Below are positions 1 to 64,000 of a DNA stretch of 64,000 nt, one piece after another. The position numbers were made by a program, and so were the translations under genes. The notes below the pieces were generated by a model. The model had not been told where the DNA came from. It saw only the letters and a program-made list of their open reading frames with translations, and ran no database searches. Within the stretch, counting starts at the first letter, position 1, and every line of letters starts with the position of its first letter. The stretch is from Tetracentron sinense (taxonomy: Eukaryota > Streptophyta > Magnoliopsida > Trochodendrales > Trochodendraceae), in contig CM026556.1 in the NCBI GenBank assembly GCA_015143295.1, positions 20,398,547-20,462,546 of the forward strand, read 5' to 3'.

Positions 1-377
1 CACTCTTTTCCCCTTGTGTCCAACACCCTACTCACACCTTATAAATCATTATCCCTAAGTCTTTAACCCACCTCAATGATCATTAAATTCACACCGACAT
101 GCATGAGAGGCTCCGGCCTCTCTATGCCTCATGCACTAGCACTATTCACCAACAACCCATTGAAACACTTAGGGTATTTGTACCATTGATTTCACCTACT
201 TAGAGTATCTTTACACTCTATTTTTACGACTCAAACCATGTACCTAAAACCCTCAATTGACTAATCATAATATCAAGAACACAATGGGAGGCCTTAGGCC
301 TTCACATGTACCATACGAGGGCACCTTTCACTGGCACTATTCATAGTATAGTGAACTTGAATTTTCGGGGTTCTACA
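1..377 (-). mobile_element. Element N: terminal part of a minus-strand LTR
   Basis: On the minus strand this begins with TGTAGAACCCCGAAA, the 5' start shared by the Ty3-type LTRs of this window, closest to solo LTR K. It lies inside the 5' LTR of element D: the sequence from 378 on matches D's 3' LTR from 6051. The adjacent bases CAAAG are a candidate target duplication, but the partner lies outside the window. It contains small GC-rich hairpins (GAGAGGC/GCCTCTC near 104-122, AGGCCTTAGGCCT near 288-302), as does K. It could be a solo LTR or the end of a larger element. Confidence 0.75.
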
Positions 378-1787
378 CAAAGACTAAGAACAAATGAATG
401 CAAATGAAGAAAATGTGGCATGCAAGGTGTTTGATTAAATGCATGTGTAAAATGTGAAACCTAAATTATGAGATATGAGATAGGGATACTTCCCCATGAA
501 ATGTAAAAAAAAAAAAAATGATGATATGCTTTATGAATGTCTTAAATCTCTCATGTGCCTATAATTGTTCAAATGTCAAATATTTTCCTCAATTTTTCCA
601 TGCTATGATGATGTTCACAAATTACACCCACAAGCACTCATGCATGCATGAATCGGCTTTTCAAGTGTATGTATATAAGAAAACAACAAGAACAAGAAAT
701 GTGAATTTATGTCAAGCATGAATTTCAAGGGTAGGGAATATCCTTAGGATATGTCATACCTAGCTCACAAGTCAATCAAGCATGAATGTCAAGGGTAGGG
801 CATATTCTACGATATGTCATACCTGGCTCATAAGTTAAACAAGTCAAGCAAGCAAGAATAACATGAGGCTAATGTGTTCCGTTCCATCATAGTCTGGGCA
901 TTTGCTAAGCAAGTAAATTTACTAATGTGTTCCGTTTAATTATAGTCCGGGCATTAGTAAGCAAGAATACTAGTGTGTTCCGTTCCACCATAGTTCGGGC
1001 ACTAGTCAAGCATGAATAACAAGAACCTAGTATGTCCGTCCATTTCATAGTTCGGGTACTAGTTAAACAAGATAAGCACGTAAACAAGAAGACATACATG
1101 ACTCTCACAAGACAAGAATAATCTCATAGGATGTATAAGGTAGTCACAAGATGCATGAAATACATAAGGAACTCACGATGTAGCGGAAAACACATTGAGT
1201 TAAAGCATGAACTTAAAGCATGATTAAATATAAGATGTTCAAGATTTTATTTCGTTATTTCATTCTAGCTTCTGCACTCTGATTATATGAATGTGATGAC
1301 AAATTGTATTCTGCATGTTATGTTATCGTTATTACTATTGTTAGCTAGTAGCTTGTACTTTCTGAGTGTTCCATACTCAGCCGTACTTTTATGTCAACAG
1401 GTACACTATACAATATATAGACTCCGGTTCCTTGGATCGAGGCGGCTCAGGGAGTGCGGGAGATTGCTCTGTTTGTCACCCAGATATTAAGGGTTAGATA
1501 TGTGGCCTTATGGTTGGGTTGAGAGAGAGAGACATGTATTTTGGGTCTTTTTTTTTGGGGATTTTCATGTAGGCTTGAGTTGGTGACTCAAGCATTGGAC
1601 TCTTTGGTATTTATTGTAATTTTTATGAAGTCGTTGGTTAGGTTAACACTTGGAAGTACATTTATATGAAAGAAATTTTCTGGACCACTATTTTGCATGC
1701 CTTGTATACTCTTTGCAGGTTAGTTTTTAAGTATAAGTCACGTCGCCAAAGTATCCTAACTCCTAGGGGGTATTTTGGGGCGTGACA
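378..1787 (+). mobile_element. Element D 5' LTR (right part)
   Basis: It matches the 3' LTR from 6051 to 10032 with few differences once solo LTR G is skipped, and ends in GGGGCGTGACA directly before the primer site. It carries the hairpin repeat units at 727-1062, the leader hairpin at 1362-1380 and a decayed version of the short LTR reading frame starting ATGTCAACAGGT at 1391. That frame has a stop after nine codons but still reads PWIE further on. The part holding the promoter is outside the window or left of N. Confidence 0.85.
727..1062 (+). repeat. Hairpin-forming repeat units in the D LTR
   Basis: Two unit types alternate here. The first (about 727-772 and 789-832) is an inverted repeat around CATATCC/GGATATG, bounded by GGTA and TACC. 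The second has self-complementary ends: CTAATG...CATTAG (922-957), CTAGTG...CACTAG (970-1005), CTAGTA...TACTAG (1027-1062). Both arms change together from unit to unit. The same array recurs in the 3' LTR at about 6394-6680 and 8984-9312. The function is unknown. The array lies in what may be a leader intron. Confidence 0.75.
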
Positions 1788-1791
1788 GAAG

Positions 1792-1803
1792 TGATATCAG
1801 GGC
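1792..1803 (+). other. Primer binding site of D (tRNA-iMet type, degenerate)
   Basis: TGATATCAGGGC follows the end of the 5' LTR after four bases. It differs at two positions from TGGTATCAGAGC, the complement of the initiator tRNA-Met 3' end seen intact in A, B and C. Confidence 0.8.
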
Positions 1804-3475
1804 TTAGGCATTAGGTCTGTAGGGTCGTTTAGAGAATGATATCATGAGTAAACCAAGGCATTAGGTTCATCTTAGGAGTCGTATTCCAAGTGTGGACTAA
1901 TCACTTAGTCCTTGTCCAGAACAAGTTGATTTTAACCAAAGTTAGTGTCCATTTATGCTAGAAAAGCCCACAAATTTTATATACTTATATTATCATGTGT
2001 TGAATTTTTATGTGGTATTATATGCTATGTGTTGTGTTAATACTATATGTTACATGCTTAGTGAAAACCTATGATATCTAAACGGGTTTCCGAGTTAGAC
2101 CCATGAAGGATGTGATACTCAGGCTAGAGTCTAGCCTAGGTGGTTTTTAACAAGGGAGAGGTAGGTCCTTGTCATACATGGTGTTGTTAGGTCTCTGTCG
2201 GGATTTGTTTCCCAAGAGAGGCTATAGGATGCTCTTAGGTCTTACAAGTATAGTATACTTTGAGTCGTTACAAAAATAGGGACATAGGTGTTGATATATA
2301 TACTATTATGCATACCCGGTGTAAATTGATTTGTTAAACTATACTTAATGTGTATTACATCACAAATAAGCATAACTCGTACATCACGATATGACGATAA
2401 GTCCATGTGAGTTCAGGTAAGCCCACTACTAGTAAGGACATATACAAGTATCAATATAAATTTTAACCAAATACTCTGGGATGGTTGATGCATGCTTCTA
2501 GATACAGCATGCTTCTAGATACAGATGCACATTTTATGCAGCATGTTCTAGACCCAATGCTCATTCCCAAATGGCAAATATATTATAAGCTCCAAGAACA
2601 GATAAAATTTTGGACAAGCACACGGATGTCTAATGCACGTTTCTAGATACAGATACGTGTTAATTCTGCAGCACGTTCTAGACTCAATGCTCAGTCCCAA
2701 AAAAAAAAAATCTAGATACGAATGTGCGTTCATACTGTAGCACGTTCGAGAAATGATGCCCAGTCCAAAATGATAAAGAAATTATAACTTCAAGGATCAT
2801 CATGCATATCATGCACTTTCATACATAACACGAGCATCACGAATAGCATGAGCATCATGCACTTTCATGCCTATCATGAGCATTCATACATAGCATGCAT
2901 TTCATGCATGGCATAAGCATCGTGCATCGCATAAGCATCATACATGGCATGCACTTCATACATTTCATAATCATCATACACATCCTACATGCATCATGTA
3001 GATCTTAGAAGCATCATACATGTCCCCAAGATTAAGAGGAAGCTGCGTAAATAATTCAATTGGATAAACTACTCATTAATTTAATACATGAAAAACGAGC
3101 AGAAGAACTTAGCTTTGCTAGGAAAACTGATTGTATGATTTTACTAGTATGTGTGTACTCGGACGTATACAATATGCTTATTAGTCAATATATGCTCATT
3201 AAATTGTTAGGAGCTTGAGTTCAAGTTGTGCTCAGGCCATGTTATTGTTCTCAAGTGTAGACTAACAAATTAGTCTTATTCCAAACCGGTTGAAATTCCA
3301 ACCGAACTTGGTGTTATACTCTAGGAAACATTTCTTGTATGTTAATATTTTCTTATTGTATGCCTTGATGTATTATTATGTATTTATAAACATGAAATGA
3401 TCGTTGAAATTAGGGATGAGATAAGTTGGGTTCCAAACTAGGCTTATGCTTTGCTATTGTTCTCAGGATTCGATC
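1804..3475 (+). repeat. Untranslated leader of D with tandem and CATG-rich repeats
   Basis: There is no credible coding sequence here. From about 2485 to 2765 a unit of roughly 115 bp containing TTCTAGATACAGATG and CACGTTCTAGAC occurs about three times with divergence. From about 2795 to 3025 the sequence is a run of CATGCAT/CATACAT-type short repeats. The leader ends in TTGTTCTCAG (to 3466), a plausible splice acceptor ten bases before the gag ATG. The same arrangement is seen in B and C. Confidence 0.6.
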
Positions 3476-4537
3476 ATGAGACGTGGCAATCAGGGTCGTG
3501 GATACCACACTAGGAGAGGTGGAGCATCTCCTCCTCCATCGGGGGATGAGCAGCCTGATCTCACCCAAGTCTTGGGATCCATAGCAGAGACACTAGCAGT
3601 TCTTATAGCTAGGCAGCCCTCTACCCACACTCCTACTGCGGCACTTGTACCTACTCCTTCACATCATGCCAGGGGGATAGAGGCATTTCGGAGGATGAGG
3701 CCCCCGACATTTTATGGTGGCATTGATCCATTGGTTGCTGAAGCATGGATCAAGCAGCTAGAGAAGCTATATTCAGTATTACTGCCTACTGAGGCAGAGA
3801 AAGTCACCTAGGCCGCCTTTATGATGGAGGGTGAGGCCGATCACCTGTGGAGATCCGCCATCAGAATGAGGGACTTGACTCGAACGGGTCAAGAATGGAC
3901 TTGGAAAGAGTTCCTAGATGTTTTCTATAAGAAATACTTCCCAATAGGAGTTAGAGAAAAGAAAGAATTGGAGCTCATTACCTTGGAGCGGGGGAATATG
4001 ATAGTGGCAGAATACGAAGCCAAGTTCTCCGAATTGTCAAGGTTCACCCCATATCTGATAGCCAAAGAGGCAATGAAGGTTGGGAAATTTGAGAGGGGAT
4101 TACAGGCCTACATTAAAGACCGGGTCTCCATGTTCAGGCACGAGACTTACGCCGAAGTTGTGGATAAGGCCCAGTTGGCGGAAGCGAATGTTGAGTAATT
4201 CTACAAGAGGAGAGAATTGTGGAGAGGCCAATCCAATGGCTCAACACAGCCGGAGAGGAGGGCTAGAATGAATCCATACCAGTCCTTTGGACATACACAG
4301 GTGCAGAGCCTTGCTATTACACCCCAGGCTCCTCGCCCTACGACTACACAAGTCACTCGACAAGTGCAATCCTTTTCACCCACGTTTGGGGCCTATGCAC
4401 ATTGTGGAAGAAAGCATGCCGGAGATTGTCGGAAGCTCAGGGGTGGATGTTCCCATTGTGGTGATCAAGGCCACTTGATCAAAGGTTGTCCTCACCGTCC
4501 ACCTCCGGCGCAACCTCAGGGAAGCAAGCCTCAGTAG
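3476..4537 (+). pseudogene. gag: Element D gag, broken by two stop codons
   Basis: Gag forms the capsid of the retrotransposon particle. The frame opens at an ATG followed by RRGNQGRG, the same basic start as A, B and C. It runs through a retrotransposon gag domain (EAWIKQLEKLY, FYKKYFPIG, EYEAKFSELSRF) and ends in a zinc knuckle with the CX2CX4HX4C spacing (CSHCGDQGHLIKGC). Two in-frame stops interrupt it. The TAG at 3809 replaces a codon that is tryptophan in the relatives. The TAA at 4196 falls before the proline-rich linker. The same frame resumes after each, so these are point nonsense changes. The final stop at 4535 lies soon after the zinc knuckle, earlier than in the other gags, and no DDVVQG end or protease follows. 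It is not expected to make functional Gag. Confidence 0.85.
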
Positions 4538-4927
4538 CTCTCACATTCGTCTCTCGAGGCTAGCTAGGGCAGAAGTGCCATGCTAGAGTTGGATGTTTAG
4601 ATGCCACAAAATGTAGGGTGAAGGGCTTAGATAATAAATTTTGGTAAACGAATGATGTAATGTTGTGTTCAGTATGTTGCCTACGTGTATAAACTTATTC
4701 TATTATGATATGTAAGTTTTCTTACTTTTCATGTGTGTTTAGTAACATGAAAAACCTAAGTGTCTTGCCAACAAGCAAGTGCCTAGTCTTGTATTGGTTG
4801 ATGAAGGGTTAGTATGCCTTTAGTATAACTAGGTGACAGAATTCAAGCATGCGTGTGAGGAAGGTGTCCCCACTTGATTTTGTGTCGTCCAAATTTCGTG
4901 GATGAAATTTTCGTAAGGGGGGGAGAA
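4538..4927 (+). other. D 3' internal remnant and polypurine tract
   Basis: About 390 bp without coding sequence. The last 50 bases (AAATTTCGTGGATGAAATTT then AAGGGGGGGGAGAA at about 4915-4927) correspond to the sequence that follows pol in A and B. So the 3' untranslated end and polypurine tract are kept while everything from the gag C-terminus to the pol stop is missing. Confidence 0.75.
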
Positions 4928-5177
4928 TGTAGCACCCCGGAACTTTTCGTACCTAATGAATAGCGTTCCCATAGCCGATTGGCCTTTCACATAGTCTAAT
5001 TAATAAATAAAGAAGAATTAGACAATTCTAAAATGTCAAAAATGTTCCCATTTGAAAGACGAATCCAATGCAAGTTGAATCATCAAATTCCGACGAACGA
5101 GTCAAAAGTTATGGCCGAAATACCGAAGTTGAGAAAAATGAGAAAAAATAGAAAAATGGGCAAAAACACAAGGATTC

Positions 5178-5414
5178 GGTCGGCCGAATTTGCTTCCGGT
5201 CGACCGAACAGCCATCGGTTGACTGAATGCCTTTACCGGTCGATCGGTCAAGCAAAATTTTGTATGAGTTATTTTTCCAGAGAGGTCATTTTTGAACGGT
5301 CGACCGAAGGTCACTACCAGTCGACCGGTTATGCAAATTTTTGCCCAGCTCGGTCTGTTTTGCCGAAATTTTAAGGGTAAAAGGGTCTTTGACCACCTCA
5401 TTTTCTATATAAAT
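5178..5414 (+). promoter_or_regulatory. D LTR promoter: GGTCGACC palindrome array and TATA box
   Basis: Several copies of a CGGTCGACCG-like palindrome, some imperfect, lie between 5178 and 5331. A TATA box (TATATAAAT, 5406-5414) follows about 75 bp later. Transcription probably starts some 30 bp downstream, giving an ATG-poor leader. The role as a transcription factor or methylation target is inferred from position only. Confidence 0.6.
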
Positions 5415-6718
5415 CCAATTTCGTGGGTTTGGGGTTTCATAAACCCTCAAGCCAAGTTTTGAGAAAGGGATTGGAGAGGAAGAAGGGTTAGGGTTTTGCT
5501 CAAGGGGTGTTGGATTTGAGATCAAGGGAGCTCAAGCTTGAAGATTCTCAAGCAAGGATCATCCCCATCAAACAAGGGTTCCTCAAAATCTCAAGTGGTG
5601 TTCTTCCTCAAAGTTTGGTGCATTCTCTACAAGTGAGATCACCCTCTATCCAGTTGGGGATTTTCCAAATTAAGGGATTTTCTCCAAGATCAAGCATTGA
5701 TCTTCAAGGTTAGTACACCCTACTAACTACTTTAGTAATAACCTAGGTTTATTTTAAAAGCTTGCTTGTGGATTTCTTTAGTTCATGCTTTTCTTGATTT
5801 ACTTTGTTAAACCCCTAAATTAAACAAGATAAAGAAGAAATTGTGGATGTGTGAGATGTTGGATGTGGATGAGGCGATGGATGCCATGTGTTGTGATGGA
5901 TGATGTGTGATGAAGATGGTGGATGGGCATTTTACATAGAACGAACACATGTGTATTATGGATGGAATGTATGAACTAAGAACTCACATAAATGGTTAGA
6001 AATAAGTTGTATACCAAGTGTTTTACAAAATGCATGAATAAGGTAAAAACCAAAGACTAAGAACAAATGAATGAAAATGAAGAAAATGTGGCATGCAAGG
6101 TGTTTGATTAAATGCATGTGTAAAATGTGAAACCTAAATTATGAGATATGAGATAGGGATACTTCCCCAAGAATTGTAAAAAAAAAATGATGATATGCTT
6201 TATGAATGCCTTAAATCTCTCATGTGCCTATAATTGTTCAAATGTCATATATTTTCCTCAATTTTTCCATGCTATTATGATGTTCACAAATTACACCCAC
6301 AAGCACGCATGCATGTGTGAATCGGCTTTTCAAGTGTATGTATATAAGAAAACAACAAGAATAAGAAATGTAAATTTATGACAAGCATGAATTTCAAGGG
6401 TAGGGCATATCCTTAGGATATGTCATACCTGGCTCACATGTCAAACAAGCATGAATGTCAAGGGTAGGGCATATCCTATGATATGTCATACCTGGCTCAC
6501 AAGTTAAACAAGTCATGCAAGAAAGAATAACATGAGGCTAATGTGCTCCATTCCATCATAGTCCAGGCATTAGCTAAGCGAGTAAATTTATTAATGTGTT
6601 CCGTTCAATCATAGTTCGGGCATTAGTAAGCAAAAATACTAGTGTGTTCCATTCCACCATAGTCTGGGCACTAGTCAAGGCAAGACAAGGAGACTAATGT
6701 GTTCCGTTCCATTATAGT

Positions 6719-8978
6719 TATAGAACCCCGAAACTTTTTATGTATGCCTTGGAATACGTGTCAAGGCATGGTGCCTTTGTAATCTCCAATTTCGATGAAA
6801 TGAGAAGTTTTAAAGAACTTCAGTGTTAAGAAGTGGGATTCCTAAGTTAGATAGGTTAGAAATCCGGTTTGTTGAACTCCCTTTGCGGATCAGTCAACTT
6901 TGAAGATAATTTAGTCCTTAAATAAAGTAGAAATTAGAAATTCTAAAATGCCAAGAATGTTCCCCTTCGAAAGACGAATCCAACGCAAGTTGAATCGTCA
7001 AAATCCGACAGACGAGTCAAAAGTTATGGCCAAAACACCGAAGTAGGAAAAATGAGAAAAATCATAAAATAGGCATAACATAGACCAACCGGTCGACCGC
7101 TCTAGGGACCGATCGACCAGTGGCCTACCGCTCGACCGTTCGCTTACTGGTCGACCACTCTAGCCACCGATCGACCGCTATCGCACTAATTTTGTATGGG
7201 GTTATTTTCCAAAGAGGGTTTTTTGGACCGATTGACCGCTCCTCATGACCGGTCGATCGCTCCTCTACGAATTTGCTTGATTTGGTCTTTTTAAGCAGAT
7301 CATTAAGGGTATGATGGTCTTTGACCATCCCCTTTGCTATATAAACCCAATTTCGGGGTCGAGGGTTTCAGAAACCCTCAATCATGCATTTTGGAAGAGT
7401 GAGAGAGGTGAAAGAGGCTTTCTAAACTTAGGGTTTTCATTTGAGGAGAAATTAAAGAGTTTGAAGACCCTAGATCACCTCAAGCTTGGATTTCTTCAAG
7501 TTCAAGGTTCAAACTCGTGGGGAGCACGTTCTCCAAGCTAGCACAACAACTTCACGCCCGTGTTGGAGGGTTTTCCTCGCTTCTACAAGGTCGGTACCTT
7601 TTGCTACCCTCCTAGTCATGGTTTTCTCTTTTCCTTCCTTATTCCTTGTTTTCCCTCATCTATAACTATGCTATGAGTTGGGATGTGCAAATGGAGATGG
7701 ATGTTTGGGCGAAGGATGCCAAGTGAATGTGATGTAATGAATGAAATGGGAAGGGTATTGTGCCAATAATAAACCCACCAAGAAAAGCAAAGTGTAAGAC
7801 TCAACAAAAAAATGAACACACCACTCTTTTGATGAAATGCCAAGGTGAAGAAAATGAGTTGTAAATCAAGACATGTATGCTTATATGCTTATGGAATTGC
7901 TAGGGCTTATGATAGTGTGATTACTTGCTTTCCCTAAATCGCATGAATAATTACTTGCTCAATTAATGATGTTCTATATATTGTTGAAATCCCCAACTGT
8001 CATATTTAATTTCAAATGAAAGTATGCACACGATTCCACGAGCACGACATGCATGACATGGTTTATCGACGTTTTTATAGTTAAGGTTTATAGGTGGGAC
8101 ATATCTTACGATATGTTTTACCTCGCTTTTGACAAGAGGACAAGAACAAGTACATATCATGAAAGAAGGGTCTCCCTTCCCTCTCAAGTGCATCTCATTA
8201 AAGAAAGGTCTCCTTTCCCTCTTAAGTGCATCTCACAAGTGTATCTCACGAGTACATGAGCATGTTTAAATTCCGAGCAAACATGCATGACATGCATGAC
8301 ATGACATGCTCGACAAGATCAAGCAAGACAGACATAACAAGTTTTTCAAGCACAAAAAGGGTATTTTAAGTCAAGTCAAGTGCACGAAGATTTCAAGAGT
8401 TTTATCGGTTTTTATGTGATGCAAGCATGAATATAAACTGTCTGACTTTCCTATTATTATATAAACTGCTTCCTGCTTTATATATTGCTATTGTTGTGTT
8501 ATGACTGTTGGTTAGTATTTGGTACCTGCTGAGTATTACATGCTCAGCCGTAATTCTTATGTCGGCAGGTGATAGTGGAGCGGTTGCTCCTTTTGATATC
8601 TGCGTTCCGGGCCCTTGAGTAGAAGAAGAGTATGTTGAGGAACCTACGGAGGAACCTCCTATAGATGGATACTATTAGGTGGTAGATTCTGAGTGAGTGA
8701 GCTGTGGGTGAGCTTGAGAGAGTATGCTTATGTATTTTGGCGGGCCTGTCTGCACTTTCTTTTGTGTTTTCATGTTGTTCAACTTGGATCATGTATATAT
8801 ACTTAGAGGTTTTTGGTTAGACTTCCGCTGTGCTTTGTAGTTTATGTTTCCGTTATTATTGTCCTCTGTTGTATATGCTCCAGGTATTTTGCAGGTTGGT
8901 TGTCAAGCAAGTCATGTAGGTCATGACAAGTCGTCCAAGATTCATTCTAACTCCTAAGGTGGGTTTTGGGTCGTGACA
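6719..8978 (+). mobile_element. Solo LTR G inside the D 3' LTR
   Basis: It is 2260 bp, flanked by the perfect duplication ATAGT at 6714-6718 and 8979-8983. The left end reads TATAGAACCCC where the relatives have TGTAG, so the terminal TG appears mutated to TA. The right end is TTTTGGGTCGTGACA. It has a palindrome array of the GGTCGACC/CGATCGACC type (7087-7265), a TATA box (TATATAAA, 7338-7345), a CATATC/GATATG hairpin near 8093-8127, the leader hairpin at 8529-8547 and a short LTR reading frame. No internal element sequence remains, so it is a solo LTR left by recombination between LTRs. Confidence 0.9.
8559..8678 (+). pseudogene. Short acidic LTR reading frame in G, one stop
   Basis: It opens ATGTCGGCAGGT (MSAG) as in A, I and L, continues with PFDIC, and reads VEEEYVEEP. 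A TGA at 8616 replaces the tryptophan codon of the PWVEEEY core. It is 39 codons long with the terminal stop at 8676, the same length as in A and I. The function is unknown. Confidence 0.5.
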
Positions 8979-10032
8979 ATAGTTTGGGCATTAGTCAAGC
9001 AAGAATAACTAGTGTGTTCCGTTCCACCATAGTCCGGGCACTAGTTAAGTTAAGGCAAGGATACTAATGTGTTCCATTCAATCATAGTCCAGGCATTAGT
9101 AAGCAAGTTGCTAATGTGTTCCATTCCATTATAGTCCGAGCATTAGCAAAGTAAGACAAGAGCTAGTATGACCATCCAAGTTATAGTTTCTGGTACTAGT
9201 TAAACAAGACATGAGGCTAATGTGTTCCGTTCCATTATAGTCCGGGCATTAGTCAAACAAGAATAACAAGAACCTAGTATGTCCGTCCATTTCATAGTTC
9301 GGGTACTAGTTAAACAAGATAAGCATGTAAACAAGAAGACATGCATGACTCTCACAAGACAAGAATAATCTCATAAGATGTATAAGGTAGTCACAAGATG
9401 CATGAGATACATAAGAACTCACGATGTAACGGAAAACACATTGGGTTAAAGCATGAATGCAAAGCATGATTAAATATAAGATGTTCAAGATTTTATTTCG
9501 TTATTTCATTCTAGCTTCTGCACTCTAATTATATGAATGTGATGACAAACTATATTCCGCATGTTATGTTATCGTTATTACTTTTTTTAGCTAATAGCTC
9601 GTACTCGCTGAGTGTTCCATACTCAGCCGTACGTTTATGTCGATAGGTACACTATACAATATATGGACTCTGGTTCCTTGGATAGAGGCGGCTCAGGGAG
9701 AGCGGGAGATTGCTCTGTTTGTCACCCAGATATTAGGGGTTAGATATGTGGCCTTATGGTTGGGTTGAGAGAGAGAGACATGTATTTTACTCTCTTTTTT
9801 TGGGGATTTTCATTTAGGCTTGAGTTGGTGACTCAAGCATTGGACTCTTTGGTATTTATTGTAATTTTTATGAAGTCTTTGGTTAGGTTAACACTTGGAA
9901 GTACATTTATATTAAAGAAATTTTTTGGACCACTATTTTGCATGCCTTGTATATTCTTTGCAGGTTAGTTTTTAAGTATAAGTCATGTTGCCAAAGTATC
10001 CTAACTCCTAGGGGGTATTTTGGGGCGTGACA

Positions 10033-11480
10033 CTAAAGTTGAGGAAGAGTGGAATGAGATTGATATTAAACTCATTCAAATTAATGCTAAGGCAATTAGC
10101 AATCCTTTTTGTGCTCTTAGCCCCCAAGAGTTTAATAGAGTCTCCGGATGTGATTCAGCTAAAGAGATTTGGGATAAAGTTCAAGTTGCATATGAAAGAA
10201 CTAACCAAGTCAAAGAAGAAAAAATTAGTATGTTGGTTCACAAATATGAACTTTTCAAAATGGAAAAGGATGAATTAATTAGTGAAATGTTTACTAGGTT
10301 CACTAATATTTTGAATGGACTAAAGACACTTGGTAAAGTTTATTCTAGTGCAGAAAATGTAAGGAAAGTGCTGCATTCATTGCCGAATGAATGGCCTCCC
10401 AAGGCAACGGCCATTCAAGAAGCCAATGACTTTACAAAAGTCCAAATGGATGAGCTTCTTGGGTCCTTGATGATTCATGAAGTGATCATGAAGGGAAATC
10501 AAGAAGATGAGCCCAAGAACAAGAAATGACTTGCTCTCAAGAAATCTCATCAAGAAGTAGAAAGTGATGAAGAGGAAAATAAGGATGATAAAGACATAGC
10601 CTTCATGGCTAGAAAGTTTAAGAGATTCCTCAAGAACAAAAGGAACTTCAAGAAGAAGCCCTTCAAGAAAGAAGTTACCAAGGAGGTTTCTAAAGGTGAA
10701 TCAAGTAAGAAAGAACCTATTATTTTCTACGAGTGCAAAAAGTTGGGACACATCAAGACGGAGGGTCCTCAACTCAAGAAGGGCAAAAAGTTCCGGAAAA
10801 AGGCTATGAAAGTTACATGAGATGATTCCGAGGAAAGTTGATCGGATGCCTCTAACGATGAGGAAATGGCAAACTTGTGCCTCATGGCCAATGAGGATGA
10901 GGTGAATTCTTCACTTTGTGAATCCTTTTCTTATGGTGAGATTAGGGATGCATTTGATGAACTTTACTTAGAATTTAAAAGAATTGCTTTTATAAACAAG
11001 TCTTTCAAAAAGGACATTGTTTCTCTCAAAAGTTCTTGTGAAGTTTTACAAAATAAAAAGACTTCCCTTGCAAAAGAAAATGACATTTTGAATGAAAAAT
11101 TAAAGGAACTTTAGAATTCATCCCAAGGATCACCTTGTGAGTGTGAAGAGCTCTAAGCTAAAGTCAAAGATTTGACTACGATTGCTCACACCTTGTCCAT
11201 GGGTGAAAAGAAATCTTGAGAGACTTTTGGGCCAACAAAGATGTGTATTTGGTAAGGCCGGACTTGGGTACAACTCTTTTGCAAAACAAAAAGAGTACCA
11301 AAACTTCTTTTCAAAATCAACTAATGTATTAAACCCACCATCTAATGCATTCTTTACTTTTAATGGAAAGAGTTTGAATTTCCTTTGTTTGTTTACCGAA
11401 TTGAAAGTTTGGGTCCCAAAAGGATCATTCATTCCCAAGCGCATCCATAAAGGACCAAACATGGTTTGGGTCCCTTAAGA
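10033..11480 (+). pseudogene. gag: Copia E gag (5'-truncated, stops)
   Basis: This is the nucleocapsid/capsid precursor of the copia element. The part 10033-10529 is a UBN2-type copia gag domain (AKEIWDKVQVAYE, MLVHKYELFKMEKDE, LPNEWPPKATAIQEA). It is followed by a lysine-rich stretch and a damaged zinc knuckle near 10729-10775, where the last cysteine is replaced. The region 10866-11114 is an acidic, coiled-coil-like linker. Then comes a stretch to about 11477 rich in WVPKG-type motifs that precedes protease in this lineage. Stops at 10527, about 10818 and about 11112 interrupt the frame. The true N-terminus is lost to the D insertion. A start codon at 10020 belongs to D's LTR, not to E. Confidence 0.8.
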
Positions 11481-11589
11481 ACTTACCCTCCCAAGACCAA
11501 CCAAAAATCAGTTTGGGTACCAACCAAGATTATATGGGTACCGGAAGGAACATATGTTGGAGTTACTTAAATCTCATCTTATAGGTATG

Positions 11590-11829
11590 TTTCAAATCTA
11601 ACTCCTCCAAGTCAAGATGGTTCTTAGATAGTGGATGCTCTAGGCACATGTCGGGGAACAAAAAGCTATTCATCTCAATTACTCCAAAAGATGGAGGGCA
11701 TGTGACCTTCAGGGACAACGCGAAAGAAAAAATCAATGGTATAGGTAATGTTGGTAAGGACTCTACTAATTTTATTGAGAATGTTCTATTAGTTGATGGT
11801 CTTAAACATAATTTAATTAGTATTAGTTA
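11590..11829 (+). pseudogene. Copia E protease and pre-integrase start
   Basis: The frame reads WFLDSGCSRHM at about 11619-11651, which holds the aspartic protease signature DSGC of Ty1/copia elements. It then reads on as KDGGHVTF and LVDGLKHNLISIS, the start of the gag-pre-integrase region. It is cut within a codon run by solo LTR H (target AGTTA 11825-11829). The same reading resumes after 16003. Confidence 0.8.
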
Positions 11830-12059
11830 TGTAGAGCCCCAAAATTTCATTTCACTAAGAATGAATAGTGTGTGAATAGTGCGCAAGTGTGGTTTTGTAC
11901 ACTTATGAGTCTTATGTTAATATATGTGTTTGGAATTATGGCGTATATGTTCCAATGGGTCTATATGTCCTTAGGGAATGTGTTGAAAGCATAAAAGAGT
12001 GTTGGAAGTGCATTGGGGAAGATTCGAGTGGTGTAAACAAGGTTTTTCAGCAAAACAGG

Positions 12060-12312
12060 GGTCGACCGATCGCTCGGTCATTACCTGCGATCGATCGGTC
12101 AACTACCGATCGCTCGATAGTTGTCGTACGGTCAACTTTTTTGTATGGGGAAAAATTCCAGAGAGTGTGTTTTTGACCGATCTCTCGGTCATAACACCGA
12201 TCGACCGGAAAGCCACCGATCGCTCGGTCCATACCACCGATCGATCGGTCATACGCAGATTTTCTTCATTAAGGGTGTTTAAGACTTTAACCATCACCCT
12301 TTGCCTATAAAA
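12060..12312 (+). promoter_or_regulatory. H LTR promoter: CCGATCGATCGGT array and TATA box
   Basis: Repeated CCGATCGATCGGT/CCGATCGCTCGGTC-like palindromes fill 12060-12255, with the spacer TTTTTTGTATGGGGAAAAAT near the middle. A TATA box (TATAAAA, 12306-12312) follows. The layout is the same in J, B and L. Confidence 0.6.
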
Positions 12313-12475
12313 GGACTGGGTTCGTGCCTTAGGGTTTCACAAACCCTTTGTGCATTGTTTTTGAGGGATTTGAAGAGGAGAAGGAGGAGAGGTCCTTGGT
12401 GATTGTTCAAGCTTGTGGAAGATCAAGTTCTTCCTTTCCATTTGGTGTTTTCCAACCAAGAACTCACTGTTCTTG

Positions 12476-14762
12476 TGTCGCGACCCAAAACCCACCCTAG
12501 GAGTTAGAGTGAACTTTGGACGACTAATCATGACTTGCTTGACAAACCAACCTGCAAAACCCACAGAGCATATACAATAGAGGACAAAACAGCGGAAACA
12601 CACTCTAACATGTCATAGCGGAAGTCGACCAAACCTCTATGTATATACATAAGCAATCCAAGTTTATACAAAAAGAATCCAAAAGAAAGTGCGGAAAGAC
12701 CCGCCAAAATACATGAAGGTATATCTCTCATCTCACCCACAGCTAATCCACTCAGAATCTAATCACCACCTACGGATAACCCTCTACGGGAGGTTCCTCC
12801 AAAGGCTCCTCGACGTACTCCTCCTCCACCCAAGGGCTAGGAGCACAAACATCAAATGGAGCCGCAGCTCCCTCAGAACCTGCCGACATAAGAAGCACGA
12901 CTGAGCATGGAATACTCAGCGGGTACTAAATACTAACCAACAGTCATAGTATACAGATAGCATACATAAAGTAGGAAACAAATTGCATATATAGAACATG
13001 AACAATTTATATCATACAAGGAAGTAAAGCAGTTTGTAATCATGCTTGCATTCAGAAAAGCCGATAAAACCCTTGAAAACCTTGTGCACTTGACTTGATT
13101 GGAAATACAATTTCCGTGCTTGAAACTTGTCATGTTTGTCTTATCTTGTCATATCATGCATGTCATGCCATGTCATGCTTGCTTGGAAAGTAAACTACTT
13201 GTGAGGGAAGGGAGACCCTTCTTCCTAGAATGATTATGCTTGTCATGCCTTGTCTTGTCATGCTTGCTCGGAAAAGTAAACTACTTGTGAGGGAAGGGAG
13301 ACCCTTCTTCCTAGAATGCTCATGCTTGTCCTTTCACTTGTGAGATTCACTTGTGAGATGTCCTTGTGAGATGCACTTGCGAGGGAAGGGAGACCCTTCT
13401 TATGATATGTATGCACTTGCGAGGGAAGGGAGACCCTTCTTATGAAAATGCATGATTGTCTTGTCCTTGCCAAAAGCGAGGTAAAACATATCGTAGGATA
13501 TGCCCCACCTCTAAATCCCATTCTGGAAAACCTCGGTAAATCATGTCATGTATGTGTGCTCGTGAGGTCTTGTGCATACTTGCATTTGGAATTAAATATG
13601 GCATTGGAGTAATTCATAACACATAACATCAATGATTTGAGCAATTTAATATTCATATCATTTAGGGAAAGTGAACAATCACACTATCATGACCCTAGCA
13701 ATTTCCATAAACCTTAAACATGCATTTTCTTAATTTATTATTCATTTTATTCACCTTGGAATTTCATCAAACATAGTGCATTAATTATTTATTAACCCTA
13801 CAACATGCTTTTCTAGGTGGGTTTTACCCACATCACATATGTATGTTCATTATGGGTACAATGTCCTCCCCGTTCATCCATCACATCAATACACACGGCA
13901 TCCAATCGCCTACATTCATCTCCATTCACCATTCACAACCCATCTCATAATACATGGATATATAAAGGAACACAAAGAAAAATAAAAGAAAAGAAGAACT
14001 ATAACTAGGAGGGTAGCAAGAAGTACCGACCTTGACAAAAGAGGGAAGGAATCCCCTTCCAAAATGCACGTAAGTTGCTGCCCTAGCTTGGAACACGAGC
14101 TCCACGAATGCTTGAACCGAAATCTTGAAGAAATCGGGCTTGAGGTTGATCTAGGGTTTCAAAACCCTTTGATTTCTCTCCAAAATGGAAACCTAGGTTT
14201 TGGAAAACCTTCTCCTTTCTCTCTATCTCTCAAAAGACTCTAAGGGTTGTGTATGAACCCTCAAATGATCGGGCAAAGCCTTTAAGGTATGAGTGAAACG
14301 CCCAAAAGATGAAAACACCCTTAATGAAATTTCTGCAAAAACACGAGGACCGAGCGATCGGTGGTTATGACCGATCGATCGGTTGCCTATCGAGCGATCG
14401 GTTGCCTACCGAGCGATCGGTGTTTATGACCGATCGATCGGTCAAAAACTCACTCTCTGGAAAATTTCCCCATACAAAATTTCTGACCGTGCGATAGCTA
14501 CCGATCGATCGGTTATGGACCGATCGATCGCTCTATGGACCGAGTGATCGGTTACCTACAGGTCCAGACTGTTTTGGCCATATCTTTTGACCCGCTCGTC
14601 GGATTTCGACGATTCAACTTGCGTTGGGTTCGTACTTCGAAAAGGAACATTTCTGATATTTCAGAATTTCTAATTTCTTCCTTATTTATTAATTGCACTA
14701 CTTTAAAGGAAAAATGGCTACGAAAGGGTCATGCATAAATGTCAAAAGTTCGGGGCTCTACA
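12476..14762 (-). mobile_element. Solo LTR I (minus strand) inside H
   Basis: It is 2287 bp, flanked by TCTTG at 12471-12475 and 14763-14767. On the minus strand it runs TGTAGAGCCCC...GGGTCGCGACA. Apart from the promoter array it closely resembles the LTR of element A: the same leader, GAAGGGTCTCCCTTC hairpin units near 13205-13440, and the same short reading frame. Its array is made of CCGATCGATCGGT palindromes (about 14345-14560), whereas A has AACGGACAACGT repeats. No clear TATA box is seen. Confidence 0.9.
12770..12889 (-). CDS. Short acidic LTR reading frame in I, 39 aa
   Basis: It begins MSAGSEGAAAPFDVC and contains the conserved core PWVEEEYVEEP, then PPVEGYP and a stop. It is intact and differs from the A copy at few residues. 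It starts at the ATGTCGGCAGGT motif just downstream of the conserved LTR hairpin. Codon differences between families lie mostly at third positions, which argues for past selection on a peptide. Translation is unproven, and the AG|GT inside the start motif could instead be a splice acceptor. Confidence 0.4.
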   Translation of the reverse strand: MSAGSEGAAAPFDVCAPSPWVEEEYVEEPLEEPPVEGYP

Positions 14763-16003
14763 TCTTGCTTGTTCCAGCCATTGGGAGTCAAACTCATTGA
14801 TATCTCTAAGGTAGATACACTCTACTACAATCTTGCAATCCTACTAGTTACTAATTATGATTCTTCTTATCTATGCCCTATCTATATGTATTGATTTTAT
14901 GTATGAAAAGGTGTGATTATATACTTGGATGAAGGTTACTATTATGATGCACTCTAAGTGTTTGATAAAATACCTCTAAGGGATTCTATGCTTAAATACG
15001 ATGATTTCTCTTATTAAGTGCATATGCTCGCATGTCTCGCATAAACCGATGGTTTCCATGGATTTCTCCAAGTACAAACAAAGGTTTTTCACGAAAAGAT
15101 GAATAATGAATGATTCTAAGTAACTCTATGATATCTCTAAGATCGTTTCACAAGCTCTAAGGATCATACCATGCTCACAAGAAAAATCTATGATAATGCT
15201 CTAAGATCGTCTCACAAGCTCCACGGATCACAATGAAATGCTCTAAGATCTCTAAGGTTATGCTCTATGGAAATGCTCTAAGGTTATTGCTCTATGCTCT
15301 ATGTCTCTACGGATCATAATGACTCTAAGTAACTCCATGAACTCACAAGAACTCATAAGGCTATGATTATCGATTGACTCACACGGTTACAGTTTTGGTT
15401 TCGAATATTATCTCACATACGTTTTCACGGTTTCCATGCTTTAAGGAATTTACGGATTTCATTCTCCATGTCTTGTATGCTCCATGCCTAACCGCTTTAT
15501 TGTTATTAGTTTGTATATACTGAGTATTCCATGCTCAGTCGATATTGTTATGATCGGCCGATGCTCGGGTTCCATTCGATTTGTGTGGCGAAGAACCTTG
15601 GGTCGAGGAAGAGTACCGTGACCCGGAGCCTTCCATGGATCACTATCATGATGATGGTGCTTTAGATAGGAGTCGTGACTTCGATTTCTGTTGATCGACT
15701 GACTTAGAACTTGTGTCATTTTGTTAGGTGAGTGTGGGGTTTGTCCACTCCACTTTTGGGTTTCTCACACATGTATACTTGTTGGTTCTTACTTGAGCCA
15801 AGTTATAGGAGTATTCATTTTGCTTCCGCTATGTTTAGTATTTTATTTTCCGCTGTGCATTGTATTTCGTTTCCGCTATGTATATTCAGGTACTCTGACA
15901 GGTTTCCACGTGTGCCTTATGTATCATACTGGAGGTATGATATGGCGGTCACGAGTCAAAGTACCCTTAACTCCTAGGGGGTATTTTGGGTCGCGACAAG
16001 TTA

Positions 16004-17335
16004 ATTGTGTGATAAAGGTTTAAATGTATATTTTAAATCCAATGTATGCATTATTAAAGATAAAGATAACATTAATACTATGTTCATTGCTCATAAATAT
16101 GAAAATGTATATATAATTGACTTTGATGAATTAATCTCTCAAAATTTAATATGTTTTTCAGTTATAAATAAAATAGTTGGTTATGGCATAAAAGGTTAGG
16201 CCATGCAAGCATGAATTTATTATCTAAATTGTCTAGAAAAGAACTTGTAAAAGGTTTACCAAAAACCAATTTCTTAAAAGACAATATTTGTGATGCTTGC
16301 CAACTAGAAAAACAAATTAAATCATTATTTAAAAGGAAACTAGAAATATCAACTTCTAAGCCATTGGAATTATTACATATGGATTTATTTGGGCTAAATG
16401 ATGTTGGTAGCTTAGGTGGCAAACTCTATGCTTTTGTGATTGTTGATGATTATTCTAAATTCACTTGGGTGCTATTTCTATCTCATAAAAATGAAGTGCA
16501 TGTATTGTTTCAAAAATTCTGTAAAAGAGTTTAAAATGAAAAAGACTACTTTATTAATAATATTAGGAGTGATAGAGGTGGAGAATTCAAGAATAAAGAA
16601 CTTGAATCTTTATGTGAAGATAATGATTTCAACTATAACTTCTCCCCAGCTAGAACTCCTCAACAAAATGGAGTAGTTGAAAGAAAGAATAGGTCTTTAC
16701 AAGAAATGTGTAGAACTATGTTAAATGAATATAAATTACTTAATTATTTTTGGGCTAAGGCCATTAATACTTCTTGCTATGTGATCAATAGAGTTGTAAT
16801 TATAAACAAATTAAATAAAACCCCTTATGAGCTTCGGAATGGAAGATCACCTAATATTGGTTACGTTAAGGTATTTTGATGCAAATGTTTTATTTTTAAT
16901 AATAAACACAACTTAAAGAAATTTGAACCAAAATTTTGTGAAGGAATTTTTCTTGGTTATTCTTCTAATAGCAAAGCATATAGGGTGTTTAATAAAACTT
17001 TCCTAGTTGTAGAAGAATCTATGCATGTAATCTTTAATAAATCTAATCCTTTTGAAATCAAAAAAATTGATGATGATGTTCGAAATGACAAAATTGAAAA
17101 CATATATAAAGATATTGCAAATTTGGAAATCAATAAAAATGACAATGAAGATCAAGATAATGATAAAACCTTAGAAGTTGAAAACTTAAATGAAAATGAA
17201 GAAGAAAACGAAACTCATCTTCCTAAGGCATGGAGATTAATAAAAGATCATCTTAAAGATCAAATACTTGGTAATATGGATCAAGGTGTAAGAACAAGAA
17301 GAAATATTTGTAATAACCTTGCATTGCTTTCTTAA
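16004..17335 (+). pseudogene. Copia E integrase region
   Basis: Integrase inserts the cDNA into the genome. The frame holds the HHCC zinc-binding part (ICDACQLEKQIK preceded by the GHASMN region). The catalytic core shows the three acidic positions in HMDLFG, SDRGGEF and NGVVERKN. The C-terminal part includes FLGYSSNSKAYRVF. The end (LPKAWRLIKDHLKDQILG) is typical of the SIRE lineage. Interruptions include a stop at about 16531, a frame change, and a stop near 16878. It continues into RT after the stop at 17333. Confidence 0.8.
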
Positions 17336-18870
17336 ATTGAACCTAAGAATGCTCTTGAAGTAATTAATGATAAATCATGGGGAATTGCAATGCAAGAGGA
17401 ATTAAACAAATTTGAAAGAAATCAAGTATAGGATTTAGGGCCCAAACCTAAAAGCAAATCTATAATTGGTACTAAATAGATATTTAGTAATAAAAAGGAT
17501 GAAAGTGAAAACATTGTTAAAAATAAAGTTAGACTAGTAGCTCAATACAATCAAGAAGAGGGAATTGATTATGATGAAACTTTTACCCCTGTTACTAGAC
17601 TTGAAGCTATTAGACTGTTACTTGCTTATGCTATTTTCAAATATTTTAAATTATATCAAATTGATGTCAAAAGTGCTTTCTTAAATGGATTTATTTTGGA
17701 GGAAGTTTATGTTGAACAACCTCCTTGCTTTGAAAATCATAAAATGCCTAATTATGTGTTTAAACTCACTAAAGCTCTTTATGGTTTAAAGTAAGCTTCT
17801 AGAGCTTAGTATGATAAATTAAGTGACTTTCTACTTGATAATGAGTTCATTAGAGGAAACATAGATACTACCTTATTTATAAAGTCCAAAAATGATGATA
17901 TGCTTTTAGTGCAAATCTATGTTGATGACATTATTTTTGGTTCTACTAATAAATCTCTTTGTTAAAAATTTGCTAATTATATCCAAGATGAATTTGAAAT
18001 GAGCATGATGGGAGAGTTGAACTTCTTTATTGGGCTTTAAATCAAGCAAACAAAGGAAGGGACCTTCATTAATCAAGCCAAGTACACAAAAGAGCTACTC
18101 AAGAAATTTGGGATGGACAACTCAAAAGAAGCTTATACTCCCATGAGTCCATTAACAAAGCTAGATAAAGATGAAATTAACATTAGCGTGGAAGAAATAA
18201 AATATCGAGATATGATTGGTAGTTTATTATATTTAACTGCTAGTAGACCTGATATCATATTTAGTGTTTGTATATGTGCTAGATTTCAACCTAATCCTAA
18301 ATAATCACATATGACTGCTATAAAAAAAATTTTCAAATATTTAATTGGAACAATTGAACTAGGACTATGGTACCCTAAGAACACTTCACTTGAACTAGTT
18401 AATTATTCTGATGCTGACTTTGCTGGATGCAAAGTTGATCGGAAGAGCACTAGTGGTACATGTCACTTCTTAGGACATTCATTAGTTTCATGGTCATGTA
18501 AGAAACAAAACTCTGTAGCTCTATATACAGCCGAGGCTGAATTGTAATAACTAGGAGTTGTTGTGCTCAAACATTATACATGAAACAATAATTAGAGAAC
18601 TTTAAATTGTTTTATGATAAAATTTCAATTAAATGTGATAATACAAGTGCTATATGTATGACTAAGAATCCAATTCAACATTCAAGAACCAAACACATTG
18701 AAATTAGATATCATTTCATAAGGGATTATATGCAAAATTGAGGATGTAATGTTGAAATTTGTTGAAACAAATAACCAACTTACTGACATATTTACTAAAC
18801 CACTCCCTTATGACAGATTCAGTACATTAAGAAGAAAATTAGGTATGACTAGACTATGTGACATTAAATG
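17336..18870 (+). pseudogene. Copia E reverse transcriptase and RNase H
   Basis: RT and RNase H copy the element RNA into DNA. Visible motifs include the TFTPVTRLEAIRLLLAYA region, the VKSAFLNG motif, the YVDDIIFGST active site (YVDD at 17917-17928), IGSLLYLTASRPDI and, in RNase H, SDADFAGC and TAEAEL. At least nine in-frame stops occur. Several sit where the family has glutamine or tryptophan, which fits C-to-T change at methylated sites. The pol end (ADIFTKPL-like, TLRRKLGMTRLCD-like) is readable at about 18785-18870. Confidence 0.85.
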
Positions 18871-19389
18871 AAAATATTGCCTAAGTTGAAAAATTAAAAT
18901 TTTTGGTTGAATGTGCTTCATATTGATATATGTTGATTATTGGATTGTGTTTACCATGAATACCTACTTGAATTGTAGTTCTGATTGTCCAAATTTATCT
19001 TATGTTCATTAGAAATAAGATTTAAAGGTTTGCAAAATTGGTTTTGATATTAAAATTTTCAGAATTTTAGTTTCTGTGTATGGACTCGGCGACGAGTCAG
19101 AATACAGTCTTGTACTCGTCGACGAGTGACCATTCCAGTAGCCAAGATTTTGCCACTCGGCGACGAGTGAGGTTAAAATCTGAGATTTCAAAGCCACTCG
19201 ATGATGAGTCCAACCTACTTGTCGACAAGTGACCATGAATCTATAAATTAAAACCTAATTTTCTTAATGTTTTCACTGTTCATCTTTTCAAATTCCCATT
19301 CCATCGCATTCCTAAACCTTCAAACCCTATTCTCTCTTCTCCAATCTTATCAAAACCCTTTCCAAAACCTTCTCCTCACTCAAAATCAA
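18871..19389 (+). promoter_or_regulatory. Spacer before the env-like ORF with LTR-like palindromes
   Basis: There is no coding sequence. Between 19083 and 19232 lie several copies of a CTCGTCGACGAGTG/CTCGGCGACGAGTG palindrome. They are followed at about 19241-19248 by CTATAAAT and 140 bp later by an ATG (19390) opening the env-like frame. The same palindrome and a TATA box occur in the 3' LTR of this element (40912-41110). It may be a second promoter within the element or a duplicated U3 piece. Confidence 0.5.
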
Positions 19390-20943
19390 TGGCTCCAAGG
19401 ACCAAGACTCCATCTGTGCTGCAGACCAAGAAGAAAGCCATGGCTGCAGAAAAAGGGAATGGCAAAGCTGAAGAATCATCACAGGCAGAGGCTCCCAATC
19501 TATTTTAGACCAAAGAAGCTCAAGAGAATTATACAAGGGTTTTCATCAAGCGAGAACCTGTGTTTGGTAAGGTTCCTGATTTTGATTTATTCAAAGACAT
19601 AGGTCTTGATGTCATAGCCTCTAAATTTCAAGCTCTTAAGTGGCATAGGTTCTTTGCTTTTTGTGAATCTATGTATCTTGATATTGTCAAGTAGTTTTAT
19701 TGCCATCTTACCTATGAAAAAACCACAAAAACCATAAATTCATATGCTCATGGTAAGAAAATCTTTTTTTAACCATGATGAACTTCAATCTATTCTAAAA
19801 CTTCCAAGTGGGGACTTCCAATCTTACACCACTAATCGGTGGGTCTCCTATGAGCGGTTTAATGTCGTTGAGGCCTTAAACAATATGTATACCCACAAGG
19901 ACAACACAAAGCCTGTCCCACCTAAGCTCAAGGACCTCACCCTTGATGCTAGGTTAGCTCACCACATAATCACCTACGATATTGTCCCTTGAGGTGGTGG
20001 TAGAGACTTCATAACTTTTTTTTTAATGTTTTTCTTATTTGGTGCATCTTAACCACCAAAAATGTTGACCTTACATTCATTTTTATGCATGTCATGAGGG
20101 ATGCAGCCAAGAAAACCTCAGGCAGATTTCCCTATGGACTTGCACTCACCTATGTCTTCAAGCATTTCAAAATTCCCTTGTCTGTCTATCATGACAAGAA
20201 GTCTATTACTGACTCTGATGTATATTCTAAAGCTACCATTCCTCTGTCATTCCTTCCTCTACAGCAGCTGAGCCAATATCTCTAGAGGATCCAGAGACAG
20301 GCAGTACCAGAGACTGAGACTAGGCCAGAGTGGCAAAATGTAATGATTGATACTCATTTCAGTTTGAGGATCCAGGCCATCAACAGTTTGTTTCTCCTAC
20401 CAGGCCAGCATCTTCAGATGAGCAGATGAGTTTGCTGCCCAGATTGCCTCAATGGCTTCGAGCATGGAGCAATTCTAGCTAGAGATGAGGCAGAGCCAGA
20501 TTTAGTTCCATTTTGAGACTAGAGACAGACTTTCATCTTTAGAGTCCAGGGTGAAGGGGATCCAGGTTGAGATGAAGAAGAGAGATGAGTTGCTAGAGCC
20601 CAGACTAGGAGAGATTGAGATATCCAGTGAGGTTGTGAAGAATAGAGTGGACTCCATAATATCACTGATTGAGAGGAAAGCTGTAGAGGCTTCAGTCATG
20701 AGTAATAGACACAGTGATAACCTGACTAGTGTGGGGAAGGCTATGAATTATCAAGCCACATATATTCATCACATGTCAGGATTATTGGACTCTCAGGCCC
20801 CAGTCATTGGAGAGATGGCTACCAAGGTTGATCAAATTGCCACAGAGATGTTGAATATCAGAAAGAAGCTTGAGCTTGTATATATTCCCACTAATGTGGA
20901 AGTTCCAGCTGTTGGACATGATGCCCAGAAAAGTCATTTAGAT
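19390..20943 (+). pseudogene. Copia E env-like ORF, first part
   Basis: A third ORF after pol is a hallmark of many SIRE-lineage elements and is called env-like. It starts MAPRTKTPSVLQTKKK. A domain follows that resembles the putative plant transposon protein family (LTLDARLAHHIITYDIVP, RDAAKKTSGRFPYGLALTYVFKHF). From about 20500 to 20880 comes an acidic, coiled-coil-like stretch with many E, K and L residues. Several stops and frame changes occur (19507, 19692, 19770, 19990 and others). I see no clear signal peptide or membrane segment, so a true envelope role is not supported. Solo LTR F cuts the frame, and the rest is at 37008-37196. Confidence 0.7.
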
Positions 20944-22696
20944 TGTTAGAACCTTATTAATTTGATTAATAAATACTTCTTAATCTATTGTGTATTCATT
21001 ATAGGTAATTGACCATGATCATGAGATGATCTATACGATATGAGATATCGATAAAGGTCCATAGGATATATTGTAGGAAAGTTATATGATTAGATTATCA
21101 CAGGTAGATATAACTTTCCGGTTCCTTATACCTTATATAGTCACAGCTGTGGGTGAAGCCAGAATGCTAAGATGTTCTCAATAGTTGAGATGTAGTTCTA
21201 TCTCGAACTATTGTAGTGGAGACTACACATTAGCATATGGGTGCTTAAATGTACACTGACTGATTGCATTTAATTAGAGACCTCTTGCATAAACATACTA
21301 TTAGATAGTTGGTCTCTCATTCACATTGAACGGTTTCGATGATCCTTATATCTGATGAGTTCATCTATGACTAGGTAGTGATCTGACTGTTTTGATTCCA
21401 CCAACGTATTTTCTAACTTAGGGAATACAATATAGTAACAGTTGGATAGTCAGAAAGTTGTTTGAGTCATGATGAACTTCAAACAAGAAATCCATGCTCA
21501 TTAATTTGAGAAATTATCCAAGTTCCGAGTAAGACAGTTGATTAAGTTCAAATCCTGCGTAGGTGATTTTAAAAACAAAATAAGTTTTAAAATATACTTT
21601 ATTAAAAGGTATTATACTTATAAAAGGATTTTTTCAAAATGTTTTTCATGAGAAATTGTTTCTTATGGTTTAATCATAAGTCTTGGAAACTTGGATGATT
21701 TGCAATGGGCTATGGGTTAGATAGTATGTCAGTCTCGAAGGCTCATTAGGGATAATGTATTTGGAAGGATAAATCAAATTTAAAAGTTCATGTGGCGGGA
21801 TCCGTAATGGTTAATGTTCATACACTGGGATTCAATTGGAACATGGATATCTCACGTCACTTGCAATTCCGATGTAATTCCCATTTAGGGTCAATGGGAT
21901 AACATTGGATAAGCCAGGGTAAGAATGTCCCAGAGCAATCTGTGGAGGTGCTCACATACGAAATACAAGCTCAATAATTGATTAAAAGTTAATCAATTAT
22001 TTAAATGATTGAAAGTTAATCATTTAATTAAATAGATTAAAAGTTAATCTATTGTTTAAATTAATTTTTAATTTATACTAAGGGATTATTTTAGTAATGA
22101 GTTGATTAACATAATTAAAGGGGAAATGAGTTTGACCCATATCCATAAACCCATTAAAATGGACCTTCAATATGGGCCAAAGCCCATGGGTTTAAACCTT
22201 AGGGTGGGGCGCCCGCTTGAGGAACCCTAATTGGATTAGGATTTGTTTAATTGAATAATTATTGAAATATAATTCCTTTTATTATGAAATTAAAATCCCT
22301 GTAGAGCCCCAGACTTTTTCATGCTTAATACATGACACTTTCGTGGTCATTTTGCCTTTAAAGAGTTATAATTAATAAATAAGGAAGAAATTGAAAATTC
22401 TGAAATATTAGAAATGTTCCTTTTCGAAGTACAAACCCAACGCAAGTTGAATCGTCAAAATCGGACGAACGAGTCAAAAGATATGGCCAAAACAGTCTGG
22501 ACCTGTAGGCAAGGACGTAGCTCGGTTACGCGCTAAGGACGTAGCTCGGTTATGCGCTAAGGACGAACTCTGATAACGAATACGTTGTGCATCCGTTGTG
22601 CAACAGACAACGGGTACATCGTGCAGCTCACAACGGGTACGTCGTGCAGCTCACCACGGGAACGTTGTACAGCACCACGGGCACGCTGTACATAAG

Positions 22697-22993
22697 ACAA
22701 CGGACAACGTGTTTGGTACTATTCACAACGGACAACGTGGTTGGTACTATTCACAACGGACAACGTGGTTGATACTATTCACAACGGACAATATGTTTGG
22801 CACTATTCACAATGGACAACGTGGTTGATACTATTCACAACGGACAACGTGGTTGATACTATTCACAACGGACAACGTGTTCAGCACTGTCCACAACGGG
22901 CAACGTGTTTGGCACTGTTCACAGCACCACGAGTTGGCACTGTTCACAGCACCACGAGTTGGCACTGTTCACAGCACAACGAGTTCGACACTC
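22697..22993 (+). repeat. AACGGACAACGT tandem array in the A 5' LTR
   Basis: By eye there are eight units of 28 bp built on AACGGACAACGTGTTTGGTA and similar, followed by two units of 25 bp with AGCACCACGAGTTGGCAC and a partial end unit. The array replaces the palindrome array found at this place in the related LTRs I and L. The 3' LTR copy is longer. Confidence 0.85.
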
Positions 22994-24419
22994 GTGTTTT
23001 TACAGAAATTTAGTAAGGGTGTTATGGTCTTTTGTCAGTTCACTATTACCTTAAGAGTTTAACCCGAGCCTTTAGGGCTCATTCTCAACACTTAGAGAGT
23101 TTGAAAGAATAGGAGAAGGGGAGAAGGCGATTCCAACCTAGGGTTTCCATTTTGGAGAGAAATCAAAGGGTTTGAAACCCTAGATCAACCTCAAGCCCGT
23201 TTTCTTCAAGATTTCGGTTCAGGCATTGTGGAGCTCGCGATCCAAGCTAGGGCAGCAACTCACAGTCATTCGGAAAGAGGGTTTCTTCCTCATTTCTTCA
23301 AGGTCGGTACTTCTTACTACCCTCCTAGTTATAGTTCCTCTTTCCCCTTCTTTTCTTTTGTTTTCCTTTCATTTACACATGTGCTATGAGATGGATGAAT
23401 GGTAAATGGTGAATGGTGAATGGTGAATGGAGATGGAATGGGCGATTGGATGCCAATGGTTGTGTGTGATGAAAAAATGGGGAAGGGCATTGTTCCAATA
23501 ATGAACATACATGTATGATTTGAGTAAAAACCCATCTAGAAAAGCATGTTGTAGGGTAAATCCATAATGAACATACCATGTTTGATGAAATGCCAAGGTG
23601 AATAAAGAAAGCTGTAAATTCGCAAGTGCATGCCTAATGAATTCTGAATATTGCTAGGGCCTATGATAGCGTGTTTCCTGCTTTCCCAAAATGCTATGAA
23701 TATTACATTACTCAATCTTTGATGCTATATGTGTTGTGAAATTACCCAAATGTCATCTTTAAATTGGAATGCAAGTATGTACACGGTTCCCACGAGCACG
23801 GAATGCATGGCATGATTTATCGAGGTTTTCAAGAACATGGTTAGAGGTGGGACATATCCTAAGATATGTTTTACCTCGCTTTTCACAAGAAGACAAGAAC
23901 CAACATTCCACGAGGGGTCTCCCCTCACTCACAAGTGCATATCATGAAGAAGGGCCTCCCTTCCCTCGCAAGTACATACATATCATGAAGAAGGGTCTCC
24001 CTTCCCTCACAAGTGCATTGCATAAAGAAGGGTCTCCCTTCCCTCTCAAGGCATCTCACAAGCGCATCTCACAAGTACATCTCACAAGAGAATCTCACAA
24101 GTTACATGATCACAAGCAAGCACGCATGACATGCATGACATGACACGACATTCAAGAATCAAGCAAGATAGACAAGACAAGCATTCAAGTACGAAAAGAT
24201 ATTTCAAGTCAAGTCAAGTGCACGATGTTTTCAAGAGGATTTATCGGCTTTCTACGAAATACAAGCATGATTATGAATTGATTTACTTCCTTGTATGATA
24301 TGAATTATTTACGCTTGACATATATGAATTGCTCCTGATTATGTATTGCCATTGTTATGCTATAATTTTTGGTTAGTATTTAGTACCTGCTGAGTATTCC
24401 ATGCTCAGCCGTACTTCTT

Positions 24420-24539
24420 ATGTCGGCAGGTTCTGAGGGAGCTGCTGCTCCATTTGATGTTTGTGCTCCTGGTCCATGGGTGGAAGAGGAGTACGTCGAG
24501 GAGCCTTTGGAGGAACCTCCCGTAGAGGGTTATCAGTAG
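24420..24539 (+). CDS. Short acidic LTR reading frame in A (5' LTR), 39 aa
   Basis: It starts MSAGSEGAAAPFDVC, then PGPWVEEEYVEEPLEEPPV, and stops at 24537. It is strongly acidic with one cysteine. I recognise no family. It lies 11 bp after the conserved hairpin and before the LTR end, so it would be in the U5 part of the RNA leader. The identical layout in I, L and C, with mostly synonymous differences, is the reason to list it. An alternative is that ATGTCGGCAG|GT is a splice acceptor and this is part of an exon. Confidence 0.4.
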   Translation: MSAGSEGAAAPFDVCAPGPWVEEEYVEEPLEEPPVEGYQ

Positions 24540-24846
24540 GTGGTATTAGATTCTGAGTGGATTAGCTGTGGGTGAGATGAGAGTTAGATTCATGTATTTT
24601 GGCAGGCATGTCCGCACTTTCTTTTGGAGACTTTTTGTATAAACTTGGATTTGCGTATGTATATACATAGAGGTTTGGTAGTCTTCCGCTGTGCTATGTT
24701 AGAGTATGTTTCCGCTGTTTATATCCTCTATTGTATATGCTCTGTGGGTTTTTGCAGGTTGGGTTGTCAAGCAAGTCATGAAATCCATGATTAGTCGTCC
24801 AAAGTTCACTCTAACTCCTAGGGTGGGTTTTGGGTCGCGACAGAAG

Positions 24847-24858
24847 TGGTATCAGAGC
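24847..24858 (+). other. Primer binding site of A (tRNA-iMet)
   Basis: TGGTATCAGAGC begins four bases after the 5' LTR and is complementary to the 3' end of plant initiator tRNA-Met, the usual primer of Ty3 elements. The 345 bp from here to gag have no coding sequence. Confidence 0.9.
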
Positions 24859-25203
24859 TTAGGCTTTAGGTCTCTAGGGTCACTTAGAATCTTATACCAC
24901 GGCTTGACAAGAGCATATGTCAGGAAACAAGTTAGGAGGAAAGTAAGTCGGAAGAGAGTCTTGATCCAAGTGTAAGACTAGACTTTAGTCTTAATCTAAA
25001 ATGGTTGCTTTAACCAAGTACGGGTCTTAGGTACGCTAGAACACTAAAGTATGAGTATAATGTGATGAATACTCTGATGACTTGATGTGATGTATATTAG
25101 TATTATACAACTAATACAAATTGAATTATTGTGAAATAACATTAAAATAAACTGTGGTTTCAAGTTAGACTCATGTGGTGCTATTGTTCTCAAGACTTTA
25201 GTC

Positions 25204-26452
25204 ATGAGGCGGGGCACACGGGGTCGCGGACCACACACCAGAGCTTCATCTTCTTCCAGAGATGAGGATGAGCAGCCGGACCTCTCTCAGGTCTTAGGCT
25301 CTATTGCTGAGACACTCGCCATACTGGCGGCTCGGCAGGCTATACCATCGTCGGCGGCACCTACTCCACCGCCCGCAGCTCCAGTACATCGTACAGCTGG
25401 AGTTGAGGCATTCAGGAGATTGAGGCCTCCACCATTCCATGGGAGTGTGGACCCTCTTGCTGCGGAGGCATGGATCCTCCAGATGGAGAAGATCTTTGCT
25501 GTCCTCTCGCCTACAGAGGAGGATAGAGTAGCATGGGCAGTTTTCATGCTAGAGGGTGAAGGCCACCATTGGTGGTTGTCCGCATTGAGGATGCGAGATC
25601 TGACCATGCAGGGTCTACCTTGGACTTGGGAGGAGTTCAAGGATACTTTTTACAAGAAGTATTTTCCGATTGGAGCACGGGAAAAGAAAGAGAGAGAATT
25701 CATCAACCTTGAACAAGGTTTGATGTCGGTGGCATAATACGAGGCCAAGTTCTCGGAGTTGTCGAGATTTGCGCCTCATATGGTTGCTACTGAGGCAATG
25801 AAGGCGAGAAGATTTGAGCAAGGGCTCAAGGATGTGATTATGGAGAAGGTTTCCGTTTTCAGGCATGCTACCTACCCTGAGGTAGTAGACAAGGCCTTAT
25901 TGGTCGAGACCAATTCAGAGACAGTGTCCAAGAAGAGGGAGTTGGTGAGAGGCCAATCCAGTGGTCCAACACCTCTAGAGAGTCGGGCCCGGACTGGTCT
26001 TTATCAGTATGCGTGGCCAGCACCACCGAAGAGGCCATCTTATGCGCCTCCAGCTTCCCGGCAGTATGTGCCTCAGGCGCCGAGACCTCAGGCTCTCCCA
26101 GCCCCACGGCCTGTTGCACCTCAGACGATGAGGTATGCTCCACCTCCGGCCCCTCCGACTTATGCACACGAGGTCTGCACTTCATGCGGCCGAAGGCACC
26201 CGGCAGGGGATTACTGAAGGGCATCGGGTGGATGTTTTCATTGTGGTTGCCAGGGCCATATGATCAGGGATTGCCCCAGTCGGCATTTACCAGGCCAGTC
26301 TCAGGGGATTAGGCCACCAGCACGCCCAGCAGGATCATATCAGGCGTCATCTCAGACTACCTGGTCTACACCTCAGTCTCGCCAGGCGAACCAGGGGCGA
26401 GTTTTTGCCTTAACAGAGGGTGATGCACTTGCATCTGACGATGTAGTGCAAG
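25204..26452 (+). pseudogene. gag: Element A gag with two internal stops
   Basis: Gag builds the particle and binds the RNA. The ATG at 25204 is followed by RRGTRGRGPHTR. The central gag domain has EAWILQMEKIF, FYKKYFPIG and YEAKFSELSRF. A proline/alanine-rich linker follows, then CTSCGRRH and a zinc knuckle CFHCGCQGHMIRDC at 26233-26274, and the end ASDDVVQG. The frame is continuous over 416 codons except for TAA at 25735 and TGA at 26215. The end at 26452 is a candidate splice donor (CAAG|GTACGC). Unspliced, the frame would stop three codons later. Confidence 0.85.
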
Positions 26453-26600
26453 GTACGCAGTTGTAACTTATTTAATCATCCGTAAATTAAACTGTTAAGT
26501 ATTAATTGATTGTGTACGTACTTGGCATGTTATATATGTATATATACCTACATGTATACACTGTTGATGCATGGATTAACTCCGCTAGTTAAAATTTCAG
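26453..26600 (+). other. Candidate gag-pol intron in A, 148 bp
   Basis: It starts GTACGCAG and ends ATTTCAG. It is AT-rich, contains in-frame stops and lies between DDVVQ-G and the protease. Removing it joins gag to pol with correct phase (phase 1). B and C have an equivalent interval at the same codon. Confidence 0.65.
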
Positions 26601-27819
26601 GAACCCTACTAGTCAATGAGTATTTGGCTCGAGTGTTGATTGATACCGGGTCTACTCATTCATTTGCCTCGCCGAGTTTTTCAGAAGACTTTTCTATAGA
26701 GCCAAGTCAGCTAGAACCGGAGTTAGCCATTTTGACTCCTCTTGGCAAAACAGTATTGGCACATAAAGTGTATAGAAATAGTATGGTCCAAGTTGGAAGC
26801 CACGAGTTAGCGGTTGATCTCATTGTCCTTGGATTCCAAGACTTTGATGTTATATTGGGAATGGATTGGTTAGCAGCACATCATGGGCATGTAGCTTGCT
26901 TTGAGAAAATGGTATTCTTCAAGCCAGTAGAAGGAAAACCATTCCACTTTCGCGGGTTGAAAAGTAGATCTATTGCTCGTTTTGCGGCGTTGAGCTTAGC
27001 TAACCCTGAGGCAAAGGACTCATCGACTATTCCGGTTGTGAGTGAATTCCTGGATGTATTTCCAGAGGAGTTGCCGGGATTGCCCCCAGATAGGGAGATT
27101 GAGTTTGTGATCGAGCTTGCACCAGGCACAGCTCCTGTTTTCAGAGCTCCATATAGAATGGCCCCTATTGAACTCAAGGAGTTGAAGACTCAGTTGGAGG
27201 AATTACAAGGCCTTGGCTTCATTCGACCAAGTGTCTCACCGTGGGGTGCCCCGGTGTTGTTTGTTAAGAAGAAAGATGGCTCGATGCGGATGTGTGTCGA
27301 TTACCGGCAATTGAACAAAGTCACTATAAAGAATAGGTATCCCTTGCCTAGGATTGATGACTTGTTCGATCAGTTGAAGGGAGCGAGATTTTTCTCAAAG
27401 ATAGATCTTCGATCGGGTTATCACCAGTTGAAGATTAAGGCGGAAGATGTTCCCAAAACTGCTTTTAGGACTCGGTATGGACACTACGAGTTCTTGGTGA
27501 TGCCTTTTGGACTCACGAACGCACCGGCAGCCTTTATGGATTTGATGAACCGGGTGTTCTGGCCATATCTTGATAGGTGCGTGATTGTATTTGTTGATGA
27601 CATTTTGGTCTATTCCCAGACACGGGAAGATCACACACGCGACCTATGCCTTGCTTTGGAAATGCTAAGAGAGCACAAGCTATACGCCAAACTTAGCAAG
27701 TGTGAGTTTTGGTTGGAAGAGGTGGCATTCCTAGGCCACGTTGTTTCTGCAGAAGGTATATCGGTAGATCCAAGGAAGATCGAAGCAGTTATGAGTTGGG
27801 CGAGGCCCAAGAGTGTTAC
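26601..27819 (+). pseudogene. pol: Element A pol, first part: protease and RT
   Basis: The protease active site is [11 protein letters not shown] near 26634. RT follows, with [45 protein letters not shown] (given here as separate motifs), [11 protein letters not shown] and the catalytic FVDD at 27590-27601. The frame is open up to the insertion of solo LTR K after PKSV. A start codon at 26510 lies in the intron-like gap and is probably not used. Gag-Pol fusion by splicing is the more likely route. The remainder of pol is at 31394-33504. Confidence 0.85.
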
Positions 27820-29184
27820 TGTAGAACCCCAGAAATTTGGTTCACTGTTCAAGTGAATAGTGCCGAGGACACTAGTATTGTAAGGGCCAAATGCCCTTAT
27901 TATAAGTTGGGTTTGGTTAATGAGGGTGAGGGTTTCCCTCATAGCCTAAGTGCGATGTGAGTTTCATGTTAGAATCAAGAAGTGTAAGGTGTTTTGAGAA
28001 AACATGCAAAGAGTATAAAACCATACTCAAAGCATTAAATGTATAGTGGTATGAATAATGTTGATTCAAGGGATTTGTGGCGGCCGGGGCCTCCCATGCA
28101 TATGGGTTGTGCCCAATAGGTTACCTCGGTTTGGTTTTAGAACCTATGGTCATGAGTTATGAGAATAGAAGTAGGGTGTGTAAAATACCCTAAGGGCTTA
28201 AAGGGTTGAAGGTGAATAGGGTTAGTGTACAATGCATTAAAAGGCTTAAGACCTACCATGTGTTCTTGATATTGGGGGAAGTGAAGTGAAGACTTTATAT
28301 GTGTATGTTGAGCCTCAAAACAAGAGTATAATAATACTCAAGTATTTAGGGTATAAAATACCATAAGTGTGAACGTAGAACCACCGGGAAACCATTTCAC
28401 AATGTTGTGAATAGCACCATGGGCACAAGTCTTGTAAAGGCCGAGGGCCATTTATGTGACTTGGTTAAGGGGCATGATAAGAGTAGTCAAAATTAGCTTA
28501 AGTGTTTATTTTTGGGTGTTTGGATGAATAAATAAGAGTATGACATACTCTAAGTGGGTAAAAACATGGGTATAAGGTACCCTAAGTGTTAATGAGTTAC
28601 GAGTGAATAGTGTTGTTACGCGAGGCATAACGAGACCGGGGCCTCTCATGCATGTTGGGGTGTGCCCCATGATCACCTAGGTATGTTAAAAACCTATGGA
28701 GTAATGAGTCATGAGGTGTTAGTATGGTTTTGGAACCGAAGGAAAGGAGTGTGAAACACTCGAAATGTTCTAAGTGTCAAGAATGGGAATGCCTTAGCAT
28801 ACCCTTGACTTTAAATAGCCCTACTGTTCACACCGCTCATCGGAATCAAGTGATTCTTGAATTTTTGGAAAGGTATTTAAACCCTCTTCTAGGTTCATGT
28901 TCACCATTTCTCTTGGTTATGAGTCGGGGATAGGTTAAAAGAAGGAATTCTGAAGTCGGACCGGGTGAAAATCTGGACTGACGAAACCCAGTTTCGGATC
29001 AGTCAGCTTTAGGGGCAATATGGTCCAATAAAAATAGAGAATTAGAAATTGTGTAAAACACAAAAGTTGTTCTCCTTCAAAATACGAATCCAATGCAAGT
29101 TGAATCGTCAAAATCGGACAAGCGAGTCAAAAGTTATGGCCGAGATACGAAAACGCAAAAATGCTGGAGCTTTCTGCAAAAGTT

Positions 29185-29414
29185 GCGATCGCTCGTAGGG
29201 ACCCTACGAACGATCGTAGCGGAGCTACGAACGATCGTAGAGTTGCTACGATCGATCGTAAAGCCCCAGAAAGTGCTGAAAACTCACGGGTGAAGCTACG
29301 ATCGATCGTAGAAAGCTACGATAGATCGTAAATCACTACGAACGATCGTAGATACGCGATTTTACTTTCTTGGATGCGATTTTTTAGGGGTTTTTCACCC
29401 CTTGCACTATAAAT
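29185..29414 (+). promoter_or_regulatory. K promoter: TACGATCGATCGTA array and TATA box
   Basis: About eight copies of TACGATCGATCGTA or TACGAACGATCGTA lie between 29185 and 29353. CTATAAATA follows at 29407-29415. The same array is present in both LTRs of C. Confidence 0.6.
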
Positions 29415-30529
29415 AGAGGACTTTAGGGGGTTTTTGGTTTACCCTAAACCAAGGAGAGTTCCTAGATAGAGAAGGAGAGGATCTTGAGCATTTCAAAGAG
29501 GGTTTTGATTTGGAATCAAGAAAAGCTTCAATCAAGGGTTTGATCTTCCCCACTCCAAGCTTAGATCACTTCCTTCAAGTAGGATCTTCCTCAATCAAGT
29601 AATGATTCCACTCAAGGGTTTCCTTCAACCTAGAAATTGATTCTAAGAGGTTAGTAAAACTACTATCTAGCTTTGTTATCATACATGGATGGGAAAAGAT
29701 GACCCAATAGGTGATTTAGCTTTACTAGGATGCCAAGATCTAAATGTGAATGAAAGTATGTTTGAATGGAATGTTAGTGATTCTACTTATCTAACTTTGG
29801 TATTGTCCAAAATATGAAAAGATGATAAAAAGGGGTTTATAAATTGGGGGTTTTTCTACATTATGATCAAATAGAAAAATAGTAGTTTATAAATTGGGGG
29901 TTTTTCAATAACAAGAATGAACATGGCTATACTTGTAAGTAAATGATAGTATCTCTAAATGAAACATGGTTTCAAGTATACTATGATACAAATATTAAGT
30001 GTGGGAATTTTGGGTGAACTAGAACATGATCAAACAAGTAAATAAGGGTTTATGATTTTGGGGTTTTCCAATGAAAGGGATGAATGTTGTTATGCTAGTG
30101 TGTAAGTATTATTATCCTCCAATAAACCATGATTTTAAGTGTGATATGATGAAGTAGGCTTAGAAGCCATGATTGTTATGATGTGATGCAATGAATGAAA
30201 TGTTCTACATTCTAGAATTGTCTAAGTATGCTATGATGCTAATATACCTTGTATGAACCATATGAGTTAATTAAGGTATTCAAGTATACTATAATGATCA
30301 TTATGCCTTGTATGAACATGTTTAATTAGTTAAAGCTTTCCACATAGATGTTATACTGCTCACAAGCACTCCACGCACGATAAGTATTGCACGACCGTGG
30401 TTTTCTCATAAGCATGAATTTCAAGAAATCATAAGAAGGGTTTTCAAAGGCATTCATAAGCAAGAAGCATAGATGCATAAGAGTTGACTAAGCCAAACTT
30501 TGGGTTGGCATTCTAAGATCGGTTACTTC

Positions 30530-30815
30530 ATGCTCACAAGGATCAAGTCTAAGATCTCGCATAAACTCCACGGATCATAAGTCTCGCAAGGCTTTTCAAG
30601 AACTCATAAGAAACTCACAAGTCTAAGATCTTGCATATGTCTCCAAGGAGAACAAGCTCACAAGGATCATAAGCTCACAAGAAGCTCACAAGTACTCATA
30701 AGCTCACAAGAAGCTCATAAGCTCACAAGTACTCACAAGCTCACAAGAACTCTAAGCTCACAAGAACTCATAAGAAAACACGAGGCTCACAAGCATTCAT
30801 AAGAACTCATAAGCA
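30530..30815 (+). repeat. GCTCACAAG-type short repeats in K
   Basis: Many copies of AAGCTCACAAG, AACTCATAAG and variants follow one another. The minus-strand counterpart is in the LTRs of C at about 42300-42460 and 61765-61925. It has no coding sense. Confidence 0.7.
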
Positions 30816-31393
30816 TACATGAGAGGGTTTGTTTTCCATGAAGAGAACAAGTTTTATGAAAGGTTTTTCATGACGGGTTTTAAGCATGGATTTGGTGATT
30901 TGTATTCTTTTACGCACTGTATTAAATATTGTGATTATGATAGCATTGTTAGCTAGTAGATTTTGCTCGCTGAGTATTCCATGCTCAGCCGTACATGTTA
31001 TGTCGGCAGGTACGCTATACGATACATGTACTCCGGTTCTTTGAAACGAGGCGACTGATGGGGAACAGGAGATTGCTCGGGTGGTCATCCAGATGTTGGG
31101 GGTTTGACACGTGACCCCATGGTTGGGAAGAGAGTGAGAGAGACATGTATTTTGGGTTTTATGTCTGGGGATATTGTATCACTTGAGTTTGCAACCCAGG
31201 TGAAGGATTGCTTGTACATGTTTCGGTTTCTATTCATTTATTGCAAATAGTTGTACTTGGAATACAGTTAAGTTATTAAAGAAATTTTCAGTTCACTATT
31301 TAGCTTGCCTTATATGCTTCCGCAGGATGATTGTATGGTAGGTAACGAGCCCAAATATAGCCTAACTCCTAGGTGGTATTTTGGGGCGTTACA

Positions 31394-33504
31394 GTTACCG
31401 AGATACGCAGCTTTCTTGGTTTGGCAGGCTACTACAGGAGATTCGTAGAGGGTTTCTCTAGCCTTGCAGCACTGCTCACTTACCTGACAAGGAAGAACGC
31501 CAAGTTTGTATGGAGTGATAAGTGCGAGATCAGTTTCACGGAACTGAAGAAGAGGCTTACTACAGCCCCTGTCCTTACTGTGCCATCTGGACCTTATGGG
31601 TATGAGGTGTATAGTGATGCCTCACACGTTGGACTTGGGTGTGTACTCATACAGCACAAGAAAGTCATTGCCTATGCATCGAGGCAATTGAAGGAGCATG
31701 AGAAGAATTACCCCACGCACGACTTAGAGCTTGCCGCAGTCGTGTTTGCACTCAAGATTTGGCGACACTACCTTTACGGGGTAGAATTCTATGTGTTCAC
31801 GGATCACAAGAGCCTCAAGTATCTCTTTTCCCAAAAAGAGTTAAATCTAAGGCAAAGGCGTTGGATGGAATTTCTGAAGGACTATGATTGTACCATTCAA
31901 TACCACCCGGGTAAAGCAAATGTAGTGGCTGATGCTTTGAGTAGAAAACCTCAGGGGTTGTTAGCACACATGTTGGTTCAAGAATGGAAGCTACTTGAAG
32001 ACTTGGAAAATCTAGACATTAGTGTGAATGACTCTGTCCATAGTCCTATCTTGGCAAATGTTACGGTTTGGCCATACATTTTAGATTTGATCCAAGAATA
32101 CCAAGCCACGGATGCTGAATTGTTGGCTTATCGGGACAAGGAAGTTGCTAAGGGTAGTGAGGACTTCTCTCTCACTAGTCGGGGTGCTATCACATTCAAG
32201 GGAAGGCTGTGCGTCCCAGCCAATGCAGATCTTCGAAGAGAGATTTTGGATGAAGCACACCGTTCGAAGTACACAGTGCATCCAGGGGGTACAAAGATGT
32301 ACCGGAACCTCAAGAGTCACTTTTGGTGGCGGAATATGAAGAGGGATGTTGCGGAATATGTAGCACGGTGCTTGGTGTGTCAACAGGTAAAAGCAGAACA
32401 CATGCGGCCCGCAGGTCTATTACAGTCCCTTCCGATTCCCGAGTGGAAATGGGAGAACATATCCATGGATTTCATAGTTGGCTTGCCAAAGACGACAAGG
32501 GGCTCAGATGCGATATGGGTAGTAGTGGATCGTTTGACAAAGTCCGCTCATTTCTTACCCTACTGTACTACCTTCAACTCTAGTCAGTTGGCTGCACTAT
32601 ACATCAAGGAAGTCGTTAGACTACATGGGGTGCCAGTCAGTATTGTGTCAGATCGGGATCCAAGATTCACATCACGATTTTGGAAAAGCTTCCAGGAGGC
32701 TATGGGTTCCCGACTTCATTTCAGCACCGCTTTTCATCCACAGACGGATGGACAAACCGAGAGAGTGAACCAAGTCATTGAAGACATGCTTCGGGCTTGT
32801 ATGTTGGATTTCAGAGGCAGTTGGGAAGAGCACTTGCCTTTGGTTGAATTTGCCTATAATAACAGCTATCAGGCAAGTATTCAAATGGCACCATTTGAGG
32901 CCTTGTATGGGCGAAGTTGTAGGTCTCCTCTCTATTGGGTGAGGTAGGAGAAAGGAAAGTACTTGGTCCGGAGTTGATTGAGCAAACTGCAAACACAGTT
33001 AAGATCATTCGGGATCGATTGAAAGCCACTCAAGATCACCAGAAAAGCTATGCGGACACACGCCGTAGGGACTTGGAATTTCAAGTAGGGGATCAAGTCT
33101 TTGTGAAAGTATCTCCTAGCAAAGGGATCATGAGATTTGGAAAGCGAGGCAAGCTCAGTCCTCGGTATGTTGGGCCTTTTGAGATTATCACACGAGTTGG
33201 TGAGGTTGCTTACAGGGTAGCTCTCCCACCTCACATGGCTGCAGTTCATAACGTCTTCCATGTGTCTATGCTTCGGAAGTACATTACGGATCCTTCGCAT
33301 GTCATAGACTTGGAACCGTTGGAGATTCGAGAGGATCTCACCTTGATTGAAAATCCGGGTCAGATTTTGGATCGAAGAGATCAGGTGCTTCGCAACAAGA
33401 CAATCCCTTTGGTTCTTGTACAATGGCAACACCATGCTCGGGAAGAAGCTACATGGGAGCGTGAAGCCGAAGTCAAAGCAAAGTACCCAGAATTAATTGA
33501 ATGA
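31394..33504 (+). pseudogene. pol: Element A pol, second part: RNase H, integrase, chromodomain-like tail
   Basis: RNase H shows [14 protein letters not shown] and [10 protein letters not shown]. Integrase shows the zinc-binding [11 protein letters not shown]...CLVCQQVK region and the acidic positions in [18 protein letters not shown] and the conserved TERVNQ. After an integrase-linked [19 protein letters not shown] stretch comes a short chromodomain-like end ([16 protein letters not shown]) of the Tekay type. A one-base loss near 32938 shifts the frame after SPLYW. The next frame carries the rest to the stop at 33502. The product would be non-functional. Confidence 0.85.
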
Positions 33505-33592
33505 GTTTTTGGAATGAGTTTGTATATGATTGTAATTTTCTTTTTGGTTTGTAATGCAAGTAGCGTCTAAATTTCGAGGATGAAATTTTTGT

Positions 33593-33605
33593 AAGGGGGG
33601 GAGGA
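33593..33605 (+). other. Polypurine tract of A
   Basis: AAGGGGGGGAGGA directly precedes the 3' LTR and would prime plus-strand DNA. The upstream AAATTTCGAGGATGAAATTT is shared with D and B (and with C on the minus strand). Confidence 0.9.
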
Positions 33606-36223
33606 TGTAGAGCCCCAGACTTTTTCATGCTTAATACATGACACTTTCGTGGTCATTTTGCCTTTAAAGAGTTATAATTAATAAATAAGGAAGAAATTGG
33701 AAATTTTGAAATGTTAGAAATGTTCCTTTTCGAAGTACGAACCCAACACAAGTTGAATGGTCAAAATCGGACGAACGAGTCAAAAGATATGGCCAAAACA
33801 GTTTGGACCTGTAGGCAAGGACGTAGCTCGGTTACGCGCTAAGGACGTAGCTCGGTTATGCGCTAAGGACGTACTCTGATAACGAATACGTTGTGCATCC
33901 GTTGTGCAACAGACAACGGGTACGTCGTGCAGCTCACAACAGGTACGTCGTGTAGCTCACCACGGGAACGTTGTACAGCACCACGGGCACGCTGTACATA
34001 AGACAACGGACAACGTGTTTGGTACTATTCACAACGGACAACGTGGTTGGTACTATTCACAACGGACAACGTGGGTGATACTATTCACAACGGACAACGT
34101 GTTTGGTACTATTCACAACAGACAACGTGGTTGATACTATTCACAACGGACAACGTGTTTGGTACTATTCACAACGGACAACGTGGTTGATACTATTCAC
34201 AACGGACAACGTGTTCAGCACTGTCCACAACGGACAACGTGTTTGGCACTGTTCACAGCACCACGAGTTGGCACTATTCACAGCACCACGAGTTGGCACT
34301 GTTCACAGCACCACGAGTTGGCACTGTTCACAGCACCACGAGTTGGCACTGTTCACAGCACAACGAGTTCGACACTCGTGTTTTTACAGAAATTTAGTAA
34401 GGGTGTTATGGTCTTTTGTCAGTTCACTATTACCTTAAGAGTTTAACCCGAGCCTTTAGGGCTCATTCTCAACACTTAGAGAGTTCGAAAGAATAGGAGA
34501 AGGGGAGAAGGCGATTCCAACCTAGGGTTTCCATTTTGGAGAAAAATCAAAGGGTTTGAAACCCTAGATCAACCTCAAGCCCGTTTTCTTCAAGATTTCG
34601 GTTCAGGCATTGTGGAGCTCGCGATCCAAGCTAGGGCAGCAACTCACAGTCATTTGGAAAGAGGGTTTCTTCCTCATTTCTTCAAGGTCGGTACTTCTTA
34701 CTACCCTCCTAGTTATAGTTCCTCTTTCCCCTTCTTTTCTTTTGTTTTCCTTTCATTTACACATGTGCTATGAGATGGATGAATGGTAAATGGTGAATGG
34801 TGAATGGTGAATGGTGAATGGAGATGGAATGGGCGATTGGATGCCAATGGTTGTGTATGATGAACAAATGGGGAAGGGCATTGTTCCAATAATGAACATA
34901 CATGTATGATTTGAGTAAAAACCCATCTAGAAAAGCATGTTGTAGGGTAAATCCATAATGAACATACCATGTTTGATGAAATGCCAAGGTGAATAAAGAA
35001 AGCTGTAAATTCGCAAGTGCATGCCTAATGAATTCTGAATATTGCTAGGGCCTATGATAGCGTGTTTCCTGCTTTCCCAAAATGCTATGAATATTACATT
35101 ACTCAATCTTTGATGCTATATGTGTTGTGAAATTACCCAAATGTCATCTTTAAATTGGAATGCAAGTATGTACACGGTTCCCACGAGCACGGCATGCATG
35201 GCATGATTTATCGAGGTTTCCAAGAACATGGTTAGAGGTGGGACATATCCTAAGATATGTTTTACCTCACTTTTTACAAGAAGACAAGAACCAACATTCC
35301 ACGAGGGGTCTCCCCTCACTCACAAGTACATATCATGAAGAAGGGCCTCCCTTCCCTCACAAGTACATACATATCATGAAGAAGGGTCTCCCTTCCCTCG
35401 CAAGTGCATTGCATAAAGAAGGGTCTCCCTTCCCTCTCAAGGCATCTCACAAGCGCATCTCACAAATACATCTCACAAGAGAATCTCACAAGTTACATGA
35501 TCACAAGCAAGCACGCATGACATGACACGACATTCAAGAATCAAGCAAGTAGACAAGACAAGCTTTCAAGTATGAAAAGATATTTCAAGTCAAGTCAAGT
35601 GCACGATGTTTTCAAGAGGATTTATCGGCTTTCTACGAAATACAAGCATGATTATGAATTGATTTACTTCCTTGTATGATATGAATTATTTCCGCTTGAC
35701 ATATATGAATTGCTCCTGATTATGTATTGCCATTGTTATGCTATAATTGTTGGTTAGTATTTAGTACCCGCTGAGTATTCCATGCTCAGCCGTACTTCTT
35801 ATGTCGGCAGGTTCTGAGGGAGCTGCTGCTCCATTTGATGTTTGTGCTCCTGGTCCATGGGTGGAAGAGGAGTACGTCGAGGAGCCTTTGGAGGAACCTC
35901 CCGTAGAGGGTTATCAGTAGGTGGTGTTAGATTCTGAGTGGATTAGCTGTGGGTGAGATGAGAGTTAGATTCATGTATTTTGGCGGGCATGTCCGCACTT
36001 TCTTTTGGAGACTTTTTGTATAAACTTGGATTTGCGTATGTGTATACATAGAGGTTTGGTAATCTTCCGCTGTGCTATGTTAGAGTATGTTTCCGCTGTT
36101 TATATCCTCTATTGTATATGCTCTGTGGGTTTTTGCAGGTTGGGTTGTCAAGCAAGTCATGAAATCCATGATTAGTCGTCTAAAGTTCACTCTAACTCCT
36201 AGGGTGGGTTTTGGGTCGCGACA
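33606..36223 (+). mobile_element. Element A 3' LTR
   Basis: It is 2618 bp, the same as the 5' LTR with scattered substitutions and a longer AACGGACAACGT array (about 34005-34375). By eye the array has nine 28-bp units and four 25-bp units against eight and two. The leader hairpin is at 35771-35789. The short reading frame is intact at 35801-35920 (MSAGSEGAAAPFDVC..., 39 aa). Confidence 0.95.
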
Positions 36224-37007
36224 ATCCCAGTGTTGGATTGCAATTATGATTAAGATGTTATTGTAATTAGATTACAATAAGGAGTTGTAACTCCTCAAAT
36301 CCCACGCCCCATAGAAGCTCACGCGCCCCTTGTGGATTCCTAGTTTGACTAGGTTTCCTACTTTGGTGTAGAATGTTGACTTATCCCTTTTAATTAAGGA
36401 ATCCTCTTATAATAGGGACTCTTTAATTAATAGGAATACTATAACTATAGTAGTTATAGATTAAGTAGGAGTTTATTTAGTTAATAATAAGAGTTATTGT
36501 TAATTAATAAATCCTACTAGATAATATCAAGTTGGAGTAGGATTAGGATAAGATCCTAGTCTATAAATACCCCAATACCATAGACCATTAAGTAGAATTC
36601 TCCAGAATTTTTTCTCTCCTCTCATTTCTCTCTCCAAACGGTGAGCCCTAGGGGAGACCCCTAGGGATTTTCGTGAGCTATATTGGTGGTCCTAGTTGGG
36701 TTTTGCAAATCTAGGGTTTTGAACCTTAGTATTATTAGTGATAGAAGGTCTACACCATTGAACCATCTTCTTCCTCTTGCTTCTATAATTCCAAAGGAAA
36801 TTCTAAAGCTTCGTGAGGATAGCGAAGAACAATGATCGAATTTCTAGTATTTGTTTCGGAGAAATCTCTATAAAGAGTTCTGAAGGTTCGAGTGGATTAA
36901 GCTTCACCGGTGAAAAACATTCACCGAGGTGATATGACTAAAACTCTTAGATAATTTTGATGCTTTTTATGGTGTTAAGATCTAGGGGATTCAGTTTCCG
37001 CATAAAT

Positions 37008-37382
37008 TTTTATCCGGATCCCCCTTCACCAGCTCCACCTCAAGCACCTTAAGAACAACAGCCTCAAGAACCACCCAAGGAAACTCCAGTAGAGTAAGTC
37101 ATCTCCTCTGACTCTTTTCAAGACCTGTCTAAGACTTCCAAGAGAAAGGACACGACCTCTAAGCCTGACAGTTCCAGGAAGAGGCAGAAGATATGATGAA
37201 GACCATTTCTATGATTTTCTCCTTTTTATGCATTGACTGTTTTTGCCTTTTATTTTTCTGTTTTTGGATTTATTGACAAATCTTACATGTACTTTAATCC
37301 TTTTGATTTATATGATATCCTATTTCCATTCCCTTGATGAGTTGTCTATTTAATTTTTCTCCTTTCTTTTGATGATGGCAAG
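37008..37382 (+). pseudogene. Copia E env-like ORF, last part, and start of 3' UTR
   Basis: After solo LTR F the frame goes on with a proline-rich piece (PPSPAPPQAP), a stop, QQPQEPPKETPVE, and a lysine/serine-rich tail ending KPDSSRKRQKI with a stop at about 37194-37196. The T-rich sequence to 37382 is the 3' untranslated part, which resumes after solo LTR L at 39905. Confidence 0.65.
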
Positions 37383-38776
37383 TGTAGCACCCCGGACTTT
37401 TTCATCTTTAATGAATGGCACTCTCGTAGCCAATTGGCCATTTTCGTAGTGTAATTAATAAATAAGGGAGAAATCGGAAATTCTGAAATGTCAGAAATGT
37501 GCGTTTTCGAGAGACGAACCCAACGCAAGTTGAATCGTCGAAATCCGACGAGCGAGTCAAAAGATATGGTCAAAACAGTCCAGACCTACAGAGCACCGAT
37601 CGCTCGGTCCATTCAGCGATCGATAGGTCCATAACCGATCGATCGGTAGCTATCGCACGGTCAGAAATTTTGTATGGGGAAATTTTCCAGAGAGTGAGTT
37701 TTTGACCGGTCGATCGGTCATAAACACCGATCGCTCGGTAGGCAACCGATCGATCGGTCATAACCACCGATCGCTCGGTCCTCGCGTTTTTGCAAAAATT
37801 TCAGTAAGGGCGTTTTCGTCTTTTGGGTGTTAAACCCTTACCCATAAGGGTTTGCTCGACCCTTTGAGGCCTCACTTACAACATTTGAGGGATTTTGAGA
37901 GATAGAGAGAGAAGAGGAGAAAGCTCTAACCTAGGGTTTGGTTTTGAGAAGGAAATCAAAGGGGGTTTAAGAACCATAGCTCACCCCAACTCAAGTTGCT
38001 TCAAAATCGAGGCTCAAGCTCGTGTGGGAGCCACTCTCCAAGCTAGGGCAGCCATCTCACGTACGTTTTGAAAGGGGTTTCTTCCCCAACTCAAGTCTCC
38101 TTCAAGCAAAGGTGTTCTTCTTTCAAGTTGGAGCTTCAATCAAGGTTTCTACCAAGGATCAAGCCTTGATCTAAGGTTAGTACACCCTACTAACTTACCC
38201 TAGCAATAAATCTAGGTTTTTCCTTATGAAATATGATTCTTGTTAGTACGTTTTATTCATTGCAAAATGTGTCATCTATAATAAATATAAACAAGATAAA
38301 GAAAGGGTAGGGATGCTTGGATGGAGGTTGGATACGGCGATTGGATGCCGAATGTGTGATGTATGATGTGTGGGTTGTGGATTGAAAAATGGAGGATGGG
38401 CGTAGTACAAATAACAAACTTACCATTGTGTGATTGAATGGAAAATATGCATTTAAAAGAAGGAGATAAACTACTAAGGAATAATGTATGAAAGTGTTTG
38501 ACAAAATACCTAAACTATGAATAAATGATCTCAATGAAGAATATAGAAATGGGTTTTATGCATGCGTTCTTATAAATGATAAATTGATCAAATGTTATGC
38601 AAACTACTTATGTTGCCTATGTTCATATCATGAATTGAATTATAATGTCATATCTTGGTTATTCCCATTATCATGATTGTCACTATGGACACGTACACGA
38701 GCACGCATGATAGCATGAACCGTGATTTCAAGAGCATGTGCATATAATAAACAACAAGAAAATATTGCATGTCAAG

Positions 38777-39173
38777 GAGGTTGGTAGCCCAGGGAGGATT
38801 CGGGTACTAACCTCTGGCTCACAAGATAACCCCTAAAACACCTATTGTCAAGGAGGTTGGTAGCCCAGGGACATTCGGGTACTAGCCTCTGGCTCACAAG
38901 AAAACTAAACAAGTAATAAAAATCACCTATTGTCAAGGAGGTTGGTAGCCCAGGGACATTCGGGTACTTACCTTTGGCTCACAAGAAAACCATGCATTTC
39001 ATAACAAGGAGGTTAGTAGCCCAGGGACATTCGGGTACTAACCTCTGGCTCACAAGTGCATTTCATAACAAGGAGGTTGGTAGCCCAGGGACATTCGGGT
39101 ACTAGCCTCTGGCTCACAAGTGCATTGCATGTCAAGGAGGTTGGCAGCCCAGGGAGATTCGGGCGCTAGCCTC
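38777..39173 (+). repeat. Six hairpin repeats in L
   Basis: Units of the form GAGGTTGGTAGCCC - about ten bases - GGGTACTAACCTC start at about 38777, 38853, 38938, 39009, 39073 and 39137, separated by CTGGCTCACAAG spacers. The two arms are complementary over about 13 pairs with one bulged base. In the last unit GGTAG becomes GGCAG and the facing TAC becomes CGC, which keeps a pair at one position and breaks a neighbouring one. Confidence 0.8.
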
Positions 39174-39474
39174 TGGCTCACAAGTTACGAGATGGAGGTT
39201 TACAAGATGATGATCATGCATTCATGCATGCACGCATACGTGATTTCTACGAGGCATACCGGGACATGACATGGGTTTTCAAGCATGAGTTTTATCGGCG
39301 TTTTCGCATTCATGTACGCACGTCAGGATGCTTGTATTGTATCATGCCTTATATTGTTTCTTTTGTGATGTTTCTATTACTGCTTGTATGATATCACTAT
39401 TATGTGTTTTTATTATTGTTATGGTCTGCTAGTAGCTTGTACTCGCTGAGTATTCCATGCTCAGCCGTACTTTC

Positions 39475-39615
39475 ATGTCGGCAGGTACTGAGGGAGCCCT
39501 CGACCCGGAGCCTTGGGTCGAGGAAGAGTATACAGAGGAGAGAGAGCCGGCTATTCCATTACAGTCTCAGGCGGACCGAGACCTCGATGCGTGGCCATAC
39601 CTCGACTACTGTTGA
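39475..39615 (+). CDS. Short acidic LTR reading frame in L, 46 aa
   Basis: It starts MSAGTEGALDPEPWVEEEY, continues TEEREPAIPL and ends WPYLDYC before TGA at 39613. It shares the MSAG start and PWVEEEY core with A and I but has a different C-terminal half, resembling C only in a WP near the end. I recognise no family. It is listed because the core is conserved in reading frame between diverged LTR families. Confidence 0.4.
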   Translation: MSAGTEGALDPEPWVEEEYTEEREPAIPLQSQADRDLDAWPYLDYC

Positions 39616-39904
39616 GGGGAGAGTATGAGAGGGTCTTGTGTATTTTGATATTTTGATAGGTGGGCCTGTCCACCTTAGACTTAGACATGTCATGTATTTA
39701 TGTTAACTTGGAATACTATTTTGGAACTTCAGAAGAAATGAAAATTTGTTTACGCTTCCGCATATATGATAGCTTCCGCGCTCTGATTATCGTTGTTAGT
39801 ACTGTATTTTATCTTGTGCATTACAGGATGGTTTGATAGGTACGCAGTGTGACACCTAAAATATCCCTAAACTCCTAGGGGGTATTTCGGGGCGTTACAG
39901 CAAG

Positions 39905-40393
39905 GGGGAGGAAATATAATGTGAATGTGCAAAGTGTTCCTGTGTTTACGAAGTTATGCTAAATATTCTAAATGCTCTGAACCTTATTGATAATCTGAAT
40001 CTTGTTTATGAATGTGAAAATGAAATGCAAATTGTTTGAACAAAACTTTCTGAAATTTATCTTTATTATGAATGTGAAAATGAGATGCAAATTATTTGAA
40101 CAAAACTTTATGAAATTCACCTTTTTGGAACTTCTCTTGGTTCAAAATTAACAATGCTAATTTACTATAAAAATATGTCTGAAATGAAATTAATGCTTTC
40201 ATGTGTTTGAACTTTTGGTTGATTCTTGAATGATCTTAAAAATGCTCTGAACCTTATTACGCTCTAAACCTTTTTATAGAAATGCATATGTTAAGGGGGA
40301 GCTAACCTCAAAAATTTATTGGAATATATATTTTGAGGGGGAGCTCAACCCAAGTCATTCACATTATTGTGTCATCATCAAAAAGGGGGAGAT
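39905..40393 (+). other. 3' untranslated end of E with a tandem duplication and polypurine tract
   Basis: It is AT-rich and non-coding. A segment of about 60 bp starting ATGAATGTGAAAATGA is repeated in tandem at about 40007-40128. Several GGGGGAG motifs occur (39905, 40293, 40335). The last, AAAAAGGGGGAGA at about 40380-40392, is the likely polypurine tract before the 3' LTR. Confidence 0.65.
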
Positions 40394-41505
40394 TGTTAGC
40401 TTCAAGGTTACAACTCTAAGTACCCTTAATAGTTTTGATGATAACACAATAATGGAATGATCTTACTAGTACTAATATTTCCATTTAGAATGTGCAATTT
40501 CAGAAAGAATGAATATTAAGATCATCATTCAAGATATGAAGAATTGAAGAGTTCAACTACTCAAGGGAATCTAAGTCAGAGTCCAAGTACTAGTCACTTC
40601 AAGGGAAAAAGCTTCAAAGACTCAAGAAAATTCATGAAGCCAAGTCAAATCTGAAGCTCCATAACAAGATCATATTTCAATGAAGACTAGTGTCAAATTA
40701 GGAGTGTTTAGGACCTTGTAAAGCCCTCAAGACATTGGAAAAGATTGCTCAAAGTTTAACTAGATAGACCCTAGGAGACTTAGTATAATTTGGACATCAT
40801 TCAAAGGGCCTAAAAATAATTAAAATAATGTTTACATGAATGCCTATGGATCTTAGAATATTTCCCATCACTTTGGACTCATTACAGATGAGTTCCCTGA
40901 AATTTTTCAGTGAACTCGTCGACGAGTGGAAGAGACTCGTCGACGAGTGGAATGATAGAAAGTCTCAATTGCTTACTCTTTCCACTCGGCGACGACTCTG
41001 GGCTTTTCCATACTCACTTGTCAACGAATGTATGTGGGAAATGTCTATAACAACTAGTTCGTATTAATTGTGCTCCGAATGGCCTTATTGTTTGCTCAAC
41101 TATAAATAAAGCTTATTTATGAACTAAAAAAAGATTCTAACACTATTCATTCATACTTTGATTATTCAGTACTCTCCAACAATCAATACGTTATTTTTAC
41201 ATTGAATACCTAGAATCTCAATCCCTCATTCTTTGAGCATTCAATTCCAATCAATCTTGAGTGATTATTAACTCTGTAGTTCATTCTTATCTAGCTCAGT
41301 TAGGAGCTCTCAAATTTGGATTTCATATCTAACAAAAATTTTGTAAAAGCTAAAGTCAAGAATTGAGGATTCTTGTACCATTTGAGAAGAAGGTCTTCTT
41401 TTATACAAGAGAGGGTTTCTTTTGAAGAGGATAGATCCTAAGCCTGTGAAAAGGATTTTAAAGGCTTACATCAAACTACATAAAGTGTATTCATTATGCT
41501 TGAAA
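40394..41505 (+). mobile_element. Copia E 3' LTR, truncated
   Basis: It begins TGTTAGCTTCAAGG just after the polypurine tract and runs into sequence typical of a SIRE leader (GAGAGGGTTTCTTTTGAAGA near 41410). No CA end is seen. At about 41500 the sequence changes to minus-strand LTR M without an LTR end of M, so the join is probably a deletion or rearrangement. Confidence 0.65.
40912..41110 (+). promoter_or_regulatory. E LTR promoter: CTCGTCGACGAG palindromes and TATA box
   Basis: Two perfect ACTCGTCGACGAGTGGA copies (about 40914 and 40935) and two degenerate ones (40982, 41021) lie upstream of CTATAAATAAAG at 41099-41110. The same motif and TATA order precede the env-like ORF at 19083-19248. 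Confidence 0.6.
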
Positions 41506-41701
41506 TGCCCATCCATCATTTTTCCAACACACATTCATCACCTATACGGCATCCAATCGCCAAACCAAACATACATTCACACCTTTTATTTCTCTTATTT
41601 ACAGTTAGGGAATATGGTACATTTCAAAGAAAATAAGAACACAAGATCAAGAATCATCATTTTCAATAGAGAAACCTAGGTTATTGTTAAGGGAGTTAGT
41701 A
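41506..41701 (-). mobile_element. LTR fragment M, left part
   Basis: Read on the minus strand it matches the leader part of L and related LTRs (GGCGATTGGATGCCG, ACAATAACCTAGGTTT). It ends at TAGTA, the target of element C, and resumes at 63827. It is a remnant of an older insertion in which C landed. Confidence 0.6.
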
Positions 41702-44337
41702 TGTCACGACCCAAAATACCCCCTGGGAGTTAGGGATACTTTGGCTCGTGATGTGCCATATCCGATACCAAACCATCCTGTAATAACATCCAAGTCATGA
41801 CAAACATAATCATGAATAAGGCGGAAGCTTAAACCAATGTGCGGAAGCGTAATCCAAAAATTTCTTTTCTATACATGCTGTGTATTCCAAGTTTGTACAT
41901 ACATCACAAAAGTAAAGGTGGACATGCCCACCTATCAAAATACAAAATGATAATACTCTCTCTCTCTCTCTATGTAATCACTCTAAAAGGGCCAGTGGTC
42001 TAAGTCATTTGACTCCTCCTGAGGCTCTACATATGGCTCCTCCTCGCCATAATCCTCCTCTATCTAGGGCCCCTGATCACAGATGTCAAATGGAGTCCGT
42101 GTACCTGTCGACATAACATGTACGGCTGAGCATGGAATACTCAGCGAGCAAAATCTACTAGCTAACAATGCTATCATAATCACATATTTTATACAGTGCG
42201 TAAAAGAATACAAATCACCAAAATCCATGCTTAAAACCCGTCGGGAAAAACCTTTCATAAAACTTGTTCTTTTCATGAAAAACAAACCCTCTCATGTATG
42301 CTTATGAGTTCTTATGAATGCTTGTGAGCCTCGTGTTTTCTTATGAGTTCTTGTGAGCTTAGAGTTCTTGTGAGCTTGTGAGTACTTGTGAGCTTATGAG
42401 CTTCTTGTGAGCTTATGAGTACTTGTGAGCTTCTTGTGAGCTTATGATCCTTGTGAGCTTGTTCTCCTTGGAGACATATGCAAGATCTTAGACTTGTAAG
42501 TTTCTTATGAGTTCTTGAAAAGCCTTGCGAGACTTATGATCCGTGGAGTTCATGCAAGATCTAGACTTGATCCTTGTGAGCGTGGAGTAACCGATCTTAG
42601 AATGCCAACCCAAAGTTTGGCTTAGTCTATGCTTATGCATGTATGCTTCTTACTTATGAATGCCTTTGAAAATCCTCTTATGTTTTCTTGAAAATTCATG
42701 CTTATGAGAAAAACCACGGTCGTGCAATACTTATCATGCGTAGAGTGCTTGTGAGCATTATAACATCTATATGGAAAGCTTTAACTAATTAAACATGTTC
42801 ATGCAAGGCATAATGATCATTATAGTATACTTGAAGACCTTAAGTAACTCATATGGTTCATACAAGGTATATTAGCATCATAACATACTTAAACAATTCT
42901 AGAATGTAGAACATTTCATTCATTGCGTCATATCATAACAATCATGGCTTCTAAGCCTAATTCATCATATCACACTTAAAATCATGATTCCTTGGAGGAT
43001 ATTAACAGTTACTTGCACTTATAGTCATATTCACCCTTTTATTGGAAAACCCCCAAAATCTTAAATCCTTATTTGCTTATTTGAACATAATCAAGTTCAC
43101 CCAAAATCCCTTGTTTGTCATTGCATCATAGTATACTTAAAATCATGGTTCATTTAAAGGTATTACAATTTTCTTACAAGTTTAGCCATATTCATCCTTA
43201 TTATTGAAAAACCCCCAATTTGTAAAACCTTATTTGATTGTTTATTCATGATCTAGTTCACCCAAATTTCCACACTTCCTATTTGTATCATAATAGAATT
43301 AAAATCACCTATTTGAATCATCTTTGTATGATAACAAGGCTAGATAGTAGTTTACTAACCTCTTTGGATCAATTTCTAGGTTGAAGAAACCCCTTGAGAA
43401 ATCCTCACTTGATTTGGGGAAGATCCAACCCTTGATTGAAGCTCTTCTTGGTTTCAAGCAAAACCCTCTTTGGAATGCTCAAGATCCTTTCCTTCTCTTT
43501 TTAGGAACTCTCCTTGGTTTAGGGTAACCCAAAAACCCTCCTAAAGTCTTCTATTTATAGTGTAAGGGGTGAAAAACCCCTAAAAAATCGCATCCAAGAA
43601 AGTAAAATCGCGTATCTACGATCGTTCGTAGCGATTTACGATTGATCGTAGCCTTCTACGATCGATCGTAGCTTCCTACGATCAATCGTAGTTTCACCCG
43701 AGAGTTTCCAGCATTTTTGGGGCTTTACGATCGATCGTAGCAACTCTACGATCGTTCGTAGCTCCGCTACGATCGTTCGTAGGGTCCCTACGAGCGATCG
43801 CAACTTTTGCAGAAAGCTTCAGCATTTTTGCGTTTTCGTATCTTGGCCATAACTCTTTGACTCGCTTGTCCAATTTTGACTATTCAACTTGCGTTGGATT
43901 CTTCTTTCGAAGGAGAACAACTTTCATGTTTTTCACAACCTCCAATTCTTCCTTTTTATTGGACCATTTTGCCCCTAAACCTGACTGATCCGAAATTGGG
44001 TTTCGTCAATCCAGATTTTAAACCGACCCGACTTCAGAAATCGATCTTTTGATCTAACACCAACTCAAAAACAAGACAAGTGATCAACATGAACCCCGAA
44101 GAGGGTTCAATTACCTTTCCAAAAATCAAAGAATCGCTTGATTCCGACGAGCGGTGTAAACGCTAGGGCTATTTAGAGTCGAGGGTATGCCAAGGCATAA
44201 CCCTTGTCAATACTCAAGAGTATTCTATACTCTTGCCTATTTCATTCCAAACACCCATACACCATAAATACATTCTTACATGCTTTAGTATATGATATCA
44301 TTCGTCGCACATGGCCATCAAGATCCGGGGTTCTACA
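41702..44337 (-). mobile_element. Element C 3' LTR
   Basis: It is 2636 bp, on the minus strand TGTAGAACCCCGGATC...GGGTCGTGACA. It has a TACGATCGATCGTA array (43615-43805) and a TATA box (CTATAAATAG on the minus strand, 43551-43560), GCTCACAAG-type repeats and the leader hairpin (42126-42144). The short reading frame starts at 42114 (MSTGTRTPFDIC) but has a TAG at the core tryptophan (about 42064). Confidence 0.9.
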
Positions 44338-44387
44338 TCCTCCCCCCCTTACAGAAATTTTGTCCTCGAAATTGGAACGATACATAG
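44338..44387 (-). other. Polypurine tract and 3' end of C internal region
   Basis: On the minus strand AAGGGGGGGAGGA (44338-44350) adjoins the 3' LTR and is preceded by ATTTCGAGGACAAAATTTCT, as in A and B. Solo LTR J splits the untranslated sequence from the pol stop. Confidence 0.85.
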
Positions 44388-46265
44388 TGTAGAGCCCCGA
44401 AATTTCATTTCACTAAGAATGAATAGTGTGTGAATAGTGCGCAAGTGTGGTTTTGTACACTTATGAGTCTTATGTTAATATATGTGTTTGGAATTATGGC
44501 GTATATGTTCCAATGGGTCTATATGTCCTTAGGGAATGTGTTGAAAAGCATAAAAGAGTGTTGGAAGTGCATTGGGGAAGATTCGAGTGGTGTGAACAAG
44601 GTTTTTCAGCAAAACAGGGGTCGACTGATCGCTCGGTCATTACCTGCGATCGATCGGTCAACTACCAATCGCTCGATAGCTGTCGCACGGTCAACTTTTT
44701 TGTATGGGAAAAAATTTCAGAGAGTGTGTTTTTGACCGATCTCTCGGTCATAACACCGATCGACCGGTAAGCCACCGATCGCTCGGTCCATACCACCGAT
44801 CGATCGGTCATACGCAGATTTTCTTCATTAAGGGTATTTAAGACTTTAACCATCACCCTTTGCCTATAAAAGGGCTGGGTTCGTGCCTTAGGGTTTCACA
44901 AACCCTTTGTGCATTGTTTTTGAGGGATTTGAAGAGGAGAAGGAGGAGAGGACCTTGGTGATCGTTCAAGCTTGTGGAAGATCAAGTTCTTCCTTTCCAT
45001 TTGGTGTTTTCCAACCAAGAACTCACTGTTCTTGCTTGTTCCAACCATTGGGAGTCAAACTCATTGATTTCTCTAAGGTAGATACACTCTACTACAATCT
45101 TGCAATCCTACTAGTTACTAATTATGATTCTTCTTATCTATGCCCTATCTATATGTATTGGATTTATGTATGAAAAGGTGTGATTATATACTTGGATGAA
45201 GGTTACTATTATGATGCACTCTAAGTGTTTGATAAAATACCTCTAAGGGATTCTATGCTTAAATACGATGATTTCTCTTATTAAGTGCATATGCTCGCAT
45301 GTCTCGCATAAACCGATGGTTTCCATGGATTTCTCAAAGTACAAACAAGGATTTTTCACCAAAAAGACGAATAATGAATGATTCTAAGTAACTCTATGAT
45401 TTCTCTAAGATCGTTTCACAAGCTCTAAGGATCATACCATGCTCACAAGGAAACTCTATGATAATGCTCTAAGATCGTCTCACAAGCTCCACGGATCACA
45501 ATGAAATGCTCTAAGATCTCTAAGGTTATGCTCTATGGAAATGCTCTACGGTATTGCTCTATGCTCTATGTCTCTACGGATCATAATGACTCTAAGTAAC
45601 TCCATGAACTCACAAGAACTCATAAGGCTATGATTATCGATTGACTCACACGGTTACAGTTTTGGTTTCGAATATTATCTCACTTACGTTTTCACGGTTT
45701 CCATGCTTTAAGGAATTTACGGATTTCATTCTCCATGTCTTGTATGCTCCATGCCTAACCGCTTTATTGTTATTAGTTTGTATACACTGAGTATTCCATG
45801 CTCAGTCGATATTGTTATGATCGGCAGGTGCTCGGGTTCCATTCGATTTGTGTGGCGAAGAACCTTGGGTCGAGGAAGAGTACCGTGACCCGGAGCCTTC
45901 CATGGATCACTATCATGACGATGGTGCTTTAGATAGGAGTCGTGACTTCGATTTCTGTTGATCGATCGACTTAGAACTTGTGTCATTTTGTTATGTGAGT
46001 GTGGGGTTTGTCCACTCCACTTTTGGGTTTCTCACACATGTATACTTGTTGGTTCTTACTTGAGCCAAGTTATAGGAGTATTCATTTTGCTTCCGTTATG
46101 TTTAGTATTTTATTTTCCGCTGTGCATTGTATTTCGTTTCCGCTATGTATATTCAGGTACTCTGACAGGTTTCCACGTGTGCCTTATGTATCATACTGGA
46201 GGTATGATATGGCGGTCACGAGTCAAAGTACCCTTAACTCCTAGGGGGTATTTTGGGTCGCGACA
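44388..46265 (+). mobile_element. Solo LTR J in element C
   Basis: It is 1878 bp, starts TGTAGAGCCCC and ends GGGTCGCGACA, with CATAG at 44383-44387 and 46266-46270. It is nearly identical to H minus I. It has a CCGATCGATCGGT array (44620-44820), a TATA box (TATAAAA, 44865-44871), a possible splice donor TAAG|GTAGATAC (45077/45078), CTCTAAGATCGT-type repeats (about 45405-45580), and the leader hairpin (45787-45805). Confidence 0.9.
45827..45961 (+). other. Short acidic LTR frame in J without a start codon
   Basis: The frame reads GARVPFDLCGEEPWVEEEY, then RDPEPSMDHYHDDGAL, and ends DFDFC before TGA at 45959. It matches the core of the other LTR frames. But the usual ATGTCGGCAGGT is ATGATCGGCAGGT, which puts a TGA in frame just upstream. 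If it is translated here, it must be joined by splicing at GGCAG|GT. Confidence 0.35.
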
Positions 46266-46299
46266 CATAGAGATTATAAAGAACAAAATTACATAAACA

Positions 46300-47485
46300 T
46301 CACTCAAACAAATTAGGATATTTTTCCTTCACTTCCGCTTCGCGCTCCCATGTAGCTTCTTCTCGTGAATGGTGTTGCCATCGAACAAGAAGCAAGGGGA
46401 TGACCTTATTGCGCAAGACTTGATCCCTACGGTCCAAAATTTGAACTGGCTCTTCCACCAAAGTGAGATCCTCTCGGACTTCTAGCGTATCAAGGTCGAT
46501 CACATGAGAAGGATCCGGAATATATTTCCGAAGCATAGATACATGGAATACGTTGTGAACCGCCGCCATGTGAGTGGGTAGAGCAACCTGGTATGCAACT
46601 TCACCAATTCGGGTGATAATTTCAAATGGACCAACATACCTCGGGCTGAGCTTTCCTCTTTTGCCAAACCTCATAACACCCTTTGTCGGTGAAACCTTCA
46701 CAAATACCATATCGCCAATACGGAACTCAAGATCTCGTCTACGGGTGTCGGCATAGCTCTTTTGCCTGTCCTGAGCCGTCTTTAATCTCTCTCTGATGAT
46801 CTTGACTTTATTCGTAGTTTGTTCATTCAATTCCGGGCCCAATATCTTTCTCTCTCCAACTTCATCCCAGTATAGGGGAGATCTACAACTTCGACCATAC
46901 AAGGCCTCAAAAGGAGCCATTTGGATGCTCGCCTGATAGCTGTTATTGTAGGCGAATTCCACCAATGGCAAGTGATCCTCCCAACTGCCTTTGAAGTCCA
47001 ACATGCAATCTCGGAGCATGTCCTCTATAACCTGGTTCACCCTCTCGGTCTGTCCATCTGTCTGAGGATGAAAGGCGGTGCTAAAGTCCAAACGGGAACC
47101 CATAGCGCTCTGAAAGCTTTTCCAGAACCTGGAAGTGAATCTTGGATCCCTGTCTGACACGATACTGACTGGCACCCCGTGCAACCGAACCACTTCTTTG
47201 AGGTATAATTCTGCAAGTTGGTTCGAGTTGAACGTAGTCCGATAAGGCAAGAAATGGGCGGATTTTGTCAAACGATCAACCACTACCCATATTGCATCCG
47301 ATTTCTTTGTCGTTTTTGGCAACCCAGTGATGAAATCCATGGAGATGTTCTCCCATTTCCACTCGGGAATAGGGAGGGATTGTAAAAGACCTGCTGGCCT
47401 CATATGCTCGGCCTTCACTTGTTGGCATACCAAGCATCTTGACACATACTCGGCAACTTCCCTCTTCATATTCCGCCACCAAAAT
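46300..47485 (-). CDS. pol: Element C pol, last part: integrase and chromodomain-like tail
   Basis: This open stretch of about 390 codons carries the CLVCQQVK end of the zinc-binding region, [18 protein letters not shown] and TERVNQ of the integrase core, the [19 protein letters not shown] region and a short chromodomain-like end ([16 protein letters not shown]) closing at 46300. It is intact in itself but cut from the rest of pol by element B. It cannot be expressed alone in a useful form. The other part is at 57300-59444. Confidence 0.85.
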
Positions 47486-49884
47486 TGTAGAGACCCGAAT
47501 CTTTTTCATGTTTTTAGTGCATTGCATTAAGGGTATTTTAGTCTTTATAAGGTGTTAAAGTGTGTATATTTATATCTAATTATGGTGATGTAAACTAGGC
47601 TTAATCAACTTGTAACGGATGGATGCAATAACACACCCTAAACTTTAGGAAGCTCTAGTTTTAGCACCGTTTATTGGAATTGTGTGATTCTTGAACCATT
47701 AGAAAGGTGTTGGAACCCTCTTTGAGGTTCATGTTTAGTGTTTTTCCTCATTTTGAGTTTAAGTCAAGTCAATAGTGAGTTTTGTCTAATGGAATTACAG
47801 ATCAGTCAACTTTGGGGACAATTTAGTCTATTAATTAAGTGGAATTTAGAAATTCTAAAATGCCAGAAATGTTCTTTTTTCGAAAGACGAATCCAACGCA
47901 AGTTGAATCGTCAAAATACGACGAACGAGTAAAAAGTTATGGCCAAAACAGTAAAGGGAGTCAAAACCTACAGGAACCGATCGCTCGGTCAGAAGTAGCG
48001 ATCGATCGGTCCAAAACCGATCGATCGGTATCTATCGACTGGTCCAAAATTTTGTATGGGGAAATTTTCCAGAGAGTGTGTTTTTGACCGATCGCCCGGT
48101 CATAAACACCGATCGATCGGTAGGCAACCGATCGCTCGGTCATAACCACCGATCGCTCGGTCTTTCGTGATTTTTACAGAATTTTTAGTAAGGGCTTTTT
48201 GGTCTTTTTGTTCTCAGACCTTGAGGCTATAAATAGGGGGTCCTACTCGAAATATTAAAATACTCCACCTAGTTTTAACCTAATTTGGCAAAAAGGGGGA
48301 GAAACCCTAGGGTTTTGAGAGAGGGTTTTCTTGGAGGAAGAGGAGATTGATAGGAGATTGCAAGAAAAGTTTGGGAAGCTTCTCCAAATCGTCTCGGGAG
48401 CGTTTTGAATCCAAGGAAGGGATTCCTAAGGTCGATATACTATCCTAATCAACTTTATTTTAAGGTTTCGTGAATGTTAAGATGCTAGGAATGGTAGAAA
48501 TAGATGTTTGATGCATTTTCCCTAATTTTCTAAGAAACAAGCTAATTATGGATGGATATGTGGATTGGAAATGTGGATTAAATATGGATAGAATGTATGG
48601 AGGATGAGATTAATTTGTGGATGTGGATGAATAAATGGATTGTATGGATGGAATTATGATTTGATGAATGCATGAAAAGATAGAGAAACAATGGATTCAT
48701 ATTATGTGTACTCAAGGTGTTTGTGAAAATGTCTGTGAGAATAAATGCTATGATACTTTTATGAAATGGTGGTAAATGGATTATAAATGATGTTAAGAAT
48801 TATGATAAGAAATATATATGTGATTGTTTCTTAAGTATACTTAATTTCTTGCATGGGAATTGATAGTCGGGAAGGTAGGAACTTAGAGGAACATCTCTCA
48901 AACCGGGAATTCTCTAACTATTTGGTATGGGACAATATAGTGGAGTTTCCATGGTGGGAGATCGGAATCTAAGCAATTACCAACTCGAATGTTAATTTCG
49001 ACACTTAAGCACATATGCACGTGTATGTTAAGATAAGAGTCTCACAAGTCACACATGTGGACCACAAGCATGAGCATGGCATACGTATGACATTCTGAAT
49101 AAGCATAAGCATGGCATGGTCCGTATCCGCCAAGAACGGCATGTCAATTACATTTGATTCATAGGCATGGTCCGTATCCGCCAAGAACGGCATGTCACAT
49201 CATTGTATGATCTGAATAAGTGCATAAGCATAAGCATCTCACAAGCACGTGGTCTCATAAGCATAAGCAACTCATAAGTGTATTGTCTTCCAAGTCTAAG
49301 ATTCTCACAAGTACACGAGTCAAGGTGATGATATGATGTATATGCGCACACGTTCTTCCGCACTCTGATTATGTTATTATGCTATTGGATATGTTTCTGA
49401 CTAAGTGCAGGTATATTATTATTGTTGATTGGATTTTATATACATTGAGTACCTTTGTACTCAGCTGGATTTTGTCTTGGCAGGTATAGAGCAGGAGTAC
49501 ACGGCGGAGCCGTGGGTTGAGGAGACTTACCTCGAGGAAGGAGGTGAAGGTGAGCCTTCTGAGGAGGGAGCCGGAGACTTGGGCGGCTACACCTCTTAGT
49601 TTACATTTCTTTTCATTGAGAGAGTTTTGTAATTGACTTTTAGAGGATGTTGCTCAGTATACTTTTATGGTTGTGTATCAGACTCTTTGGTTTAGAGTGA
49701 GTTGTATTTGTTGACTATAGACTCGTGTTATTTAGTTGGTTTGGGTTATATATATCGGAATTTTATTACTCTCATTTTTGAAGACTCGTGTAGTAGCCTT
49801 GTATGCATGGTTTTAAGCAGGTTTAAGTGAATGTGACGATCCCAAAGTCCTATTTTAGCCTTGTGGGATTTTGGGGTCGTTACA
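47486..49884 (+). mobile_element. Element B 5' LTR
   Basis: It starts TGTAGAGACCCGAAT and ends GGGGTCGTTACA. It holds the conserved box (47883-47944), palindrome array and TATA box, an ATG-free leader, a possible splice donor TAAG|GTCGATAT (48430/48431), a twice-repeated GGTCCGTATCCGCCAAGAAC unit (about 49108-49192), and a leader hairpin of different sequence but the same shape (49446-49463). A short acidic frame follows (49483-49599) reading EPWVEETYLEEGG and ending GGYTS. It has no ATG and is preceded by CTTGGCAG|GT. Confidence 0.95.
47975..48234 (+). promoter_or_regulatory. B promoter: CCGATCGATCGGT array and TATA box
   Basis: About eight CCGATCGATCGGT/CCGATCGCTCGGTC-type palindromes (47975-48162) flank the spacer AATTTTGTATGGGGAAATTT. 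TATAAAT lies at 48228-48234. The 3' LTR copy is at about 55365-55560, where the TATA position reads CAACAAATAG and looks mutated. Confidence 0.6.
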
Positions 49885-49888
49885 GAGG

Positions 49889-49900
49889 TGGTATCAGAGC
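49889..49900 (+). other. Primer binding site of B (tRNA-iMet)
   Basis: TGGTATCAGAGC starts four bases after the LTR. The leader from here to 50185 is non-coding. It contains two copies of CTCAAGGCATTAGG...CTTTGGGCTAAG and ends CTTCTTCTTCTCAG at 50175, a good splice acceptor ten bases before the gag ATG. Confidence 0.9.
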
Positions 49901-50185
49901 TCAAGGCATTAGGTTCCCTTGGGCTAAGTTGTCCTCTCAGTAGGAGTTATGTTTATGTCACTCCGGGTTTGATACCAGAGGATATCAATCAGTGCTCAAG
50001 GCATTAGGGTCCTTTGGGCTAAGGTATTAAGTATAGGATATGGGAAGATGTTACCTTAGGGAAGCAACATCAAGTTCAGGACTTTAAAATTGTTGAGGAT
50101 TGAGTTTTGGTTTAAGTGTAGACTCAGGAATTTTATGTGGGGGTGTTCCTAAATAAGTTGTCTTCTTCTTCTCAGGCTTATAGAT

Positions 50186-51375
50186 ATGAGGAGAGGCGGA
50201 AGAAATAATAGGAATGGAGGAGGTAGTGTGACTGATGGGGATACTACAGACGGTACCCCCCAGGCGAATATGGGTCGGGCCATGGAAGCTATTGCAGCAG
50301 CCATGGAGAGGCAGGCTGAAATTATGGCTCAGCAAACTGCATTACTAGCGGCAGGTCAAGCTAGGCAAGAGAGACAGATTGATGTTCACCCACCCCGTCA
50401 CAACGGAGTGGAAGCTTTTAGGAGAATGAGTCCTCCAGCCTTCTATGGTAGTACGGATCCCTCAGTTGCCGAGTTATGGATCATGCAACTAGAGAAGATT
50501 TTCACCGTGCTTGAGGCTACCGATGAGCAGAGGGTGAAATGGGCCTCATTCGTCATGGAAGGTGAAGCGGAGCATTGGTGGAGAGCAGCATCTAGGCAGA
50601 GGAATGAGGTGCGAGCCGGACAAGAGTGGACATGGGGAGAGTTCCTCGACATCTTCTACGAGAGATACTTCCCGGTGTTTGTGAGAGATCAGAAGGAGAT
50701 TGAATTCTCTACCTTGGAGCAAGGGAGGATGTCAGTGGCCGAGTATGAGGCCAAGTTTGTAGAGCTTTCTAGGTTCGCTCCTCACTTGATTGCTACGGAG
50801 AGAATGAAAGCAAAGAGGTTTGAGCGAGGTTTGAAGGATTTTATTCGGGAGAAAGTTTCGATACTTCAGCTCGAGACATGTAGGGAGGTGTATCGGCGTG
50901 CTCTGATAGCTGAGAAGAATTCACAGGAATTGTTGAAGAAGAGGGAGAAGTTGCAAGCAGGTAGGTTTGGTCCTCAGGACAAGAGGCCAAGGGTGTCGGG
51001 TCCTATGCCGATTGCTAGGCCTACCCCTTATCAGAGGCCGACTCAGGTAGCCCCACGAGCAGCTCAGGTGGCTCCGCCTACTACTGGCATTCAGCTGTTT
51101 GATGCATGCCGCCAGTGCGGAAAGACACAGAGTAGGAGAGTGTAGGGCAATTACAGGAGGCTGTTTTCATTGTGGAGATGTTTCACACCGGATCCGAGAT
51201 TGCCCACTCCGCTTTCAGCTGACTCAGCCACAGGGAGTCAGGCCCCCAGGTAGGCAGTCCACACAGCAGAGGCCACCACAGGGTCCTAGACCTCAACAGC
51301 CTCACCAGCCAGCTCAGGGTCGAGTGTTTGCTACCTCGAAGCGGGATGCACAGGCGTCCGACGATGTTGTGCAGG
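50186..51375 (+). pseudogene. gag: Element B gag with one frameshift
   Basis: The ATG is followed by RRGGRNNRNGG. The gag domain has LWIMQLEKIF, FYERYFPVF and EYEAKFVELSRF. A proline-rich linker follows, then CRQCGK, where the frame shifts at about 51120. The other frame carries GECRAITGGC and the zinc knuckle CFHCGDVSHRIRDC, and ends ASDDVVQG at 51375. Reading the first frame gives a stop at 51143, so Gag would lose its zinc knuckle. The frameshift lies at a run of purines and is more likely a mutation than a programmed site, as A and C do not share it. Confidence 0.85.
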
Positions 51376-51510
51376 GTACGTTTAATTGTGCTTTAGTCAA
51401 TTAAAATATTTTTCTGATGCTATGTGTGTGATATTAAATGTTATGTGGTAAGATGTAAGATGCATGTATGTATTCATGATTTGACAAATTAGCTTTGTGT
51501 ATTAATTCAG
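51376..51510 (+). other. Candidate gag-pol intron in B, 135 bp
   Basis: It starts GTACGTTTAA and ends ATTAATTCAG, with stops in all useful frames. It is placed at the same codon (the glycine of VVQG) as in A and C. Splicing leaves protease in phase with the zinc-knuckle frame of gag. Unspliced RNA would end Gag nine residues later. Confidence 0.65.
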
Positions 51511-54500
51511 GCTCATTGTTGATAAATGATTTCCTCGCTCATGTTTTGATCGATACTGGTTCCACTCACTCCTTCCTCACACCTAGTTTTGCACGAGAGT
51601 TTCCGATGGAGCCAAGTCTGTTAGATCGTGAATTGTCTATCGCTACTCCTGTTGGTACTTCAGTTATTACTGATAAGGTCTATCGAGCTTGTGATATTCG
51701 AGTAGGCCAGAGAGAGATGCCAGCTGATCTGATTGTCCTTGAGTTCCAAGACTTTGACGTCATTTTAGGCATGGATTGGCTTTCCAAATACCATGGGCAT
51801 GTTGACTGTTTTAGGAAGGTAGTCAACTTTAGACCAATCAGTGAGCCTTCTTTTCGTTTCCAAGGGTTGAAGAAGAAGGACTTAGCTCGTTTCGCGGCAT
51901 TGAGTCTTACTACCTCGGAAGCACCAGATTCCTCAAGTATTCCAGTTGTAGAGGAATTTATGGATGTATTTCCTAAAGACTTACCGGGTTTGCCACCGGA
52001 TAGAGAAGTAGAGTTTGCAATTGAGTTGGCTCCGGGTACAACACCCATCTCTAAAGCGCCATATAGGATGGCTCCAGCAGAGTTGAAAGAGCTTAAGGAG
52101 CAGATTGACGAACTGCTTGGTCTTGGATTTATCCGCCCAAGTGTATCACCTTGGGGAGCTCCTGTTTTGTTTGTAAAGAAGAAGGATGGTTCGATGAGGA
52201 TGTGCATCAACTATCGGCAACTGAACAAGGTCACTATCAAGAACAAATATCCTTTGCCCAGGATCGACGACTTGTTTGATCAGTTGCAAGGAGCTAAGTA
52301 TTTCTCCAAGATCGACTTAAGGTTAGGCTACCATCAACTGAAGATAAAGGTGGAAGATGTGCCTAAGTCTGCTTTCAGGACCAGATATGGGCATTTTGAA
52401 TTCTTAGTCATGCCGTTCGGTTTGACAAATGCTCCGGCAGCATTCATGGATCTCATGAACAGGATCTTCAAGCCGACTCTGGACCACTTTGTGATCGTGT
52501 TTGTGGATGACATTTTAGTGTACTCCAGGACACAGAAGGAGCATGAGATGCATCTCAGGATCACCCTGAAGACACTCCGTGAGCATAAGCTATATGCTAA
52601 GCTTAGCAAGTGCGAGTTTTGGCTAGAAAAGGTAGCATTTCTAGGCCATGTGGTGTCAAAAGAGGGGATTTCAGTTGACCCTGCTAAGATAGAAGCAGTG
52701 GAAGGATGGGGTAGGCCAAAGAGTGTTACGGAAGTTCGAAGTTTCTTGGGCCTAGCTGGATATTATTGAAGATTTGTAGAAGGATTTTCCAGTTTGGCAG
52801 CTCCGCTTACTCATCTAACTCGAAAGAACGCTAGATTCGAGTGGAATAAGAAATGTGAGAAGAGTTTTCTTGAGTTGAAGAAGCATCTCACCACCGCTCC
52901 GATCTTGACTGTTCTATCGGGTAGTGAAGATTTTATGGTGTATAGTGATGCCTCACTTGTTGGGTTAGGTTGTGTTCTTATGCAACACGGGAAGGTGATT
53001 GCCTATGCTTCTCGGCAGTTGAAAGACCACGAGAAGAACTATCCTACCCATGATTTGGAGTTAGCAGCCTTGGTTTTTACTCTTAAGATCTGGAGACACT
53101 ACTTGTACGGTGCACAGTTTGAAGTTTTCACCGACCACAAAAGCCTAATGTTTTTATTCTCGCAGAAAGAGCTGAATTTGAGGCAACGCCGTTGGGTGGA
53201 ATTCCTCAAGGATTATGATTGTTCTATGCAGTACCACCCGGGGAAAGCGAATGTAGTGGCAGATGCTCTAAGTAGGAGACCTACTGGGTTCTTGGCACAC
53301 TTGATGGTCCAAGAATGGAAGTTACTAGAAGAGGCGTCTAGCCTTGATGCAGGTTTCAGTGTGGGAGCTTCTGGAGCCTTGTTGGCTAACATTATGGTCA
53401 GGCCAACCTTATTGAACAGGATTAAAGATCTGCAGTGGAATGATGGAGAACTGCACGCTGCCATGAATAAGTCACTAAGCAGCGGGTTTGAGGATTTCTC
53501 TTGGAGAGATGGTGGAGTTTGTTTCAAGGGTAGACTTTGTGTTCCGGATGATGAGGATTTAAGAAGGGAGATTCAGGATGAAGCACACAAGTCTAAGTAC
53601 ACCGTGCATCCGGGAGGTACTAAGATGTACCAGAACCTTAAGAAGTATTTCTGGTGGAAAGGTATGAAGAAAGATGTGGCTACCTTTGTATCCAAGTGTT
53701 TGGTGTGTCAGCAGGTGAAGGCCGAACACAGGAGGCCGACAGGACTTCTTCAGTCTCTTCCTATTCCTGAGTGGAAGTGGGAAAATATCTCCATGGATTT
53801 TGTTGTTGGTTTGCCAAAGACGGCCAAGAACTTTGATGCCATTTGGGTTGTGGTTGACCGATTGACTAAATCAGCTCATTTTCTTCCATATCGGACCACT
53901 TTCAACTCCAATCAATTGGCTAATCTCTATATCAAGGAGATAGTTCGTTTGCATGGAGTGCCAGTTAGTATTGTTTCCGATCGAGATCCGAGATTTACAT
54001 CCAGATTCTGGAAGAGTTTTCAGCAGGCCATGGGTTCCCATTTGGATTTTAGTACGGCATTTCATCCGCAGACAGATGGGCAAACTGAAAGAGTGAACCA
54101 GATCATAGAGGACATGCTACGAGCTTGCATGTTAGACTTTCAGGGTAGTTGGGTTGATCACTTGCCGTTGGTTGAGTTTGCCTACAACAACAGCTATCAA
54201 GCTAGCATTCAGATGGCACCGTTTGAGGCACTTTATGGGAGGAGTTGTCGTTCACCTTTGTGTTGGGATGAAGTTGGTGAGAGGAAGCTTTTGGGTCCCG
54301 AGCTCGTTGGTCAGAGTGTGGATAGAGTTCAGTTGATCAGGGAGAGGTTGAAAGCAGCTCAGAGTAGACAGAAGAGCTATGCCGATACTCGGAGGAGAGA
54401 TCTTGAGTTCCAAGTCGGAGATTTTGTATTTGTAAAGATCTCACCTACGAAGGGGGTGATGAGATTTGGCAAGCGAGGCAAGCTCAGTCCGAGATATGTG

Positions 54501-54833
54501 GGTCCTTTTGAGATCATCACCCGAGTCGGGGAAGTTGCTTATCGGGTCGCCTTACCACCTCACATGGAAGGTGTGCATAATGTCTTTCACATCTCTATGT
54601 TGAGGAAGTACATTGCTGATCCTTCACATGTCATTCATTTGGAACCGTTGGAAATTCGGGAAGATTTGACTCTAGTAGAGCAACCGGCTCGAATTTTAGA
54701 CCGGAAAGAGCAAGTTTTGCGTTCAAAGGTCATTCCTCTTGTGCTCTTGCAATGGGAGCATCACTCTAGAGAAGAGGCTACTTGGGAGAGAGAAGCCGAA
54801 GTCCGCGAAAAGTACCCACATTTATTCACCTAA
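51511..54833 (+). pseudogene. pol: Element B pol, complete but for one TGA
   Basis: The polyprotein has, in order, protease ([11 protein letters not shown]), RT ([26 protein letters not shown] at 52500-52511), RNase H ([24 protein letters not shown]), integrase ([43 protein letters not shown]) and a chromodomain-like tail ([15 protein letters not shown]), ending in TAA after KYPHLFT. A single TGA at 52767 follows GLAGYY where A and C have arginine. This is a likely CGA to TGA transition. Everything else is open over about 1100 codons, the longest pol in the window. It lacks an early ATG of its own, in line with expression as Gag-Pol. Confidence 0.9.
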
Positions 54834-54863
54834 GGTACGTAATTTCGAGGGCGAAATTCTTTT

Positions 54864-54876
54864 AAGGGGGGGAGGA
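54864..54876 (+). other. Polypurine tract of B
   Basis: AAGGGGGGGAGGA directly precedes the 3' LTR. The upstream ATTTCGAGGGCGAAATTCTT matches the region in A and D. Confidence 0.9.
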
Positions 54877-57294
54877 TGTAGAGACCCGAATCTTTTTCAT
54901 GTTTTTAGTGCATTGCATTAAGGGTATTTTAGTCTTTATAAGGTGTTAAAGAGTGTATATTTATATCTAATTACGGTGATGTAAACTAGGCTTAATCAAC
55001 TTGTAACGGATGGATGCAATAACACACCCTAAACTTTAGGAAGCTCTAGTTTTAGCACCGTTTACTGGAATTGTGTGATTCTTGAACCATTAGAAAGGTG
55101 TTGGAACCCTCTTCGAGATTCATGTTTAGTGTTTTTCCTCATTTTGAGTTTAAGTCAAGTCAATAGTGAGTTTTGTCTAATGGAATTACAGATCAGTCAA
55201 CTTTGGGGACAATTTAGTCTATTAATTAAGTGGAATTTAGAAATTCGAAAATGCCAGAAATGTTCTTTTTTCGAAAGATGAATCCAACGCAAGTTGAATC
55301 GTCAAAATCCGACGAACGAGTAAAAAGTTATGGCCAAAACAGTAAAGGGAGTCAAAACCTACAGGAACCGATAGCTCGGTCAGAAGTAGCGATCGATCGG
55401 TCCAAAACCGATCGATCGGTATCTATCGACTGGTCCAAAATTTTGTGTGGGGAAATTTTCCAGCGAGTGTGTTTTTGACCGATCGCCCGGTCATAAACAC
55501 CGATCGATCGGTAGGCAACTGATCGCTCGGCCATAACCACCGATCGCTCGGTCTTTCGTGATTTTTACAGAATTTTTAGTAAGGGCTTTTTGGTCTTTTT
55601 GTTCTCAGACCTTGAGGCAACAAATAGGGGGTCCTACTCAAAATATCAAAATACTCCACCTAGTTCTAACCTAATTTGGCAAAAAGGGGGAGAAACCCTA
55701 GGGTTTTGAGAGAGGGTTTTCTTGGAGAAAGAGGAGATTGATAGGAGATTGCAAGAAAAGTTTGGGAAGCTTCTCCAAATCGTCTCGGGAGCGTTTTGAA
55801 TCCAATGGAGGGATTCCTAAGGTCGATATACTATCCTAATCAACTTTATTTTAAGGTTTCGTGAATGTTGAGATGCTAGGAATGGTAGAAATAGATGTTT
55901 GATGCATTTTTCCTAATTTTCTAAGAAACAAGATAATTATGGATGGATATGTGCACTGGAAATGTGGATTAAATATGGATAGAATGTATGGAAGATGGGA
56001 AATGTATGGAGGATGGGATTAATTTGTGGATGTGGATGAATATATGGATTGTAAGGATGGAATTATGATTTGATGAATGCATGAAAAGGTAGAGAAACAA
56101 TGGATTCATATTATGTGTACTCAAGGTGTTTGTGAAAATGTCTGTGAGAATAAATGCTATGATACTTTTATGAAATGGTGGTAAATGGATTATAAATGAT
56201 GTTAAGAATTATGATAAGAAATATATATGTGATTGTTTCTTAAGTATACTTAATTTCTTGCATGGGAATTGATAGTCGGGAAGGTAGGAACTTAGAGGAA
56301 CATCTCTCAAACCGGGAATTCTCTAACTATTTGGTATGGGACAATATAGTGGAGTTTCCATGGTGGGAGATCGGAATCTAAGCAATTACCAACTCGAATG
56401 TTAATTTCGACACTTAAGCACATATGCACGTGTATGTTAAGATAAGAGTCTCACAAGTCACACATGTGGACCACAAGCATGAGCATGGCATACGTATGAC
56501 ATTCTGAATAAGCATAAGCATGGCATGGTCCGTATCCGCCAAGAACGGCATGTCAATTACATTTGATTCATAGGCATGGTCCGTATCCGCCAAGAACGGC
56601 ATGTCACATCATTGTATGATCTGAATAAGTGCATAAGCATAAGCATCTCACAAGCACGTGGTCTCATAAGCATAAGCAACTCATAAGTGTATTGTCTTCC
56701 AAGTCTAAGATTCTCACAAGTACACGAGTCAAGGTGATGATATGATGTATATGCGCACACGTTCTTCCGCACTCTGATTATGTTATTATGCTATTGGATA
56801 TGTTTCTGACTAAGTGCAGGTATATTATTATTGTTGATTGGATTTTATATACATTGAGTACCTTTGTACTCAGCTGGATTTTGTCTTGGCAGGTATAGAG
56901 CAGGAGTACACGGCGGAGCCGTGGGTTGAGGAGACTTACCTCGAGGAAGGAGGTGAAGGTGAGCCTTCTGAGGAGGGAGCCGGAGACTTGGGCGGCTACA
57001 CCTCTTAGTTTACATTTCTTTTCATTGAGAGAGTTTTGTAATTGACTTTTAGAGGATGTTGCTCAGTATACTTTTATGGTTGTGTATCAGACTCTTTGGT
57101 TTTAGAGTGAGTTGTATTTGTTGACTATAGACTCGTGTTATTTAGTTGGTTTGGGTTATATATATCGGAATTTTATTACTCTCATTTTTGAAGACTCGTG
57201 TAGTAGCCTTGTATGCATGGTTTTAAGCAGGTTTAAGTGAATGTGACGATCCCAAAGTCCTATTTTAGCCTTGTGGGATTTTGGGGTCGTTACA
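54877..57294 (+). mobile_element. Element B 3' LTR
   Basis: It is 2418 bp, the same features as the 5' LTR. The leader hairpin is at 56855-56872 and the short acidic frame at 56892-57008. Differences from the 5' LTR are mostly transitions, plus a small duplication near 55985-56010 (GGAAATGTATGGA). Confidence 0.95.
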
Positions 57295-57299
57295 AAAAT

Positions 57300-59444
57300 T
57301 TCCTTTGAGGTTCCGATACATCTTTGTACCGCTAGGATGCACAATGTACTTAGACCGGTGAGCTTCATCTAAGATTTCTAATTTGAGCTTCTCATCGGCT
57401 GGAACACATATCCTTCCCTTGAATGTGATTGTCCCATCACTTTGCACTGCAAAATCCTTACTGCCATCGCGAACCGACTTGTCTCTATAGGCCAGTAGTT
57501 CGGCATCCAACTCTTGTAATTCTCGGATCATGGCCCATATGTAAGGCCTAACTGTGACATTAGCCATCACTGGCCCAGAGGTAGGAAGGCTGAAACTAAT
57601 ATCAAGGTTAGAAACATCTTCCAACAACTTCCACTCTTGCACCATCATGTGTGCTACAAGCCCAGTGGACTTCCTGCTCAAAGCATCTGCCATTACATTA
57701 GCCTTGCCCGGATGGTACTGGATCGAACACTCATAGTCCTTCAAGAATTCCATCCATCGGCGCTGTTGCATATTCAACTCCTTTTGGGAAAATAGGTATT
57801 TTAAGCTTTTATGATCCGTGAAAATATCAAACTCTTCCCCATAAAGGTAATGCCGCCAAATCTTTAATACGAAAACCACCGCGGCCAACTCCAAATCGTG
57901 AGCAGGATAGTTCTTTTCATGCTCTTTTAATTGCCGGGAAGCGTAGGCGATGACATTCCCGTGCTGCATAAGAACACATCCTAGCCCAACATTCGAGGCA
58001 TCACTGTAAACCACGAAACCTCCACTCCCAGACGGCACTGTGAGAATGGGGGCAGTAGTAAGCCTCTTCTTCAACTCCGTGAAGCTCGCTTCACACTTAT
58101 CGCTCCAAGTGAACTTAGCATTTTTCCGTGTCAAATACGTGAGCGGTGCCGCTAAGCTGGAGAATCCCTCTACGAATCTCCTATAGTATCCTGCTAAACC
58201 GAGGAAGCTGCGTATCTCGATAACACTTTTGGGTCTCTCCCATTTCATCACCGCTTCTATCTTTGCTGGGTCTACTGAAATACCCTCGACAGATACTACG
58301 TGGCCAAGGAACGCCACCTTCTCCAACCAAAATTCGCACTTACTCAACTTGGCGTATAGTTTATGCTCTCGAAGAGTCTCAAGTGTAAGGCGAAGATCTC
58401 GATCATGATCCTCCCTGGTCGGAGAATATACTAAGATGTCATCGACAAAGACGATAACACATTTGTCGAGATAAGGCTTGAATACCTGGTTCATCAAATC
58501 CATGAACGCCGCCGGTGCATTTGTTAGACCAAAAGGCATAACTAGGAACTCGTAGTGCCCCGTATCGAGTCCTAAAGGCAGTCTTTGGCACATCTTCGGC
58601 CTTGTCTTCAACTGATGATAGCCGGACCGCAAATCAATCTTGGAGAAGAACCTTGCTCCTTTCAATTGGTCGAACAAATCATCTATTCGTGGCAAGGGGT
58701 ATCGATTCTTGATGGTGACTTTGTTCAACTGTCTATAGTCGATGCACATCCTCATCGACCCATCCTTCTTCTTCACAAAGAGTACCGGTGCTCCCCACGG
58801 TGACACACTTGGTTGGATGAAACCAAGCCGTTGCAACTCTTCTATTTGCTCCTTTAATTCCTTCAGTTCAATAGGGGCCATCCTGTACGGAGCCTTAGAA
58901 ATTGGAGCCGTTCCAGGAGCAAGCTCTATTGCAAATTCTATCTCCCTATCTGGAGGTAACCCTAGTAATTCCTCGGCAAACACATCCAAATACTCACTCA
59001 TAACCGGTATGGCTGAGGAGTCTCGTGCCTTCGGATTTGCAAGACTTAGAGCTGCTAGACGAGCTATATCTCTCCTCCGAAGTCCATGAAAGTGGAATGG
59101 CTTGACGCCTTCTGGCTTGAACTTCACCATCTTCTCAAAACAAGCCACATGCCCGTGGTGTGCAGCTAGCCAATCCATCCCGAGAATAACATCGAAGTCC
59201 AAGTCCTGGAACTCAAGGATGATTAGATCAATCGGCAATTCATACTGCCCGACTTGAACTATACAATTCCGATATCCTCGGTCTGTGTCAACTGACTTGC
59301 CAAGCGGAGTCGAAATGGTTAACTCGTGACGTAGGCGACTCGGCTTAGACTCAAAACCTTTGGCAAAGCTTGGCGATACAAAAGAATATGTCGATCCCGT
59401 GTCGATCAACACACGAGCTAGACACTCGTTCACTAGCAATACGC
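57300..59444 (-). pseudogene. pol: Element C pol, first part: protease, RT, RNase H, integrase start
   Basis: On the minus strand the frame runs from the candidate acceptor at 59445 through protease ([11 protein letters not shown]), RT ([26 protein letters not shown] at about 58438-58449), RNase H ([24 protein letters not shown]) and the zinc-binding start of integrase ([11 protein letters not shown]). It is cut by B at the AAAAT target. Between about 58562 and 58612 two indels cancel out and give some 14 residues unlike A and B just after YHQLK. RT activity is therefore doubtful although the frame is open. The rest is at 46300-47485. Confidence 0.85.
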
Positions 59445-59581
59445 CTGTGCATTGTAATTAACTATATCAGCGGTTTTCAGCAACATACATAGAGTATAGG
59501 TAGCATGACATACAAGTGATTATACGTATACTTAAAGCACTCATCATTTCATACTTGAACACTTTAGAAATTCTCACGTAC
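59445..59581 (-). other. Candidate gag-pol intron in C, 137 bp
   Basis: On the minus strand it starts GTACGTGAGA and ends AATGCACAG. It sits after DDVVQ-G as in A and B. Retention gives Gag ending in GT and a stop. Removal joins pol in phase. Confidence 0.65.
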
Positions 59582-60842
59582 CTTGCACAACATCGTCTGA
59601 TGCCTGTGCGTCCCATTTTGTTAAGGCAAAGACCCGGCCTCTGTTTGCCTGGCGAGGCTGCTGTGTGGTCTGAGTGGGCCGTGTGGGTCTAGATGCCGAA
59701 GCTTGTGAAGACCCCTGCTGAGAAGTCTGCCGAACTGGGGGCCTGCTCCCCTGAGGCTGAGCCCGTGACTGTCGGCGCGGGCAATCTTTAATTATGTGGC
59801 CCTGCTCGCCACAATGGAAACATCCTCCCGATGCTCTCCGACACTCTCCAGCCGGGTGTCTCCGACCACAATAGTCACACTCCTCAAAGGATGAAGAGGG
59901 TGACGGCTGTACATATCTAGTGCCCTGAGAAAAAGCGGGGCGAGGTGCCTGTGAAGTAGTCGGGTGAGGCACTGGTGATGCAAAGGAAGACCTCTGTGTC
60001 TGTGTAGGCCTAGGAGGTGGGTACTGGGAAATCCTGGCCCTCTTCTCCGGTGGTGCTGAGCCACTAGACTGACCCTTCTGCATGGCTCTCCCGAAGCCAC
60101 CCTCTCTTCTTTTAAGAAACTCCTCTGAGTTCTTTTCGGCAATCCTTGCCTTCCCCACAATCTCTCTCCAAGACTCCACTTGAAGAATGGAGACTCGATC
60201 CTTGAAGAAGGGCTTCAACCCATTCTCAAATTTCCGGACTCGCATCTCCTCTGTCGTGATCAAGTGTGGTGCGAATCGGGACAATTCAACGAATTTGGCC
60301 TCATACTCGGCCACACTCATATTCCCTTGCACTAGGGACATGAACTCCATCTCCTTCTATTGCTTGAAAATCTTGGGAAAGTACTGCCCATAGAAGGCAT
60401 CAAGGAATTCACCCTTAGTCCACGGCTCTCCTGCCCTGGCGGTGTCTCTCTGTCTCAACGCCACTCTCCACCAATGGTCGGCTTCTCCTTCCATCATGAA
60501 GGCAGCCCAATCTACCCTTTGCTCACCGGTGCAACGAAGAGCACGGAATATTTTCTCCAGTTGCATAATCCACGCCTCTGCAACCATGGGGTCGGTGGTC
60601 CCATAAAAGGTAGGTGGATGTAGCCTTCGGAATGCCTCGAGTCCCGAGGTGTGATGTGAAGGAGGTGGGTGTGCCAACGCAGTAGTAGCAGCGGGCTGTC
60701 GGGCTGCTAGCATGGTGATGGTCTCCACCATAGTATTTAACAACTGAGATATATTGGGTTGATCATCACCCGAGGGAGGGTCTCCTCCATTACTGTTGCC
60801 CCGAGTTTGGTAACCGCGACCCCGTCCACTACCACGTCTCAT
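59582..60842 (-). pseudogene. gag: Element C gag with one stop
   Basis: It starts at the ATG at 60842 followed by RRGSGRGRG, ten bases after CTGTTCTCAG. The gag domain has EAWIMQLEKIF, FYGQYFPKIF and EYEAKFVELSRF. The linker and CDYCGRRHPAGEC are followed by the zinc knuckle CFHCGEQGHIIKDC, and the end is ASDDVVQG. A TAG at 60357-60359 in the middle of the gag domain is the only break in 420 codons. A longer upstream frame to 60905 is open but not conserved, so I use the downstream ATG shared with the other elements. Confidence 0.85.
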
Positions 60843-61165
60843 GTTAATCCTGAGAACAGTAGCAGAACATGAGTCTAACTTGGAAACCAACTTCATCTCA
60901 ATCACAATTTCAAGCTCATTTCAAATTCATAAGGTAATTGATAGTAATACATCAAGGTATACATTGTAGTAGATAATCATACAATGTGTGGTTCTAGCGT
61001 AGGGTACTAAGTTCGGTCGGATTCCAACCGGTTATGGACTAAGACTAAAGATTAGTCTATACTTGGAATACGACTCTTTCCTCAATCCTAATGCCTTGTT
61101 TTGATCGTGGTATCGAGTACTAAGTGACCCTAGGGACTCTAATGCCTAAGCTCTGATACCACCTC
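60843..61165 (-). other. Leader and primer binding site of C
   Basis: On the minus strand TGGTATCAGAGC (61150-61161) begins four bases after the 5' LTR and matches tRNA-iMet. The following 300 bp are non-coding and end in a possible splice acceptor (CTGTTCTCAG) before gag. Confidence 0.9.
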
Positions 61166-63821
61166 TGTCGCGACCCAAAATACCCCCTGGGAGTTAGGGA
61201 TACTTTGGCTCGTGATGTGCCATATCCGATACCAAACCATCCTGTAATAACATCCAAGTCATGACAAACATAATCATGAATAAGGCGGAAGCTTAAACCA
61301 ATGTGCGGAAGCGTAATCCAAAAATTTCTTTTCTATACATGCTGTGTATTCCAAGTTTGTACATACATCACAAAAGTAAAGGTGGACATGCCCACCTATC
61401 AAAATACAAAATGATAATACTCTCTCTCTCTCTCTATGTAATCACTCTAAAAGGGCCAGTGGTCTAAGTCATTTGCCTCCTCCTGAGGCTCTACATATAG
61501 CTCCTCCTCGCCATAATCCTCCTCTATCCAGGGCCCCTGATCACAGATGTCAAATGGAGTCCGTGTACCTGTCAACATAACATGTACGGCTGAGCATGGA
61601 ATACTTAGCGAGCAAAATCTACTAGCTAACAATGCTATCATAATCACAATATTTTATACAGTGCGTAAAAGAATACAAATCACCAAAATCCATGCTTAAA
61701 ACCCGTCGGGAAAAACCTTTCATAAAACTTGTTCTTTTCATGGAAAACAAACCCTCTCATGTATGCTTATGAGTTCTTATGAATGCTTGTGAGCCTCGTG
61801 TTTTCTTATGAGTTCTTGTGAGCTTAGAGTTCTTGTGAGCTTGTGAGTACTTGTGAGCTTATGAGCTTCTTGTGAGCTTATGAGTACTTGTGAGCTTCTT
61901 GTGAGCTTATGATCATTGTGAGCTTGTTCTCCTTGGAGACATATGCAAGATCTTAGACTTGTGAGTTTCTTATGAGTTCTTGAAAAGCCTTGCGAGACTT
62001 ATGATCCGTGGAGTTCATGCAAGATCTAGACTTGATCCTTGTGAGCGTGGAGTAACCGATCTTAGAATGCCAACCCAAAGTTTGGCTTAGTCTATGCTTA
62101 TGCATGTATGCTTCTTACTTATGAATGCCTTTGAAAATCCTCTTATGTTTTCTTGAAAATTCATGCTTATGAGAAAAACCATGGTCGTGCAATACTTATT
62201 ATGTGTAGAGTGCTTGTGAGCATTATAACATCTATGTGGAAAGCTTTAACTAATTAAACATGTTCATGCAAGGCATAATGATCATTATAGTATACTTGAA
62301 GACCTTAAGTAACTCATATGGTTCATACAAGGTATATTAGCATCATAACATACTTAAACAATTCTAGAATGTAGAACATTTCATTCATTGCGTCACATCG
62401 TAACAATCATGGCTTCTAAGCCTAATTCATCATATCACACTTAAAATCATGATTCCTTGGAGGATATTAATAGTTACTTGCACTTATAGTCATATTCACC
62501 CTTTTATTGGAAAACCCCCAAAATCTTAAATCCTTATTTGCTTATTTGAACATAATCAAGTTCACCCAAAATCCCTTGTTTGTCATTGCATCATAGTATA
62601 CTTAAAATCATGGTTCATTTAAAGGTATTACAATTTTCTTACAAGTTTAGCCATATTCATCCTTGTTATTGAAAAACCCCCAATTTGTAAAACCTTATTT
62701 GATTGTTTATTCATGATCTAGTTCACCCAAATTTCCACACTTCCTATTTGTATCATAATAGAATTAAAATCACCTATTTGAATCATCTTTGTATGATAAC
62801 AAGGCTAGATAGTAGTTTACTAACCTCTTTGGATCAATTTCTAGGTTGAAGAAACCCCTTGAGAAATCCTCACTTGATTTGAATGATCCAAGCTTGATTT
62901 GGGGAAGATCCAACCCTTGATTGAAGCTCTTCTTGGTTTCAAGCAAAACCCTCTTTGGAATGCTCAAGATCCTTTCCTTCTCTTTCTAGGAACTCTCCTT
63001 GGTTTAGGGTAACCCGAAAACCCTCCTAAAGTCTTCTATTTATAGTGTAAGGGGTGAAAAACCCCTAAAAAATCGCATCCAAGAAAGTAAAATCGCATAT
63101 CTACTATCGTTCGTAGCGATTTATGATTGATCGTAGCCTTCTACGATCGATCGTAGCTTCCTACGATCAATCGTAGTTTCACCCGAGAGTTTCCAGCATT
63201 TCTGGGGCTTTACGATCGATCGTAGCAACTCTACGATCGTTCGTAGCTCCGCTACGATCGTTCGTAGGGTCCCTACGAGCGATCGCAACTTTTGCAGAAA
63301 GCTTCAGCATTTTTGCGTTTTTGTATCTCGGCCATAACTTTTGACTCGCTTGTCCGATTTTGACGATTCAACTTGCGTTTGATTTTTCTTTTGAAGGAGA
63401 ACAACTTTCATGTTTTTCACAACTTCCAATTCTTCCTTTTTCTTGGACCATTTTGCCCCTAAACCTGACTGATCCGAAATTTGGTTTCGTCAATCCAGAT
63501 TTTAAACCGACCCGAATTCAGAAATCGGTCTTTTGACCTAACACCAACTCAAAACCAAGACAAGTGATCAACATGAACCCCGAAGAGGGTTCAATTACCT
63601 TTCCAAAAATCTAAAAATCGCTTGATTCCGATGAGCGGTGTGAACGCTAGGGCTATTTAGAGTCGAGGGTATGCCAAGGCATAACCCTTGTCAATACTCA
63701 AGAGTATTCTATACTCTTGCCTATTTCATTCCAAACACCCATACACCATAAATACATTATTACATGATTTAGTATATGATATCATTCATCGCACATGGCC
63801 ATCAAGATCCGGGGTTCTACA
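61166..63821 (-). mobile_element. Element C 5' LTR
   Basis: It is 2656 bp, on the minus strand TGTAGAACCCCGGATC...GGGTCGCGACA. It contains the conserved box (about 63310-63385), the TACGATCGATCGTA array (63100-63290), a TATA box (minus, about 63035-63045), repeats of the GCTCACAAG type (61765-61925) and the leader hairpin (61590-61608, one mutated pair). It differs from the 3' LTR by scattered changes and a small duplication near 62875-62895. Confidence 0.9.
61447..61578 (-). CDS. Short acidic LTR reading frame in C, 43 aa
   Basis: It starts MLTGTRTPFDICDQGPWIEEDY, given here as MLTG, TPFDIC and PWIEEDY motifs, continues acidic (GEEELYVEPQEEANDLD) and ends HWPF. It is intact here, while the 3' LTR copy has a stop at the tryptophan. 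ATG position and core correspond to A, I and L. Confidence 0.4.
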   Translation of the reverse strand: MLTGTRTPFDICDQGPWIEEDYGEEELYVEPQEEANDLDHWPF

Positions 63822-64000
63822 TAGTAGGGTGTACTAACCTTGAGGATTACTCCTTGATTTGGAAGAAAACCCTTGATTGAGCTCTCAACTCAATACAAAT
63901 GATCCCTCTTTGAAGAAAATGCACCTAACTTGAAATGGGGGAAAGATCCTTGCAATCCAAAGCCCACTTGAGCAAAACCCTAACCCTTCCTCCTCTCTCA
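63822..64000 (-). mobile_element. LTR fragment M, right part
   Basis: It continues the minus-strand LTR interrupted by C. On the minus strand it holds the GGTTAGTACACCCTACTA junction also found in D (5708) and L (38175), and AGGGTTAGGGTTTTGCTCAA as in D near 5485. It runs out of the window. Confidence 0.65.

What the first reader, a model, noticed from the sequence alone, without database searches (positions are those of the whole stretch)
26453..26600. A phase-1 intron-like gap between gag and pol in three separate Ty3 elements
A (26453-26600), B (51376-51510) and C (59445-59581, minus) each have a GT...AG interval of 148, 135 and 137 bp at the glycine codon of DDVVQG. The donor begins GTACG in all three and the acceptor is CAG. 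Exact removal puts protease in frame in every case, even though interval lengths differ and only one is a multiple of three. Retention stops Gag within ten residues. I infer that unspliced RNA (also the genome) makes Gag and spliced RNA makes Gag-Pol, a splicing-based ratio control instead of frameshifting or protease processing alone. In related Tekay elements, as I recall them, gag and pol are one continuous frame.
Basis: partly seen in the sequence, partly recalled or inferred. Interest (0 to 1): 0.82.

Follow-up and report, generated by a model that had tools for sequence, protein, structure and literature searches.

The report
Spliced intron separates retrotransposon gag and pol
A large family of jumping genes in this plant genome carries a short intron exactly between its shell-protein gene and its enzyme genes, and dozens of genomic copies that lack precisely that stretch indicate that it is cut out of the RNA, probably as a way to make more shell protein than enzyme.

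Summary
In detail: A, B and C each carry a GTACG...CAG interval (148, 135, 137 bp), phase 1, at the same Gly codon; Pfam RVP_2 is contiguous across its removal in all three. In the whole genome the donor context occurs at 5,809 places; sampled interval-bearing copies form one clade apart from continuous gag-pol families.

Decisive: 63 places, two of them doubtful, show the junction without the interval, against 0 and 0 for junctions one or three bases short. They are scattered among interval-bearing copies: 32 changes in a tree, at least 23 forced, largest loss-only clade 3. Two of three checked have paired LTRs and 5-bp target duplications. So spliced and unspliced RNA have both been reverse-transcribed.

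Gag versus Gag-Pol ratio control is the best reading, inferred and not measured. 'Retention stops within ten residues' fits A-C but not the family. Intron-using LTR elements are known (Ogre, BARE, EVD, CRR); a gag|protease intron in a chromovirus was not found in my searches.

The parts
26453..26600 (+). Intron of element A, 148 bp, GTACGC...TTTCAG, phase 1
   Evidence: interval-less copies of this subfamily
51376..51510 (+). Intron of element B, 135 bp, GTACGT...TTCAG, phase 1
   Evidence: 4 of 4 further B copies read have the same sites
59445..59581 (-). Intron of element C, 137 bp, GTACGT...CACAG, phase 1
22300..36223 (+). Element A: LTRs 22300-24842 and 33606-36223 (94.8% alike), PBS TGGTATCAGAGC at 24847, 5-bp target duplication ATCCC
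47486..57294 (+). Element B: LTRs 47486-49884 and 54877-57294 (98.0%), PBS at 49889, target duplication AAAAT; inserted into the pol of C
41702..63821 (-). Element C (minus): LTRs 61166-63821 and 41702-about 44337 (97.5%), PBS at 61161, target duplication TACTA; carries B inside
25135..26452 (+). A gag frame up to the donor (Retrotrans_gag, CCHC knuckle, DDVVQ); two in-frame stops in this copy
26601..27819 (+). A second exon: protease (RVP_2) and reverse transcriptase; interrupted by an insertion 27820-31393
31394..33501 (+). A pol continued: RNase H, integrase, chromodomain, in two overlapping frames
50153..51375 (+). B gag up to the donor; the frame changes once before the donor in this copy
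51511..54833 (+). B second exon: protease, RT, RNase H, integrase; one in-frame stop at 52767-52769
59582..60920 (-). C gag up to the donor; one in-frame stop in this copy
57295..59444 (-). C second exon: protease, RT, RNase H; pol-like sequence continues at 46300-47485 beyond element B

Best explanation
The interval is a real, partially spliced spliceosomal intron at the gag|protease boundary of a chromodomain Ty3/gypsy clade. SHOWN by genome data: it is excised exactly at GT...AG, and both spliced and unspliced RNAs have been reverse-transcribed; two interval-less copies checked in full are LTR-flanked insertions. INFERRED: unspliced full-length RNA is the genome and the Gag messenger, since translation ends a few to about 45 codons into the intron, before protease; spliced RNA is read as one Gag-Pol; splicing efficiency therefore sets Gag:Gag-Pol. 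INFERRED: copies made from spliced RNA can insert but founded no large lineages, either because the Gag excess is lost or because unspliced RNA is the preferred packaged template.
For: Junctions without the interval, up to 3 mismatches: 47 A-type, 14 L020-type of which L125 and L126 are doubtful, 2 B-type; reversed-pattern controls 0; junctions one base and three bases short 0 and 0. All 63 places were fetched; 58 of the 61 A and L020 ones entered a tree with 50 interval-bearing rows: 32 changes, at least 23 forced by starred branches, 44 loss-only clades of which 32 are single copies and the largest has 3. Two of three loss copies checked have LTR pairs 95.9% and 96.3% alike, a PBS (one with a mismatch) and 5-bp duplications. 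Donor GTACG is 19 of 19 in copies chosen by acceptor, with diversity 0.000 against 0.158 in the intron interior and 0.14 at third codon positions of exon 1; T(+2) and G(+5) would be free wobble positions if the stretch were only coding. Acceptor AG is kept in 25 of 29 donor-chosen copies that reach exon 2. Interval-bearing clade 100/99 against 18 continuous rows. 150 of 150 best B-type pol matches have an open frame of at most 1,124 aa, 50 of them (my count) 1,110-1,124, while continuous families reach 1,450-1,550 aa.
Against: No RNA, ribosome or protein data. Interval-less, LTR-flanked copies exist, so the intron is not strictly needed for one round of copying (functions may be supplied in trans). 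One copy (L002) has a retained frame open through the interval, and 16 of 49 sampled copies, L002 included, read 16 or more codons into it. Window copies A, B and C are themselves broken. 4 of 29 donor-chosen copies lack AG at the acceptor. In the alignment the CAG columns of 17 donor-chosen A copies show diversity 0.08, although each of those rows ends in CAG (probably an alignment shift). Only two shifted junctions were tried as controls. Genome samples are not random: the 30 donor-chosen copies all lie on one contig, and the 20 acceptor-chosen ones were picked by me from 100 listed exact matches of 3,156.
Confidence: 0.86

Rival explanations
1. A genuine intron, spliced by the host, but with no regulatory role: a neutral passenger gained once, with most RNA unspliced simply because splicing is weak.
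For: No measured Gag:Pol effect; interval-less copies do insert.
Against: Retained RNA cannot give a continuous gag-pol in 51 of 52 copies, so splicing is needed for a fused enzyme part. Splice sites are kept over subfamilies only 73-82% alike in pro-RT protein, while the interiors of A, B and C align little better than shuffles. Exact losses recur, yet no loss-only clade exceeds 3 copies.
Confidence: 0.1
2. Not spliced; pol is made from unspliced RNA by re-initiation at an AUG inside the interval, or by ribosomal bypassing or frameshifting.
For: An AUG in the pol frame after the last stop lies in the interval in 24 of 49 anchored copies, and 6 of 49 have no stop in the pol frame within the interval.
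Against: 25 of 49 lack such an AUG, B and C among them. Interval length modulo 3 is not kept, and A, B and C have stops in all three frames. The interval-less junctions and the invariant GTACG have no explanation.
Confidence: 0.03
3. The interval-less copies are remnants of the ancestral continuous element and not products of splicing.
For: Continuous families exist in the genome. L125 and L126 lie outside the sampled subfamilies, with an unrelated upstream part.
Against: Many interval-less copies sit inside young subfamilies, as close as 0.7% to an interval-bearing copy (L065 and L003), and some carry that subfamily's own exon bases, such as L069 with L005 and L024. At least 23 changes are forced; one ancestral form would give one clade. 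Recombination between copies could inflate the number.
Confidence: 0.04

Closest known systems
Ogre (Ty3/gypsy, Tat lineage) intron
   [quoted passage not shown] here it lies between gag and protease, in a chromodomain clade. The evidence here is interval-less genomic copies; for Ogre it is RNA.
BARE1 and EVD short-GAG splicing (Ty1/copia)
   Same: Alternative splicing of a plant LTR element separates Gag from Gag-Pol (PMC3735527 and PMC12786077, passages).
   Different: There the unspliced RNA encodes Gag-Pol and the SPLICED RNA encodes Gag; here the logic is inverted: unspliced should give Gag, spliced Gag-Pol.
CRR (centromeric Ty3/gypsy element of rice; that it is a chromovirus of rice is recalled)
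   Same: A chromovirus with spliced transcripts.
   Different: Its splicing removes rt and creates two ORFs (one sentence in PMC3735527); no intron at the gag|protease border is mentioned there.
Bianca (Ty1/copia)
   Same: Two ORFs separated by a gap of on average 172 bp (PMC6317226, passage).
   Different: Copia superfamily; the gap's splicing is not described in the passage I saw.
Chromoviruses with continuous gag-pol (Beta families; L031-L060 here)
   Same: Same domain order; tRNA-Met primer site in Beta; RVP_2 protease here.
   Different: Single continuous gag-pol frame (PMC3605345, passages; here).

Membership tests
Spliceosomal intron | GT...AG ends with a conserved donor | tested here: met
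   19 of 19 acceptor-chosen copies GTACG; AG in 25 of 29 donor-chosen copies
Spliceosomal intron | Exact excision joins the reading frame | tested here: met
   RVP_2 register in A, B and C; natural interval-less copies
Spliceosomal intron | Removed at the RNA level, as seen in products copied from RNA | tested here: met
   63 interval-less junctions, two doubtful, controls 0; two of three checked with paired LTRs and target duplications
Spliceosomal intron | A+T/U-rich compared with exons (plant introns) | tested here: met
   AT 0.66-0.73 against 0.41-0.57 in the flanks
Spliceosomal intron | Branch-point-like site near the acceptor | tested here: inconclusive
   yTRAy words between -37 and -17 in 5 of 7 introns, common by chance in AT-rich DNA
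Spliceosomal intron | Spliced reads in RNA | not testable with these tools
   no RNA data
Chromovirus (Ty3/gypsy) | gag-PR-RT-RH-INT order with LTRs, PBS and target duplication | tested here: met
   (A and B whole order; the integrase end of C was not scanned)
Chromovirus (Ty3/gypsy) | Chromodomain at the end of integrase | tested here: met
   A: PF00385 E 4.2e-6, above cut-off; B below cut-off (19.9 of 25.1 bits); C not scanned
Tekay clade | Place in an RT tree with named Tekay references | not tested
   no named references in reach; the Tekay label is recalled from motif and LTR length
Ogre-type element | Intron between protease and RT | tested here: not met
   the interval lies before protease, and protease and RT share one frame
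BARE/EVD short-GAG system | Spliced RNA encodes Gag alone | tested here: not met
   removal puts gag and protease in one frame

The most novel reading that the evidence does not exclude
The intron is a lineage-level requirement: whenever the element copies its own spliced RNA it makes an intron-less offspring that can insert but cannot found a family. Retention may serve both as the Gag message and as the mark (or carrier of a signal) by which genomic RNA is exported or packaged, so that intron-bearing A-type copies prevail by roughly 67 to 1. The genome thus holds dozens of natural knock-outs of a Gag:Pol switch.
Probability: 0.35. Interest if true: 0.8.

Novelty: new variant of a known kind. 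Interest (0 to 1): 0.66.

Why it matters
How plant chromoviruses with one continuous gag-pol frame make excess Gag is, as far as I know, unclear. Here is a large chromovirus clade that appears to solve it by intron retention, with the intron at the very gag|protease border, and whose genome records the splicing without any RNA experiment. The recurrent exact losses give replicated natural tests of whether an LTR retrotransposon can do without its ratio control. Practically, gene finders and element classifiers may misread such copies as broken or as two-ORF elements.

Tried and rejected
Considered and rejected: chance GT/AG ends (position, phase, RVP_2 register and genome-wide counts agree); frameshift or re-initiation; ancestral continuous copies as the source of the interval-less class. 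A first donor pattern gave 0 matches because it left out a base of the real context; superseded. The Pfam family search could not show interval-less copies of this clade, because only 150 of 14,809 candidates are scored and continuous families fill them. The B-type query scored 150 of 19,700 candidates; an interval-less copy with an early gag break could hide in it.

Rows dropped: L023 (no exon 2) from acceptor counts and trees; L104 (no exon 1 end found) from donor counts and trees; in the pro-RT tree 18 of 30 continuous loci and 15 of 33 interval-bearing copies were long enough; L117, L125 and L126 were left out of the last tree (long branch; unrelated upstream part), though present; the two B-type losses (L133, L134) were read but not put in a tree. 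In the last tree shuffled labels need 35.9 changes on average and 55 of 500 shuffles are as low as 32: the losses are nearly as scattered as random. One of three loss copies (L065) gave a 3' LTR but no 5' LTR in the stretch fetched.

Literature: (open-licence full text; only the top 1-20 rows are listed, one search found none) listed no paper whose title or abstract start describes a gag|protease intron in a plant chromovirus. Passages were read in six papers. The Ogre splicing paper is not held and is cited through others. The host species was not identified.

Full report
WHAT IS THERE. Three LTR retrotransposons in the window carry a GT...AG interval at the same codon between gag and protease: A 26453-26600, B 51376-51510, C 59445-59581 on the minus strand. 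Lengths 148, 135 and 137 bp give three different remainders modulo 3, yet in each the base before and the two bases after make one Gly codon. All three elements have paired LTRs, a primer site TGGTATCAGAGC (tRNA-Met type, recalled) and 5-bp target duplications. B is inserted in C. None of the three is unbroken: A gag has two in-frame stops, its pol an insertion and a later frame change; B has a gag frame change and a pol stop; C a gag stop and the B insertion.

REGISTER. Pfam RVP_2 is a protease profile whose first two dozen positions correspond to the end of gag in the continuous elements of this genome. The 21 residues before the interval match positions 4-23 in A, B and C (E 0.18, 0.046, 0.063; weak singly, identical in register), and the downstream frames match with the Gly at position 24 (register counted by me). 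So exact removal restores the profile without gaining or losing a residue, three times.

GENOME SCALE. The window lies in a 1.16-Gb assembly of 1,479 contigs. The 21-base donor context occurs at 5,809 places (2,899 + 2,910), the reversed pattern at 0. Because CAR GGT ACG could also be Gln-Gly-Thr of a continuous frame, the first 30 listed places, all on contig C1, were read: all 29 that reach exon 2 have an interval of 124-168 bp, and 25 of the 29 have AG at the expected place; the other four read CAT or CAA. Of 20 copies that I picked from the 100 listed exact acceptor matches (3,156 in all), hence without bias on the donor, 19 still show an exon-1 end and all 19 have GTACG. Among those 19, pairwise diversity is 0.000 at GTACG, 0.30 at +6 to +12, 0.158 in the interior, 0.03-0.045 at first and second codon positions and 0.08-0.14 at third positions. 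The interior thus drifts at least as fast as third positions while the donor is fixed, including T(+2) and G(+5), which would be wobble positions if the stretch mattered only as code.

RELATIVES. The best PF08284 hits in the same genome (150 scored of 14,809 candidates) match the profile from position 2-5 to 130-132 in one stretch; the 30 that were fetched read ...VVEGTFLVYN or similar without an interval, a few with a stop. A pro-RT tree of 15 interval-bearing and 18 continuous rows separates the two with support 100/99; the interval-bearing subfamilies A, B, C, L020 and L026 are 73-82% identical to each other and 54-63% to the four continuous rows compared. The two sets were retrieved by different queries, so this tree alone could hide exceptions. 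A query with B protease, blind to the interval, gave 150 scored rows of 19,700 candidates, all with open frames of at most 1,124 aa (50 of 150 by my count at 1,110-1,124) and none of gag-pol length; four of these read for sites all have GTACGT...CAG at 133-135 bp. A single gain at the base of this clade is the simplest reading.

THE DECISIVE TEST. If the interval is spliced from RNA, and spliced RNA is sometimes reverse-transcribed, the genome should hold copies that lack exactly the interval. It does: 47 A-type junctions with up to 3 mismatches (13 without mismatch), 14 of the L020 type (two of them, L125 and L126, have an unrelated upstream part and are doubtful) and 2 of the B type (L133 and L134, alike to each other). 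Reversed controls are 0. A junction one base short and one three bases short, both with up to 3 mismatches, give 0 and 0; other shifts were not tried with success (did not complete). All 63 places were fetched. Of the 61 A and L020 copies, 58 were put in a tree with 50 interval-bearing rows, with the interval columns and three on each side left out: the trait needs 32 changes (shuffled labels 35.9 on average, 55 of 500 as low), at least 23 of them forced by well-supported branches; of 44 loss-only clades 32 are single copies, 10 pairs and 2 trios. Some pairs are neighbours on one contig (L092/L139, L071/L143, L072/L145) and may be local duplications. Individual loss copies are as close as 0.7% to an interval-bearing copy (L065/L003). 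Of three checked for ends, two have LTR pairs 95.9% and 96.3% alike, a primer site (one with a mismatch) and target duplications ACTAG and TCATC; the third shows only a 3' LTR. The two are ordinary retrotransposition products, best explained as made from spliced RNA. Recombination between copies could spread a junction and inflate the number of changes, but would not make it exact.

HOW IT WORKS. Interval-bearing copies descend through unspliced RNA, interval-less ones through spliced RNA, so both RNAs have existed where the element is copied; this follows from the genome data. The rest is inference: unspliced RNA gives Gag ending soon after DDVVQGT (2-45 codons after the split Gly in 51 of 52 copies, no stop in L002), and spliced RNA gives Gag-Pol. 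The A-type acceptor context with the same exon-2 bases occurs 3,156 times against 47 interval-less junctions, about 67 to 1; the two patterns differ in length and make-up, so this is rough. Spliced RNA is thus a rare or poorly propagated template. The absence of larger loss-only clades despite repeated losses suggests that an element without the intron does not prosper by itself.

AGAINST KNOWN SYSTEMS. Ogre has a partially spliced intron, but between protease and RT (PMC6317226, passages). BARE1 and EVD use splicing in the opposite sense: the spliced RNA makes Gag (PMC3735527 and PMC12786077, passages). CRR, another chromovirus (recalled), splices out rt (one sentence in PMC3735527). A 2025 review says plant LTR elements generally lack introns and names Ogre and EVADE among notable exceptions. 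Beta chromoviruses have one continuous gag-pol frame (PMC3605345, passages). No row listed or 72 describes, in title or abstract start, a gag|protease intron in a chromovirus; only open-licence papers were searched and most were seen as listings. It works like Ogre's intron, is not an Ogre, and is a new variant of a known kind.

Noticed in passing
L002 (G000:C1:5773412-5773432, minus): One copy has a 168-bp interval with a TA-rich expansion and no stop in the retained frame, so gag reads through into protease even without splicing.
   Followed up: partly
22641-23041 and 33947-34375: A 28-bp repeat unit lies in both LTRs of element A and seems to differ in copy number between them.
   Followed up: no
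G000:C18:32182634-32198064 and G000:C1301:77002-85073: B-type pol copies repeat at about 7.4-kb spacing (three and two in a row), as expected of tandem elements sharing LTRs.
   Followed up: no
27820-31393: Insertion in A pol that contains stretches 84-92% like the LTR of element C in the opposite direction; perhaps a solo LTR or nested LTRs.
   Followed up: no
11830-15998: Looks like a solo LTR with target duplication AGTTA, holding an A-like LTR (about 78%; 12476-14762, minus) inside it.
   Followed up: no
L125 and L126 (G000:C13:23954290-23954816 and 24139351-24139877): gag|protease junction without interval but with an unrelated upstream part; could be a chimeric element or a continuous sister family.
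   Followed up: partly
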